Origin: Oscillatoria sp. HE19RPO
Lineage (GTDB): Bacteria; Cyanobacteriota; Cyanobacteriia; Cyanobacteriales; Laspinemataceae
DNA length: 53,808 nt
Direction: 5' to 3'
NCBI RefSeq assembly: GCF_024220515.1
Contig: NZ_JAMXOT010000166.1
Location: 1-53,808 of the forward strand
Made by a program: the position numbers and the translations under genes. Shown here piece by piece: positions 1 through 53,808 of this stretch; positions within the stretch are counted from its first letter, which is position 1; the number at the start of each line of letters is the position of its first letter. Below the pieces are notes generated by a model, which saw only the letters and a list, made by a program, of their open reading frames with translations, did no database searches and had not been told where the DNA came from.

Positions 1-140
1 GGGGTTCTCCTAACGGTGCGAGCACATCCGGTCCCCTCCCCTTAGCAAGGGGAGGGTTAGGGTGGGGTTCTCCTAACCAGGCGAGCACATCCGGTCCCCT
101 CCCCTTAGCAAGGGGAGGGTTAGGGTGGGGTTCTCCTAAC
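1..140. repeat. 63-bp tandem repeat, 2.2 copies
   Basis: Two complete 63-bp units (1-63 and 64-126) and a 14-base start of a third (127-140). Each unit holds a short hairpin, CCCTCCCCTTAGCAAGGGGAGGG. A related hairpin in the opposite orientation lies at about 220-255, and a third GC-rich hairpin at about 310-352. No gene is visible in 1-361. Confidence 0.85.
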
Positions 141-361
141 GGGGCGATCGCCTCATTACGAGTGCGTGACGGGGCGGTAAGCGGAGCTATCCCGTAGGGA
201 ATCGCCCCGTCAAGAAGACCCCACCCTAACCCTCCCCTTGCCAAGGGGAGGGGACCGGAAATATAAAAAACCTTATCCTTGTAAGCACTGGGGGAGGTAG
301 CTTCTCTTCTCTTCCTCCCCCCTTCCCTCCCAGGGAAGGGGGGCCGGGGGGGTTAGGTCCT

Positions 362-1159
362 TTACGCAGCCCGATCGCTAAAAAACTGCACCTGTCCTTG
401 ATAGGCGCGATACATATTGTCCGATCGCAAGACTTGTTCTCGACCACCACAGGCAATTAATTCCCGATTTAACAAGATTAAATCATCAAAATGGGTAATC
501 GATTCCCCGAGGTCGTGATTCACCACCACCACAATGTTTCCCGCTTCAGCGAGTTCGTGAAAAATCTCAAACAGGACCGCTTCGGTTTTTTGGTCGATGC
601 CCACAAAGGGCTCATCGAAACAGAATATCTCGGCTTGTTGCGCCAGCGATCGCGCTAAAAACACGCGCTGCTGTTGTCCCCCGGATAAATCCCCAATTTT
701 GCGGTTGCGGTAGTCACTCATGCCGACGCGGGCGATCGCATCGGAGGCAATCTGACGGCTGACCGTACTATAGCGCCGAAACCAGCCGGTTTTCTTGGCC
801 CGTCCCATCATTACCACATCCCAGACTGTGGCGGGATAGGTCCAGTCAATTTGCGATCTCTGGGGGACATAAGCGATGCGATCACGTTGTTCCATCAGGG
901 GTTCTCCCTGATAGAGGACCCTACCGCTGAGAATCGGGGTTAATCCTAACATTGCTTTGATTAACGTGCTTTTCCCGGCACCATTGGGTCCAATAATCCC
1001 GGTGAGGCGTCCCGGGCGAATCACCGCATTAACATCGCTCAGGGCCTGGACCTGACGATAATTGACCCCCAGATGACTGATACAGATGGCTTGATCCACC
1101 AAAGTTGGCGGCTGATTTTTCCAGGAACTGTCCGGTTTGAACGGGTTAGGTCTTTTCAT
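362..1159 (-). CDS. Metal (Mn/Zn-type) ABC transporter ATP-binding protein
   Basis: 265 aa cytoplasmic ATPase that would power import of a divalent metal, most likely manganese. It has a Walker A motif (GPNGAGKS, about residue 57), the ABC signature LSGGQQQR and a Walker B with FCFDEP, followed by the H-loop VVNHD. Length and N-terminal sequence match the ZnuC/MntA family of metal importers. It is divergent from the binding-protein gene at 1237, with 77 bases between them. The partner permease is not in the window; it may lie beyond base 1, downstream on the same strand. Substrate is inferred from the neighbouring binding protein. Confidence 0.9.
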   Translation of the reverse strand: MKRPNPFKPDSSWKNQPPTLVDQAICISHLGVNYRQVQALSDVNAVIRPGRLTGIIGPNGAGKSTLIKAMLGLTPILSGRVLYQGEPLMEQRDRIAYVPQRSQIDWTYPATVWDVVMMGRAKKTGWFRRYSTVSRQIASDAIARVGMSDYRNRKIGDLSGGQQQRVFLARSLAQQAEIFCFDEPFVGIDQKTEAVLFEIFHELAEAGNIVVVVNHDLGESITHFDDLILLNRELIACGGREQVLRSDNMYRAYQGQVQFFSDRAA

Positions 1160-1236
1160 AACAGGTTCTAAAATTTAGCTTTTAATTCCAGGATAGTGTA
1201 AATATGAACCCATTGTGAATAAAATATGAAACAAAA
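1160..1236. promoter_or_regulatory. Divergent promoter region of the metal transporter genes
   Basis: The 77-base AT-rich gap must hold promoters for both divergent genes. I see no convincing Zur, Fur or ManR operator by eye; this entry rests on gene arrangement only. Confidence 0.4.
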
Positions 1237-2235
1237 ATGAAAAGGGTTAAAAAAATGAGAGCGATCGCAGACTATCCGGGAAAACAATCCCTCTGGAAAC
1301 TGGCAACTGGCCTGATTTTGGGGTTCTGCCTGAGTAGCTGTACTAACCCTGAAGTGAATCGGGCGGGGGACAGTTCTGGGAATCAGCCCCAAGTGGTCTC
1401 CACCAGTACCATTATTGCGGACTTAACCGAGTCCATTGCCACCGAAGAGATCCAACTCACGGGCATTTTGACCCCGGGAGTCGATCCCCATATTTATGAA
1501 CCTGTCCCCGCTGACTCCATTGCCTTAGAGAATGCGGATTTGATTCTTTATAACGGCTATAACCTAGAACCGGAACTGATTAAGTTGATGAATGCTGCGG
1601 GAGTGAATGCTCGAAAAGTGGCAGTGGGGGAAGTCGTCACACCGTTGCAGATGGCGGATGAGGCGGCGACGACTCCGGATCCTCATGTGTGGGGGAATGT
1701 CATGAATGCGATCGCAATGGTTAACGCGATTCGGGATGCCTTAAGCGAACTCTCCCCAGAAAATGCCGCAGCAATCCAGGAAAATGCTGCCAACTATACC
1801 GCCACCTTGGAAGAACTCCATCAATGGATTCAGGCGCAAATTGCTACAATTCCCCCGGAAAACCGCCGCTTAGTTACCACTCATGATGCCTTCCAATACT
1901 ATGCTCAAGGCTATGGGTTAGAGATTACCGGCACCTTAATCGGCATTAGTACGGAGGAACAACCCAGCGCCCAAACTGTGACGCAGTTGGTAGAGGAGAT
2001 TAAACGAACAGAGGTTCCGGCAATTTTTGCAGAAACCACCATTAACTCACAACTGATCCGGACTGTAGCAGAGGAGGCCCAGGTCAAGTTGGCCTCCCAG
2101 GAACTCTATTCCGATTCCATTGGTGTGCCCGGTAGCGAGGCCGATTCTTATATTAAGATGATGGTCTCGAATACCCGTGCGGTGGTCGAAGCATTGGGTG
2201 GAACTTATACCCCGTTTGGGGTGGCGCAGAATTAG
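1237..2235 (+). CDS. Metal ABC transporter substrate-binding lipoprotein (MntC/PsaA-like)
   Basis: 332 aa periplasmic solute-binding protein of the cluster 9 (ZnuA/TroA/PsaA) family. A signal peptide ends in a lipobox (LSSC, about residues 32-35), so it is probably lipid-anchored. The expected metal ligands are visible: His in DPHIYEP, His in DPHVWGN, Glu in STEEQPS and Asp in LYSDSIG. A His-His-Glu-Asp set is typical of Mn/Fe binders, whereas Zn binders use a third His and usually a His-rich loop, absent here. The first ATG is at 1237; a second in-frame ATG at 1255 has a better AAGGG ribosome site and may be the real start. It is divergent from the ATPase gene. Confidence 0.9.
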   Translation: MKRVKKMRAIADYPGKQSLWKLATGLILGFCLSSCTNPEVNRAGDSSGNQPQVVSTSTIIADLTESIATEEIQLTGILTPGVDPHIYEPVPADSIALENADLILYNGYNLEPELIKLMNAAGVNARKVAVGEVVTPLQMADEAATTPDPHVWGNVMNAIAMVNAIRDALSELSPENAAAIQENAANYTATLEELHQWIQAQIATIPPENRRLVTTHDAFQYYAQGYGLEITGTLIGISTEEQPSAQTVTQLVEEIKRTEVPAIFAETTINSQLIRTVAEEAQVKLASQELYSDSIGVPGSEADSYIKMMVSNTRAVVEALGGTYTPFGVAQN

Positions 2236-2391
2236 AGGATGGGTGTGGGGAATGGGTTCACCCCTGCGCCGGGGTAGAGAAAAACTGCCCGCTTTGAATT
2301 GGCAATTTTTCTTTACCCGTTCTTTACTTTTTCTTGCTAAGTTGGCGCTATTCAATTGGCAGGCAGAACAAAGGCGGTGCGATCGGGCTTT

Positions 2392-2748
2392 TTAGGCCAC
2401 AGATTTTTGGGCTTTGGCATTCAACCGCAGATTGCCGTGACCATCAATGCTGAAATCCACTCCGGGAATTAAGCCTTTGTGAATTAAGCGTTGATAGAGG
2501 GTAGTCCGGAGATTGCTTTGGATTTGAGCCATGATGTCGGAGGGAATCAGATGGGCGATCGCCCAAACCATCGAGTCCCAGTCCAACCAGAGCAACCGTT
2601 CGATACTAACAATGATCACGCCGGATAATTCTTCTAGGGTCATCCGGGTGCGGAGATCGGCGATCGTATCTTTCCCGATCGCAATATGTCGGGTCATGAT
2701 CGCCCGAGTCATTTTGGTAGTTTCTCGTTCTAGTTCTAGGAGGTTCAT
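2392..2748 (-). CDS. Conserved hypothetical protein, 118 aa
   Basis: I do not recognise a family. The 118 aa product has a mixed hydrophobic core (LEELSGVIIVSIERLLWLDW) and a C-terminal part reading GVDFSIDGHGNLRLNAK. There is no signal peptide and no membrane helix, so it is probably cytoplasmic. Codon use, including HIP1 sites inside the frame, is like that of neighbouring genes, and the frame is convergent with the binding-protein gene. Later ATG codons at residues 13 and 17 are alternative starts. A DNA- or RNA-binding role cannot be shown from the sequence. Confidence 0.6.
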   Translation of the reverse strand: MNLLELERETTKMTRAIMTRHIAIGKDTIADLRTRMTLEELSGVIIVSIERLLWLDWDSMVWAIAHLIPSDIMAQIQSNLRTTLYQRLIHKGLIPGVDFSIDGHGNLRLNAKAQKSVA

Positions 2749-3262
2749 CTGGGATTCCTTTGCTGATAGTAGGGAGTTGCACAGCAGATTTTTGACGCAC
2801 CAGCGGCGATCGGGGCAGCCAATGCTTCCGCCTCTCCATCGCGCTTTTGTTCACTGTACCGGAATCCGGCTTAAATCTCTACCTTTTGGAGGATGTTGAA
2901 TCTTAATTTATTTAAACTTCTGGCTCCCATTTATCGCCTATTTGAGGTCCCCCATCCTTGGCCCTGGTCCGTTCCCAGCGGGTTTCTCGAAGTCGTCCCC
3001 CTGAGGGTTCACCGCCAAAGCACGGGCTTGAAACTCACATCCTCCGGAGGATGTGGGTTCAATCGCTGGAAGACAACCCGGTTTATTCACTAAATTGTTG
3101 CTGGATTTGCCACCCGCTTGAGACGATGGCCCCCGGTTTCTGCTTCTCTGGAGTTCAGACGGTCCCGCCGTCCTCAGAAACAAGGATTAATTGAAAATCT
3201 TTCTTTTGACTGATTTGGCTAACTGCTGACTAAAGATACCCTATTAATCATGCGGTTATTGT
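2749..3262. other. Gene-free stretch with a palindrome
   Basis: No convincing gene. A perfect 20-base palindrome at 3036-3055 (CACATCCTCCGGAGGATGTG) extends to a 28-base imperfect stem at 3032-3059. Small open frames here have no family resemblance and no ribosome site. Confidence 0.5.
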
Positions 3263-3534
3263 TCAAAATAACAAAGCGATCGCCGGGGAAAACCGCCAAA
3301 CAACACAGGTCCCAAACCGGGCAAAAATTTCCCCCAGCAATGGCCGAACCTGAACTCGCCGAGGAATCGGTGTCCGGCCTAAACCCAAACCGCAGAAAGT
3401 GAAGGGCCAGTGCTTAATTGCCACAATTTGGCAATAACGCTAAAGTGGTCAGGAGGGGGAATCTCCGCTAACAGATTCCGGTACAGGGCTTGATTCTCCC
3501 GCAAATAGCCAAGGGAAAGATTGGGGTAAGACAA
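3263..3534 (-). pseudogene. Frameshifted small gene or remnant
   Basis: Two coding-like stretches lie in different frames on the minus strand. The first (about 3534 to 3379) reads SLGYLRENQALYRNLL, then IPPPDHFSVIAKLWQL, and stops at TAG 3381-3379. The second, overlapping it by a frame change near 3390, reads GRTPIPRRVQVRPLLGEIFA and ends at TGA 3265-3263. Joined by one frameshift they would give a protein of about 90 aa. The only visible start is a TTG overlapping the ATG of the divergent gene at 3534. Family unknown. It could be a decayed gene or contain a sequencing error. Confidence 0.35.
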
Positions 3535-3788
3535 TGCATGACAAATTTGATTTTCTATCTCCTCGCAGTCGTTACTACGGCAAATTTACACCAGACAATC
3601 CAGAAAATATGGTGTTTAATGCCAACTTGCAGGAGTTTGCCCAGCGCGTTAGCGTGATTAGTTGTTTAGAAACCGGGGGGAAATTACCGCCAGAGGATGC
3701 TTACAAACAAATTAAAAGACTTTGGAAACAGCTCAAGCGGTCGAAAAAACAATTAGGAATTGGCACTGAGTCCGATGAGGCTGAATAA
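3534..3788 (+). CDS. Small conserved cyanobacterial protein (DUF7219-like)
   Basis: 84 aa, charged and soluble, with no signal peptide. The sequence FLSPRSRYYGKF, then NLQEFAQRVSVI, then a lysine-rich tail (KQLKRSKKQLG) resembles a small protein family I recall from many cyanobacteria; the DUF number is from memory and uncertain. Function is unknown. The gene ends in a strong hairpin terminator at 3806-3863. The ATG at 3534 is the only plausible start. Confidence 0.75.
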   Translation: MHDKFDFLSPRSRYYGKFTPDNPENMVFNANLQEFAQRVSVISCLETGGKLPPEDAYKQIKRLWKQLKRSKKQLGIGTESDEAE

Positions 3789-3805
3789 AATTTCCCATCC
3801 GAGAA

Positions 3806-3863
3806 AAGAGGCGACTGCCCCGGCATTTCCTCAATGCCGGTTTGGGGCAGTCGCCTCTTTTTT
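3806..3863 (+). terminator. Rho-independent terminator
   Basis: A long GC-rich stem (AAGAGGCGACTGCCCC paired with GGGGCAGTCGCCTCTT) with an inner GGCATT/AATGCC hairpin is followed by a run of T. It ends the gene at 3534-3788 and separates it from the regulator gene at 3910. Confidence 0.85.
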
Positions 3864-3909
3864 CATCCCATTTCAAAACCAACCATAATAACCTCAAAAC
3901 TATTTTTTT

Positions 3910-4488
3910 ATGACCATTGCAACTTTAGCTTCAGTCCCCTCCACCCTGCGGCGAACATTCCGCCGCAAAGACTCGATTCCGATGTGGCAAGATGTCCTGT
4001 GGAAAATCGATCGCGGAGTAGTCCGGACGATCGCCTGGACGGAAGATGGGTCCACCATCGCCTCGGGATATTGGGGTCCAGGAGATGTGGTGGGTGAACC
4101 CCTCTGTTGCATTAATGGTTATCAAATAGAATGTTTAACCTCCGTGGAAGTCAGCATGATTGCAGGGCATCAATGGCAACAAGTCTTAGATGCCATTCGC
4201 ACCCACACCCAAAAAACGGAAGAACTGCTGACCATTATTCACTGTAAGCAAGTCCAAGAACGCTTGCTCAAGTTTTTGGTCTGGTTAAGCGATAAATTTG
4301 CTCGTCCCGTGGAACAGGGACGGTTGCTAGAATTGCCCATGACTCATCAAGAAATTGCCGAGGCGATCGGCATCTCCCGGGTGACGGTGACTCGCCTCCT
4401 CCAACGCCTAGAAAATGAAGGGGCGATCGCCCGTCCCCATCGTCAGTCCATTCTTCTGTATGAATCCCTCAGTTTGCCTCTGGTTTAA
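3910..4488 (+). CDS. Crp/Fnr-family transcriptional regulator
   Basis: 192 aa cytoplasmic DNA-binding regulator. The N-terminal half is a shortened cyclic-nucleotide-binding-like beta barrel (WKIDRGVVRTIAWTEDG, GYWGPGDVVGEP) and the C-terminal half a winged helix (THQEIAEAIGISRVTVTRLL, about residues 150-170). The cAMP phosphate-cassette residues of true CRP are not evident, so the effector is unknown. The family is about 190-230 aa, so this is compact but complete. NtcA and CRP homologues of cyanobacteria belong to the same superfamily; this one looks like neither. Its targets cannot be read from the sequence. The gene is monocistronic and followed by heptad repeats. Confidence 0.85.
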   Translation: MTIATLASVPSTLRRTFRRKDSIPMWQDVLWKIDRGVVRTIAWTEDGSTIASGYWGPGDVVGEPLCCINGYQIECLTSVEVSMIAGHQWQQVLDAIRTHTQKTEELLTIIHCKQVQERLLKFLVWLSDKFARPVEQGRLLELPMTHQEIAEAIGISRVTVTRLLQRLENEGAIARPHRQSILLYESLSLPLV

Positions 4489-4490
4489 CT

Positions 4491-4646
4491 CGTCATTGGT
4501 CGTTGGTCATTGGTCATTGGTCATTGGTCATTGGTCGTTGGTCATTGGTCATTGGTCATTGGTCGTTGGTCGTTGGTCGTTGGTCATTGGTCGTTGGTCG
4601 TTGGTCGTTGGTCATTGGTCGTTGGTCATTGGTCACTGGTCACTGG
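4491..4646 (+). repeat. Heptad tandem array (TGGTCAT/TGGTCGT)
   Basis: About 22 copies of a 7-base unit, TGGTCAT or TGGTCGT, in direct orientation. The last units degrade to TGGTCAC. The same heptad occurs at 32995-33040 and 41857-41905. Confidence 0.95.
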
Positions 4647-4671
4647 AGGATGGGGAGGATGGGGGAGATTG

Positions 4672-4753
4672 ACCCATAACAAATGACAAATAACAAATAA
4701 CAAATGACAAATGACAAATGACAAATGACCAATGACAAATGACCAATGACCAA
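4672..4753 (-). repeat. Heptad array in opposite orientation
   Basis: ACAAATG/ACCAATG units, the reverse complement of TCATTTG/TCATTGG. This array faces the one at 4491-4646 across a purine-rich spacer (GGAGGATGGGGAGGATGGGG), so the two could pair into a long hairpin. Confidence 0.9.
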
Positions 4754-4879
4754 CCCAGCGTTGCCCCCCTTTTTTGCCCGATGAACCCCCAGGGAACCGG
4801 GAGAACCGGCCAACTTTTTCCGCTTTGCTCCATTTCCACAGTTCTAAAGTGTCTCCGATGGGGTAAGATATCCCCTATC

Positions 4880-5028
4880 AGGCGGTTCTGATGGGGTCCA
4901 GCCATCAGACGTAAGGGGGAAAGCCCGGTCCCAATCCGGCACTGTCCCGCAACTGTGATCCCAACCCCAGGTTTCCGGTGAATCTCGATTTGCCCTCTGG
5001 GGTCGGTAAGTCAGAATGCCCACCGCCT
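4880..5028 (+). ncRNA. Cobalamin (AdoCbl) riboswitch
   Basis: The conserved B12-box core is clear: GGGGGAAAGCCCGGT at about 4915, then AATCCGGCACTGTCCCGCAA and CTGTGA. The 3' part has GGTAAGTCAGAATGCCCACC. The closing P1 helix pairs AGGCGGT (4880-4886) with ACCGCCT (5022-5028). It lies 497 bases upstream of hupE on the same strand. In cyanobacteria, B12 riboswitches before hupE are established knowledge, so it should lower hupE expression when cobalamin is plentiful. A small hairpin after the aptamer (CATCTG...CAGATG, about 5048-5066) may be part of the expression platform. Confidence 0.93.
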
Positions 5029-5301
5029 CGGTCGTTAACCCTTACATTCATCTGCGAGGTACAGATGGGCATTGATTTTCCTTTACTAGAACACTCTATT
5101 CTGTCAATAGTAGCCCTGGCGCGTAACAGTACGGCAGCGCGATCGTACTTTTGACCCTACACCAACGCCGAGGGGAAAAATTTGCTTTCTTTGTGAGTTC
5201 CGTCAACCCGACTGAATACTCACATCCTAGCCAATTTTCTGGAAACCCAGGTCTCGGAATGGTTCCGAGTGCCTGATTTTTTCTCCCCATTGCCGGGGGT
5301 T

Positions 5302-5422
5302 ATACGGAATACGGTTGTCAAAGTCTATAAAAACCCGCACCCTAAAGGGTGGGGCTACACGAACAAAGCCCGCCTGCGCGGGCTAATCACGGAAATTGAC
5401 TTTTACCAACCGGATTTGGTAT
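5302..5422 (+). mobile_element. MITE-like element, copy 1
   Basis: 121-bp non-coding element whose ends are inverted (ATACGGAATACGGTT at the left; the right end is the complement of ATACCAAATCCGGTT) and carry TA at the borders, as expected of IS630/Tc1-type elements. The interior has hairpins ACCCGCACCCTAAAGGGTGGG and GCCCGCCTGCGCGGGC. A second copy is at 26536-26681 and a core-only copy at 38611-38669. It sits between the riboswitch and hupE. Confidence 0.75.
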
Positions 5423-5525
5423 TAATCCTCACTGTTCCGGAGGAAACCGAGTCTCAGTCGCACTTATGCCCCTGCTGTAACTCACTTATAGATGTTGACC
5501 CAATCAATTTTTTTAAACCGAACCC

Positions 5526-6203
5526 ATGCTTAAACAAACCCTCAACCGATTCCCATCTGTTCTACCCCATCACCCCAGAATAACCGGGGGAGCGATCATA
5601 GTTGCCCTCGCTGTTGCCTTGTTCTGGGGAATCGAACCGGCATTCGCCCATCACCCGATGGGTTCCGCCACACCGAGTAACTTCTGGGAGGGATTACTCT
5701 CGGGATTCGCACATCCGATTATCGGGTTGGATCATTTCGCCTTTGTGGTGGCGATCGCCTTACTGTCTGCCTTCCATCCCTACGGCATCGCGATTCCCAT
5801 CACCTTTGCGATCGCCGCAATGGGAGGAACGGGAATTCACTTACTCACCCTGGATATTCCTGCGGTAGAAATCATCATTGCCGCTTCCGTCCTCACCGTC
5901 GGAACCCTCCTAGGGATGAAAGAACGGCCTAATTTAACCCTGGTTGCGGCGATCGCTGCCGTCGCTGGCATCTTTCACGGCTATGCCTACGGTGAAGCCA
6001 TCATCGGCGCAGAAACTGCCCCTCTATTGGCTTACCTGATTGGATTTACCGCCATCCAAATCGCGATCGCCTCCGCTGCGATCGGTTTTGTGCGCAAAAC
6101 TCTTAGCGCTTTGGATCGCGACTCCAACTTATCCCTACGATTTGCTGGATTTGCGATCGGTGGCATCGGTGCAGCCTTTCTAGCCTCTTCAATTGTAGGT
6201 TAA
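5526..6203 (+). CDS. hupE: HupE/UreJ family cobalt/nickel permease
   Basis: 225 aa inner-membrane protein, about six hydrophobic segments after an N-terminal signal-like helix ending in FAHHPMG. The family hallmark HPIIGLDHFAFV (His-Pro-x6-Asp-His, about residues 59-70) binds the metal in HupE/UreJ proteins. Family members import Ni or Co. The upstream B12 riboswitch and the following cobW gene favour cobalt for corrin synthesis here. The ATG at 5526 lacks a strong ribosome site, but the signal peptide starts soon after, so the start is likely right. A MITE-like element in the leader may affect riboswitch control. Confidence 0.92.
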   Translation: MLKQTLNRFPSVLPHHPRITGGAIIVALAVALFWGIEPAFAHHPMGSATPSNFWEGLLSGFAHPIIGLDHFAFVVAIALLSAFHPYGIAIPITFAIAAMGGTGIHLLTLDIPAVEIIIAASVLTVGTLLGMKERPNLTLVAAIAAVAGIFHGYAYGEAIIGAETAPLLAYLIGFTAIQIAIASAAIGFVRKTLSALDRDSNLSLRFAGFAIGGIGAAFLASSIVG

Positions 6204-6239
6204 TTTCGTTGATCTGAATTTCAGGTTCCTAGGGGAACC

Positions 6240-6395
6240 GGAGGAACCTAACCCCCCCTAGCCCCCCCTTCCCTGCGAGGGCAGGGGGGGGCTAGGGGGA
6301 ACTTAATTCCCCTAGCCACCCCTTCCCTGCAAGGGCAGGGGTGGCTATCTTACTCCCCCTTCCCTCGTAGGGAAGGGGGCTGGGGGGTTAGGTCA
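6240..6395. repeat. GC-rich REP-like hairpins
   Basis: Three hairpins with CCCTGCGAGGG, CCCTGCAAGGG or CCCTCGTAGGG loops and flanks of runs of C or G lie between hupE and cobW. The same type is found at about 43350-43440. They may attenuate transcription into cobW. Confidence 0.8.
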
Positions 6396-6431
6396 CCCCG
6401 ATTCACCTTTTACTTTATCTCACATCACCCC

Positions 6432-7472
6432 ATGCATAAAATTCCTGTTACTGTAATCACTGGTTTTCTCGGGGCTGGCAAAACTAGCACCATTCGCAAC
6501 CTCCTCCAAAACAATCAAGGACGACGCATTGCCGTCATCGTCAATGAATTTGGCGAAGTTGGCATCGATGGCGAGTTTCTCAAATCCTGCCAAGTCTGTG
6601 ACGAATCTCCCGCTACCGATAGCAATATTATTGAACTAACCAATGGTTGCCTCTGTTGCACCGTTCAAGAGGAATTTTTGCCCACCATGCAGGAATTGCT
6701 CAAACATCGCGATCGCCTCGATTGTATGTTAATCGAAACCTCCGGACTCGCCCTCCCTAAACCCCTGATCCAAGCCTTTCGCTGGCCGGAAATTCGCACC
6801 GGGGCCACCGTCGATGGCGTCGTCACTCTGGTCGATTGTGAGGCAGTCGCTGCCGGTACTTTGGTTGGCGATATCGACGCCTTAGAACAAGCGCGCCAAG
6901 CTGACCCCAGCTTAGATCATGAAACCCCCATCGAAGAACTGTTTGAAGATCAACTCGCCTGTGCTGACTTAGTATTACTCACCAAAGTCGATTTAGTCGA
7001 GAAAGAAACTCAAACTAAAGTGATTACTTGGCTGCGATCGCAACTTCCCCCTCACGTCAAAATTGTTCCCTGCAAAAGCAGTGAAATTACAGCCGACTTA
7101 CTCCTAGGATTTAATGCTGCCGTCGAAGACAACCTCGACAGCCGTCCCAGCCATCACGACACCGAGGAAGACCATGAACACGATGATGATATCACCTCAT
7201 TCAACTTTATCCTAGACCAAACCTTTGATCCAAAAACCCTAGTTAAACAGCTAGAAAACTTAGTCGAGAAAGCAGAAATTTATCGCATCAAAGGATTTGT
7301 GTCAGTCCAGAATAAACCCATGCGATTAGTCCTACAAGGCGTCGGCAAACGCTTCGACCACTTCTACGATCGCCCCTGGCAAGAAGCCGAACCCAGGCAA
7401 ACCCGCCTAGTCTTCATCGGACGCAACCTCAACCGCGACCAAATTTTACAGGCGATCGTCCCCAGTTCGTAG
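6432..7472 (+). CDS. cobW: CobW-family G3E GTPase (metallochaperone)
   Basis: 346 aa cytoplasmic GTPase of the COG0523 group, which loads metals such as cobalt or zinc into target proteins. The P-loop GFLGAGKT (residues 11-18), the metal-binding GCLCC motif (about residue 73), ETSGLALP and the guanine-specificity TKVD are all present. A His/Asp-rich stretch (HHDTEEDHEHDDD, about residues 241-253) is a probable metal site, and the C-terminal CobW_C domain is complete. Position after a B12-regulated hupE argues for a role in cobalt handling. Its last Ser and stop codon come from the first copy of an interspersed palindromic repeat, so the original C-terminus may have been slightly different. 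Confidence 0.9.
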   Translation: MHKIPVTVITGFLGAGKTSTIRNLLQNNQGRRIAVIVNEFGEVGIDGEFLKSCQVCDESPATDSNIIELTNGCLCCTVQEEFLPTMQELLKHRDRLDCMLIETSGLALPKPLIQAFRWPEIRTGATVDGVVTLVDCEAVAAGTLVGDIDALEQARQADPSLDHETPIEELFEDQLACADLVLLTKVDLVEKETQTKVITWLRSQLPPHVKIVPCKSSEITADLLLGFNAAVEDNLDSRPSHHDTEEDHEHDDDITSFNFILDQTFDPKTLVKQLENLVEKAEIYRIKGFVSVQNKPMRLVLQGVGKRFDHFYDRPWQEAEPRQTRLVFIGRNLNRDQILQAIVPSS

Positions 7473-7560
7473 TAACGACTTCAGTCGTTCTCTTCTGTGA
7501 TGTTCGTAGTAACGACTTCAGTCGTTTCCTCTTAAGTTCGTAGTAACGACTTCAGTCGTT
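7466..7560 (+). repeat. Interspersed palindrome repeat, 3 copies
   Basis: Three copies of a 24-base unit (7466-7489, 7503-7526, 7537-7560) made of TTCGTAGT followed by the palindrome AACGACTTCAGTCGTT. The first supplies the stop codon of cobW. Larger arrays of the same unit are at 33080-33449 and 41981-42470. Confidence 0.95.
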
Positions 7561-7813
7561 TCTTCCTCCAGTGCATCCAATCGGGTACGTCAGTCCTGAA
7601 AACCCGTGAGAAATTTCCCTCCAGGTTCCAATCTGACGCACCCGAATTTCATTTTATTTGTGTGAGACAATCCCCCGTTAACCCAACAAATTTAACTCTC
7701 TCGGCGAATGTCCCATATCCCACAGAGCATCAGACAAAGTTCCCATCCCACACTAACTTGTGAATCTTGTTTCGTCAAATTTGAGGCAATCCGCTATAAC
7801 GGATTTGCTGGGG

Positions 7814-9574
7814 TTATTTTTCTGAATCGTTATGAAAATAGACCGATCGCTGAGGAATTCCCACCTCAATTTCAGCCTCATCCAAGGCGATTTTGAGCCG
7901 ATGGCGAAACTCTCGACCCACTCTCCATTGTTGTCCCGGTTGGGTTTGCATCCATAGGCTAAGTTCAATCCCCTGATGAGTCATGTTATTCACTCCCAAT
8001 ACATTTACCGGGTCCAGAATGCGATCGGCCCATTCCGGGTCTTGATGCAATTTTTCCGCCACCTCTTTCACCACCTGTAGCGCTTGGGTGACATCAGAAC
8101 TATAGGCAATTTCAATGGTAAAATCCAGACGAGACCAATCTTTAGTCAGATTGTGGACGGTGGAAATACTCCCATTAGGAATCGTGCTAAGTCTACCCCC
8201 ACTGCCACGAATCTGGGTGATGCGGAGGTTCATATATTCAACCACCCCAGATGCTGCGCCGGTATCAATTACATCCCCGATCGCATAGTGGTCTTCTAAT
8301 AAAATCAAGCTGCCATTAATCACATCCCGGATTAAATTTTGAGAGGCAAAAGAAATCGCAAATCCCGCTATCCCAGCACCGGCAAGTACCGGCGCAATCG
8401 GGACTTGAAGCTGATAAAGAATCAGCAAAAGTCCGAGGGCAAAAATTGTAAAGGTAATCATCCCTTTTAAGGCGTGAGAAAAAGTAGAAACTCTCACCGT
8501 TAGACGTTTAGAAGCGTTCGGTGCGATCGCCTGCATTTCTATCCAAGAATTAGAACAGCGATCGACCGCAACATGAGCCAGTTTAATCAGAACGCTAGTT
8601 AGGAGTAAAATCAGCAGCAGCAACGGTTGAGTCAACAATCGACTTTGTAACCAGCGCGTTTGGGGAAATAATCCCACCACAGTTGCTAGACTCCCCAAGG
8701 CGATCGCCAACTGCGTCATTTGCAGCATTCGGCGTTTCAGGAGATTCACATCTCGTTGTCGTTCCCAAGTGAGTTGGCGATCCACCTGAGTGAGAACATC
8801 CGACTGGATTTCCCCCTCCTGATCCGAGGGTGGGTTGGTCTCACTTGTGGCTTGGGTGGCGATCGCATTCCATTCCCGTTTGAGTCTCTGCTGTATCCGT
8901 AGCAGCACCCCGGCAGCGCCCAGAGTCCCGAGGAGAATGGCAGCAGCGATCGCACCTTGAAGGCGCAGATACTCGGGTTGACGCTCAAACTGGCCGCGAA
9001 TCAAAGCTTGGGCGATCGTCTGACTAACGTGAGTTGCCAAATCTGTCACCCCCACGCCATAGAGTCGGGCATCCAGTTCCGTCAGGGTGAGAATATCCTT
9101 CTGGGCGAGGCGATCGCCATCCCGGACAAACAGCACCCCTTGACCCTCCTGGATCTCAAAACTCACTTCTAGGGTCTGGGGGTCAAAACCAGCAGCGATC
9201 GCCCACTTCAGCTTCGTTTCATACATCGTCACCCGCATCTGAAGCGGGGATGTACTGGAGGGGGTGCGATCGGCGATGCCCTCTTCTGCCGTAATTTGGA
9301 ACAGCTTCCGACCATCCAAGGTAACAGGTGCATACACAATGTTACCAATTTTTCCCGCCGCAGCAAACGGGTTGGCGATCGGCAACGAACTTTCCGGGAC
9401 TGCTACCCCCGAGGATTGTGCGACCCCAGGCAATCCTGCACTCATCATCCCTAGCGTTGACAACATCAAGCTCAAGATAAAGCTTAAAATATAATAAAAT
9501 CCTCGCCGATGTCCCCAAACCATGTTCGGTTTAACTCCTTGCATTCGCTTCAATATCCTTTCTACTCTCTCCAT
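7814..9574 (-). CDS. MscS-family mechanosensitive ion channel
   Basis: 586 aa membrane protein. An N-terminal signal-like helix (FYYILSFILSLMLSTLG) is followed by a periplasmic domain of about 150 aa, then four or five transmembrane helices (about residues 205-225, 285-305, 312-332, 365-390, 395-425). The last is the pore helix (GAGIAGFAISFASQ) joined to the MscS beta domain (LEDHYAIGD, then the N-rich TIPNGSI). It is longer than E. coli MscS (286 aa), like YnaI or plant MSL-type channels. It would release osmolytes under hypo-osmotic stress. Residue 11 or 18 Met are alternative starts. A decayed copy of its 5' end and upstream DNA lies at 23190-23430. Confidence 0.9.
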   Translation of the reverse strand: MERVERILKRMQGVKPNMVWGHRRGFYYILSFILSLMLSTLGMMSAGLPGVAQSSGVAVPESSLPIANPFAAAGKIGNIVYAPVTLDGRKLFQITAEEGIADRTPSSTSPLQMRVTMYETKLKWAIAAGFDPQTLEVSFEIQEGQGVLFVRDGDRLAQKDILTLTELDARLYGVGVTDLATHVSQTIAQALIRGQFERQPEYLRLQGAIAAAILLGTLGAAGVLLRIQQRLKREWNAIATQATSETNPPSDQEGEIQSDVLTQVDRQLTWERQRDVNLLKRRMLQMTQLAIALGSLATVVGLFPQTRWLQSRLLTQPLLLLILLLTSVLIKLAHVAVDRCSNSWIEMQAIAPNASKRLTVRVSTFSHALKGMITFTIFALGLLLILYQLQVPIAPVLAGAGIAGFAISFASQNLIRDVINGSLILLEDHYAIGDVIDTGAASGVVEYMNLRITQIRGSGGRLSTIPNGSISTVHNLTKDWSRLDFTIEIAYSSDVTQALQVVKEVAEKLHQDPEWADRILDPVNVLGVNNMTHQGIELSLWMQTQPGQQWRVGREFRHRLKIALDEAEIEVGIPQRSVYFHNDSEK

Positions 9575-9613
9575 TTGAGTCTCTAGTATTGATCCGGTGA
9601 TTCCTTAAAAATC

Positions 9614-9688
9614 CTAGAAAAATTTAAGTTTAGTAATGGCTGCTTCTACTGCTGCCATGCGTTCTTCTAGGGAAGTGTTGGTTGTCAT
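9614..9688 (-). pseudogene. 24-codon remnant beginning MTTNTSLEERMAAVEAAI
   Basis: ATG at 9688 opens a short frame that stops after 24 codons at TAG 9616-9614, just upstream of the MscS gene. The start resembles the first residues of cyanobacterial small proteins with an N-terminal coiled coil (xSLExRxAAxEAA). It is probably the truncated start of a lost gene, or a short leader peptide. Confidence 0.3.
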
Positions 9689-10083
9689 GGATTTAAAACA
9701 GTGGGTAGGGTTTCTAACTATTGTAGCCCAAGGCTTTAAGTACCGATCGCCCTCTGTGAGGATACAGACACTCATCACAGAAGGTTTCTGAGTCTAGGAG
9801 ATATGGCATCTGCAATTGGAGGGCGATCGCTCCCCAGGTTGCTAAGATTTAAGCAGATGTAGCTGTGTCACCCTCTGCCACAAATGATGGGAATAACCCA
9901 AATCTTCTAGCTTAGAGTGACACCCCATTGAAAGAAGTGATGGCGCGTTCCGGAGAATGGCGGTATTTGGCAAAAAGTGGCGTGGGTATTTTCCTTGTAA
10001 CGCCCCTACTTTTTGGCTTGATTACATCGTTGCCATTCATAGGGATTGGAGTTAAAATCGAATCAAGCTCACTCAGTAGAATT
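9689..10083. other. Intergenic stretch with a short repeat
   Basis: Nothing clearly coding. GATATGGCATCTGCAATTG near 9799 is repeated almost exactly near 10695 (GATATGGCATCCGCAATTG), each time followed by a HIP1 site. An in-frame upstream extension of the next gene (from 9928) has a membrane-like composition but no ribosome site and I consider it untranslated. Confidence 0.4.
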
Positions 10084-10347
10084 ATGTCAGAACATACCCT
10101 GATTCTATCTAAACAAACTTATCAAGCCCTCCTCGAAGTCGCCCAAAAACAAGGGTTAACTCCCGAAAGTTGGATTTTATCTCAACTTGAACAACCCCAG
10201 CCTGAAGCCGAACCGTTATCTGAAAAAATTGGAGACTTAATCGGGGCGATCGATAGTCAAATGCAACCTCATCATCAGGTTGAATCCACTGATTTTGGCG
10301 AACAGATTGCCACGAAATTATCTAAACAAGGACTGCGACGACCATGA
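10084..10347 (+). CDS. Small antitoxin-like protein, partner absent
   Basis: 87 aa, starting at ATG 10084 (the frame is open back to 9928, but the protein-like part begins MSEHTLILSKQTYQALL). The first 40 residues look like an antitoxin DNA-binding segment (SKQTYQALLEVAQKQGLTPESW) and the rest is acidic and probably disordered. In cyanobacteria such proteins are usually followed by a PIN-domain toxin. Here the next frame (ATG 10343, MIFATLS) stops after about 17 codons, so the toxin seems to be lost. Its 3' end overlaps the antisense HicB-like frame. Confidence 0.55.
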   Translation: MSEHTLILSKQTYQALLEVAQKQGLTPESWILSQLEQPQPEAEPLSEKIGDLIGAIDSQMQPHHQVESTDFGEQIATKLSKQGLRRP

Positions 10348-10501
10348 TTTTCGCCACACTCAGCCAACCTTCAACTGCGTCTTGTAAATTCTGAGTGACC
10401 TCGTCCCAGGTATCACCTTCGGTAATGCAACCGGGAAGGGCTGGGACTTCTGCCCAATAGCCCCCTTCTTCTGCTGGATGAATAATGGCTTTAATTTTCA
10501 T
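10322..10501 (-). CDS. HicB-like antitoxin, short
   Basis: 59 aa, starting MKIKAIIHPAEEGGYWAEVP and continuing ALPGCITEGDTWDEV, which is the hallmark N-terminal fold of type II HicB antitoxins. The last residues (KIMVVAVLV) do not fit the family and lie antisense to the end of the gene at 10084, so the C-terminus is probably truncated and replaced. No HicA toxin gene (about 60-80 aa with a conserved His) is beside it. It is an orphan or a remnant. ATG at 10501 is the natural start. Confidence 0.6.
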   Translation of the reverse strand: MKIKAIIHPAEEGGYWAEVPALPGCITEGDTWDEVTQNLQDAVEGWLSVAKIMVVAVLV

Positions 10502-10723
10502 AAACTTAGCTTCATTACTTTTTTTAGTTCAGTATAGCAGACTCAGACAGAGTTTTCATGCAAAATGAGTAGGTGCGATCGCTTCCAGGTTTCGCAGGGA
10601 ATCGTGAAGTTGTTAGACTAACAAATTGCTGAGGGTTGTTGAGTGTTTTGGCCTCAAACCCATTGACCGGGCTAAGGAGCAATTTAAAGAGGGGATATGG
10701 CATCCGCAATTGTGGGCGATCGC

Positions 10724-10760
10724 TCCTAACTGTGGCTCCTAACTGTGGCTCCTAACTGGG
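10724..10760 (+). repeat. Short tandem repeat CTCCTAACTGTGG
   Basis: Three near-identical 15-base units, each containing CTCCTAACTG, directly after a HIP1 site. Confidence 0.7.
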
Positions 10761-10990
10761 CTTGGTTTTCTTGATTTCACCATCAAAATCTCGTCCACTC
10801 CAACGGGTTTTTAAACCCGGTTGGCGCGACAAAGTGACAACTTCTCTGCCGCTTTCTGCTTCCTTTTTGCGGAGGTCTTCAAATTTTGAACTAAATGACA
10901 GTCCAGGTTCCTGGCATTGATCGCCGGGATGTGTTATCTTGAAAACAAGAAAACTAGGATTAAGTGGGTAAAAATCACTAGCTATAGTCC
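10753..10990 (-). pseudogene. 3' part of a decayed gene
   Basis: An open minus-strand frame without any start codon reads KITHPGDQCQEPGLSFSSKF, then a charged part (FEDLRKKEAESGREVVTLSR), then KTRWSGRDFDGEIKKTKPS and a TAG near 10755. Composition looks protein-coding, but there is no ATG, GTG or TTG that would give a sensible start. I recognise no family. Confidence 0.3.
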
Positions 10991-11108
10991 ATGGGTTGGG
11001 CTTCCATAAACCCCCCGGGTGGACTGCCCCACATCAAATCTCGGCGTCTGGAAAAGCCAGATAGGAGAGTTAATTGATTCATAGAGAGGCAGATTTTCAA
11101 GTAAAAAA

Positions 11109-11327
11109 ATGATAGAAAATGCGATTTTAAAAAATGTGGAAAAACTCCCAGAATCTGTAAAGCAGTCAGTTTTGGACTATACAGAATTTTTGGTGAACCG
11201 ATATGCGGCAGACGCTGCTCAAACCGCCAAAGCAACCCCGCGAGGCGGACTGGGGATTTGGCAGGGTCAAATCTGGATGTCTGATGATTTTGATGAACCT
11301 CTGGAAGATTTAAAGGATTATATGTAA
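11109..11327 (+). CDS. Antitoxin of the DUF2281/VapB type
   Basis: 72 aa. N-terminal helix MIENAILKNVEKLPESVKQS and VLDYTEFLVNRY match DUF2281 antitoxins, and the C-terminal tail (GGLGIWQGQIWMSDDFDEPL) matches the toxin-neutralising segment seen in cyanobacterial members. It lies one base before the PIN toxin gene, so the two are surely co-transcribed and translationally coupled. The antitoxin should repress its own operon together with the toxin. Confidence 0.85.
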   Translation: MIENAILKNVEKLPESVKQSVLDYTEFLVNRYAADAAQTAKATPRGGLGIWQGQIWMSDDFDEPLEDLKDYM

Positions 11328-11328
11328 G

Positions 11329-11712
11329 ATGAATTGCCTACTGGATACCCATACTTTACTGTGGTACTTGCAAAACAGTGAAAATTTAAGTGATAGAGCC
11401 ACCGAAATTCTGGAAGATGCCAATAACAATCTCTCGGTAAGTATTGCCAGTTTATGGGAAATTTCAATTAAATTGGGTTTAGGCAAACTTAGGTTACAGA
11501 AATCATTTTCAGAATTAGAGGAAGTGCTACAACAACTAAAAATAGGCGTTCTGCCCATTACATTCGCTGATACCGAGTTCTACCTGAGCTTACCCCTCCA
11601 TCATCGCGATCCGTTTGATCGGATTTTGGTCGCACAAGCCATGAATCATCGCTTGGTTTTGATTAGTCGCGATTCGGCTTTTGATGCCTATTCCATTCAC
11701 CGAGTCTGGTGA
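11329..11712 (+). CDS. PIN-domain toxin (VapC family)
   Basis: 127 aa ribonuclease toxin of a type II system. Acidic catalytic residues are visible: Asp in LLDTHTLLW (residue 6), Glu in SLWEISIK (about residue 44), Asp in HHRDPFDRIL (residues 89 and 93) and Asp in ISRDSAFDAY. The length fits the family. PIN toxins cleave tRNA or rRNA when the antitoxin is degraded. The 3' end overlaps the remnant of a retropepsin gene on the other strand, which suggests that this toxin-antitoxin pair arrived by insertion or rearrangement. Confidence 0.9.
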   Translation: MNCLLDTHTLLWYLQNSENLSDRATEILEDANNNLSVSIASLWEISIKLGLGKLRLQKSFSELEEVLQQLKIGVLPITFADTEFYLSLPLHHRDPFDRILVAQAMNHRLVLISRDSAFDAYSIHRVW

Positions 11713-11780
11713 TAAGTTGGCAGGGTGTGAATATGGGGAATAATCAGTTCAAAATCTCTATTAACAATTCCGGTAATCAT
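11697..11780 (-). pseudogene. Truncated retropepsin-like aspartic protease gene
   Basis: The 27-codon frame starts MITGIVNRDFELIIP, the usual N-terminus of small cyanobacterial clan AA aspartic proteases that follow the gene at 11794-12045. It then runs into sequence overlapping the vapC 3' end and stops before the catalytic Asp-Thr-Gly. Thus only the first strand survives. Confidence 0.55.
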
Positions 11781-11793
11781 TTCTCTTCGTTTG

Positions 11794-12045
11794 TCAGCCC
11801 AAGCGACGGACATAGCCCGAACCGATTCGCACAATCCAGATTTGAGCATCAGGGTGAGTGGCTTCAAGGCGATCGCAGGCAGCAATTTCACTCTTATCGA
11901 CCTCAAAATCTCCAGTTTCTAAATCAATCGCCACAATCTTGCCATCATTACCGTTCTCCACTTGTGGGCGAACCTTAAATTCATAAATTTCATCCCCAAG
12001 ACGAGCGAATTCCTCTTTACTGTAGGGGGGTTGTTTAGTGGTCAT
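11794..12045 (-). CDS. Conserved small cyanobacterial protein
   Basis: 83 aa beginning MTTKQPPYSKEEFARLGDEI, with a conserved core KIVAIDLETGDFEVD and a C-terminus DAQIWIVRIGSGYVRRLG. I recognise it as a common cyanobacterial small protein usually found directly upstream of a small retropepsin-like protease, perhaps as an antitoxin-like partner; that role is inference. Here the protease is truncated. The product is soluble with no signal peptide. Confidence 0.75.
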   Translation of the reverse strand: MTTKQPPYSKEEFARLGDEIYEFKVRPQVENGNDGKIVAIDLETGDFEVDKSEIAACDRLEATHPDAQIWIVRIGSGYVRRLG

Positions 12046-12130
12046 AGCTTTAATTTTCCTAAAAAGGCTTCAACTGATTAATTTTATCATACCAATATAC
12101 GAGGGTTTGGATTGATGGTAATTGTACCGG

Positions 12131-12196
12131 AGAAACCGGGTTGATAGCAAAATCTCTGTGAGAATGCTCCAAACCCATCAGAGAAACCCGGTTTCT
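12131..12196. repeat. GAAACCCGGTTTCT hairpin repeat
   Basis: AGAAACCGGGTT and AACCCGGTTTCT are inverted around a 42-base loop. The same family with the same 66-base length occurs at 47771-47836 and 47855-47920. It lies after the last gene of the 12.2-21 kb operon and may end its transcript. Confidence 0.8.
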
Positions 12197-12254
12197 ATAT
12201 TTATGTTACAACCAAAGTATCTAAAGCGGCCAGCGATGAAGCAAGTTTCTTTAT

Positions 12255-13430
12255 TCACATGAGCGCTAAAACAAACTCCCCCTCATTTACAGACTGGTTA
12301 ATCGAAACATGAAAAACCAATCCACATCTGTCTGAATGAACATTTTTAACGGTAGGAAACTCCTCTGACTTATCAAAGCTCAAAACCTGGTAGAGAAGAT
12401 CCCCCTGCTGAACCGAAGTACCAAGAGCTACTCTGGATTGAACCATGCCACCTACAGGTGCCCAGTATTTTTTAACTTGGCTTAAGGGTCTGAAACTCAT
12501 GTTGAGTTCCATGAATTGTTCTGGGGGCAGGCTTTCTATATTGAAAATCTCTTTTTGAACTAGGTAGTTCTTAACTCCACGAACTCCCTTAGAAACTGAA
12601 TTTGGATTCATTTCCATTCCAGTACCTAGTTCTAGGGTGTATGCCTCTACATCAAATTTGATTTGTTTCCCTAATTTAGATAGGGCGTTCTCTAGTGCCA
12701 GCCAAGGCTTCATAAACGCTTCGTCAAAAGCATCCCCATCATAATCATCAAACATGATGCCATGTTCGAGTAAGAATAATTTTGCACTTTCTTCGCGATC
12801 GCGGAAGTAATACAAATATTCCAACCCATAATTAGTGTTACTGTGCAAGTCGATCAAGTAGTCAGCATCTAAACAGAGAGATTGCACCTTATATCGATAT
12901 TTATCGGTTAGCTGAACGCTACTAGGGGCATCAATTTTGGCTTGAATCTGCTCAAAGCGAGTTTTGATTTTATCCTTATAGTTCTGCTTAATGATATCTG
13001 GCTCAAGATTAAGTTGTGACTGTGCAAACTCTTCTAAATCCTGACAAATTTTTTCATAGTCCCAGTAGATTCGGTTCCAATCTTTGCCATCATAGGCATT
13101 GAATCGTCCTGTAGCAAACTGATGGGAACGTTGGTTTGTTGCTAATGGATTACAGACTGGAACAAGCCAAATTTCTCCCGTTAAGACTTCTTGATCGAGA
13201 GTCATCAAAAACTCAATTAATTGATGAATGACAGCATTACCTACAATTTCATTGCCATGTAAGTTAGCTTGTAGGTAAACTTTTTTGCCCTGTCTAGCAC
13301 CAGAGAACTTATAGACCTTGATGGATAGACGATCGCCAGAGGCAAGTTGTAGGAGGGGAATGGTTTCAATGGTTGGAAGCATATCAATTTTAGTTGGGTT
13401 GGGTATGAAATTTAGATTAGCGCAGAACAT
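12255..13430 (-). CDS. M14-type deacylase (succinylglutamate desuccinylase/aspartoacylase-like)
   Basis: 391 aa zinc-dependent hydrolase. Zinc ligands are visible as His58 and Glu61 (NLHGNE) and His196 (DLHSN), with a likely catalytic Glu in VEAYTLELG (about residue 268-272). The C-terminal part (about 315-391) is a beta-rich biotinyl-like lid found in AstE/aspartoacylase relatives. These enzymes remove acyl groups from amino acids, or cut C-terminal residues from peptides. It is the last gene of the operon, 15 bases after the GNAT-methyltransferase frame. A start at Met17 (MLPTIETIPLL) is possible. In context it may deacylate a histidine-derived product or intermediate, which is inference. 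Confidence 0.85.
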   Translation of the reverse strand: MFCANLNFIPNPTKIDMLPTIETIPLLQLASGDRLSIKVYKFSGARQGKKVYLQANLHGNEIVGNAVIHQLIEFLMTLDQEVLTGEIWLVPVCNPLATNQRSHQFATGRFNAYDGKDWNRIYWDYEKICQDLEEFAQSQLNLEPDIIKQNYKDKIKTRFEQIQAKIDAPSSVQLTDKYRYKVQSLCLDADYLIDLHSNTNYGLEYLYYFRDREESAKLFLLEHGIMFDDYDGDAFDEAFMKPWLALENALSKLGKQIKFDVEAYTLELGTGMEMNPNSVSKGVRGVKNYLVQKEIFNIESLPPEQFMELNMSFRPLSQVKKYWAPVGGMVQSRVALGTSVQQGDLLYQVLSFDKSEEFPTVKNVHSDRCGLVFHVSINQSVNEGEFVLALM

Positions 13431-13445
13431 AAGTTACTGCACAAG

Positions 13446-14858
13446 TTAACGTTTTTGCTTTGCAACTACTTGAGAGCTAAAACGTATCCACTTTCGACAA
13501 TGAGGACGAAAATCGTAGAACACATCATTGTCTCCAATTGACTTCCATAGTTCATTTGGAAACAGGATATTTAGATTGCTTACCCATCGCTCTTTATCTG
13601 GCGTATAAATTTCATTAAAGTCCATTGGACTCGCAAAGATCAGATACCCGTTGGGAGAGAGTAAGTCGTATAGGGTTTGAACAAGGGTTTTAGGATTCGG
13701 ATGATGATCTGCAACATTAAGGCACGTAATCAAATCAAAATAGTTAGCAGGTCGCGGAACGCTTTCTGCAAATGCCTCGTATATGTAAAGTTCTTTTAAC
13801 CTAATAGGATCGGGGCGGTTTACAGCTTTTCCATAAGAAGGCTTATCACAGTTACCGACAATAGGAAAATAGCCTAGTTCTTCTGAGTCAATTAGTATTT
13901 GTTGAGCCCATTTACAAAACTTTGGAGATGGTTCTACTAATACCAACTCGGCTAAACTAGGGAAGGAATTGTATATCTCATATAAAGTACGCCCTGTTGA
14001 GCCACCAACATCAAGGTATTTCACGGGTAGGGAATGGTTCTTTTGTAGCCATTCTTGCGCTAGTTCACCAATCCGTCGATAGAAATTTGGATAAATACGA
14101 TCTGTTCTAGGATTAAGCAGTTTTTCATGGGAATCAGATAGAGTATTGCCGAATAAAAAATCTGACCACTCTACTTCGAGATATGTAGCTAGTTGCCATT
14201 CTGTGGTGTAGTTTTTTTTGTTCTCTGCCATTGTCATAATTTCTCCCTCCTTATTTATAATTCTGAGCATGAAAATTCGCCGATCTTTTTGGACGTTGCC
14301 ATCCTGACGCATCTGAGAGACATTTACAGCTTCACCTTCCACAAAATGAAACCCAAGCTTCTGGTAAAGTGATTGCGCTACAAGATTCTCCTCTGCTGTA
14401 TTCAAAAGTATATTTATAGTAGCATTTTTATCAGTAGAGACTAAAGTATCTAGGCAAGTCTTGACTAGGTGCTTTGCCAAACCTTTTCCTCGTTGATCTT
14501 GCCTAACACCTAATTCATCTAAATACCATGTATGTTCAGGGTTTAAACGAAAGCTTTTTTGCAAGTAAGTGCTAGAGAAAGTATCTTTTTTGTCAATCAA
14601 TTCAAAATCATCAAAACACTTCGTAACAAATCGGACAGCAGAACAGAAGCCAATAACTTCATTATCTAAGAATGCTAAAAGCAACACTACTCCTAAAATA
14701 GAAATATAAGAGGTGAATATCTCGCTTATTTCGTCATCACTGAAGTATTCTTGATATGGAGGCTCAGAAAACACACTTTGATAGAGTTGTATTAATCCAC
14801 ATTCAAATGCTTTTGGTAACTCTTCTAATTTAGTTAATCGAATTATTGTATAGTTCAT
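13446..14858 (-). CDS. GNAT acetyltransferase-SAM methyltransferase fusion
   Basis: About 470 aa. Residues 1-205 form a GNAT domain with the acetyl-CoA loop RQDQRGKGLAKHLV (about 121-134). Residues 210-470 form a class I methyltransferase with motif I LDVGGSTGRT (about 283-293), VEPSPKF and the DLITCLNVADHHP stretch. ATG 14858 has the AGGA site; a TTG two codons earlier is an alternative. At ATG 14237 a very strong Shine-Dalgarno (GGAGGG, about 7 bases before) lies inside the frame, so the methyltransferase may also be made alone. It follows the inserted element and probably modifies the pathway product; substrates are unknown. Confidence 0.8.
   Translation of the reverse strand: MNYTIIRLTKLEELPKAFECGLIQLYQSVFSEPPYQEYFSDDEISEIFTSYISILGVVLLLAFLDNEVIGFCSAVRFVTKCFDDFELIDKKDTFSSTYLQKSFRLNPEHTWYLDELGVRQDQRGKGLAKHLVKTCLDTLVSTDKNATINILLNTAEENLVAQSLYQKLGFHFVEGEAVNVSQMRQDGNVQKDRRIFMLRIINKEGEIMTMAENKKNYTTEWQLATYLEVEWSDFLFGNTLSDSHEKLLNPRTDRIYPNFYRRIGELAQEWLQKNHSLPVKYLDVGGSTGRTLYEIYNSFPSLAELVLVEPSPKFCKWAQQILIDSEELGYFPIVGNCDKPSYGKAVNRPDPIRLKELYIYEAFAESVPRPANYFDLITCLNVADHHPNPKTLVQTLYDLLSPNGYLIFASPMDFNEIYTPDKERWVSNLNILFPNELWKSIGDNDVFYDFRPHCRKWIRFSSQVVAKQKR
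14235..14252 (-). promoter_or_regulatory. Internal ribosome site before the methyltransferase part
   Basis: The minus strand reads AAGGAGGGAGAAATTATG at 14252-14235, in frame with the fusion gene. The spacing is ideal and stronger than that of the gene's own start. It suggests that the acetyltransferase and methyltransferase were separate coupled genes, or are still made as two products. Confidence 0.6.
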
Positions 14859-14918
14859 GTTCAATCCTATGGTGAGCTATATGGTGATTTTTCAAAGCGT
14901 TCTTTATGTGGAGCATAA

Positions 14919-15248
14919 GGAGTCGTGTAAAAATAACTTGACCAATTAGACCCCCCGTGGGATACTTAAGAAGTAGCGCTGCGGCGAGCCATACGATTGT
15001 GGACAATGAAACCCTAAAAAGCATTCGAGATAAATATGAGTCATTATTACCTTATTTGAATGAAAAAACACGAAGGACTGGAAGTCCAAGCAAACTTAGA
15101 TGAAAGTCGCTACGAAATAGGAATCAAAGTGGCGGATCAAGACTTTAATTCTATTGCTATTGAACCCCACTCTTGGAGGGGTGAATGGAACTATATCATT
15201 AAGCCCCGAGTCTCGCCGTAATTGACCAATTTATTTTTACACGGCTCC
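14919..15248 (+). mobile_element. Internally deleted ISAzo13-like element
   Basis: 330 bp with inverted ends: left GGAGTCGTGTAAAAATAA, right the complement of GGAGCCGTGTAAAAATAA. The flanking TAA (14916-14918 and 15249-15251) is a probable 3-bp target duplication. Inside are the first 26 and last 48 codons of a transposase. The element splits the operon between the S9 peptidase and the fusion gene, and its first base completes the present stop codon of the peptidase. Confidence 0.82.
14999..15221 (+). pseudogene. ISAzo13-family transposase remnant
   Basis: GTG at 14999 opens DNETLKSIRDKYESLLPYLN, the typical start of ISAzo13 transposases. At 15076 the frame shifts by one and continues with the C-terminus GLEVQANLDESRYEIGIKV, then HSWRGEWNYIIKPR and TAA 15219-15221. 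The whole catalytic region is deleted, so the element can only move with an outside transposase. Confidence 0.8.
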
Positions 15249-17263
15249 TAATAAAGGGATTGGGAACCAGATGGGTTGTCAATCAAGTTCCAATGTTTCA
15301 GGTATCGGGTAAAAAACCGAACAGACTCGCGCCAGTATTGTAGCTCTGCAACCTGACTAAAAGAATGTCCCTCGCTAGACATAATCTTGAGGGTGACTGG
15401 CTTTTTCCAAGCATGATCCTTAATAACTCTCTGTAACTCATAGGCTTGATTGACAGGAGTATCAACATCATGTTCTCCCTGAAATAGAAGTACGGGAATC
15501 TTTACTATTTCTGGACTGAATCTATGGATAGGCGATCGCTCCTTTACTCTTTCCGCAAGCTCATTCACATAATCGCCTACTAAACGATGGTCATAGTAAC
15601 GGACTTCAGTTTGAGTCTGCTGAGTGTGCCAGTTACTTATAAACCCACTACCACACGCACAGACAAAAGGATGTTGTGGTGCGGTAATTGTTTGCAGGAC
15701 AAGATATCCACCCCAGCTATACCCCCAAACACCTAACCGAGAAGCGTTTATATGAGGATGATTAGCAAATATCTCAGCAGTCCGAAGAACATCATCACGA
15801 TCGGCGATACCTAAATTTTCTGCTAGTCCTGCTGACATATGAACGACACCTTGACCATTGCTTGCTCGATAATTTACAGAGGCAACAGCAAATCCCTGCT
15901 TTACTAAAAGCTCAACCGAAATGAAACTAGAGTAACGGCTTAGGTTGGTGATTGGTCCGCCTTTAATCCAAACGATTCCAGGAAATCCACCTACAGGTGG
16001 CTCAGTATCGGGTAGATAAATTTGCACGTAAGGATGTTGCCCATCTTTTGTTGAGAAGTCTGTCAACTCTAGTTGTACTTTCCCTCGACGGTGACTACAA
16101 ATAGCTACCTCAGTTCTGCTTTGGTGAGTACCTATTTTCAAAAGAATAGGAGGCTGAAAGGCTTTTTCCTCATAAAAATAAACTTCAGAGCCAATTCTAG
16201 CAGCAATAGTTTCTACAGCATTCTGTGCTTCTGTGATTGCGTTCTTGTTACCAGTGCGATCGCAAAGCCAAATTGTCTCTCTTCCCAAACCCACTTCACT
16301 TGTAGTCAATAACCACCCATCAGGTTGTACCAGCAATTGACCATCATCGAAATTTCCCGAACAAATTGTTTGAGTAGAACTATATACAAGCTGTCCAACT
16401 TTTAGTGCAAAACGATGCCATTTAGCAAAACCAGTATTGTTACAACGGACTAATAATGGCAAATCACTATCATGTTTGTCCCAAGTAACACAGATACCTG
16501 CATAAATACCATCAGTATCTAAAGGAGTGTTACTAGGTGAGTTAATGTATAGTGGCGCTTCATTTATTATGTAAACTTCTGAGTATTGCCCCCAATTAAT
16601 GCCAACGGCAACCGTTTCCGCTGATATATCAAGGGCAGTAAAACTTTGAACTCGCCCATTTTTAACTCTACATCTTGTTTTAATGGTGCTTTTATCAATT
16701 GATACTTGTAAGAGAACTGAGTAACATATCGGTTCAGCTAGGCAATCATTCATTTCCGAGGTATCTTTATAAATGCTACGAAAGATTAATGATTTCCCAT
16801 CATCAGTAAATAATAAATCGGGGGTGTTTCGGTTAAGGTGAGTCTGTGTAAACTCATTGAAGCTACCTGTAGCAAAGTTGATTGATCCTTGAAATATCTG
16901 ATCAAGCGAACCATCCATGTAATCAACTATCCAAAGTCCTGATTCAGTGTCTTGCGAACTATTGACGGCAAAAGCAATATATTGCCCGTCTGGTGACCAG
17001 ATAGGCGCACTCAACTGATAGCTAGAACCTGAGTATCCAAAAAAATTACCTGGAAGAATTGTTTCTGGTAAGCCATCTGAGAAATTCAGCTTGTAAAGGT
17101 TTGTTACATCTCCAACTCGATGACAGGCTATCCAAACATTTTGTTGAGAAGAGAATGTGAAACCGTACCATTCTTCTTCTACTAAGAGTGTACTAAAAGA
17201 AAAGTAGTTAGGAAAAGCACTATTGTAGTTTGGATTAATTGAGTTTTTGTCGCTTAAGTTCAT
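15248..17263 (-). CDS. S9-family prolyl oligopeptidase-like hydrolase
   Basis: 671 aa. An N-terminal beta-propeller (about residues 30-400, with PIWSPDGQYIAFAV-type blades) covers a C-terminal alpha/beta hydrolase. The triad is visible: Ser in GVWGYSWGGY (about 514), Asp in GEHDVDTP (about 597) and His in SSEGHSFS (about 630). It resembles dipeptidyl aminopeptidases and acylaminoacyl peptidases; there is no signal peptide. Nine bases separate it from the preceding gene. Its stop codon is formed at the insertion junction. Removing the element restores a frame 16 codons longer, ending right at the ribosome site of the next gene. It could process or hydrolyse a peptide made by the pathway. Confidence 0.88.
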   Translation of the reverse strand: MNLSDKNSINPNYNSAFPNYFSFSTLLVEEEWYGFTFSSQQNVWIACHRVGDVTNLYKLNFSDGLPETILPGNFFGYSGSSYQLSAPIWSPDGQYIAFAVNSSQDTESGLWIVDYMDGSLDQIFQGSINFATGSFNEFTQTHLNRNTPDLLFTDDGKSLIFRSIYKDTSEMNDCLAEPICYSVLLQVSIDKSTIKTRCRVKNGRVQSFTALDISAETVAVGINWGQYSEVYIINEAPLYINSPSNTPLDTDGIYAGICVTWDKHDSDLPLLVRCNNTGFAKWHRFALKVGQLVYSSTQTICSGNFDDGQLLVQPDGWLLTTSEVGLGRETIWLCDRTGNKNAITEAQNAVETIAARIGSEVYFYEEKAFQPPILLKIGTHQSRTEVAICSHRRGKVQLELTDFSTKDGQHPYVQIYLPDTEPPVGGFPGIVWIKGGPITNLSRYSSFISVELLVKQGFAVASVNYRASNGQGVVHMSAGLAENLGIADRDDVLRTAEIFANHPHINASRLGVWGYSWGGYLVLQTITAPQHPFVCACGSGFISNWHTQQTQTEVRYYDHRLVGDYVNELAERVKERSPIHRFSPEIVKIPVLLFQGEHDVDTPVNQAYELQRVIKDHAWKKPVTLKIMSSEGHSFSQVAELQYWRESVRFFTRYLKHWNLIDNPSGSQSLY

Positions 17264-17272
17264 AGCAGTTGT

Positions 17273-18004
17273 TTAAGGATAAGATATAGGAGCGCGTAAT
17301 TGAGCTAAAACAACAATAGAATCTCCTTCGGTTCGGTGAAAGTTCCAATTTTTTAATTTTTCTTCAAAACAATAGTAATCTTTACTTGGAAATCTATAGT
17401 CACCCAAGACTCCCTCACTATAGACTCTCCTACAAATGCCATTAGTTTTATTTATTTTGAAAGCCACAGAAGCTTTTCGTATTTCAGATATATTTTTAGA
17501 TAAGAAATCTATGAGTTGCATCCCATCGTCTGTCTCGTAAGTTACATCAAATGGATAAACAACCTTTGCCACCCTTTTATGGGCTAAAAAGACTACAGGA
17601 TTTTGTGTTCTACAGCCAATCCAACTAAAAGTCTTGCCTGCAAATTTATTTGGTTCTTCAGTACTTAGTGTGTAAACCACTTGGTGAAGCACTTCAAGAT
17701 ACCTTGTAGCTAGATGACCTTGTACTTCTTTCAATAAGCAAAAAGCACCTTGCCATAGCAAATAGGTATCATTCCAAATCGGAATTTCTGGGACTAGATA
17801 AAATGCGTAGCCTGACAAATTATGACTTTCATCATAGAGTAGCCCTAATATAGTCAACTCAGATAAGGTAGCTTTTATGCCATCAATGCTCCACCCTCTT
17901 GACAACCCCATTCCGTTAAAGAAAACTTGATGTATCTGACTAGCAATATTATCAGTTGCTTGAATTTTCTCTCTCGGTAACCATTCCCATTGTAGTGTTT
18001 TCAT
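17273..18004 (-). CDS. GNAT-like protein of unknown substrate
   Basis: 243 aa from ATG 18004 (the frame is open to 18055, but that would overlap the methyltransferase gene). The middle contains LLWQGAFCLLKEVQGHLATR and a helix, similar to the acetyl-CoA-binding part of GNAT folds, followed by SWIGCRTQNPVVFLAHKRV, which fits the GNAT C-terminal half. The match is weak and no catalytic residue can be named. It sits between the EgtD-like and S9 genes with only a few bases on either side. An acyl or aminoacyl transfer role is inference. Confidence 0.6.
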   Translation of the reverse strand: MKTLQWEWLPREKIQATDNIASQIHQVFFNGMGLSRGWSIDGIKATLSELTILGLLYDESHNLSGYAFYLVPEIPIWNDTYLLWQGAFCLLKEVQGHLATRYLEVLHQVVYTLSTEEPNKFAGKTFSWIGCRTQNPVVFLAHKRVAKVVYPFDVTYETDDGMQLIDFLSKNISEIRKASVAFKINKTNGICRRVYSEGVLGDYRFPSKDYYCFEEKLKNWNFHRTEGDSIVVLAQLRAPISYP

Positions 18005-18008
18005 GAGC

Positions 18009-18971
18009 TTAAACCACCGATAAATAACAAATACTGAAATAGTTATTATTATCACTCCAAACCTTTACTAACTTAAATCCGCACTCTTCAGACATTTTTT
18101 TTATTTCCTCCATACTAAACTTATAAGAATTTTCTGTGTGAATACTTTCACCCTCTATAAACTTGAATTTTCGATCTGCTACACTAATAATTTGATCCTC
18201 CAAGCTCACCAAGTGCATCTCAATTCTGCCCTTTTTCACGTTAAATAAGGCATAGTGATTAAAACTATTCAGATTAAAATCAGCATCTAGTTCTCTGTTT
18301 ATGCGAGTTAGCAGATTCATGTTGAAAGCCGCAGTTACACCTTTTGAATCGTTGTAAGCAGCATGAAGAATTTGCGGGTCTTTTTTCATGTCAAACCCAA
18401 TTAGCATTCCACCACCTGAACCTACGATCGTTGCCGATCGCTTCAAAAGTTGTATTGCTTCCTCTGGCTCTAAGTTGCCAATGGTAGTACCAGGAAAGAA
18501 AATAACTTTCTTTTGAACGGAGGAGATAGCATACTCAGGGAGTAGCATTTCTGTCGTATAATCAGCATAAACCGCTAATACCTTTAGATTCGGATACTTA
18601 TCTGCAATCGTCTTGGATGCAGATAACATATGCTGTCTTGAAATATCAATTGGCATATAAATCAAAGGTTTAATCAGTGAATCCAGAAGGAAACCAATTT
18701 TTTTGCTACTACCACTGCCGTACTCAATAATGAGAGAATTTTCTCCAATTTCATCAGCAATATCTGAGGAATGCTGTTGCAAGATGCCAAATTCAGTTCG
18801 TGTCGGATAGTATTCTTCTAACTCACAGATTTGATCAAAAATCTTGGAGCCATACTCATCATAGAAGAATTTTGGCGGGATTTGTTTCTGTTGCTTGCTT
18901 AAGCCTGCCAAGACTTCATCTGGAAAATTGCTGATCTTGGGTTGCAAGTCATAGAATCTGAAATTATCCAT
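18009..18971 (-). CDS. egtD: EgtD-like L-histidine N-alpha-methyltransferase
   Basis: 320 aa cytoplasmic SAM-dependent methyltransferase of the EgtD family, which converts histidine to trimethylhistidine (hercynine) in ergothioneine synthesis. SAM loop IEYGSGSSKK lies at 82-91. The histidine-binding residues known from mycobacterial EgtD are conserved here as Asn166 (GTTIGNLEP), Tyr206 (AAYNDSKGVTAAFN), Glu280 and Ser282 (TENS). The length matches EgtD (about 320). There is no EgtB sulfoxide synthase next to it. Instead its start overlaps the end of a histidyl-tRNA synthetase gene by 8 bases, which points to coupled translation and a different end product. The substrate could be histidine or a histidine derivative. 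Confidence 0.88.
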   Translation of the reverse strand: MDNFRFYDLQPKISNFPDEVLAGLSKQQKQIPPKFFYDEYGSKIFDQICELEEYYPTRTEFGILQQHSSDIADEIGENSLIIEYGSGSSKKIGFLLDSLIKPLIYMPIDISRQHMLSASKTIADKYPNLKVLAVYADYTTEMLLPEYAISSVQKKVIFFPGTTIGNLEPEEAIQLLKRSATIVGSGGGMLIGFDMKKDPQILHAAYNDSKGVTAAFNMNLLTRINRELDADFNLNSFNHYALFNVKKGRIEMHLVSLEDQIISVADRKFKFIEGESIHTENSYKFSMEEIKKMSEECGFKLVKVWSDNNNYFSICYLSVV

Positions 18972-20298
18972 GACTGCACCTTAGCAATGTTTGTATAGTG
19001 GAAACCAGATCTTCAGATTGAACACTTTGTTGTTCTCCATCTGCCATATTTCGGATGAGAGCAGTATTTTTATCGAACTCTTCTTGGCCAATAATTACAA
19101 CAAATGGAATCCCCTTCTTGTTTGCATACTTCATTTGTGCTGCAAGCTTTTTGTCTTCGAGATACACTTCGGTATTGATGCCAGCATTTCGGAGAATTCC
19201 CCCAATTCTAAGATAGTCTTGTTGTCTATCTTTTTCAAGATACATAACTAGCACTGATGCAACAGTTGGTTTCGACGGTTGAATAATTCCAAGTTCAAAG
19301 AGTTTTGGGAGCAGCCTCGTTAAACCAATTGAGATGCCCACACCTGGATACTTTTTGCCGGCGAAATTAGCAGCAAGATTCTCATATCTGCCCCCACTAC
19401 ATATACTGCCAATGCCCGCATGACCAGTGAGCCGGGTCTCGTATATTGTGCCAGTGTAGTAATCTAAACCACGTACCATTGAAAGATCAATACCGTAGTA
19501 GTCACTTGGAACTCCCAAGTTACCAATACCTTCAAGGACTGTGATGATTTCGTTCAAACCCGTTTCAAATTGTCCTTTAATATTCAAGGATTTGAGGTAG
19601 TCTATCAATTCATCGTTAGAGGCTTTCTTTGAGAAGAACTCTAGGATGGACTCGATAGCAGTAGCACTTAACTCAGCTTTGGTTAAATCCTCGGTGACTT
19701 GGGTAACTCCAACTTTCTCCAAAGCATCAACAATACCAATAACAATGGGTACTTTAGGTTCATCAACACCAACATGAGTCAAAAAACCTTGTAAGATTTT
19801 TCTATTGTTGATCCTTATCTGAAAATGTCCAATGTTCAATTCCTTAAATATCTGGTAGATAATGAAGGGCATTTCAGCATCGTTTAATAGGGAGAGTTCC
19901 TCTTCTCCAATAACATCAATATCACATTGGTAAAACTGTCTATAGCGACCTGCTTGAGCGCGTTCACCACGCCACACAGGTTGAATTTGATAGCGTCGAA
20001 AGGGGAACGCAAGATCGTTAGCGTGTTCCGCCACGTAGCGAGCAAGGGGAACAGTGAGATCAAAGTGAAGGGCTAAATCTGTAGCGTCATCTCCTTCTTC
20101 GGCTTTTAGCCTGCGTAATCCATATACTTCCTTGCTAATGTTGCCTTTGGCAGTCGATAAGGTTTCAATGCGCTCAACTGCTGGTGTTTCGATAGGTACA
20201 GCACCAGCCCGTTCAAATCCCTTCCTGATGACATCAATGACTTGATTGAATGTGATCTGCTCTCCAGGCAAAAATTCAGGAAATCCAGAAATAGCCAT
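18964..20298 (-). CDS. hisS: Histidyl-tRNA synthetase paralogue
   Basis: 444 aa class II synthetase with all catalytic motifs: motif 2 VWRGERAQAGRYRQFYQCD (108-126), HisA RGLDYYTGTIYE (276-287), the ICSGGRYENL loop (299-308) and motif 3 GVGISIGLTRL (319-329). A C-terminal anticodon-binding domain (about 345-440) is present, so it could charge tRNA-His. The N-terminus GFPEFLPGEQ differs from the RGTxDIL type usual for cyanobacterial housekeeping HisS. Its ATG shares one base with the stop of the LOG gene. It is either an amino-acid-activating or tRNA-charging enzyme of the pathway, or a resistant spare synthetase. Whether it is the only HisS in the genome cannot be seen from this window. Confidence 0.92.
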   Translation of the reverse strand: MAISGFPEFLPGEQITFNQVIDVIRKGFERAGAVPIETPAVERIETLSTAKGNISKEVYGLRRLKAEEGDDATDLALHFDLTVPLARYVAEHANDLAFPFRRYQIQPVWRGERAQAGRYRQFYQCDIDVIGEEELSLLNDAEMPFIIYQIFKELNIGHFQIRINNRKILQGFLTHVGVDEPKVPIVIGIVDALEKVGVTQVTEDLTKAELSATAIESILEFFSKKASNDELIDYLKSLNIKGQFETGLNEIITVLEGIGNLGVPSDYYGIDLSMVRGLDYYTGTIYETRLTGHAGIGSICSGGRYENLAANFAGKKYPGVGISIGLTRLLPKLFELGIIQPSKPTVASVLVMYLEKDRQQDYLRIGGILRNAGINTEVYLEDKKLAAQMKYANKKGIPFVVIIGQEEFDKNTALIRNMADGEQQSVQSEDLVSTIQTLLRCSHG

Positions 20299-21044
20299 TA
20301 GTTCGATTCTCCATTGCTTTGTTGTGTTGGTTGGATTCTGGGATCAAAGTAGTCATCTAAAGCCAGCTTTTCGATGAGAAACTGGGATGCTTCTCGACCT
20401 GTGTATATACGATTCATTGGCATACACACATTTCTCACATTGGGTTTAACCCACAGATGGGGAAGTTGTTCTGCTGTGCCACCCGTACCGTAAATAGCAA
20501 CAATATATTTGGGCATTTCATTATTTTTTATTAGCGATTCATTGATTTTTTGGATGTGAGCACACTCTGTTAACGTCCCTGCGCTGCCACCAATCACAAT
20601 CATTCCGTCAATCAGAGATGTCCAAGTAGCCCCTTCATCCCCCCATCTGGCTTCCCCGATCATGGGATCTACGCAAATCGACAAATCTAATAGAGATGAC
20701 CCTAAAGTGTATTTCTTCCCTTTACGCGGAAATACACCAATGGTTTTGAACCCATATTCCTTTGCTTTTCGGGTTGCTAATTCTGGGATACCGCCTTCAG
20801 TACCTCCCGTTAAGATGGCAACCCTATATCCTCGCAATAGCTTGAGTGCGTCGGATATCAATCGTTCATGAAATGTATTGCGGAAAGCTATATACTTTAA
20901 CTGCAAATCATCATCTTCTGGGACTCCTTGCAATCTATCATCAGCACCACCTGAGAACCCGATAATCTTGTGAATACCATGCGACTGCATGAACGATTCG
21001 ACTTGTAGTGCATAGTTTTCCCGTCCGAGGATTTCAATTAACAT
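20298..21044 (-). CDS. LOG/SLOG-family Rossmann-fold protein
   Basis: 248 aa, first gene of the operon, with a good GGAG site 7 bases before ATG 21044. It has nucleotide-binding glycine motifs ILTGGTEGGIPELA (77-90) and VIGGSAGTLTE (150-160), the pattern of the LOG/SLOG superfamily. These include cytokinin-activating phosphoribohydrolases, nucleotide sensors of defence systems and putative lysine decarboxylase-like proteins. The canonical PGGxGTxxE is changed to GGSAGTLTE. It could hydrolyse or sense a nucleotide-linked intermediate; this cannot be settled by sequence. The stop codon overlaps the next start (TAATG). Confidence 0.75.
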   Translation of the reverse strand: MLIEILGRENYALQVESFMQSHGIHKIIGFSGGADDRLQGVPEDDDLQLKYIAFRNTFHERLISDALKLLRGYRVAILTGGTEGGIPELATRKAKEYGFKTIGVFPRKGKKYTLGSSLLDLSICVDPMIGEARWGDEGATWTSLIDGMIVIGGSAGTLTECAHIQKINESLIKNNEMPKYIVAIYGTGGTAEQLPHLWVKPNVRNVCMPMNRIYTGREASQFLIEKLALDDYFDPRIQPTQQSNGESN

Positions 21045-21362
21045 TGAGAACTCCAGAATGGAAAACGGTGCTTTTTGTGATAAACCTAAATTGTGGCCCA
21101 GTTTTTTGGCGATTTTTCATTGAACTTCAACTACTACTTTAAGTAGGATAACTATCTTTAATTAGGGAACACTGATTCATAGCCCTAATCATCTCAATTT
21201 TTTTCTAGTTCGTCAATACCATAAAAATGGGATTTCGGGGGGTAGTTATCAATGGATTAAAAGTAAAGAAATGGGATAATGTAGGATTTTGTTGCAAAAA
21301 GGGGGAAAATGTGGGATAATGGGGGGCCAAAGCCAATAAAACCACAACCCCCTTTAGCAGCT
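21045..21362. promoter_or_regulatory. Divergent promoter region between the operon and the NB-ARC gene
   Basis: An AT-rich gap with promoters for both strands. On the minus strand a TTGACG at about 21217 followed by an AT-rich spacer is a weak candidate -35 box; no clear -10 box follows. ACTACTTTAAGTAG (about 21130-21143) is a short inverted repeat that could be an operator. No gene is evident. Confidence 0.35.
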
Positions 21363-22721
21363 ATGGAGATTCAAGACGCTTTGCAGTGGACCGATGAGTT
21401 GATTTTTGACCGAACAGGGAAGCATCTGGACTCGCTGCAACGGGTTATTTTAGAGGGGGCGTGGGACGGTAAGGGATATCAGGATATTGCTGAGGAATAC
21501 CACTGTAGTAGCGATCACGTTAGGAAGTCGGCATCGGAATTATGGAAACTTCTATCGGAGCTTTTGGGAGAGAATGTTAAAAAAAAGAATGTCCGATCGC
21601 TCGTTGAAAATCGGATTTTTTCTTACAATGAGGGCGTGCATATTGGGAATAACATAAGTTTCTGTAACGATTTATACAAAAACTCAAAAAAACCGAAAAA
21701 CCGATCGCCCTCCACACCCAAAACCCAATCAGAACCTCGCCACGACCTCAGCCAAGCCCCTGATAACCTCCGCTTCTACAACCGCACCGACGAACTGGCG
21801 ACTCTCAAACAATGGATTTTGACCGAACAAAGCCGGATTATCACCCTCACTGGACTCTCCGGTATCGGTAAAACTGCCCTGGCTAGACAACTGGTGGAAG
21901 AGATTAAAGACAACTTCGATCGCATCCTGTGGCGCAGTCATCGCAAATTCCCCACCCTCAACGCTCTGCAAAGCCATATCATCGAATTTATCGCCCCAAC
22001 TTCCCCCATCCAAAATCAATCATTCATCAACTATTTAAACTCTCGTAACTCCTTTTTAGACTATCTCAGAAACCACCGCTGCTTAATCATTCTTGATGAT
22101 TTTCAAGACACCTTGACCCCTGGGGAGTTAGTCGGAAATTACTGCCCGGGATACCAAAACTATGGTCGTTTCCTCGAAGAAATGGGGCGATTTTCTCATG
22201 GCAGTTGTTTGTTGCTCCTCAGTTGGGAACAGCCCCTAGAAGTTGCCACCCTAGAAGCCGAAGACTGCTCCTGCAAAACTCTTCAACTTGCCGGTTTAGG
22301 GAAATCAGCCAGCCAACTCCTCACGACTAAAAAACTCCAGGACCAACCTCAATGGTCACGGCTGATTGAACTTTATAATGGCAACCCTTTGTGGTTAAAT
22401 ATCATCGCTACGGCTATCCTGGAGCTATTTGACGGGAGTGTGGAAACATTCCTCTCTTATCCTCCCCTCTATTTAGGCAATATAGAACCGAGTCTCAAAC
22501 AACATTATCAACGCCTCAGTGCATCGGAAAAAGTCCTCATTCGGTGGTTAGCTAACCAAGAACAACCTGTAGAGATTAGCCAGAAACCCCCGGAACTTTT
22601 ATCAGATTCGGATTTTTTCAAGGCGATTCAATCCCTGAAAAAACGCAATTTACTCCACAAATCTGCGGCTTTAACCCTAGACCCGGTGATGCAACACTAT
22701 GTTAGAAGTTTGAGTGATTAG
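21363..22721 (+). CDS. NB-ARC-type STAND ATPase with N-terminal HTH
   Basis: About 452 aa from MEIQDALQWTDELIF (ATG 21363); an earlier in-frame ATG at 21309 gives unlikely sequence. The first 85 residues resemble the helix-turn-helix seen in cyanobacterial vWA-MoxR-associated proteins (YQDIAEEYHCSSDHVRKSAS). An NB-ARC ATPase follows, with Walker A GLSGIGKTALA (about 164-174) and Walker B CLIILDDFQD. The usual C-terminal WD40 or TPR repeats are missing; the protein ends in a winged-helix-like part. STAND ATPases often sense invaders or stress. It is divergent from the histidine-linked operon. It may be complete or truncated. Confidence 0.8.
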   Translation: MEIQDALQWTDELIFDRTGKHLDSLQRVILEGAWDGKGYQDIAEEYHCSSDHVRKSASELWKLLSELLGENVKKKNVRSLVENRIFSYNEGVHIGNNISFCNDLYKNSKKPKNRSPSTPKTQSEPRHDLSQAPDNLRFYNRTDELATLKQWILTEQSRIITLTGLSGIGKTALARQLVEEIKDNFDRILWRSHRKFPTLNALQSHIIEFIAPTSPIQNQSFINYLNSRNSFLDYLRNHRCLIILDDFQDTLTPGELVGNYCPGYQNYGRFLEEMGRFSHGSCLLLLSWEQPLEVATLEAEDCSCKTLQLAGLGKSASQLLTTKKLQDQPQWSRLIELYNGNPLWLNIIATAILELFDGSVETFLSYPPLYLGNIEPSLKQHYQRLSASEKVLIRWLANQEQPVEISQKPPELLSDSDFFKAIQSLKKRNLLHKSAALTLDPVMQHYVRSLSD

Positions 22722-22830
22722 GGTGGACACAGCCCTGTTTTTTGGGGTGAATGTGGGGACTGGGTAAACTGCTGATGTATTGAAATTGGGATATAGCGGT
22801 TCCCGGACTCAGGGGATACAGATGCGATTA

Positions 22831-22935
22831 CAGAACTTACGCATTTTTGGAGGGCAAAACCCAAATGTAGAGGCGATTCGCGAATCGCCTCTACATTTGG
22901 GGCGGGGTTCATTTTTATAGATTGCGTAAGTCCTG
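22831..22935. mobile_element. 105-bp MITE-like element with perfect 40-base palindrome
   Basis: Ends are inverted: CAGAACTTACGCA at the left and the complement of CAGGACTTACGCA at the right (12 of 13 match). The centre 22861-22900 is a perfect 40-base palindrome containing GGCGATTCGCGAATCGCC. It carries no gene. Confidence 0.75.
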
Positions 22936-23189
22936 AGCCAATCAAATATTAAACTATTTTATATAATTCTCTTACATTCCATCACTCTTTTTTGTTATCA
23001 AATTGAACTCTTGGACAGGCGCTTCTCGAAGCGCCCCTACATTCCCTCACTTTTTTTCGTTATCAAATTTATCACCTTGACAGGGCTAGGTTGGTGAATT
23101 TCTATACAGCATGAGAAAGCCAGCATCACCGATTGAGGACGACCCAATTTTTCGGCTGTAGCAACGGGGTGGCCTCGCCACCTAACCAT

Positions 23190-23430
23190 CGGAGACTGTG
23201 GTGGCAGAGGATGGGGCAAACCGAGGCAATTTCCCACTCATGATCCATAGCATCAACCGCATCAACAATCGCAAGAGAAAGCTTAAAATATAATAAAATC
23301 CTGGGCGATGTCCCCAGGTACTCTTATGCTTAGAGCCTGATCTGAGCTTCGGCATCGGTTCACCCCTGTGTTCCTGAGTCATTGGCATCGATCCGGTGAT
23401 TTAAAAAAATGTAGAAAAATTTAAGATTTC
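23190..23430 (-). pseudogene. Decayed copy of the 5' end of the MscS gene
   Basis: The minus strand reads WGHRPGFYYILSFLLRLL, matching WGHRRGFYYILSFILSLM of the MscS protein at 7814-9574. DNA such as AGCTTAAAATATAATAAAAT is identical in both. The similarity reaches upstream (GATCCGGTGATT, AGAAAAATTTAAG), so promoter-side DNA was copied too. The frame then loses similarity and has no channel domain. Confidence 0.75.
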
Positions 23431-23815
23431 AGCCTCGGCAAAATGGGAAAAAAGTGTTAAAATAGACAGAATCCCTACATAAAAACCCTTCAAAAAATAT
23501 TTTAACCCCTGCTGTCCTAAAATCCCAAAAGTTGTTTATGATAGAGGTATAGAAGTTTAACGGACGGTGTAGCAATGGCGAAACGAGGTTAGATCCTAAA
23601 ATCCCACCCCCCGATCAGCATCAAACATCTGATCTAAGCCATGAATTACCCCCAGTCAGACTTTGAAAATGGGTAGTCTAGATTACAATTAATCCGCTCA
23701 AACCCGAGCAGGACTCGTTATCCCAGGCCACTCATCAAAAACCGACAATTCTATCCCGATCAAGCCTATCTAAATGTTAATGTTGTGGTACTAGAGAGAT
23801 AGGGAAATAATTAAC
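23431..23815. other. Upstream region of adhE
   Basis: No gene seen. The adhE start is preceded by AGAGAGATAGGGAAATAATTAAC, giving an AGGGA ribosome site about 10 bases before the ATG. I found no clear operator. Confidence 0.4.
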
Positions 23816-26518
23816 ATGAACAGCAAAGTCACGAACACTCAAGAACTCGAACAACTGATTGCGCGCGTCAAGGCGGCCCAAGAAAAATATGCCACCTACA
23901 GTCAGCAACAGGTGGATGAAATTTTCAAGAAAGCAGCCCTAGCCGCTAACTCCGCCCGAATTCCTCTGGCCAAGAAAGCGGTAGCAGAAACAGGCATGGG
24001 AGTCGTGGAAGACAAGGTGATTAAAAACCACTTTGCCTCAGAAATTATCTACAACAAATATAAGCACGAAAAAACCTGCGGCATTATCGAAGAAGACAAA
24101 TCTTTTGGCTTCCAGAAAATAGCCGAACCTGTGGGCATTCTCGCGGGGATCGTTCCCACAACCAACCCCACTTCCACAGCTATTTTTAAAGCCCTCCTCG
24201 CCCTAAAAACCCGGAACGGGATTATTTTCTCTCCTCACCCCCGGGCGAAAGAATGCACCCGAGATGCGGCAAAAATCATCCTGGAAGCTGCCGTAGCTGC
24301 CGGAGCACCGGAAGACCTGATCGGCTGGATTGATGAGCCCACGGTGCCATTATCTCAGCAGTTGATGCAGCATCCGGAGATTAAATTAATCCTGGCCACT
24401 GGCGGTCCGGGTATGGTCAAAGCGGCCTATTCTTCCGGACATCCGTCTTTAGGGGTAGGTGCTGGAAATACTCCGGCGGTGATTGATGAAACTGCCCATA
24501 TTAAAATGGCTGTTTCCTCGATTATTCTGAGCAAAACCTTTGACAATGGGATGATTTGCGCCTCAGAACAATCGGTGATTGTGGTGGATGAGGTGTATGA
24601 GGAGGTCAAACAGGAATTTAGCGATCGCGGCGCATACTTCCTGAACCCAGAAGAACGGCAAAAACTCGGCAGCAAAATCATTGTCAACGGACGCTTAAAT
24701 CCCGATATTGTCGGACAATCCATTCAAACCCTGGCTGAAATTGCCGGAATTTCCGTACCCGAAGAGACGCGGGTGCTGATTGGCGAAGTGGAAGAGATTT
24801 CTGAAGCTGAACCTTTTGCTTACGAGAAACTCTCGGCTATCTTAGCCATGTATCGGGCGACAGATTTTCATGATGCCGTCCATAAAGCTCATGACTTAGT
24901 GCAGTTTGGCGGACGGGGACATACTGCTGTACTCTATACATCTCCGGCGAATACCCAGAATATCCACGAATTTGAAGGGCAAATGCAAACGGCGCGGGTG
25001 CTGATTAATACCCCCTCGTCTCAAGGGGCGATCGGCGACCTGTATAACTTCCGCCTCGACCCCTCCCTCACCCTCGGTTGCGGCACCTGGGGAGGCAACT
25101 CCATCAGCGAAAACGTCGGTCCCCAACATCTGCTCAACATCAAAACCATCTCGGAACGCCGGGAAAATATGCTTTGGTTCCGGATTCCGCCCAAAGTGTA
25201 CTTTAAATATGGTTCCCTCCCGATCGCCCTACGGGAACTCGCCGGAAAACAACGCGCCTTTATCGTCACCGATAAACCGTTGTACGACATGGGTCTCACC
25301 AAGTCCGTGGAAGAAGTCCTCGAAGAAATTGGCGTCAAATATGACATCTTCTTCGACGTGGAACCCGATCCATCCCTGACTACGGTTAATAAGGGACTGG
25401 CGCGGATGAACTCCTTCAAACCCGACGTGATTATCGCCCTTGGGGGAGGTTCGCCGATGGATGCGGCGAAAGTCATGTGGTTGATGTATGAACATCCGGA
25501 AATCGAATTTGAAGGACTTGCCACCCGGTTTATGGATATCCGCAAACGGGTATATGAACTCCCTCCCTTGGGTGTCAAAGCGATCATGGTTGCCATTCCC
25601 ACCACCTCGGGAACGGGTTCAGAAGTCACCCCCTTCGCCGTTGTCACCGACGATCGCACGGGAATCAAGTATCCCCTGGCGGATTATGCTCTCACTCCGA
25701 ACATGGCGATCGTCGATCCGGAATTGGTGCTAAATATGCCCAAGAAACTCACCGCTTATGGTGGTATCGACGCCCTCACCCATGCCTTAGAAGCTTATGT
25801 GTCCGTCTGTGCTTCCGAGTTTACCAACGGATTGGCCTTAGAAGCGATTCGCTTGCTGTTTAAGTATCTGCCTTCGTCTTACAAAAACGGTGCGAAAGAC
25901 CCGAAAGCGCGGGAGAAAGTGCATTATGCCGCTACTATTGCCGGGATGGCATTTGCCAACGCCTTCCTCGGCGTCTGTCACTCAATGGCGCATAAACTGG
26001 GTTCGACCTTCCATGTCCCGCACGGGTTAGCCAATGCCCTGATGATTTCTCACGTCATCCGGTATAATGCCACCGACACGCCATTTAAGCAAGCGATCTT
26101 CCCGCAATACAAATATCCCAATGCCAAATGGCGGTATGCGCGGATTGCCGACTATCTCGGACTGGGTGGCGAGAACGAACAAGAGAAAATCGAGAACTTG
26201 GTAGAGGCGATCGAGAACCTCAAGAAAGAGTTAGACATTCCTCTAACCCTGAAAGAAGCCCTCTCTGGGGATGACAAAGCCTTCTATGAAGAAGTGGAAG
26301 AAATGGCGGATCAGGCATTTGATGACCAATGTACAGGTGCTAATCCCCGCTATCCCCTGATTCGCGACCTCAAGGAGTTATATGTCCTAGCTTACCGAGG
26401 TTGCCGCATCGATTCCGCTTTGTATCATCAAGAATCTCAGGAAGAGGTGTTAGAAGGCAATGGCGCTGACGCTGTAACTTCTGTCATCCAGCCGGTGATG
26501 GTGGAAAGTAACTCGTAA
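23816..26518 (+). CDS. adhE: Bifunctional acetaldehyde-CoA/alcohol dehydrogenase
   Basis: 900 aa, close to the usual about 890. It reduces acetyl-CoA to acetaldehyde and then ethanol in dark fermentation, reoxidising NADH; cytoplasmic, often forming filaments (spirosomes). The N-terminal aldehyde dehydrogenase (about 1-440) has the catalytic Cys248 in NGMICASEQS. The C-terminal iron alcohol dehydrogenase (about 455-870) has GGGSPMDAAK, PTTSGTGSE, and the iron-binding His-rich segments HSMAHKLGSTFHVPHGLANA. A MITE-like element and a terminator follow the gene. Confidence 0.96.
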   Translation: MNSKVTNTQELEQLIARVKAAQEKYATYSQQQVDEIFKKAALAANSARIPLAKKAVAETGMGVVEDKVIKNHFASEIIYNKYKHEKTCGIIEEDKSFGFQKIAEPVGILAGIVPTTNPTSTAIFKALLALKTRNGIIFSPHPRAKECTRDAAKIILEAAVAAGAPEDLIGWIDEPTVPLSQQLMQHPEIKLILATGGPGMVKAAYSSGHPSLGVGAGNTPAVIDETAHIKMAVSSIILSKTFDNGMICASEQSVIVVDEVYEEVKQEFSDRGAYFLNPEERQKLGSKIIVNGRLNPDIVGQSIQTLAEIAGISVPEETRVLIGEVEEISEAEPFAYEKLSAILAMYRATDFHDAVHKAHDLVQFGGRGHTAVLYTSPANTQNIHEFEGQMQTARVLINTPSSQGAIGDLYNFRLDPSLTLGCGTWGGNSISENVGPQHLLNIKTISERRENMLWFRIPPKVYFKYGSLPIALRELAGKQRAFIVTDKPLYDMGLTKSVEEVLEEIGVKYDIFFDVEPDPSLTTVNKGLARMNSFKPDVIIALGGGSPMDAAKVMWLMYEHPEIEFEGLATRFMDIRKRVYELPPLGVKAIMVAIPTTSGTGSEVTPFAVVTDDRTGIKYPLADYALTPNMAIVDPELVLNMPKKLTAYGGIDALTHALEAYVSVCASEFTNGLALEAIRLLFKYLPSSYKNGAKDPKAREKVHYAATIAGMAFANAFLGVCHSMAHKLGSTFHVPHGLANALMISHVIRYNATDTPFKQAIFPQYKYPNAKWRYARIADYLGLGGENEQEKIENLVEAIENLKKELDIPLTLKEALSGDDKAFYEEVEEMADQAFDDQCTGANPRYPLIRDLKELYVLAYRGCRIDSALYHQESQEEVLEGNGADAVTSVIQPVMVESNS

Positions 26519-26535
26519 TGTCCAGCTAATCTCTA

Positions 26536-26681
26536 ATACGGAATCCGGTTGTAAAAGGTCTGTAAAAACCCGCACCCTGTTCGCGTAGCGTTCCGTAAGG
26601 AAAGGGTGGGGCACTTGCGGACGAAGCGGTGCCTGCGCGGGCTAAAAGCGAAAACCGACTTTTAAAAACCGGATTTGGTAT
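26536..26681 (+). mobile_element. MITE-like element, copy 2
   Basis: 146-bp relative of the element at 5302-5422, with ATACGGAATCCGGTTGTAAA at the left and the inverted equivalent (TTTAAAAACCGGATTTGGTAT) at the right, bordered by TA. It carries an extra 24-base insert, GTTCGCGTAGCGTTCCGTAA and following, in the first hairpin. Confidence 0.75.
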
Positions 26682-26687
26682 AAGGAT

Positions 26688-26713
26688 AAAGCCCGCCTGT
26701 GCGGGCTTTTTTC
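26688..26713 (+). terminator. Rho-independent terminator after adhE
   Basis: AAAGCCCGCCTGTGCGGGCT followed by a T run: six-base GC stem with a four-base loop, symmetric enough to act on either strand (adhE or the nucleotidyltransferase gene). Confidence 0.8.
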
Positions 26714-26740
26714 TTGATTCTTGGGGAGGCGATATCGGGT

Positions 26741-27055
26741 TTATAGGAGGATGCCATCTTCTTGAATTGATTGATAAAATGAGGTGGACTGGTAAAGCGG
26801 AGTTTGCCAGTCTTGACGACTGCGGACAATGGAGGTGAGGACTTCGCCACAGTCCCATTCCAGATGATATAAGCGATCGCGGACTGCTAAGGAGCGATCG
26901 GGGTCAACCTCACCATTCAGCAGAATCAGAAAATCCCAATCCGAGTCTGATGCGGCATCCCCACGGGCACGGGAACCAAATAAGATGATTTCGGCTGAGG
27001 GTTCGACTTCGTGGACTGTTTGTTTGAGGCGATCGAGCAATTCTTGTTGATTCAT
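26741..27055 (-). CDS. Minimal nucleotidyltransferase (MNT/MntA-type antitoxin)
   Basis: 104 aa with the pol-beta nucleotidyltransferase signature LFGSRARGDAASDSDWDFLI (GSxAxGxxxxxSDxD, about residues 25-44). Such proteins normally pair with a HEPN toxin and inactivate it by AMP transfer. No HEPN gene follows on the minus strand: only a terminator, the MITE-like element and adhE are there, so this is an orphan. Its ATG overlaps the stop of the remnant at 27052 (ATGA). Confidence 0.85.
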   Translation of the reverse strand: MNQQELLDRLKQTVHEVEPSAEIILFGSRARGDAASDSDWDFLILLNGEVDPDRSLAVRDRLYHLEWDCGEVLTSIVRSRQDWQTPLYQSTSFYQSIQEDGILL

Positions 27056-27216
27056 GGGAGTCTCAGGAATAGGAAATCAGGTTGAGAGATTAACATTGAA
27101 CATCCAACCGCTAAACTCGCGATCGGCAGCATAGCCTCCATCTCGTTCTTAGGCTCAAACTGAAACGACTGTTCCTCAAAGGCTTTAAAGTTCTTTAATT
27201 TAACGAGGGTTATCAT
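27052..27216 (-). pseudogene. N-terminal remnant of an SMC/OLD-like AAA ATPase gene
   Basis: A 54-codon frame begins MITLVKLKNFKAFEEQSFQF, the first beta-hairpin typical of RecF/OLD-type ATPases, but then runs into unrelated sequence and stops before any Walker A motif. It overlaps the next gene by four bases (ATGA). Confidence 0.5.
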
Positions 27217-27980
27217 AACAGTACCTCTTCAATAATCTGCTCTGTCATCATAAATCAATAACTGACTTTTTTAGAAATCTGAGAAGCGGTTAATTTTTAC
27301 CTGTCTCAAAGTAAGCCGATTCCTGTTTTTATACAGGTTAACTCATAAGGGAAGCAGCACTCGATCGCCTCTGATATGACTTGGAATAGAGGGGAGTCAG
27401 TCCAGGCGATGCCCTTGCTAAACATCCTCCGAAATAAATAGGGTATCTTGACCTAATTTCTCTCTACCCTAAAATAGATATTTAATTAATGATTAGTGTC
27501 ACTTAAAAGAGAATATAAGTCAAAAATTTGGAGATGCCCTTAAATTGGCGCTAAAAAAATCCAGATAGACTGACTTTTCGGGCTAAATCAATCTCTCAAG
27601 GGGCGCGGTATTTTCACATTTAAGTAAGACTCATCCCCTCTTGGTTCAGGGACTCAATCTGGGAAAAAAGGGTTGTTCTAGCCCTCAGTTTTGGGGGAGG
27701 GACTCTTGGATAAATCTGCCCAAATTTATCGGCAAAGTTATTGCCCTGCAAAAATTTCATTGGTTTTTAGGGTGAGGAAAGTTGGACCGATCGCCCCCTT
27801 CCTGATGCCAATTCCAGGCCCATTATGCCTCCGACTAGAATCCTCACGGATAGGGGCTAGGCCCCGCTATTCCAGGAAATTTGAAAAATTTTTTTGCTGG
27901 AGTGGTCAAATCGAAAATCGTCGTGTAACATTACTTCATACATCGACAATTTCGATTTTTCACATATAAGGAAAAACCTG
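27217..27980. other. Gene-free stretch upstream of the fasciclin gene
   Basis: AT-rich with no supported gene. TTGACC near 27449, followed 17 bases later by AAAATA, is a possible promoter. An imperfect inverted repeat GAAAATCG...CGATTTTTC (about 27912-27961) sits just before the fasciclin ribosome site and could be a regulatory leader. Confidence 0.35.
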
Positions 27981-28583
27981 ATGAGTTCTAAGTTTTGGAA
28001 CGGTTTCAACAAAAAGGTTGCTATCTTTTTGAGTGTGGCAGGGACGAGTTTAATGATGGGATTGCCGGTGGTGGCAGGAGTGAACACTGCGGCAGAGAAT
28101 GGCACAGCTTCTGACGAGGCGATCGCTGAAGCTGTGGCTCAAACCCCCGACAACACAATGACAATGAGTCAACAGACAATTGCTGAAATTGCAGCCGGTA
28201 GCGACTCCTTCACCACCCTCACTACCGCTTTAGAAACTGCCGGTTTAACGGATACTCTCTCTGGAGAAGGTCCCTTCACCGTTTTTGCACCCACCGATGC
28301 AGCATTTGCCGCTTTACCCGAAGGCACTTTAGAGCAGTTATTGCAGCCTGAAAACCGCGATATGTTGGTTCAAATTTTAACTTACCATGTCGTAGAGGGT
28401 TCAGTCATGTCTGGGGATTTGAGTACCACGGAAGTTCCCAGTCTTGAAGGGCGTCCCATCAATGTGACAGTGGGTGACGATGGCGTTATGGTCAATAGTG
28501 CTAACGTGGTTCAAGCCGATATCGAAGCAAGTAACGGCGTGATTCATGTGATTGATAAAGTAATTCTGCCGCCTCAAATGTAG
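27981..28583 (+). CDS. Secreted fasciclin (FAS1) domain protein
   Basis: 200 aa from ATG 27981, preceded by AAGGAAAA; the longer open frame from 27894 lacks a ribosome site. The N-terminus (KKVAIFLSVAGTSLMMGLPV) is a signal peptide. One FAS1 domain covers about residues 60-198, with the classic H1 segment FTVFAPTDAAFAALPEGTL and H2 segment GVIHVIDKVILPP. The domain mediates cell-surface adhesion; the protein is probably periplasmic or extracellular. It is followed by a terminator. Confidence 0.92.
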   Translation: MSSKFWNGFNKKVAIFLSVAGTSLMMGLPVVAGVNTAAENGTASDEAIAEAVAQTPDNTMTMSQQTIAEIAAGSDSFTTLTTALETAGLTDTLSGEGPFTVFAPTDAAFAALPEGTLEQLLQPENRDMLVQILTYHVVEGSVMSGDLSTTEVPSLEGRPINVTVGDDGVMVNSANVVQADIEASNGVIHVIDKVILPPQM

Positions 28584-28648
28584 GAAAATTTGCCCTAAAG
28601 GTCGCGACAATTTACTGAATTAAACCCAAGGCTTGAGTCAGTTTGGTT

Positions 28649-28689
28649 GGGGGTTTAGCTATGGAATGAGAGAGCTAAACTCCCTTTTT
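28649..28689 (+). terminator. Rho-independent terminator
   Basis: GGGGGTTTAGCT pairs with AGCTAAACTCCC, loop of 12, followed by TTTTT. It ends the fasciclin gene. Confidence 0.8.
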
Positions 28690-28706
28690 CCCTGAAATGA
28701 CACCGT

Positions 28707-29285
28707 TTACTTGGATAAATTTTCCCAATCTTCCCGCAAAATGGCATAGAGTTTCATATCATGAAATCTGCCTTTACTGAACATTTGTTGGCGGAGGATT
28801 CCTTCATAGTTCATGCCGACTTTTTCCATAACCCTTGCAGAGGAGTGATTAGCTAATTTACATTGCGCCTCAATCCGGTTTAAGTCGGTTTCCTGAAAGC
28901 CAAAGGTGACGACAGCTTTTACAGCTTCGGGCATATATCCTTGTCCCCAATAGGGTCGGGATAAAGCATAGCCGATTTCAGCGTGATGATGAGCTTGAAC
29001 CCAGTTGACGAAACCACAAGTGCCGATTAATTTGCAGTCGCCTTTATGGATAATGCCCCAATCACAACTTTCATGAGTCTGATATTTTTCGAGGATAGAA
29101 TTTAAAAAAATCTGGCTGTCTTCTAGGGATTGATGCGGGGTCCAGGTGGTGTATTGGGCAACTTGGGAGTCTGAGGCATACTCAAACAGATCCGGTGCAT
29201 CCTCTAGGCTCATTTTTCTGAGCATGAGGCGATCGCTTTCCAGGGTTGGCAAGTCAGGATATCGGGCTAGAGTCATGAGGATCAT
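28707..29285 (-). CDS. RimJ/RimL-type GNAT acetyltransferase
   Basis: 192 aa. The Acetyltransf_3 pattern is clear: TLESDRLMLRKMSLEDAPDL near the start, then HAEIGYALSRPYWGQGYMPE with the acetyl-CoA loop, then ARVMEKVGMNYEGILRQ. These enzymes acetylate N-termini of ribosomal proteins or small molecules; the substrate is unknown. It is monocistronic and converges with the fasciclin gene. Confidence 0.88.
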   Translation of the reverse strand: MILMTLARYPDLPTLESDRLMLRKMSLEDAPDLFEYASDSQVAQYTTWTPHQSLEDSQIFLNSILEKYQTHESCDWGIIHKGDCKLIGTCGFVNWVQAHHHAEIGYALSRPYWGQGYMPEAVKAVVTFGFQETDLNRIEAQCKLANHSSARVMEKVGMNYEGILRQQMFSKGRFHDMKLYAILREDWENLSK

Positions 29286-29358
29286 CTCCTAATTGGGTTC
29301 TCACGGGATGACGAGAGTGCCGAGGTCACTCAATCTGAGTTTAAGGTAAAAACTGGCG

Positions 29359-29655
29359 TTATGGATTGACATATTCTAAACTTTTGAGGATTTTAATTTG
29401 TTCATCCAACTCTAAAAACAGTTGATATTCTCCCGCCCATTCTAAATATTCTAAATCTCCCCCATCCATATCTTCTGCCCTCAGTCTATTTTTCAACTGA
29501 TGGGAGGGTTGGTTATATTTATCTTCAAAAACATGAAGTCTTGTTTGGGTGAATTTCAGATTTTTTTCAAGGCGGTCTATTTCAGCAGCGATCGCTCTTT
29601 TTATTAAGTCCGTAACTCGGTCTGGATTATCCGTTCTGAGAATAATTTCTGCCAC
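29359..29655 (-). CDS. Small coiled-coil protein, possibly antitoxin
   Basis: 98 aa, mostly helical and charged (KRAIAAEIDRLEKNLKFTQT, then LFLELDEQIKILKSL). It has no signal peptide. Related small cyanobacterial proteins are often paired with a toxin-like gene, but none is adjacent here. Function unknown. Confidence 0.6.
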   Translation of the reverse strand: MAEIILRTDNPDRVTDLIKRAIAAEIDRLEKNLKFTQTRLHVFEDKYNQPSHQLKNRLRAEDMDGGDLEYLEWAGEYQLFLELDEQIKILKSLEYVNP

Positions 29656-29831
29656 ATTCTTACCTCTTCATCCTCTGCTGTCTCAGTATAAACCAATCCC
29701 TCCGCCCTGAGGCGAGGACTCTCGTCTCGGGTCTCGGGAGGCAGCGATCCCCACTGCCCTCAACTTAGACTACCATTCCGGGGTCTCTACCAGTACAATA
29801 AAATTGACCCCTTACCTTTAACTGGTTTCCG

Positions 29832-31046
29832 ATGAAGCTGAGTCTTTGCACGATTGTCAAAAACGAAGAAGCGACCCTTCCCAAATGTCTGGGCAGCGTT
29901 AAGGATCTGGTGGATGAAATGGTGGTTCTCGATACCGGATCCACCGATCGCACCGTAGAAATCGCCCAGGAGTTTGGTGCAAAGGTTCATCACTTCGACT
30001 GGTGCAATGATTTCGCTGCAGCGCGCAATGAATCCCTAAAATACGCCCAAGGGGACTGGATTCTCGTCTTAGATGCCGATGAAGTCTTGACCCCGGAAGT
30101 TGTCCCCCAAATCAAACAATTGGTGAATGGTAATGGCAACCTCCAAGGGAACCCCTATCTGTTAATGAACTTAATTCGCCAAGAAATCGGCGCGCAACAA
30201 TCCCCTTATTCCCTAGTTTCACGCTTGTTTAGAAATCAACCGGGCATCCAATTTGAGCGGCCCTATCATGCTATGATTGATGATAGTGTACAACGGATGT
30301 TACAGCAGCAATCCAATCAATGGCAAGTGGGTTCATTGATGGAGGTGGCAATTTTACATCAAGGCTATCAAGCAGAAACCATCGCCTCCCGAGATAAATT
30401 GACCCGAGCCCGAGAAGCAATGGAATCTTATCTCGCCACCAATCCCAACGATGCTTATACTTGCAGCAAACTGGGGGCATTGTATGTGCAAACTGGAGAG
30501 ATTAAACGGGGGATGCAGTTATTAAAACTGGGATTAGCCGCCAGTACGCGCTTAGAACCCTTGGTGGTCTATGAACTGCATTATCATTTGGGAATTGCCT
30601 ATACCCGTAAACAGAAACTGAGCAAAGCGAAAGCACAGTATGAAAAAGCGGTTGCCCTGCCGATTTTAGAACCCATCAAATTGGGGGCATATAACAACTT
30701 AGGTAACCTCCTGCTTGAAACCGGAAATCTCACCGGGGCGATCGCCACCTATCAAAAAGTCTTACAAATCGACCCATCCCTGAGTTCAGCCTATTTTAAC
30801 CTGGGAATTGCCCTAAAAGAGAAAAAGCAAATTCCCCTGGCGATCGCCGCCTATCAACGAGCCATTCAACTCAATCCCAACTATGCCGAAGCCTATCAAA
30901 ATCTGGGCGTTGCCTTACTCAAAGGCGGCAATATTTTAGATGGATTAGAAGCCTTTCGACGGTCAGTTTCCCTCTATGAACAACGAAAATCCCCGGCAGG
31001 TCCAGCGTTGCGCCAAAGTTTAAAAGACATGGGATTTAAAATTTGA
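29832..31046 (+). CDS. Family 2 glycosyltransferase with TPR repeats
   Basis: 404 aa. Residues 1-about 200 are a GT-A domain starting MKLSLCTIVKNEEATLPKCL, with DTGSTDRT and the metal-binding LDADE. Residues about 210-390 hold TPR units such as AYNNLGNLLLETGNLTGAIA and AYFNLGIALKEKKQIPLAIA. Such TPR-glycosyltransferases act in the cytoplasm on surface polysaccharide or on proteins. The acceptor cannot be predicted. Confidence 0.92.
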   Translation: MKLSLCTIVKNEEATLPKCLGSVKDLVDEMVVLDTGSTDRTVEIAQEFGAKVHHFDWCNDFAAARNESLKYAQGDWILVLDADEVLTPEVVPQIKQLVNGNGNLQGNPYLLMNLIRQEIGAQQSPYSLVSRLFRNQPGIQFERPYHAMIDDSVQRMLQQQSNQWQVGSLMEVAILHQGYQAETIASRDKLTRAREAMESYLATNPNDAYTCSKLGALYVQTGEIKRGMQLLKLGLAASTRLEPLVVYELHYHLGIAYTRKQKLSKAKAQYEKAVALPILEPIKLGAYNNLGNLLLETGNLTGAIATYQKVLQIDPSLSSAYFNLGIALKEKKQIPLAIAAYQRAIQLNPNYAEAYQNLGVALLKGGNILDGLEAFRRSVSLYEQRKSPAGPALRQSLKDMGFKI

Positions 31047-31176
31047 GGAAACGCTCAAATCCACCGACAAGTCTTGTCCTGCGGTTCATCCGGTTCATCC
31101 CAGGGGTTGAGGATTGGAAATCAGGCCATACAATAAAAAGAATCAATAACGTGAGTTTCAACAGGGAGAAAAACAG

Positions 31177-32094
31177 ATGGTAGCAGGAGTTTTACCCGGA
31201 GATTTAGCCTGTGGTTGCTTGAGTACACTGATCCCAGAAGAACCCGACCCGGTGTCGGTTCCGGGACCAACACCGGGACCGACAGAACCGGGACCTCCCC
31301 CGGGTGATGGATTAAACCCAGAGGACTTTTTGGACCTCCGGGATGACCCCCTGCGTCCCGATGATTTTAGGCTGAGTCCGGGACAACTCGCTGAACGCCC
31401 AGGGGGAGTCAGAGCTTTAGCAGGGGATGATACGGTCACTGGTTCGGTATCTGATGAACTGATCAACGGCAATTTGGGCAACGATCTATTATTTGGCCGA
31501 GGGGGTAATGACACCTTGCGCGGTGGACAGGATAATGATGCCGTTTATGGAGAAGAAGGGGATGATATTCTCAATGGCAATCGCGGGGATGATTTAGTCG
31601 TTGGGAGTCGAGGAAACGATCTCGTCAGAGGGGGTCAAGACAACGATTTGCTGATAGGTGGGGAAGGAAATGATACCCTAATCGGGGATTTCGGACTCGA
31701 TCGCCTGGTGGGGGGAAGTGGTACAGATTTATTTGTCCTGCGCACCGATGCCGCCTCGACCAATCCCGAAGAAGCAGATATTATTTTAGATTTTAATAAC
31801 GATCGCATTGGACTCACCGCAGACGTAACGGTGAATGATTTGGTGTTTCAACCATTTACTCGGGATTTAGAGACCGAAGTCGCTATTTTGCAAACCTATA
31901 CGACTGATGATATTTTGGTGTTAAGTGAATTGTCCCTAGGCCAACTGGATCCCAATGAAAATGGACAGATGGAAGGGACATTCATTCAGCAGGAGTCCAC
32001 AGGTAGAGTCTTAGCTCTTGTGCTGAATGCGACTGAAAGCGAACTGCGAAGGGCAATTACCCCGGTGTCGCCAGAGATTCTAGCCCTCGGGTAA
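31177..32094 (+). CDS. RTX calcium-binding repeat protein
   Basis: 305 aa. After a proline-rich linker (PGPTPGPTEPGPPPGDG, about residues 31-47), about six nonapeptide repeats of the GGxGNDxLx type span residues 85-175 (GRGGNDTLRGGQDNDAVYG, GEGNDTLIGD). The C-terminal 120 residues resemble the end of cyanobacterial RTX proteins. There is no N-terminal signal peptide, as expected for type I secretion. It probably ends up outside the cell as a calcium-dependent surface or matrix protein. No type I secretion genes are beside it. The start MVAGVLPGDLACGC is preceded by AGGGAG. Confidence 0.9.
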   Translation: MVAGVLPGDLACGCLSTLIPEEPDPVSVPGPTPGPTEPGPPPGDGLNPEDFLDLRDDPLRPDDFRLSPGQLAERPGGVRALAGDDTVTGSVSDELINGNLGNDLLFGRGGNDTLRGGQDNDAVYGEEGDDILNGNRGDDLVVGSRGNDLVRGGQDNDLLIGGEGNDTLIGDFGLDRLVGGSGTDLFVLRTDAASTNPEEADIILDFNNDRIGLTADVTVNDLVFQPFTRDLETEVAILQTYTTDDILVLSELSLGQLDPNENGQMEGTFIQQESTGRVLALVLNATESELRRAITPVSPEILALG

Positions 32095-32125
32095 CTTGCC
32101 CAGGCGATCGCCCTCTTGAACCCCG

Positions 32126-32989
32126 TTACTCCGGAGGCAATTCTAAGGGAATTTTCCCTAACAATCCCTTGCGAAAATCATTGAGAATTTGCCTCGCCGC
32201 CCGTTCCACATCGCCTTCATATCGGGATTCGGCAAAATTATGCAGATAATCTTCCCCGGTAATGGGGAGGGGGTCAAGTTTATAGCGCGATCGCAACGCA
32301 TCCGGTGGCATCCATCCGCTCCCAATTGCCTCAATTTCTTTCACCATATCCACAAATGCCCATGCCACCCGTTGATTATCATAAGCTGCCTCGCCAATAT
32401 CATCACAAATGGCTAACTTTAAAGCAGCATCTTGGTCCTCTAACTTACTGGGAATCACCCCAGGGGCATCCAACAGTTCCAGTTCATCAGAAATCCTAAC
32501 CCAGCGCAGTTGCTTAGTCACCCCCGCACGTCGGGCACTTTCCACCACCCGACGCCCGACTAAGCGATTAATCAACGCCGATTTGCCCACATTGGGAAAC
32601 CCAATCACCACCGCCCGAACAGCGCGAGGGCGCATCCCGCGATCGAGACGCCGTTGATTGAGGGCAATCCCCGCCTCCTTCGCCGCCTTAGACACCGCCT
32701 TTATCCCCGTCCCATCTTGAGCATTGGTAAAATACGGCGTTTCTCCCTGGCGTTGAAACCACAGATGCCAGCGATCGCGCAGGGGGGGCAAAATCGTATC
32801 TACCCGATTAATAATCAAAACTCTGCTTTTACTCCCCACCCACTGCGGCACCTGGGGATGATGGGTAGACAAAGGAATCCGCGCATCTCGGACCTCCAAC
32901 ACCACATCCACCAATTTCAACTGTTCCGCCAGTTGTTTTTCCGCCTTAGAAATATGGCCGGGATACCATTGAATGTCAGGAGTTGTCAT
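32126..32989 (-). CDS. ylqF: Ribosome biogenesis GTPase YlqF/RbgA
   Basis: 287 aa circularly permuted GTPase that helps mature the large ribosomal subunit. Motifs come in the permuted order: G4 as INRVD (about 60), then G1 GFPNVGKSALINRL (about 127-140), G3 LDAPGVI (about 173), and a C-terminal ANTAR-like domain. An N-terminal IQWYPGHISKAEKQL matches the family. Heptad repeats lie just upstream of the start. Confidence 0.93.
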   Translation of the reverse strand: MTTPDIQWYPGHISKAEKQLAEQLKLVDVVLEVRDARIPLSTHHPQVPQWVGSKSRVLIINRVDTILPPLRDRWHLWFQRQGETPYFTNAQDGTGIKAVSKAAKEAGIALNQRRLDRGMRPRAVRAVVIGFPNVGKSALINRLVGRRVVESARRAGVTKQLRWVRISDELELLDAPGVIPSKLEDQDAALKLAICDDIGEAAYDNQRVAWAFVDMVKEIEAIGSGWMPPDALRSRYKLDPLPITGEDYLHNFAESRYEGDVERAARQILNDFRKGLLGKIPLELPPE

Positions 32990-32994
32990 TGTTA

Positions 32995-33040
32995 TTTGTC
33001 ATTGGTCATTTGTCATTGGTCATTTGTCATGGGTTGATGG
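32995..33040. repeat. Heptad repeat (TCATTGG/TCATTTG)
   Basis: About six units of the heptad also seen at 4491-4753 and 41857-41905, again followed by GATGGGG-rich purine sequence and then the palindrome array. Confidence 0.85.
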
Positions 33041-33041
33041 G

Positions 33042-33482
33042 GAAGTGGGGGGAGATGGGGGAGAGATCATTCTCCGATGTTCGTAGTAACGACTTCAGTC
33101 GTTTCCGGATCCACTGTTCGTAGTAACGACTTCAGTCGTTTCCGGATCCACTGTTCGTAGTAACGACTTCAGTCGTTTCCGGATCCACTGTTCGTAGTAA
33201 CGACTTCAGTCGTTTCCGGATTAACCACGTCTAGGGCTCAAACCATAAAGCTTAAAATGCTACATTTTAAGGCACCGGAAGAACGACTGAAGTCGTTACT
33301 ACGAACTTTGACAAGAGAACGACTGAAGTCGTTACTACGAACAAAGACAAGAGAACGACTGAAGTCGTTACTACGAACTTTGACAAGAGAACGACTGAAG
33401 TCGTTACTACGAACTTTGACAAGAGAACGACTGAAGTCGTTACTACGAACAGGGGAGAATGGTCTCTCCCCCATCTCCCCAA
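33042..33482. repeat. Large inverted repeat of palindrome arrays
   Basis: Four direct 37-bp units (starts 33080, 33117, 33154, 33191), each with AACGACTTCAGTCGTT plus a TCCGGATCCACTG spacer, face five inverted 36-bp units (starts 33282, 33318, 33354, 33390, 33426) with a TTTGACAAGAG or AAAGACAAGAG spacer. Outside both arrays, GGGGAGATGGGGGAGAGA at the left has its complement at the right (about 33455-33480), so the entire block is one inverted repeat centred near 33250. Confidence 0.9.
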
Positions 33483-33515
33483 TCTCCCCAATCTCCCCCA
33501 TCTCCCCCCTATCCC

Positions 33516-33929
33516 CTACGGGACAATCAACACGGGACAAGGGGCCAGATTAATCACCCGGTTGGTGACGCTATCGGCGAGACCCTCTTCTGTCAACCCG
33601 ATGCCGCGACAACCCATAATCACCAAGTCCGCATTGACTTCATCGGCGACATCGCAAATGACAAAGGCGGGTTTTCCTTCCCGTTCAATGGTTTCCGCTT
33701 CAATGTCCAGCTTAGAAAACATCGACTGAGCATTTTTGAGTAATTCGGCGATCGCCTCCGGGGTCATTACCCGTTCTGGAGGTGGGGGTTCCTCTCCCTC
33801 CACCGGAACCTCATTCACCGAGAGCAAAATTAAGCGCGAGTTGAAGGTTTTGACCATTTGGGCCACTGTATCTGCCGCTTCACGGGACTCGCGACTTTCA
33901 TCGATTGGAAAAAGAACAGTTTTAAACAT
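33516..33929 (-). CDS. Universal stress protein (UspA family)
   Basis: 137 aa from MFKTVLFPIDESRESREAA (ATG 33929); the open frame extends to 34016 but without family similarity. The ATP-binding loop is visible as MGCRGIGLTEEGLADSVTNR followed by the PVLIV strand. Length and ends fit the family. It is a cytoplasmic nucleotide-binding protein induced by stress. It is divergent from pgk. Confidence 0.9.
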   Translation of the reverse strand: MFKTVLFPIDESRESREAADTVAQMVKTFNSRLILLSVNEVPVEGEEPPPPERVMTPEAIAELLKNAQSMFSKLDIEAETIEREGKPAFVICDVADEVNADLVIMGCRGIGLTEEGLADSVTNRVINLAPCPVLIVP

Positions 33930-34124
33930 AGCAGCCGTGTTTAGGACGCACTCAACGATAAAATGTTTACGGCAAACCTTCCAGATCGATAGAGATTGAT
34001 CTATCAAGGACGCCATTCCTGGCGTCAGTTTTGGGGTACTGCCTCGGCGCAGGAGTTAAATCCCACGCGCTATAAGCCGATTTTCTAGAAAACAGACCAA
34101 AAAACGCAATTAGGAGGGATCTTC

Positions 34125-35330
34125 ATGCCCAAGAAAACTGTAGCAAATTTGTCAGCCTCAGACCTATCCGGTAAACGGGTTTTAGTTCGTGCTGACTTCA
34201 ATGTACCCCTTGATGATGCCGGTAACATCACCGATGATACCCGGATTCGGGCTGCTTTACCGACGATTCAAGATTTAACGGGTAAAGGGGCCAAAGTTAT
34301 TCTGTCTAGCCATTTTGGACGCCCCAAGGGTCAGGTGAATGAAAAAATGCGCCTCACCCCGGTTGCCAAGCGCCTCTCGGAATTACTCGGCAAAGAAGTT
34401 ATCAAATGCGATGACTGCATTGGCGATGAGGTGGCAAACAAGGTCAAAGGCATGGAAAACGGCCAGGTTGCCTTATTGGAGAATGTCCGGTTCTATGCCG
34501 AAGAAGAGAAAAACGACCCAGAATTTGCGAAAAAACTGGCGTCTGTGGCCGATTTGTATGTGAATGATGCTTTTGGGACCGCCCACCGCGCCCATGCTTC
34601 TACTGAAGGGGTGACTCATTACCTGAGTCCTTCCGTTGCGGGGTCTTTGATGGAGAAGGAACTGCAATACCTGAAAGGGGCGATCGAAGAACCTCAGCGT
34701 CCTTTGGCGGCGATTATTGGGGGTTCTAAGGTTTCTAGCAAAATTGGCGTCATTGAAACCCTGTTAGAAAAGTGTGACAAACTCCTCCTCGGTGGGGGGA
34801 TGATTTTCACCTTCTTAAAGGCGCGGGGAATCAGCGTGGGGAATTCCTTGGTGGAAGATGACAAGCTAGAGTTAGCGAAGTCTTTGGAAGCGAAGGCAAA
34901 AGAACGCGGCGTGGCGATGTTATTGCCGACGGATGTGGTGATTGCGGACAAATTTAGTGCCGATGCCAATACGCAAATTGTCAGCGTTGAGAATATCCCC
35001 GATGGTTGGATGGGATTGGATATTGGTCCTGATTCCGTGAAAACCTTCCAAGAGGCCCTGGCTGATTGCAAGACGGTGATTTGGAATGGACCGATGGGTG
35101 TGTTTGAAATCGACAAATTCGCCAAAGGAACCGAGGCGATCGCCCATACCTTATCCGAACTGACCCCCAAAGGCACCACCACCATCATCGGCGGTGGCGA
35201 CTCCGTGGCAGCAGTGGAAAAAGTCGGATTGGCAGATAAAATGAGCCACATTTCCACCGGCGGCGGTGCCAGCTTAGAATTGCTCGAAGGCAAAGAACTC
35301 CCCGGAGTTGCCGCCTTAGATGAAGCCTAA
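34125..35330 (+). CDS. pgk: Phosphoglycerate kinase
   Basis: 401 aa cytoplasmic enzyme of glycolysis and the Calvin cycle that transfers phosphate between 1,3-bisphosphoglycerate and ADP. Family motifs: [14 protein letters not shown] (substrate), [18 protein letters not shown] and the nucleotide loop [14 protein letters not shown]. Full length. A perfect AGGAGG ribosome site precedes the ATG. A weak hairpin terminator follows. Confidence 0.97.
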
Positions 35331-35414
35331 GTTTTGGAATATTTAGACCGGGTTTAATACCCAGTCTTAGGGTGTAACACTGCCTGAACAGAGGATAACT
35401 CGTTCAGGAGTTGA

Positions 35415-35446
35415 GTAGGGGTAGTTTGATGAATTACCCCTACTTT
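35415..35446 (+). terminator. Hairpin after pgk
   Basis: GTAGGGGTA pairs with TACCCCTAC across an 11-base loop, followed by only TTTAA. It is a weak terminator candidate. Confidence 0.5.
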
Positions 35447-35473
35447 AACCCGAGGGTTTACACCGGATTCGTT

Positions 35474-35992
35474 TTACTGAATTAATCCGGTCTCCCGCGC
35501 CATCTGGTCATTCATGACAACAACAGAAGTCGGAGATAATTTCCAAATTTTGACGGTAGGCTTGAGCGCTTTTTTCAGTGCATCCTGGAGTGGGGGAAGC
35601 CATGAATCCTGATGTCCTTTGATAATCAATATCAATCGAAAATCAGTTTTTTCTAATGCTAGAGACTGAAAGGGAACAGGTAATTCTTCATAGGTGGAAG
35701 CATGGCGTTTGAGGCAAGTGGCAATACATAAAGCCATCGCATTGGTGAGTTTGTCACAAATCTCTTGGATAAATTCATCAAAGTTGGGTTGAGTTTCAGG
35801 ACGTGGAGAGCTAGATTTTGCCTCAACAATCCAGACTAGCGATCGGTTTGAATCACGCAGCAGCAGAAACTCTGCCATTTTTACATCGGATTGAAGGGCT
35901 TGATAGGTTTGACTGTTCTCAATATAAAAGCAATGTCCTTCGGGATAAGGTCCAAAAGTCATGCCTGACTCAATAATAGGGTCTAAAGTCAT
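35474..35992 (-). CDS. Possible PD-(D/E)xK nuclease-like partner protein
   Basis: 172 aa. I do not recognise a named family, but the segment AEFLLLRDSNRSLVWIVEAK (Glu41, Asp47, Glu57-x-Lys59) looks like the core of a PD-(D/E)xK nuclease fold. The C-terminal part (SLALEKTDFRLILIIKGHQD) could be another strand. It overlaps the preceding ATPase gene by four bases (ATGA), so the two proteins are almost certainly functional partners. Nuclease activity is inference. Confidence 0.65.
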   Translation of the reverse strand: MTLDPIIESGMTFGPYPEGHCFYIENSQTYQALQSDVKMAEFLLLRDSNRSLVWIVEAKSSSPRPETQPNFDEFIQEICDKLTNAMALCIATCLKRHASTYEELPVPFQSLALEKTDFRLILIIKGHQDSWLPPLQDALKKALKPTVKIWKLSPTSVVVMNDQMARETGLIQ

Positions 35993-37005
35993 TCCAGTGC
36001 CAGCCTTACCTCTTCTTGATACAACCGAATTGATTCATCAATAATCGGATTATCGGGTAAACCCTCTTTTACATTAGCCGTATTCCAATTGTCTTCAGAT
36101 GCAGAAAATATGGAAATGGAAATGTCATCTTTTTCTTGAGCAATTAAAAACAGCTTTTTAATCACGAAATAAGAGTGACTTGCCATAAAAAATTGGATTC
36201 CTTTCTCTGCTAACATTACAACAATATCAAGAAATTTGGAAATTGCTGTGGGATGTAAAGCCCCTTCTATTCCGTCAATGAAAACAATAGAATTAGGGTC
36301 CAAATACCGATTTTCCAGTAAAGTATCGATAATAGAAAATTTTTTAATTCCTTCGGACGTTACGCCAATTGAAAACTTTTGATTTCCTTTTTTAAACTGC
36401 CAACTTTCTGATAGATTATCGTATTCCAGAGTGCCGCTCATAATATCTTTTAAGCTTTTTCTGGATTGAGCAAATTCAGCATAATCTCCCCCCCTTGTTT
36501 TAGCTTGTCGCAGCGCCCGGGCTAAATCCAGATAGGTATCATCAAAGCCAAAAGTTTTACTTTGCTCGCGGGACTGTAAAATCAAAGATTGAAGAGAAAG
36601 AATTTCTTTGGCGGGCAAGAAAATTGAGTTGCTTTCGCGAGGTGAAACCTGATTTTCTATGTGATTAATGGTTCTAGTCGTATCTTTGCCAAATTCATAA
36701 AAAAACGAATTTCCATTAAAACTTAGCTGGAAAGACAGGGGTGCATCGGATCCTCTTCGGACTAAATCGCCTATTTTGTCTACCTCAAAAGTCCAATATA
36801 GTTTCTCCGATAAAATTTCCGAAGCACTACGGGGTTCGTTACCTCGTTTATAGTCTTCTATCGTTCGCATGGCGGTGTACAGTGCTTTCAGGAAAATAGT
36901 TTTTCCTGTGCCATTCCCTCCAATCATGACATTTATATGGCTGGCCCTGGGACAGGCAAACTGCTGAATCGGTCCAAAGTTCTTGAGTTCAAAGCTATTT
37001 ATCAT
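35989..37005 (-). CDS. AAA/ABC-type ATPase (OLD/SMC-like)
   Basis: 338 aa. It starts MINSFELKNFGPIQQF, the usual N-terminal strand, followed by Walker A GGNGTGKT (29-36), a D-loop/Walker B region FIDGIEGALHP (about 240) and the H-loop MASHSYFVIKKL (about 275). The Walker B glutamate is replaced by Gly (IDGIE instead of IDEPE), though a Glu follows two residues later. ATPases of this kind with a small partner gene are common in anti-phage modules such as Septu, PARIS and retron systems. No reverse transcriptase is nearby. A role in defence is inference. Confidence 0.8.
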   Translation of the reverse strand: MINSFELKNFGPIQQFACPRASHINVMIGGNGTGKTIFLKALYTAMRTIEDYKRGNEPRSASEILSEKLYWTFEVDKIGDLVRRGSDAPLSFQLSFNGNSFFYEFGKDTTRTINHIENQVSPRESNSIFLPAKEILSLQSLILQSREQSKTFGFDDTYLDLARALRQAKTRGGDYAEFAQSRKSLKDIMSGTLEYDNLSESWQFKKGNQKFSIGVTSEGIKKFSIIDTLLENRYLDPNSIVFIDGIEGALHPTAISKFLDIVVMLAEKGIQFFMASHSYFVIKKLFLIAQEKDDISISIFSASEDNWNTANVKEGLPDNPIIDESIRLYQEEVRLALE

Positions 37006-37622
37006 CTGTTTTGTTCCTTAAAATTGCATTGGGTACATCCAACTATTGCTATCTGAAGGGATAGCTTTGCTTCCCTCTTAAGAATTTTTACTCCTTCAAT
37101 TCTACCTTGATATGATAACCCGGCGATTCATCGCAGAATTGTGGGGGAATACTCATAATTGCTTTTGCACAAATCGTTGAACTAGGGGATACCCGCCTAA
37201 ATAGGAAGGAGCCAATGAAGCAATAATGTAAATTGTCGTAATTGCTCCTTTAATTCTAGCCAAAAGCAATCAAAATGGATGCCGATCGCCCCAATCCACA
37301 ATTAAAATCATTCCAAATCGCGCTATAATAATCTTTTGTCATTTTCACGGGTTGACGACGACTCCCATGCAGTTTAGAGAAATAGGGTTTGGATTGATTC
37401 ATTTATCAAAACTTGGCAGCCGCTTCTCACATCCTGGGACGTTTGATGAGTAAAGTTTTATTACATCAACCTTGACCATCCCCCATTCTCAAGCGTTTAC
37501 TGGAGTCGGGTTAAGCTCAAAAATCCCCCAAGGGAACCCCAGTACAATCGGTGAGTGCAACCGGGCGCTACACCGTTCTCAACAGTCAATCATCCCACTA
37601 AACCTATCCATTCAGTGAAGTC
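37006..37622. other. Gene-free stretch before cysK
   Basis: Nothing that looks coding on either strand. It must hold the promoter of cysK and, on the other strand, that of the ATPase pair. I saw no terminator or strong repeat. Confidence 0.4.
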
Positions 37623-38585
37623 ATGAAAATAGCTCGAAATATTACCGAACTCGTCGGTCGCACGCCTTTAGTCGATTTAAACCGCATTCCTCAAGCCGAA
37701 GGTTGTGTGGCTAGAATTGTGGTGAAACTAGAAGGCATGAACCCGGCTGCTTCGGTTAAGGATCGCATTGGCGTGAATATGATTAATGTCGCCGAAGAGC
37801 AGGGCAGAATTATTCCGGGAAAAACCGTATTAGTTGAACCGACCTCGGGAAATACCGGAATTGCCCTAGCAATGGCCGCTGCTGCTAAGGGCTATCAACT
37901 GATTCTAACGATGCCCGAAACCATGAGTCAAGAGCGCCGATTGATGTTGAGCGCTTATGGGGCTAAGGTAGAATTGACTCCGGGCAATATGGGCATGAAA
38001 GGGGCCATCTCTCGCGCCCAAGAAATTGTGGACAGTACCCCGAATGCCTATATGTTGCAACAGTTTAGCAACCCCGCTAACCCGCAGATTCATCAACAAA
38101 CCACTGCAGAAGAAATTTGGGAAGATACCGATGGTGCCGTAGACTTTTTGGTTGCTGGGGTCGGAACGGGCGGAACTTTAACCGGGGTGGCCGAAGTGCT
38201 TAAGGCCCGTAAACCCGGTTTTAAGGCGATCGCCGTTGAACCCACCAATAGTCCCATCCTCTCTGGCGGATCTGCCGGTCCCCACAAAATTCAAGGCATC
38301 GGGGCCGGATTTATTCCCGATGTTTTAAATGTCGAACTCATTGATGAAGTGATTGTGGTCAGCGATGATGAATCAATGGCCTACGGTCGTCGTTTGGCCC
38401 GGGAAGAAGGTCTCCTCTCCGGTATTTCCTCCGGTGCCGCCTTATGCGCGGCGATCCGCCTCGCTCAACGGCCAGAAAATCAAGGCAAACTGATTGTGAT
38501 GATTCAGCCAAGTTTTGGGGAACGTTACCTGAGCACGCCTCTATTCCAAGACCCTGAACTCCAAGAGGCAGCAGCGATTAGTTAA
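37623..38585 (+). CDS. cysK: Cysteine synthase A (O-acetylserine sulfhydrylase)
   Basis: 320 aa PLP enzyme that makes cysteine from O-acetylserine and sulfide in the cytoplasm. The PLP lysine is Lys46 in [11 protein letters not shown], the substrate loop is [13 protein letters not shown], and the phosphate-binding glycine loop is [10 protein letters not shown]. It ends normally and is followed by a MITE core and a 39-base hairpin. The residues are those of the CysK type; the CysM type cannot be fully excluded. Confidence 0.95.
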
Positions 38586-38610
38586 TCTCCGTTTGGGGAA
38601 TTGGACTTAA

Positions 38611-38669
38611 TAAAAACCCGCACCCTGAAGGGTGGGGCTATACGGACGAAGCCCGCCTGCGCGGGCTAA
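38611..38669 (+). repeat. Core of the MITE-like family, copy 3
   Basis: Contains the two inner hairpins (ACCCGCACCCTGAAGGGTGG and GCCCGCCTGCGCGGGC) shared with the elements at 5302 and 26536, but without their inverted ends. Confidence 0.7.
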
Positions 38670-38672
38670 GAG

Positions 38673-38711
38673 AGCAATTGGAGGGTGGGCATTGCCCACC
38701 CTCCAATTGCT
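38673..38711 (+). terminator. Perfect 39-base hairpin after cysK
   Basis: AGCAATTGGAGGGTGGGC pairs fully with its complement around a three-base ATT loop. There is no clean T run after it, so it may act as a terminator or stabilise the 3' end. Confidence 0.6.
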
Positions 38712-38871
38712 ATAATCCCAACACTAGGTCCCAGACAGCCCTCCCGAGGCGATCGCCCCCGCATCATCTCCACCAGGTTGTAAAGAATTGTAAAACCCCC
38801 TAGACTCTCCTCTTAACTGGAGGGTTTATCCTGTGTTTAACAGGAAAAAATTCAGCCAGGGAGAAGTCGCA

Positions 38872-39186
38872 ATGAACGCAAGTTTCTTCACCAAAACCGT
38901 CCTCGGAACCGCCGTTGCAGGTTTGACCCTATTAGGAGTCAGTGCGGGTCCTTTATTCGCACAAAGACCCGCAGGACCGGTCCCCCCCATGACTCTCGAA
39001 CAAATGCAGCAACAGCACGAGGAAATGAGGGCGCAGATGGAGGAAATGAGGGGGCAAATGCAGGGAATGATGAAGCATTGCCAGTCAAACATGAATAGCG
39101 GTGGCATGATGGGCCACGGAGAATATGGCCCCAACCATCAAGATCATCAAGATCATCAAAACCATCAACACCCTACCCCGCAGTAA
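38872..39186 (+). CDS. Secreted Met/His-rich small protein
   Basis: 104 aa from ATG 38872 (AGGGAGAA site 7 bases upstream; the frame extends upstream without one). A signal peptide (FFTKTVLGTAVAGLTLLGVS...LFAQ) precedes a helical segment of Gln, Glu and Met (MQQQHEEMRAQMEEMRGQMQ) and a His-rich tail (NHQDHQDHQNHQH). The composition suggests binding of copper or another metal in the periplasm. I recognise no named family; a CnrR/periplasmic heavy-metal sensor-like role is a guess. Confidence 0.75.
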   Translation: MNASFFTKTVLGTAVAGLTLLGVSAGPLFAQRPAGPVPPMTLEQMQQQHEEMRAQMEEMRGQMQGMMKHCQSNMNSGGMMGHGEYGPNHQDHQDHQNHQHPTPQ

Positions 39187-39451
39187 TCAAAAGAAGCGAT
39201 CGCCCTCCAGGGGAAAGGTGAATCCGTCAAGTTCATCCCCGAGTCAATCCCCTGGGTGCGTCAGGGTATTAAAAGATTTTGTTGATACAGAGGCGAGCGA
39301 TCGCCTCTTTCTGCTTTTCCACCCTTCACCCCTGCGGGACCGGGCTAGATTGACTCTAAACTCTTCCTATTCTGTCTGATTGATGAAATTTTTAGATGGG
39401 GATGTTATAATTTTAAAAAGTTTATTCATGAGAGACTAAAAACAATACCTT

Positions 39452-39670
39452 ATGCAAATCAAAGGAATTAAAAAAGGCCGAAATATCGAAATATTTGATG
39501 ACCTAGATATTCCGGATGGTCAAGAAATTAGCTTATCAATTGAAACCGGGGGAGAGTTTTGGCAACGTCTTCAGTCCTTTCGCCAAGAACTGAATGCTGA
39601 GGGAATATGGATCGAACCCGATGTTTTTGACGGGGTGCGGGATTCATCCTTGGGTCGAAAAGTGATTTGA
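39452..39670 (+). CDS. Orphan antitoxin-like small protein
   Basis: 72 aa beginning MQIKGIKKGRNIEIFDDLDI and continuing PDGQEISLSIE, the usual start of cyanobacterial small antitoxins (DUF104/AbrB-like) that precede a PIN toxin. The next frame overlaps its end (ATG at 39669) but stops after four codons (MSLGF), so the toxin seems lost. Confidence 0.65.
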   Translation: MQIKGIKKGRNIEIFDDLDIPDGQEISLSIETGGEFWQRLQSFRQELNAEGIWIEPDVFDGVRDSSLGRKVI

Positions 39671-39948
39671 TGAGTTTAGGATTTTGATTGGATAGCAATA
39701 TTCATCTTTGAGGGGAATAAGGGGTCAGCAACCTGAACCTGTCACCGTGGGGGCTTTTCCAGACTTGGACTGGGTTTTTAGTGCCAGGGTCCCCGATGGA
39801 GAGAGTAGCGGGGGAGCAGTCCCGCTCCGGAGTGGGTTACTATTGAGAGCATACTGATGCAGTTTTTCTTCTAACAATACCGCTTACACTACAATATCTA
39901 TCGAACTGACCCTGTTACAATCTTCCTAACTTTTCCCCCTAATTCTCC
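39671..39948. other. Intergenic, no gene
   Basis: No clear feature apart from GGAGCAGTCCCGCTCCGG near 39809, a small stem. It must hold the promoter of the ABC ATPase gene. Confidence 0.4.
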
Positions 39949-41847
39949 ATGACAGACACCGTTCTTGATGTTCGCAACCTGCAAGTCCAATTTTTCACCG
40001 AAGGAAGACCCGTTAAAGCGGTTGACCAAATTTCCTTTACGGTTCAACGCGGTCAAACCGTGGGGATCGTGGGGGAGTCGGGTTCCGGGAAATCCGTCAC
40101 CTCCCTGGCGGTGATGGGATTAGTGCCGACTCCGGGACGGATTTCCGGGGGCGAAATTTGGTTTCGAGGAACTCAGGACGAAGAACCCGTCGATTTATTG
40201 GCCCTCCCTCCCCAAGCGAAACAGCAGTATCGCGGGGGCAAAATTTCGATGATTTTTCAGGAACCCATGAGTTCTTTGAACCCGGTTTATAATATCGGAT
40301 TTCAACTGACTGAAGCGATTTTGTTGCATCATCAAGTATCAGAATCCGAGGCTAGAAGACGGGCGATCGCAGCTTTACAAGAGGTGAAGTTGTTACCCAG
40401 TGATGCAGAGTTGCGCGAACAGGTGCAGTTGCCTGAAACGGCAACGGAACGGGAAATCATGCAACAGGTGAATCAGCAAAAATTGGCGATTTTGAAGCGC
40501 TTTCCCCATGAACTCTCTGGGGGGCAAATTCAGCGGGTGATGATTGCAATGGCGATTTCCTGTGACCCGACGTTGCTGATTGCGGATGAACCAACAACGG
40601 CCTTGGATGTGACGGTCCAGGCGAGAATCCTGGAATTAATGCGGGATTTGCGCGATCGCAGGGGAATGTCCATGATGTTTATTACCCATGACCTTGGGGT
40701 GATTGCGGAAATCGCGGATCAGGTGGTGGTGATGTACCAAGGTAAAATTGTCGAACAGGGTTCGGTATTGCAAATTTTTTCTAATCCCCAACATCCTTAT
40801 ACAAAAGGTCTATTAGCTTGTCGTCCCCGTCCCGATCGCCGGTTAATTTATCTGCCGACAGTCTCGGATTTTATGGAAGAGGTCACCAATGCCAGTGGCG
40901 ATCGCGAGATTCGGGAAAAACACAGCGAAACTCACGAATCCCTTGACGGAGTAACAAACATCCAAGAAGTCAGTGCGGCGGACGTACAACAACGGTTAAC
41001 CAACTTACAGCAAAAGTCCCCCTTATTAGAAGTTCGTAACCTAGAAGTTGCTTTTCCGGTGCGCGGGGTCTTTGGAGAAACCCAACGCTATGTAATGGCA
41101 GTGAATGGGGTTTCTTTTGAAGTGTATCCGGGAGAAACCTTGGGATTGGTGGGAGAATCCGGTTGTGGTAAAACCACCCTCGCTCGCACCTTATTAAGAT
41201 TAATTGAACCCACTGCTGGAAACGTCTTATTTGAAGGGCAAGATGTGGGTAAACTTGCAGGGAAAGCGTTGCGACAAGTGCGCCGAGAAATGCAAATTGT
41301 CTTCCAAAATCCGTTTAGTTCCCTCAATCCACGGATGAGCATTGGGAACTTAGTGATGGAACCGTTGAAAATACATGGAGTGGGTGAGAGTTCGCGCCAC
41401 CGAAGAGAGCGATCGGCCTATTTATTAGAACGAGTGGGATTAAATGCGGAATTGATGAATCGCTATCCCCACGAGTTTTCTGGAGGTCAACGACAACGGA
41501 TTTGTATTGCTAGAGCATTGGCGCTAAATCCTAAGTTTATTATTTGCGATGAATCGGTTTCTGCCTTAGATGTGTCGGTCCAAGCGCAGGTGCTGAATTT
41601 GTTAAAAGAATTACAGGAGGAGTTTAAACTCACCTATATTTTCATCTCCCATGATTTGAGTGTGGTCAAGTTTATGAGCGATCGCATTCTAGTCATGAAT
41701 AAAGGCAAAGTAGAAGAAGTCGGTCCGGCAGAAAGCATTTACAGCAACCCTCAAAAAGACTACACGCGATCGCTCATCGCCTCCATCCCCACCGGCACCC
41801 TCGATCGCATCCAAGAACAACAAGCACAGCGTCGGGTGTCGGCGTAG
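39949..41847 (+). CDS. Fused dipeptide/oligopeptide ABC transporter ATPase (DppD-DppF type)
   Basis: 632 aa with two ABC domains in one chain. The first has Walker A GESGSGKS, signature LSGGQIQR, Walker [13 protein letters not shown]. The second has [16 protein letters not shown] and [12 protein letters not shown]. After the first domain is the typical oligopeptide-transporter C-terminal segment [17 protein letters not shown]. It energises peptide (or nickel or glutathione, as in GsiA) uptake; membrane and binding subunits are not adjacent. The gene is followed by heptads and palindromes. Confidence 0.93.
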
Positions 41848-41856
41848 TTTGGGGGG

Positions 41857-41905
41857 AGTTGTCATTGGTCATTGGTCATTGGTCATTGGTCATTGGTCAT
41901 TGGTT
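41857..41905. repeat. Heptad repeat (TCATTGG), about 6 copies
   Basis: Direct units of TCATTGG right after the ABC ATPase stop, followed by GATGGGGGAGATGAGGAGGA and then the palindrome array. Confidence 0.9.
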
Positions 41906-41980
41906 GATGGGGGAGATGAGGAGGATGGGGAGGAAGAGGGTCTTCCCTTTCAAGGTCACGACTTTAGTCGTTTCTTCATG

Positions 41981-42245
41981 TTCGTAGTAACGACTTCAGT
42001 CGTTCTCTTTCTTAGTTCGTAGTAACGACTTCAGTCGTTTCTTTCTTAGTTCGTAGTAACGACTTCAGTCGTTCTCTTTCTTAGTTCGTAGTAACGACTT
42101 CAGTCGTTTCTTTCTTAGTTCGTAGTAACGACTTCAGTCGTTTCTTTCTTAGTTCGTAGTAACGACTTCAGTCGTTCTCTTTCTTAGTTCGTAGTAACGA
42201 CTTCAGTCGTTTCTTTCTTAGTTCGTAGTAACGACTTCAGTCGTT
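41981..42245 (+). repeat. Palindrome array, 8 copies
   Basis: Copies of the 24-base unit containing AACGACTTCAGTCGTT start at 41981, 42016, 42050, 42085, 42119, 42153, 42188 and 42222, with 10-11 base spacers TCTCTTTCTTAG or TTCTTTCTTAG. A degenerate copy lies at about 41954. Confidence 0.95.
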
Positions 42246-42321
42246 CTCCCCCTTGGGAAGAGGTAAGGTGACTCGGACCTTTAATATTTAAGATGCGCGC
42301 GCGCTTTAACAAACACCGGAT

Positions 42322-42470
42322 AACGACTTCAGTCGTTACTACAAACACCGGATAACGACTTCAGTCGTTACTACAAACATTGGAAACGACTGAAGTCGTT
42401 ACTACAAACATTGGAAACGACTGAAGTCGTTACTACAAACATTGGAAACGACTGAAGTCGTTACTACGAA
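42322..42470 (-). repeat. Palindrome array, 5 copies, facing orientation
   Basis: Units AACGACTTCAGTCGTT or AACGACTGAAGTCGTT plus ACTACAAA/ACTACGAA start at 42322, 42354, 42385, 42416 and 42447. With the array at 41981-42245 they form a convergent pair. The array reaches to 16 bases before the stop of the glycosyltransferase gene. Confidence 0.95.
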
Positions 42471-42485
42471 CAATTGGAAATATGC

Positions 42486-43223
42486 TTACTGCCGGAGGGC
42501 GGTTTTCATGGAAATCCAGGCGAACTGGGGTAATGCTAACATCCGTCTCCAGCGCCAGGGTTCTTGATAGAGACGGTAGGCCCACTCCATCTGTATCCTT
42601 TGTAACCAAACGGGTGCTCGCTCTTTTTGACCCGACCAAATATCGAAACTCCCGCCAACTCCCACCCAAATTGCTTCGGGACATAAATGGCGATTTTCTC
42701 GAATCCAAAACTCTTGTCGAGGAACGCCTAATCCGACTAAAATCAATCGGGGTTGCAGTTGTTGCAGTCGCGCTTTGAACGCCGGTTCATCCTCTGGAGA
42801 GAGATATCCATCCTGGGTTCCGGCGATCGCCAATCCCGGTAACTCTGTTTGCCATCGCTTCGCCGCTATCTCAGCAATTCCCGGTTTCCCCCCAAAGAAA
42901 AAGGTGGAACAGTCCTCCCCCAAATCCCCCGCTAACTGCACCAATGACTCCGCCAGTTCAATTCCCGGACAGCGCTGGATTTTTCGACCCCGGACGAGAA
43001 AGTAAAACACCACTCCGGCACCATCAGGAATCACCAAATCCGCCTGATGAATCACCTCAGCGAGGTCCGGAGTCTCTAGCGCTTGCATGGCCATTTCCGC
43101 ATTCAGCGTCACCACATGAGTACCCTGGCGTTGCTGCAAACGTGACTGTAACCAATCTCGATAGTCAGTTGTAATATGAACCGGCAATCCTAATACGGAA
43201 AATTTTTGCAACACCTGTAACAT
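42486..43223 (-). CDS. WecG/TagA/CpsF family glycosyltransferase (GT26)
   Basis: 245 aa. Family motifs are present: ITTDYRDWLQSR, THVVTLNAEMAMQALE, DLVIPDGAGVVF and LILVGLGVPRQEFWIRENR. The enzyme adds a sugar (often N-acetylmannosamine or a related one) to a lipid-linked intermediate at the inner membrane face, for surface polysaccharide synthesis. A hydrophobic C-terminal region may bind the membrane. Donor and acceptor are unknown. Confidence 0.9.
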   Translation of the reverse strand: MLQVLQKFSVLGLPVHITTDYRDWLQSRLQQRQGTHVVTLNAEMAMQALETPDLAEVIHQADLVIPDGAGVVFYFLVRGRKIQRCPGIELAESLVQLAGDLGEDCSTFFFGGKPGIAEIAAKRWQTELPGLAIAGTQDGYLSPEDEPAFKARLQQLQPRLILVGLGVPRQEFWIRENRHLCPEAIWVGVGGSFDIWSGQKERAPVWLQRIQMEWAYRLYQEPWRWRRMLALPQFAWISMKTALRQ

Positions 43224-43349
43224 AACCCTTTTGTTTTTAGACCCTTACTTCCAGCTTGCTAATGCCTCAGCTTATTCTTGACGAAATTTGATTTTAATTA
43301 TATTTTAATTTTATTAACTAACTAGACAGAATTAAAGTCCAAATCAGAC

Positions 43350-43440
43350 CTAACCCCCCAACCCCCTTCCCTACAAGGGAAGGGGGAGTGATTACTCCCC
43401 CCCCTCCCCTCGGAGGGGAGGGGGGGCTGGGGGGGGAGAG
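43350..43440. repeat. GC-rich REP-like hairpins
   Basis: Two stems: CCCTTCCCTACAAGGGAAGG and CCCTCCCCTCGGAGGGGAGG, flanked by runs of C or G, resembling those at 6240-6395 and 300-355. No gene is evident in the remainder of 43224-43551. Confidence 0.8.
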
Positions 43441-43551
43441 GTCCCATTTATAAAAATTGGAATCAAAGCGCCAGGATATTCTCAAGGCGGGGTAAAAATC
43501 CCTTGCGCCAACGAGTCCAATCTTACTGTTTCTTCAACCCCCAACAACCTC

Positions 43552-46500
43552 ATGACCCTGACCTCAAACGAACGTCAAACCCGATTAGAGTATTACTATC
43601 ACCAGATCCAGTCACTCATCCTAGTTCGCCAAAATCCGATTACAGGACTGTTACCGGCTTCTACTGCCATCAACGCCCACGGCGACTATACCGATGCCTG
43701 GGTGCGCGACAATGTTTATAGCATTCTCGCGGTTTGGGGGTTGGCCCTCGCCTATCGCAAAATGGATGATTCCCAAGGACGCACTTATGAGTTAGAACAT
43801 AGTGTTGTCAAGTTGATGCGGGGATTGCTGTTTTGTATGATGCGACAAGCAGACAAGGTGGAACGCTTCAAAGAAACCCAATCCCTGCTGGATTCTTTGC
43901 ACGCCAAATTTGATACCCATAGCGGAGATACGGTGGTTGGGGATAATGAGTGGGGACATCTCCAAATTGATGCCACGTCCATCTTTTTGTTGATGTTGGC
44001 TCAAATGACGGTTTCGGGATTGTCCATCATTTATACGGTGGATGAAGTTAATTTTATTCAGAATTTAGTCTATTATATTGGACGAGCTTATCGCACTCCG
44101 GATTATGGAATTTGGGAACGGGGAAATAAAATTAATAAAGGGAATCCGGAGTTAAATGCTTCTTCCATTGGCATGGCACTGGCGGCATTGGAAGCGATTA
44201 ATGGGGTGAATCTGTTTGGGGTGAAAGGGTCTCAGAATTCGGTGATTCATGTCTTGGCGGATGAAATTGCCCGCGCAAGACAGACTTTGGAATCGATTCT
44301 ACCTCGGGAATCGAGTTCTAAGGAAGTGGATGCGGCGTTGTTGAGTATCATTACGTTTCCGGCTTTTGCAATTGAGGATGGGCCTTTATGCGATCGCACC
44401 AAACAGAAAGTCATCAATAAATTACAGGGGAAATACGGCTGCAAGCGGTTTTTGCGGGATGGACATCAAACGGTTTTGGAAGACCCTTGGCGCTTGCATT
44501 ACGAACCTTGGGAACTGAAAAAGTTTGAGAATATTGAATGTGAGTGGCCGTTATTTTTCACTTACTTATTCCTGGATGGCATTTTTAGAGGCGATCGCAC
44601 CCAAATCGAAGAGTATAAAGAACGCCTCAACTCCCTAGTTGTCGAATCCTACGGATTGAAACTCCTTCCCGAGTTGTATTACGTTCCTGCGGACAAAGTA
44701 GAAGCGGAACGGGCAAATCCCCAGACTCAAACGCGCCTCCCCAATGAAAATCTCCCCTTAGTCTGGGCCCAAAGCCTCTATTTCCTCGGTCTGATGCTCG
44801 ATGAAGGATTGTTACACCGAGGGGATATTGACCCCCTAGGACGTCGCCGCACCCTCGCCGGACGCCGCAAACCTGTGGTGCAAATCGCCCTGCTGGCGGA
44901 AGATGAAGACCTACAAACCGAACTCGCCTATCATGGGATTGCCACCCAAACTCCGGCAGAAGTCGAACCGCTTCAAGTGCGAAAAGCGCGAGACCTCTCT
45001 GGGGTCTATCGGCAAATTGGCCGGAACGATAAGTTCGGGCTAACGGGACGACCTGTGCGCCGGTTACGCAGTCTCACTACTTCTAATATTTTTCGGATTC
45101 GCGGGGAAACGATTGTCTTCTTGCCGTCGTTCTTAGACCAACAGGAGTTTTACCTCACCTTAGATTATCACTTTTTGGTATCCAATATCAAGGGTGAACT
45201 CGCCTATATCCATCGCCATTGGTGGCGCTATCCTCAAATTGGGGGTCATGGGGTAGGACGTCCCACGGTCACTTTGTTGCTAACTCATGCGATGTTGGAA
45301 ACTGATGGCAGTAGTGAGGGATTTCTCCCGGCATTGCTGGAACTGATGAAAGAATTGCGGGACGGGAACTGCGAAGGGACGCCGGTGAAGTTGGGACGAC
45401 TGAATCAATTGATGCTCACTGGCAGCATTGAGCGGATTGATTTTCTCCATGACTTTCAGTTTAGTGAGAATCCGGTGAAAAATGCCGCACCCGCTTGTTA
45501 TTTTTTGGCTTACGATCCCGAGAAAAATGGGCCGTTGAATCATACTCAGGAGTTCATGCTAGAGTGTGAAACGGATCCGGGATTGTTGCTGGATAGTTTG
45601 AGATCTTCCTATAATCTGTATGAACAAATTGAACTGTTGCATACCCTCTGTCGCTTGCAGGGATTAGAGTTTGAAACGGGACTGGCAGGACCCGGACGCT
45701 CGGTGACAGTGGCGGATTTACTGAATGAAGTGTATTTTAAGGCGGGAACCGGGAAGGCGATCGGGGATTGTGCGATCGCCGGAAGTAACCCGAGAACAAC
45801 TCCGAAACCCGAGGGTAATAGCACCGAGAATGCCGCCGAACAGCAGATTCATTGGTCCGTCGTCCGTCGCGCTGCCGGATTGTTGAATAAAGTGGATATT
45901 GGGTTATCCGATGCGGTGACGGATATCCTCGTCCGGCAAAAGCAGATTACCGTCGGCAAAGCCTATACGGAGGCATCCCTGATTTCTCGTCCGATGTCCT
46001 ATACAGAAATTGTGGACAAAATTCGGTTGTTTTGCGGGGAGGACATTCGCGATCGCGTCTTGACTCAGGAGATTTTACTCTATCTAGGGTTATTAATCAA
46101 AGCCGAACCGGACTTATTTAATGGATTGCTCACCCTGCGCGTGAGTTACTTAATCTTGCTGATTACCAGTGAATTAGCGAAAGAATTACACCTCACCCAA
46201 GATGAAGCCTATGAACGGGTGATGGAATTAAGTCCCTTTGAAATTAATAATCGCTTGCGGGAAGTGTTGAAAGGATATGCCGGGATGAATAAACTCCTGA
46301 AAAAACAAGAATCCCTGCACGTCCAAAAACAGGAACAAGAGATTGACTGGGTGGTGCTGCCTTCCCCCAATGAAACCGAGGAAATCTCTGGCGGAAATTG
46401 GCAGCGACGGCGACAGTTAGATGGTGCCGCAGGACGAGTCCCGAAAGAGTTTTACCCTCGGGTGTGGGAAGTGATGCAACATTGCAAAGGGTTGGTGATT

Positions 46501-46905
46501 GGGGATAAATTAGAGCGCCGCAACCGCTTAGATAGCGAGTTAATTTTAGCAGAAATGACCCCAGGGGAGAAAAATTTTGCCCTGCGGGTGGAACATTTGC
46601 TAAATAAAATCCAAGCACCGGAATACCGACAGGTGAATATTGAAACCTTGATGGAACTCGCGGCAATTTGCGATCGCAACCCGGATTTACAGATTCAGGA
46701 ATATATCGTCCTGGATGTATTAATTGGTCATGCCGTGCGATTAGCCTGGATTGAAGGGCATCCGGAACGCAGCGACTTCTACGATGAAGATAAAGCCTTG
46801 GCATGGCCTTCATTTTACAATACTTCGCCTTATGTTTGTGCCAGTTTTGTGGTGAAAGCATTCCGCTACCTGACCAAATTTGGCAAGGCGATCGCAGTGG
46901 GGTAA
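43552..46905 (+). CDS. Giant GH15-related protein (phosphorylase kinase alpha/beta-like)
   Basis: 1117 aa cytoplasmic protein. The N-terminal 500 residues show the alpha/alpha-barrel of glycoside hydrolase family 15 relatives (TDAWVRDNVYSILAVWGLAL, WGHLQIDATSIFLLM, GIWERGNKIN). The remaining half matches the length and repeats of cyanobacterial phosphorylase-kinase-alpha/beta-like proteins. Members are annotated as glucoamylase-like but their activity is not established; a role in glycogen metabolism is likely. No signal peptide. One long uninterrupted frame; ATG 43552 follows no strong ribosome site. Confidence 0.88.
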   Translation: MTLTSNERQTRLEYYYHQIQSLILVRQNPITGLLPASTAINAHGDYTDAWVRDNVYSILAVWGLALAYRKMDDSQGRTYELEHSVVKLMRGLLFCMMRQADKVERFKETQSLLDSLHAKFDTHSGDTVVGDNEWGHLQIDATSIFLLMLAQMTVSGLSIIYTVDEVNFIQNLVYYIGRAYRTPDYGIWERGNKINKGNPELNASSIGMALAALEAINGVNLFGVKGSQNSVIHVLADEIARARQTLESILPRESSSKEVDAALLSIITFPAFAIEDGPLCDRTKQKVINKLQGKYGCKRFLRDGHQTVLEDPWRLHYEPWELKKFENIECEWPLFFTYLFLDGIFRGDRTQIEEYKERLNSLVVESYGLKLLPELYYVPADKVEAERANPQTQTRLPNENLPLVWAQSLYFLGLMLDEGLLHRGDIDPLGRRRTLAGRRKPVVQIALLAEDEDLQTELAYHGIATQTPAEVEPLQVRKARDLSGVYRQIGRNDKFGLTGRPVRRLRSLTTSNIFRIRGETIVFLPSFLDQQEFYLTLDYHFLVSNIKGELAYIHRHWWRYPQIGGHGVGRPTVTLLLTHAMLETDGSSEGFLPALLELMKELRDGNCEGTPVKLGRLNQLMLTGSIERIDFLHDFQFSENPVKNAAPACYFLAYDPEKNGPLNHTQEFMLECETDPGLLLDSLRSSYNLYEQIELLHTLCRLQGLEFETGLAGPGRSVTVADLLNEVYFKAGTGKAIGDCAIAGSNPRTTPKPEGNSTENAAEQQIHWSVVRRAAGLLNKVDIGLSDAVTDILVRQKQITVGKAYTEASLISRPMSYTEIVDKIRLFCGEDIRDRVLTQEILLYLGLLIKAEPDLFNGLLTLRVSYLILLITSELAKELHLTQDEAYERVMELSPFEINNRLREVLKGYAGMNKLLKKQESLHVQKQEQEIDWVVLPSPNETEEISGGNWQRRRQLDGAAGRVPKEFYPRVWEVMQHCKGLVIGDKLERRNRLDSELILAEMTPGEKNFALRVEHLLNKIQAPEYRQVNIETLMELAAICDRNPDLQIQEYIVLDVLIGHAVRLAWIEGHPERSDFYDEDKALAWPSFYNTSPYVCASFVVKAFRYLTKFGKAIAVG

Positions 46906-46995
46906 TTCAACTGGGTAAGTGGCAACACCCGGCGGGGGTTCAAACGATTGGCGGCCTCATAGCTAAAGTCGGTTGAAACCGACTGAAAGTCTTAT

Positions 46996-47709
46996 TCAGT
47001 GGGATTTATCCGCCTGTAGGCGGTCCCCTGAAAACTGCGCCAAACCCTGCACAAATTTTTGATGTTCTGCTGTCTGTAACCCTTGCTGAACACCCGCTAC
47101 CACCTGCACCACATTCCTCTGACGCAACGCTTCTACGGATAACCATAAACCGGGAAACACTTGCGATCGCAAAATCCCTTGTTCATCCGGCACTAGGGCA
47201 ACATATTGACCTTCTTCTAAGATAAACCAATCCAGTTTATTCTCATAAATTTGCCAGACAATATATTCCTGAACTCTATTCCGTTGATAGGCATTCAGCT
47301 TATCATTCAAGTCATAACTGGCACTAGAAGCAGCAATTTCCACAATCAATTCCGGTGCACCTTGAATATAATCATCCTCCGTAATCGAAGAATTACCCCC
47401 CACTGCCGGTTCAAGGCGTAACAAAGCATCCGGTTGAGGTTCATTCTCCTCATCTAAACGAACCGTCGGCTCAATTTGGGGGTCTACACCGGGCGTTCCC
47501 GTCCAATACGCACTCAACCAAGCCATAATCAGCGCATGGGGTCGGCTATGTCGATTTACACGAACGGGGGATGCCACAAACACAACTCCTTCAACTAATT
47601 CAGCTTTGGTAATCTCCGGTGCCCCATGATAGCGATGCTCAAACTCATCACGAGTCAGGCGATCGCCACTTTCTAAAGGGGGAGTATTTCGCACAGTAAT
47701 AGTAGTCAT
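46996..47709 (-). CDS. Uma2-family endonuclease-like protein (DUF820)
   Basis: 237 aa with the PD-(D/E)xK core of Uma2 proteins: LTRDEFEHRY near the start, GVVFVASPV, then ELIVEIAASSASYDLNDKLN with the catalytic Glu and Lys, and VQEYIVWQIYENKLDWF. The family is greatly expanded in cyanobacteria; cellular role unknown. A decayed copy of its C-terminal half is present at 47955-48292, separated by hairpin repeats. Confidence 0.9.
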   Translation of the reverse strand: MTTITVRNTPPLESGDRLTRDEFEHRYHGAPEITKAELVEGVVFVASPVRVNRHSRPHALIMAWLSAYWTGTPGVDPQIEPTVRLDEENEPQPDALLRLEPAVGGNSSITEDDYIQGAPELIVEIAASSASYDLNDKLNAYQRNRVQEYIVWQIYENKLDWFILEEGQYVALVPDEQGILRSQVFPGLWLSVEALRQRNVVQVVAGVQQGLQTAEHQKFVQGLAQFSGDRLQADKSH

Positions 47710-47770
47710 CGGCGTAAAATAAAACGTTAGGCTATATCCATTTTATAACAGGTTTCTATCAAAAGAAACC

Positions 47771-47920
47771 AGAAACCGGGTTTCTTGCCTAAGTTTCTGC
47801 AACTTATCACAAGTTGTTGAAAGAAACCCGGTTTCTCAACCTTGCCAGGGGACCAGAAACCGGGTTTCTTGCCTAAGTTTCTGCAAATTATCACAAGTTG
47901 TTGAAAGAAACCCGGTTTCT
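47771..47920. repeat. Two copies of the GAAACCCGGTTTCT hairpin repeat
   Basis: Two 66-base units (47771-47836 and 47855-47920), nearly identical, each flanked by AGAAACCGGGTTTCT and GAAACCCGGTTTCT, with an inner ACTTATCACAAGTTGT stem. Related to 12131-12196. Confidence 0.9.
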
Positions 47921-47954
47921 CAACTTAATCTTAATATCCGTTCCATCACTCCGC

Positions 47955-48292
47955 TGAAAACTATGCCAAACGCTGCACAAACCCTTGATGTTCTGCTGTC
48001 TGTAACCCTTGCTGCAACACCGTATTCAGACTCGCGCCATCTTTTCCTCGCAACGCTTCTACAGACAACCATAGACCCGGAAACACTTGCGATCGCAAAA
48101 TTCCCTGTTCATCCGACTCTCAGGAAACCTATCGACCTTATTGGAAGATAAACCAATCCAATTTATTCTTATAAATTTGCCAGACAATATATTCCTGAAC
48201 TCCATTGCGTTGATAGGCATTCAGCTTATCATTGAGGTCATAACTAGCACTAAAAATCGCAATTTTCACAATCAATTCTAGTGCGCCTTCTT
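47955..48292 (-). pseudogene. Decayed Uma2 copy (C-terminal half)
   Basis: DNA such as GATGTTCTGCTGTCTGTAAC and TTGATAGGCATTCAGCTTAT is shared with the intact gene at 46996-47709. The remnant covers about its C-terminal 110 codons, with deletions and frameshifts. The 5' half is missing, replaced by the end of the gene at 48296. Confidence 0.8.
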
Positions 48293-48295
48293 CAA

Positions 48296-49780
48296 TCAAT
48301 TTAGCTTTTTAAATATCCGGTGCAACATTGTCGTGACGCTTTTTAATTCTATCAATTTTCTAATCAGCAAAGCGACAACTCCCAATACAACCCCGATCGC
48401 GATGCTAATTCCCAGCACTTTGGTAAAGGGATGAATCGAATGGCTAAAATCGGGAATCCATTGGATGGTCATCTCACCATTTTGACTGCCAGCAGTGAGA
48501 TAGCCGGAACTCGATGCGGCGATTCCCGCGCCTGTTAACCCAGCGCCAATCACGTAAATCGCAGTTTCGATTTGGCGATCGCGTTTGGCTTGGTCGATTT
48601 CCACAATCCCTCGAATCGAAGCGATCGCTTGCTCAACTAACTCCGTCCCATGTTCAAAATAGCCTAAGTCCCCTTGGATTTGCCTGTAGAAGTACGGTGC
48701 GGTTTGTTGACTGAAGTGCTGTAAAAATGATAGTTCTTCCTTATCGGTTCCTAGTGTAGCACAAATTTGCTCAATTGTCTCGTTATAATTGTAAAGATTT
48801 ATCTCGATTGTATTGGCAAAATCTTCCAGCTTTCGCAAGAGGCGGGTGTATTCCAACGAATCGCAAGCGAGTTGCTTTAACTGGGTTTTAAACTCGTCTA
48901 AGTAACTGTCGTCTTTGTCGGGGTTAGCGCTATCGAGTTTTTTTTGCAGGTTGTCGAAGAAGGGGTCAAGTTGTTTATAATCTTGCTTCAGTTCGTCGTA
49001 AATGTTGCGACTGTCTTGAAACGCTTTGACAATTTTGCTCCGATAGAAGAACATATCGAAGATAGGATCGAAGCAATCTTGCAGAGTGCGATCGGCAGCT
49101 TCGTCGCGAAATAGCCAGATCAGGACGTGGGGAGAATTGTCAGCTTCACGGGGTTTGCCATATTCAAAAATTGAGCTACCAAATAACTCGCCACTGCGGT
49201 ATAATGGCGGTGCATTCTTGCCGAGTAACTCCTGGTAGCAGGTATTGGCAAGGTTTTGTAGATAGGTGGCATTCCGTTGTTTGGTTTTGGTGGTTATCCA
49301 AGCGGTAAGCAGGATAGTTTGTCCCAGAAAATTATCATCAGATTTTGGCAGCAGCAAGCAATTTTCGGGGTTAAAGCTGTTGAGGAGATTCACCTCGACT
49401 TCTGGTGGAGTCGATTCGTTTTCCTCGTCATAACCGACATTGAAGACTAACGCATAGCTATCTTCTGAGAGTTTCAAAGGTTGAGCATAGACTTCAATTT
49501 CGTCGTCGTTTTTCAGAGTGAAGTCAATCCGAGGTTTACCCTGGAGTAAAATCTGACGTTCCCCATTTCTGGATTGGCTAAAATCGAGATGATTTTTGAG
49601 GGATTCTGGTTTTGAAGCTAACTTATCTAAAAGGCGATCGCATTCTTGCCAGAGGGGATGATTTTCTCTGGCGTCGTCGCTGAGGTAGTAGGCGCATAAA
49701 TAGATGTTTGGCGCAAAAATGCGATCGCTGGGTTTAGGGTTCATTGGGTTTGCCTTGTCGGGAGTGGGTTCCTTTATCAT
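48296..49780 (-). CDS. Conserved cyanobacterial protein with C-terminal membrane anchor
   Basis: 494 aa. I recognise no named family. Residues 1-220 are globular with SDRIFAPNIYLCAYYLSDDA at the start. Residues 240-390 form long amphipathic helices (YDELKQDYKQLDPFFDNLQK), and two transmembrane segments follow (IYVIGAGLTGAGIAASSSGY and VLGISIAIGVVLGVVALLI) with a short loop between. It would be anchored in the membrane with a large cytoplasmic domain. Such proteins occur near CHAT and STAND genes in cyanobacteria; a stress or cell-death role is inference. Met13 is an alternative start. Confidence 0.75.
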   Translation of the reverse strand: MIKEPTPDKANPMNPKPSDRIFAPNIYLCAYYLSDDARENHPLWQECDRLLDKLASKPESLKNHLDFSQSRNGERQILLQGKPRIDFTLKNDDEIEVYAQPLKLSEDSYALVFNVGYDEENESTPPEVEVNLLNSFNPENCLLLPKSDDNFLGQTILLTAWITTKTKQRNATYLQNLANTCYQELLGKNAPPLYRSGELFGSSIFEYGKPREADNSPHVLIWLFRDEAADRTLQDCFDPIFDMFFYRSKIVKAFQDSRNIYDELKQDYKQLDPFFDNLQKKLDSANPDKDDSYLDEFKTQLKQLACDSLEYTRLLRKLEDFANTIEINLYNYNETIEQICATLGTDKEELSFLQHFSQQTAPYFYRQIQGDLGYFEHGTELVEQAIASIRGIVEIDQAKRDRQIETAIYVIGAGLTGAGIAASSSGYLTAGSQNGEMTIQWIPDFSHSIHPFTKVLGISIAIGVVLGVVALLIRKLIELKSVTTMLHRIFKKLN

Positions 49781-49812
49781 ACTTTAAGGGTTGAGTGGCG
49801 GCAACAATTGGG

Positions 49813-50175
49813 TTATATGGGTAAACGACGCACTCGTAAATATTCATCACTTACAGAAATAATTGCGCCAGTAGATAATTCCGTTTCACATTCTGCCAAA
49901 ACATCTGCTAATCTTTTTTCGAGCGTTTCCCGACTGGCGTTTCCTAGCCGAAATAAAATAACGCTGGGTAATGAAGATTTAGTTGTTGCCAACAAAAAAC
50001 CGAAATCTAGTTCCACAGTAAGAATTATTCTTTCTTCAGTTTCAGCCTTAACCAAAATTGCTTCATCGGGAATTTGTTCTAGTCCTTGTTCCACTAAATG
50101 AATGGCATCATAGCCTTGACTTCTTAACCAAGCAACTGTGCGCGGGGAAATTCCCATATCGGCCAAAAACTTCAT
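49813..50175 (-). CDS. DUF5615 PIN-like toxin
   Basis: 120 aa beginning MKFLADMGISPRTVAWLRSQ with the family pattern GYDAIHLVEQGLEQIPDEAI, and a PIN-like acidic set (Asp6, the DEAI Asp, Asp in VELDFGFLL). It overlaps the DUF433 gene by four bases (ATGA), the standard pairing of a toxin with its antitoxin. Confidence 0.9.
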   Translation of the reverse strand: MKFLADMGISPRTVAWLRSQGYDAIHLVEQGLEQIPDEAILVKAETEERIILTVELDFGFLLATTKSSLPSVILFRLGNASRETLEKRLADVLAECETELSTGAIISVSDEYLRVRRLPI

Positions 50176-50426
50176 TGAACTGACTCCACATTTGGATTGT
50201 TTTTAATGGGTATCGCTCTTTCCTCGGTTAACCATGCCGCATACAACAAAGCTTGGCGAATATCTTCCGGTTCCAAATAGGGATAGTCTTCGATAATTTC
50301 TGCTGCTGTTTTACCGTTTGACACTAAATTAACCACTAAAGAAACCGGCAGTCGCATTCCTCGAATACAGGCTTTTCCTGTCATTACTTTAGGATTAAAT
50401 GTGATTCTATCTAGTTGTTCCAACAT
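50172..50426 (-). CDS. DUF433 antitoxin
   Basis: 84 aa. The pattern RITFNPKVMTGKACIRGMRL then AAEIIEDYPYLEPEDIRQAL is the DUF433 helix-turn-helix. It should bind the operon promoter and neutralise the DUF5615 partner. Confidence 0.92.
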   Translation of the reverse strand: MLEQLDRITFNPKVMTGKACIRGMRLPVSLVVNLVSNGKTAAEIIEDYPYLEPEDIRQALLYAAWLTEERAIPIKNNPNVESVQ

Positions 50427-50523
50427 CGATTATTACCCCGTAGCTACACTAAAAGGATATTTTGAATTAAAAAAATTCTTTCATCAAATTAGACAAAAGT
50501 CTCTTTAACCGTAGATTTCAATC

Positions 50524-50841
50524 TTACGAGTTCCCCATCCATAGAGAATTCAGATCGATCTGCCAATTTTCATCCACAAATTCCATATTTTTATCATAAA
50601 TCAGCATTAACGTCCCGTTTGTAGTAACCCCTTTAGGGGTTGCACTCTTCAGCACAAATTGAAGGTAAATCCGGTGTTTGTCTCCGCAAACAGCGATCGC
50701 ACAGTTAATCAGTTCAGCCGACAACCTGCGCGGTAAGGCAATTTCTGCATAATAGCGATCGCTTTCATCCCAATACCCCGCAATTTTATACTCGCAACTT
50801 TCCAGATGTTCCCGAACTAAAGCATCCCAAACTTCATTCAT
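50524..50841 (-). CDS. Hypothetical protein
   Basis: 105 aa from MNEVWDALVREHLESC (ATG 50841). The open frame extends to 51030, but that part overlaps the preceding gene. Contains SDRYYAEIALPRRLSAELIN and ends FVDENWQIDLNSLWMGNS. I do not recognise a family. The 8-base overlap with the gene at 50834 indicates co-translation. Confidence 0.6.
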   Translation of the reverse strand: MNEVWDALVREHLESCEYKIAGYWDESDRYYAEIALPRRLSAELINCAIAVCGDKHRIYLQFVLKSATPKGVTTNGTLMLIYDKNMEFVDENWQIDLNSLWMGNS

Positions 50842-51178
50842 TGGGTTTGCTTTCGGTAATTTTCGGAAGTCGTTCTCGCAAACTTGAGGAAATTTTGGGA
50901 TATTGATTCTGCAAAGAGTGACTTTCTTGAGTGGAAATGTTTTGGTATCCTTTAACTTTTTTTGGGGCGGCGCGTACTGCATCTCTGATAGTGGGATGAT
51001 TTTTGCACCACTCTCTAATCTGTTTGGCAATCTCTGCGTTAGATGTATCGCTGGACGAGGTAATTTGTTTGTTTAAACTGTCTAACTCTTCGTTTGTTAC
51101 ATCCGGCGATAGAAACAAGTCTGGCTTGTTTTCCCAAACTTGCAGAAAGGCTTCTATTGTTTCTTCTGGTGTCATCAT
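50834..51178 (-). CDS. Hypothetical protein, helical N-terminus
   Basis: 114 aa from ATG 51178 (AAGGA about 9 bases before; the frame is open to 51226). N-terminal MMTPEETIEAFLQVWENKPD and acidic helix NEELDSLNKQI, then a basic, low-complexity tail. Partner of the next gene by overlap. It might be an adaptor or effector-associated domain, but I cannot assign it. Confidence 0.55.
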   Translation of the reverse strand: MMTPEETIEAFLQVWENKPDLFLSPDVTNEELDSLNKQITSSSDTSNAEIAKQIREWCKNHPTIRDAVRAAPKKVKGYQNISTQESHSLQNQYPKISSSLRERLPKITESKPNE

Positions 51179-51229
51179 CGTTTTAATTTCCTTGAGAATC
51201 ACTTCAAAGGTTATAACGCCACACACATT

Positions 51230-51493
51230 TTAGCCAAAAAATTGCTCGTAATCATCATGGCTACCAATCCAAAACCAGGTTACTGTGTCTTCCTCTTTCA
51301 ATCCCACTGCTCGATACCCCCGCGTAACTCGCACTGACCAAATCTCCTCTTTCTGATTGATGCACTTAAAATGCAGAGAAGGATGAAATGGGTTTTCAGC
51401 CCATAGCTGATAAGCTTTGCGGGTACGTTGCCGAATATCATCACTGAGCTTGCGATACTCAGCCCAAAAGGAGGGAAGAACTTCAGATTTCAT
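51230..51493 (-). CDS. RelE/ParE-superfamily toxin
   Basis: 87 aa with the small RelE/ParE fold: FWAEYRKLSDDIRQRTRKAY, then EIWSVRVTRGYRAVGLKEED and the terminal TWFWIGSHDDYEQFF. It overlaps its antitoxin gene by four bases. It would inhibit translation (RelE-like) or gyrase (ParE-like); sequence alone does not decide. Confidence 0.88.
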   Translation of the reverse strand: MKSEVLPSFWAEYRKLSDDIRQRTRKAYQLWAENPFHPSLHFKCINQKEEIWSVRVTRGYRAVGLKEEDTVTWFWIGSHDDYEQFFG

Positions 51494-51717
51494 AACTGCT
51501 CGTAATCCATTACAGTTGCTTTTCCCTCTGCCCGTTCCCGTTTCGCTTTTCGCGCCGCCGCGACTAATGCTGACTGGGTTCGACTAAAGGAGGCATCCCA
51601 CTGCTGTTCATCCTGTAGATCGGCAATGTACTCGCGCAAATGCTCTACCACTCGTTCCTGTAGTTCAATCGGTAAAGCTTCTACCATTTCCACCAAATCG
51701 TTTGCTGCTGATGACAT
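51490..51717 (-). CDS. Antitoxin partner of the RelE/ParE-like toxin
   Basis: 75 aa, helical: VEMVEALPIELQERVVEHLR then a flexible tail rich in Arg and Lys (AARKAKRERAEGK). The position upstream, with a 4-base overlap, marks it as the antitoxin. Family uncertain, possibly DUF2281-like. Confidence 0.8.
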   Translation of the reverse strand: MSSAANDLVEMVEALPIELQERVVEHLREYIADLQDEQQWDASFSRTQSALVAAARKAKRERAEGKATVMDYEQL

Positions 51718-51849
51718 CGTTCTTTTCCCTCAAAAGATACTCGGCTTAATTATAACTTAAATTTCTTAAGCCGATTGGCGTTTTTAAGGGGGGTTGGGGG
51801 GATCTCTTCGTAATTCTGCAAGAGTTCCATTGTCTTTTGGCTTGGATTT

Positions 51850-53808
51850 TTACTGTCCAACGGCGCAAAACCCCGCCCAAAAATAGGGCTTTTGAAACGG
51901 AATTTCGGTCTGGCTATACCAGTCCGTTAAATCATCCCGCATTTCCTTCCGGCGTTCCTCCCCGATCGACCGACACTCATCGAGCCATTCTAACAAACCA
52001 GCAACCGTAACTTGCCGCATCCACTCCTGGGTTTGCTTCAATGCCAACGCTACGGAGGGACAAGTTTTGTAGTCGAGGAGAGTTTTATAAAAGTGAATCA
52101 TACAAATTGCGGTGGGAAAGGCATCAACTTCCCATAGCGTCCCCAACACATTGCGCGAACCGGCGAAGAAAAATCCAGCGAGAATGCTGATATATTCGTC
52201 GCTGGTGGTGGTGATATCGGTGATGCCGGTTTCGCAGGCAGAAAGAGTGAGGAGGCGACATTGCCGGAAACGCAGGTTAAAAATTTCCGGCAGGGTGAGG
52301 CATCCAAGAGGATTGATTTTTTCGGATAACTCTATTCCCGGCAGCTTGGCATCAGCAAGAAACAGCTTTGAAATGCGAGGGTTCTCAAACTCAAAAGAAC
52401 CGTGACAGGAGAAGTGAACGAAGGCTGACTCTTTTAATTGGGTCGCAACTTGCGTAAATGCAGTTTTGCTCGCCGCTTTTCCTTTTAATACGGTGACTGG
52501 AGTGAATAGTTTCTGTAATGCCTCAATTTCAATAGAAACATAAGGTTCTAAGCGGTCGTCTTCTGTTGGGTTTTGAATAGCAAATAGAGCTTTCGGTATT
52601 TCTGGACGTGGGGGTATCTTGCCCTCTCGGGTATCCTCTGCTGTGCTATCTTCCGATAAAGATAGCTGCAAAATCTGACTGCTGGGGGCATAGCGAATTC
52701 CTTGGGGGAATTTGTCGCTGAGATATTCTGTCTCGGAAACAGGTAAGGCGTGAAGCGGGAACAAATGCAAATAGCGATAGGGAACTAAGACTAACTGCTG
52801 ACACTGGGGGGGAATGTGCGACAGCAGGGTATCCAGTTCCAGAATCTCTGCCAACCGTTGCAGGTAAGCGGGTAACTGCTGCTGCCAGTGAGTGTCATCT
52901 GAGTGAAGATAATCGTTTTTATACTCATCCGTCAACTGTCCTAACGCTTCAACAGCATCGCTGGGGGTGGAGACGGGGATGGGTTGTTGCCCTTGGCAGG
53001 TGACGATAAAGGCGTGGATGCCTTTGCTGGTAAAATACCACTCCACAATTGCGGTGTTGCGATCCACCAGGGCTTGAATTTCGGCGTAGCGGATCCGTTT
53101 TACTTCTTGCCCGAAGCGGAATTTCCGATCGTGGAGGGCGATTTCGGTTTCGATTAAGGTATCGATGTCTTGGCGTAACTGGGTGAGGCGGTGGGAGATG
53201 TCGGCAGTGGCGGTTGCGGGGGTGGAGGAGGCGCTACTATAGCGCTGCTGCTGGATGTTCCACCACTCTTGATAGAGGCGATCGTAACGTTCCCAAACTT
53301 CCAGGGAAACTCCTTCGGGTTTGAGGCGCGTAGCGGCAAGTAATTCGACTAAGTTTCTCGCTTTGCTGCGTTCCGCATATTCCAAAGCTATAGCGTAGTT
53401 TTCTAATTCTAGGCAGACTTCCACCATTACCAGATACAGTTGATTGTATTCTTCGGCTAATTTCTGTTTATCTGCCTCCCCGCCTTCAATGATGCCGCTG
53501 CGGATCGATTCTACGGTGTTAATTGCTTGGGCAAAGGTATCGTAGGCATTCTGCAATTGGGAAGTGTCGCGATAGGCAAGTCCTAAATTAAATAAAGTTT
53601 CGGCATTGTCTTGGGGAAAGGCTTCTCGGGTTCTAACTTGTAATGCCGCTTCGTAACAGGCGATCGCCGTTTCGAGATTCTCGCCGCGTTCCCCTCGGAT
53701 GCGATCGCTATAGGCAGCCCCCAGATTATTTTGGGTTCTGGCATTGTCTTGGGGAAAGGCTTCTGGGGTATAAACTTTTAATGCCGCTTGGTAACAGGCG
53801 ATCGCCCT
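51850..53808 (-). CDS. TPR-CHAT protease, 5' part outside the window
   Basis: At least 653 codons; the frame continues past base 53808. TPR-type repeats of about 43 residues occupy the N-terminal visible part (IACYEAALQVRTREAFPQDN, then NLGLAYRDTSQLQNAYDTFA). The C-terminal half is a CHAT caspase-like protease with the catalytic His in HFSCHGSFEFENP and Cys in LTLSACETGI, followed by FFFAGSRNVLGTLWEVD. CHAT proteases act in programmed death or defence signalling. It ends TAG-like at 51850 with a complete C-terminus (GFCAVGQ). Confidence 0.92.
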   Translation of the reverse strand, partial: RAIACYQAALKVYTPEAFPQDNARTQNNLGAAYSDRIRGERGENLETAIACYEAALQVRTREAFPQDNAETLFNLGLAYRDTSQLQNAYDTFAQAINTVESIRSGIIEGGEADKQKLAEEYNQLYLVMVEVCLELENYAIALEYAERSKARNLVELLAATRLKPEGVSLEVWERYDRLYQEWWNIQQQRYSSASSTPATATADISHRLTQLRQDIDTLIETEIALHDRKFRFGQEVKRIRYAEIQALVDRNTAIVEWYFTSKGIHAFIVTCQGQQPIPVSTPSDAVEALGQLTDEYKNDYLHSDDTHWQQQLPAYLQRLAEILELDTLLSHIPPQCQQLVLVPYRYLHLFPLHALPVSETEYLSDKFPQGIRYAPSSQILQLSLSEDSTAEDTREGKIPPRPEIPKALFAIQNPTEDDRLEPYVSIEIEALQKLFTPVTVLKGKAASKTAFTQVATQLKESAFVHFSCHGSFEFENPRISKLFLADAKLPGIELSEKINPLGCLTLPEIFNLRFRQCRLLTLSACETGITDITTTSDEYISILAGFFFAGSRNVLGTLWEVDAFPTAICMIHFYKTLLDYKTCPSVALALKQTQEWMRQVTVAGLLEWLDECRSIGEERRKEMRDDLTDWYSQTEIPFQKPYFWAGFCAVGQ

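Follow-up and report, generated by a model that had tools for sequence, protein, structure and literature searches.

An apparently acquired operon of Oscillatoria sp. HE19RPO pairs a second EgtD with a second histidyl-tRNA synthetase and suggests a histidine-derived product

Gene content and layout of the operon

The window, that is the whole stretch of 53,808 nucleotides analysed here, belongs to contig C135 of Oscillatoria sp. HE19RPO, and a check of reading frames and coordinates found seven tightly packed ORFs on its minus strand at 12255-21044, in agreement with the seven-gene operon of the original prediction. From the first gene onwards they encode a SLOG/LOG-type protein (20298-21044, 248 aa), a full-length histidyl-tRNA synthetase (HisRS2, 18964-20298, 444 aa), a histidine N-alpha-methyltransferase (EgtD2, 18009-18971, 320 aa), a protein without family termed ORF4 (17273-18004, 243 aa), an S9-family alpha/beta-hydrolase (15248-17263, 671 aa), an in-frame fusion of a GNAT acyltransferase with a SAM methyltransferase (GNAT-MT, 13446-14858) and an AstE/aspartoacylase-type, M14-like zinc hydrolase (12255-13430, 391 aa). 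The close coupling proposed for these genes was seen as well: the SLOG and HisRS2 genes have base 20298 in common (TAATG), HisRS2 and EgtD2 overlap by 8 bases (18964-18971), and gaps of 4, 9 and 15 bases separate EgtD2 from ORF4 (taking the ORF4 ATG at 18004), ORF4 from the S9 gene and GNAT-MT from the M14-like gene, respectively. The sole large gap, between the S9 gene and GNAT-MT, is occupied by an element of 338 bp (14915-15252) that was recognised by repeat analysis through its 34-nt terminal inverted repeats (14915-14948 and 15219-15252, 85% complementary) and is probably an insertion-sequence remnant. The GC content of the operon genes is 36-43%, against 47-51% in three flanking stretches, and a search at the operon found no tRNA gene or known RNA element.

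Profile searches recovered the families that had been claimed for the HisRS, the EgtD, a GNAT, the methyltransferase, the S9 protein and the AstE/M14-like protein. The S9 protein has a PD40 propeller-repeat match in its N-terminal half and shows the Ser/Asp/His motifs GYSWGGY, GEHDVDTPV and EGHSF in its translation, and the M14-like protein keeps its zinc-ligand motifs when compared with 3fmc. GNAT-MT was assigned by domain, NCBIfam and PDB matches; its methyltransferase part has its own GGAGG and an ATG at 14237, and GNAT-MT may be two genes, in which case the operon would comprise eight cistrons. The best NCBIfam match of the methyltransferase part is TIGR04345 (OvoA), at 45.6 bits below the cut-off of 170, and its PDB relatives include OvoM and OvsM along with UbiG-type enzymes. 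When aminoacyl-tRNA transferase candidates (FemX-like GNAT, CDPS, LanB-like, aaRS-like) were sought in the operon, an ordinary GNAT domain was seen.

For the two remaining proteins the predicted identities stood only in part. The protein described as LOG passes the SLOG/LDcluster4 cut-off (34.7 bits, cut-off 26.3), while its weak match to TIGR00725 and that to TIGR00730 lie far under the respective cut-offs. SLOG matches occurred in 16 of 386 cyanobacterial genomes, all but that of HE19RPO itself being weak (at most 27.5 bits), and in two of the 14 genomes of the family (HE19RPO and one at 21 bits); a scan of genome contigs gave 61 pattern matches and a single relative, which is 97% identical and is discussed below. 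Two acyltransferase folds had been proposed, and the GNAT domain of GNAT-MT accounts for one. ORF4 is GNAT-like by eye only: the top-ranking Pfam family is unrelated and falls short of significance (E 0.062), a PDB search to E 10 retrieved no relative, and AlphaFold run on the single sequence gave an unusable model (pLDDT 36.7), so that its reading as an acyltransferase is a guess. ORF4 was detected in one of 386 cyanobacterial genomes, its own, and no relatives were detected in genome, viral and plasmid collections, the genome and viral searches being of a kind that finds close relatives only.

Several other settings for these genes were considered and set aside. PADLOC returned one weak match among the seven proteins (GNAT-MT to mad2, 36.1 bits), and we rejected a defence island; a viral origin was likewise dismissed after single-protein queries suited to close relatives found none in viral contigs for ORF4, EgtD2, SLOG, GNAT-MT or HisRS2. 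The plasmid collection held no match for ORF4 or SLOG and matched the other five proteins at below 60% identity. Neither of two candidate parallels held: the HisRS of an Embleya megaplasmid (45%) has no other operon protein nearby, and in Vibrio campbellii, where a GNAT and an OvoM-like methyltransferase are neighbours, the GNAT is hardly similar to that of the operon (E 0.052).

HisRS2 and EgtD2 beside the ordinary enzymes of the genome

HisRS2 scores above the histidyl-tRNA synthetase cut-off TIGR00442 (391.9 vs 286.75 bits). Motif inspection showed that class II motifs 2 and 3 are retained, with DLTVPLARY, the motif-2 loop WRGERAQAGRYRQF, RGLDYYTG, GGRYENL and GVGISIGLTRLL all recognisable, and profile search placed an anticodon-binding domain in the protein. 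HisRS2 shares about 50% identity with Nostoc-type HisRS and only 26% with the ordinary HisRS of the genome on contig C258, from which it is separated as another branch. Within the HisRS family, the C258 protein (505 bits) and HisRS2 on C135 are above the cut-off, and a HisZ-like gene is found on C122 (205.5 bits); the genome thus contains the extra synthetase that is looked for in aminoacyl-tRNA-dependent clusters.

EgtD2 exceeds the equivalog cut-off TIGR03438 (394.1 vs 290.9 bits). By alignment it keeps all eight histidine-site residues listed for Mycobacterium smegmatis EgtD, which we take to be Y39, Y56, G161, N166, Y206, M252, E282 and S284, and the binding site is therefore as intact as had been proposed. 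Judged by these features, both HisRS2 and EgtD2 look active.

Three EgtD-family genes are present in the HE19RPO genome (7.67 Mb, 511 contigs), namely on C364 (402 bits), in the operon on C135 (367 bits in this comparison) and on C256 (177 bits). Shortly upstream of the EgtD gene on C364 lies the only strong EgtB-like match of the genome, at 351 bits just under the TIGR03440 cut-off of 360, and it is preceded by an ORF with MCRLLAYLG near its start, presumably the EgtC motif, so that this ORF looks like EgtC. On the operon's own contig, profile search found no EgtB match, as the original prediction had it. The reading of the operon as simply an ergothioneine locus, which that prediction had named as its own possible refutation, was rejected: the EgtB-like gene and the EgtC-like ORF adjoin another EgtD, and the operon is a separate locus. 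As separate genes for HisRS (C258) and EgtB-like/EgtD (C364) exist in the same genome, the operon copies are extra and unneeded for the ordinary job.

Mobility and recurrence of the HisRS-EgtD pair

The closest counterpart of the operon was found in the MAG Oscillatoriales cyanobacterium SM2_2_1 (G669, locus L101), where SLOG, HisRS and EgtD follow each other in the same order at 97%, 94% and 80% amino acid identity. Next after EgtD comes a frame-broken GNAT (about 45%), followed by an IS66 transposase, and ORF4, the S9 protein, the methyltransferase and the M14-like protein are without match on the 11 kb stretch around the block. HisRS2 is 94% identical between the two genomes, but their ordinary HisRS reaches only 61%, which indicates that the SLOG-HisRS-EgtD block moved between lineages. 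For operon against G669, dS/dN was 0.24/0.015 for SLOG, 0.33/0.033 for HisRS and 0.77/0.12 for EgtD, corresponding to dN/dS of about 0.06, 0.10 and 0.16; these three genes are under purifying selection. Among 17 loci compared, none besides the operon carries the downstream genes, the frame-broken GNAT in G669 excepted, and the full set of seven was not encountered elsewhere. The compact operon with motif-preserving HisRS and EgtD stood, whereas the idea of all seven genes as one conserved pathway was not supported, SLOG-HisRS-EgtD with a broken GNAT being all that was found together elsewhere. The further proposal, that histidine or trimethylhistidine is activated and incorporated into a peptide-like product, is conjectural.

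A comparison of gene neighbourhoods revealed that the HisRS-EgtD link itself recurs in other cyanobacteria. Of 388 genomes of the order queried with EgtD2, 362 gave matches, from which 30 loci were taken; eight genomes besides HE19RPO have an EgtD copy of 52-66% identity, the rest of the matches listed being at 37-46%. HisRS adjoins EgtD in G398, G399 and G547, and in G515 with a TnpB gene between them. In G536, the EgtD gene finishes close to the edge of a contig, and on another contig a HisRS begins 65 bases in, an arrangement compatible with adjacency without proving it; no HisRS lies within the EgtD-flanking stretch examined in G407, G477 and G581. Counted over distinct loci with about 1.5 kb of flank (49 of 52 loci, L118, L119 and L137 being dropped as repeated places; some, e.g. 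L073, L086, L094 and L100, are cut by contig ends), HisRS stands beside EgtD at five of nine loci with EgtD of at least 50% identity, or four of eight without the operon, these nine being related to each other, and at none of 40 other EgtD-family loci, which are a non-random set of mostly best-scoring matches. No published HisRS-EgtD pairing appeared in the titles or abstract openings of the literature searched, which was largely that outside subscription journals.

The EgtD tree unites the operon, G669 and G398 (99/98). In the HisRS tree, the operon and G669 form a pair of their own, and G398, G399, G515 and G547 fall with Nostoc-type HisRS (100/100); deep placement in this tree suffers from long branches, and the position of the operon pair among Embleya, Paraclostridium and the Nostoc type is tentative. 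Rows other than those of the operon are open segments between stops, and the 12 Nostoc-type rows derive from 13 chosen among the 29 loci L011-L039, one being removed by the motif filter. Mapped on these trees, linkage requires four changes of state (four are forced by the starred branches of the HisRS tree, two by those of the EgtD tree), which implies that it was gained or lost more than once. Since two HisRS lineages are involved and the order is HisRS then EgtD in the operon and G669, as opposed to EgtD then HisRS in the other linked genomes, the linkage either formed repeatedly or had its HisRS swapped. A run of HisRS-like (517 aa), HisG, EgtD and HisRS genes in G398 ties the pair to histidine supply.

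The five genomes G398, G399, G515, G536 and G547 call for caution. Only one EgtD was matched in each; they contain a Nostoc-type HisRS and a longer HisRS-family gene (open frames of 516-591 aa), and none of them yielded the 485-519-bit HisRS type found in G391, G407, G477 and G669. Their linked HisRS may be the main HisRS of those genomes, and the pairing may there be a simple co-regulation of two histidine users. EgtB-like genes (349-355 bits, below the cut-off) occur elsewhere in four of the five, that of G399 having one internal stop; G536 shows a split match.

Possible function and comparison with known systems

With its second EgtD, second HisRS and modifying enzymes, this apparently acquired cluster suggests that an as yet undescribed product is made from histidine apart from the normal ergothioneine pathway. 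The explanation we put forward, as plausible though short of probable, is that the operon is horizontally mobile, channels histidine into hercynine and modifies hercynine or a histidine partner to a specialised metabolite. EgtD2 would trimethylate histidine to hercynine (N-alpha-trimethylhistidine), and HisRS2 would be an active synthetase that first of all keeps His-tRNA available while EgtD2 drains the histidine pool or, alternatively, when the ordinary HisRS is impaired by the product. In addition, HisRS2 may provide His-tRNA for a transferase encoded in the operon, in the way AcmD serves AcmF in ascamycin biosynthesis, and the GNAT, the OvoM-like methyltransferase and the S9 and AstE-type hydrolases could acylate, methylate and trim or deprotect the product; any role of SLOG and ORF4 would be conjectural. 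We arrive at this explanation from the tight packing, the family cut-offs passed, the active-site residues kept in EgtD2 and HisRS2, the separate HisRS and EgtB-like genes, the recurrence in G669, the dN/dS values, the HisRS-EgtD linkage, the operon GC below that of the flanks and the parallel to AcmD. It is weakened by the lack of a match to the full seven-gene set elsewhere, by ORF4 having no detectable relative and the GNAT being frame-broken in G669, so that the tailoring genes are perhaps untied to the core, by the single EgtD in the five genomes named above, whose linked HisRS may be the main one, and by three of nine related EgtD loci (G407, G477, G581) being without HisRS on the stretch examined, with G536 cut. 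At its most cautious, the evidence reads as a mobile hercynine module accompanied by a spare, seemingly active HisRS; the tailoring genes suggest a derived product in HE19RPO.

Rather unlikely, in our estimation, is that the cassette merely boosts hercynine, which would serve as an osmolyte or antioxidant, or contributes to ordinary ergothioneine synthesis, HisRS2 guarding translation, the downstream enzymes belonging to other pathways and no new product being made. G398, G399, G515 and G547 indeed have HisRS-EgtD but no tailoring genes, one of them with HisG alongside, and G669 has SLOG-HisRS-EgtD intact beside a broken GNAT and unmatched ORF4, S9, methyltransferase and M14 genes; PMC3826126 moreover reports hercynine in nine of ten cyanobacterial strains profiled. 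Against this, HE19RPO already has an EgtB-like gene beside another EgtD, ORF4 and the S9 gene lie 4-9 bases from their upstream neighbours, and a GNAT follows EgtD in G669 too; this packing and the shared GNAT indicate that some tailoring genes travel with the core.

A direct part of HisRS2 in biosynthesis is unlikely, whereby His-tRNA or a histidyl- or hercynyl-adenylate would be formed and histidine moved to an amine by ORF4, the GNAT or HisRS2 itself; were it true, it would be a natural product pathway using histidyl-tRNA combined with EgtD chemistry. That the operon makes an inhibitor of histidyl-tRNA synthetase from which HisRS2, as a product-resistant copy, protects the producer is decidedly unlikely. 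Additional synthetases encoded within biosynthetic clusters are known to signal self-resistance, as with AcmD and SbzA (PMC12945691, PMC6331615), and HisRS2 is on another branch than the ordinary HisRS (26% identity), but other genomes have HisRS-EgtD without tailoring genes, and G407 and G477 have a related EgtD, yet their strong matches are confined to the ordinary HisRS type and a HisZ-like gene. Least likely is a chance gathering of unrelated genes on a mobile low-GC island, to which the inserted element inside the operon, the IS66 transposase adjoining the core in G669, the patchy occurrence and the changing neighbours would be suited, but not the overlapping start and stop codons, the purifying selection on three genes or the recurrent HisRS-EgtD linkage.

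Where HisRS and EgtD genes adjoin, two competitors for free histidine are coupled, and such coupling is seen in both HisRS lineages. Should the operon yield a product, this would extend the range of histidine-derived metabolites past ergothioneine, selenoneine and ovothiol; histidine might then also join the amino acids that natural product synthesis is known to take from tRNA.

Compared with the ergothioneine locus (egtB-egtD), EgtD2 is of the same family with an intact histidine site, whereas the operon is without EgtB and has HisRS, SLOG and hydrolases in addition. HisRS2 resembles Nostoc-type HisRS (PDB 3net) in architecture, motifs and its identity to Nostoc-type relatives, but is on a separate branch and is an additional copy in both HE19RPO and G669. 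The methyltransferase domain counts OvoM and the OvoA C-terminal domain among its closest named relatives; it scores, however, far below the OvoA cut-off and is fused to a GNAT or immediately follows one. Biosynthetic clusters with a spare synthetase have been published for AcmD and SbzA (PMC12945691, PMC6331615), AcmD being described in the former as an extra AlaRS of ascamycin biosynthesis that supplies Ala-tRNA and resists ascamycin. Unlike the ascamycin cluster (AcmD/AcmE/AcmF), SbzA, VlmA and DhpH, the operon would use histidine instead of alanine or isoleucine, includes an EgtD, and has no recognised FemX-like double-GNAT or truncated synthetase; what it shares with them is an additional, apparently complete tRNA synthetase in the company of acyltransferase-type and alpha/beta-hydrolase genes.

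Elements within and around the operon

The minus-strand operon (window 12255-21044) is flanked by a gene for an NB-ARC/STAND protein (21309-22721, plus strand), which is transcribed divergently from it, and downstream by a plus-strand gene for a PIN-domain protein (11329-11712), which may act as the toxin component of a toxin-antitoxin pair. Inside the operon lies a 338-bp element with inverted repeats (14915-15252), one end of which extends into the final bases of the S9 hydrolase gene; a search of the window found no further match to its repeat pattern. A cobalamin riboswitch was detected at 4866-5041 (plus strand, 45 bits), and the CRISPR-DR28 repeat model gave single matches at 5362-5385 and 38645-38668, far apart and barely over threshold.

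EgtD neighbourhoods in other genomes

At five loci from as many genomes (L110, L111, L112, L113 and L114), an EgtD with ~45% identity to EgtD2 adjoins a conserved protein of 412-424 aa, the copies of which share 68-94% mutual identity; the L110 copy, the one subjected to a domain scan, is an EgtB-like FGE-sulfatase/DinB protein. At locus L108 (genome G477, contig C9, 6312-14393), a single run encodes an AIR-synthase-like protein, possibly SelD, together with EgtD, an EgtB-like FGE-sulfatase protein, a second EgtD, a methyltransferase, an alliinase-like aminotransferase, a 2OG-Fe oxygenase and DUF427, and may represent an undescribed thio- or seleno-histidine cluster.

Related HisRS and GNAT-methyltransferase arrangements

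Genes for a 517-aa HisRS-like protein, HisG, EgtD and HisRS follow one another in the same direction at locus L102 of genome G398 (5330-10323). The HisRS domain match in the 517-aa protein is split in two pieces, and its HisRS motifs are mostly kept, but RGIQYY is present. In Vibrio campbellii (NZ_CP050465.1, locus L057, 7343-8768), a methyltransferase gene directly follows a GNAT gene, its product sharing 29% identity with the methyltransferase domain of the window's GNAT-MT.
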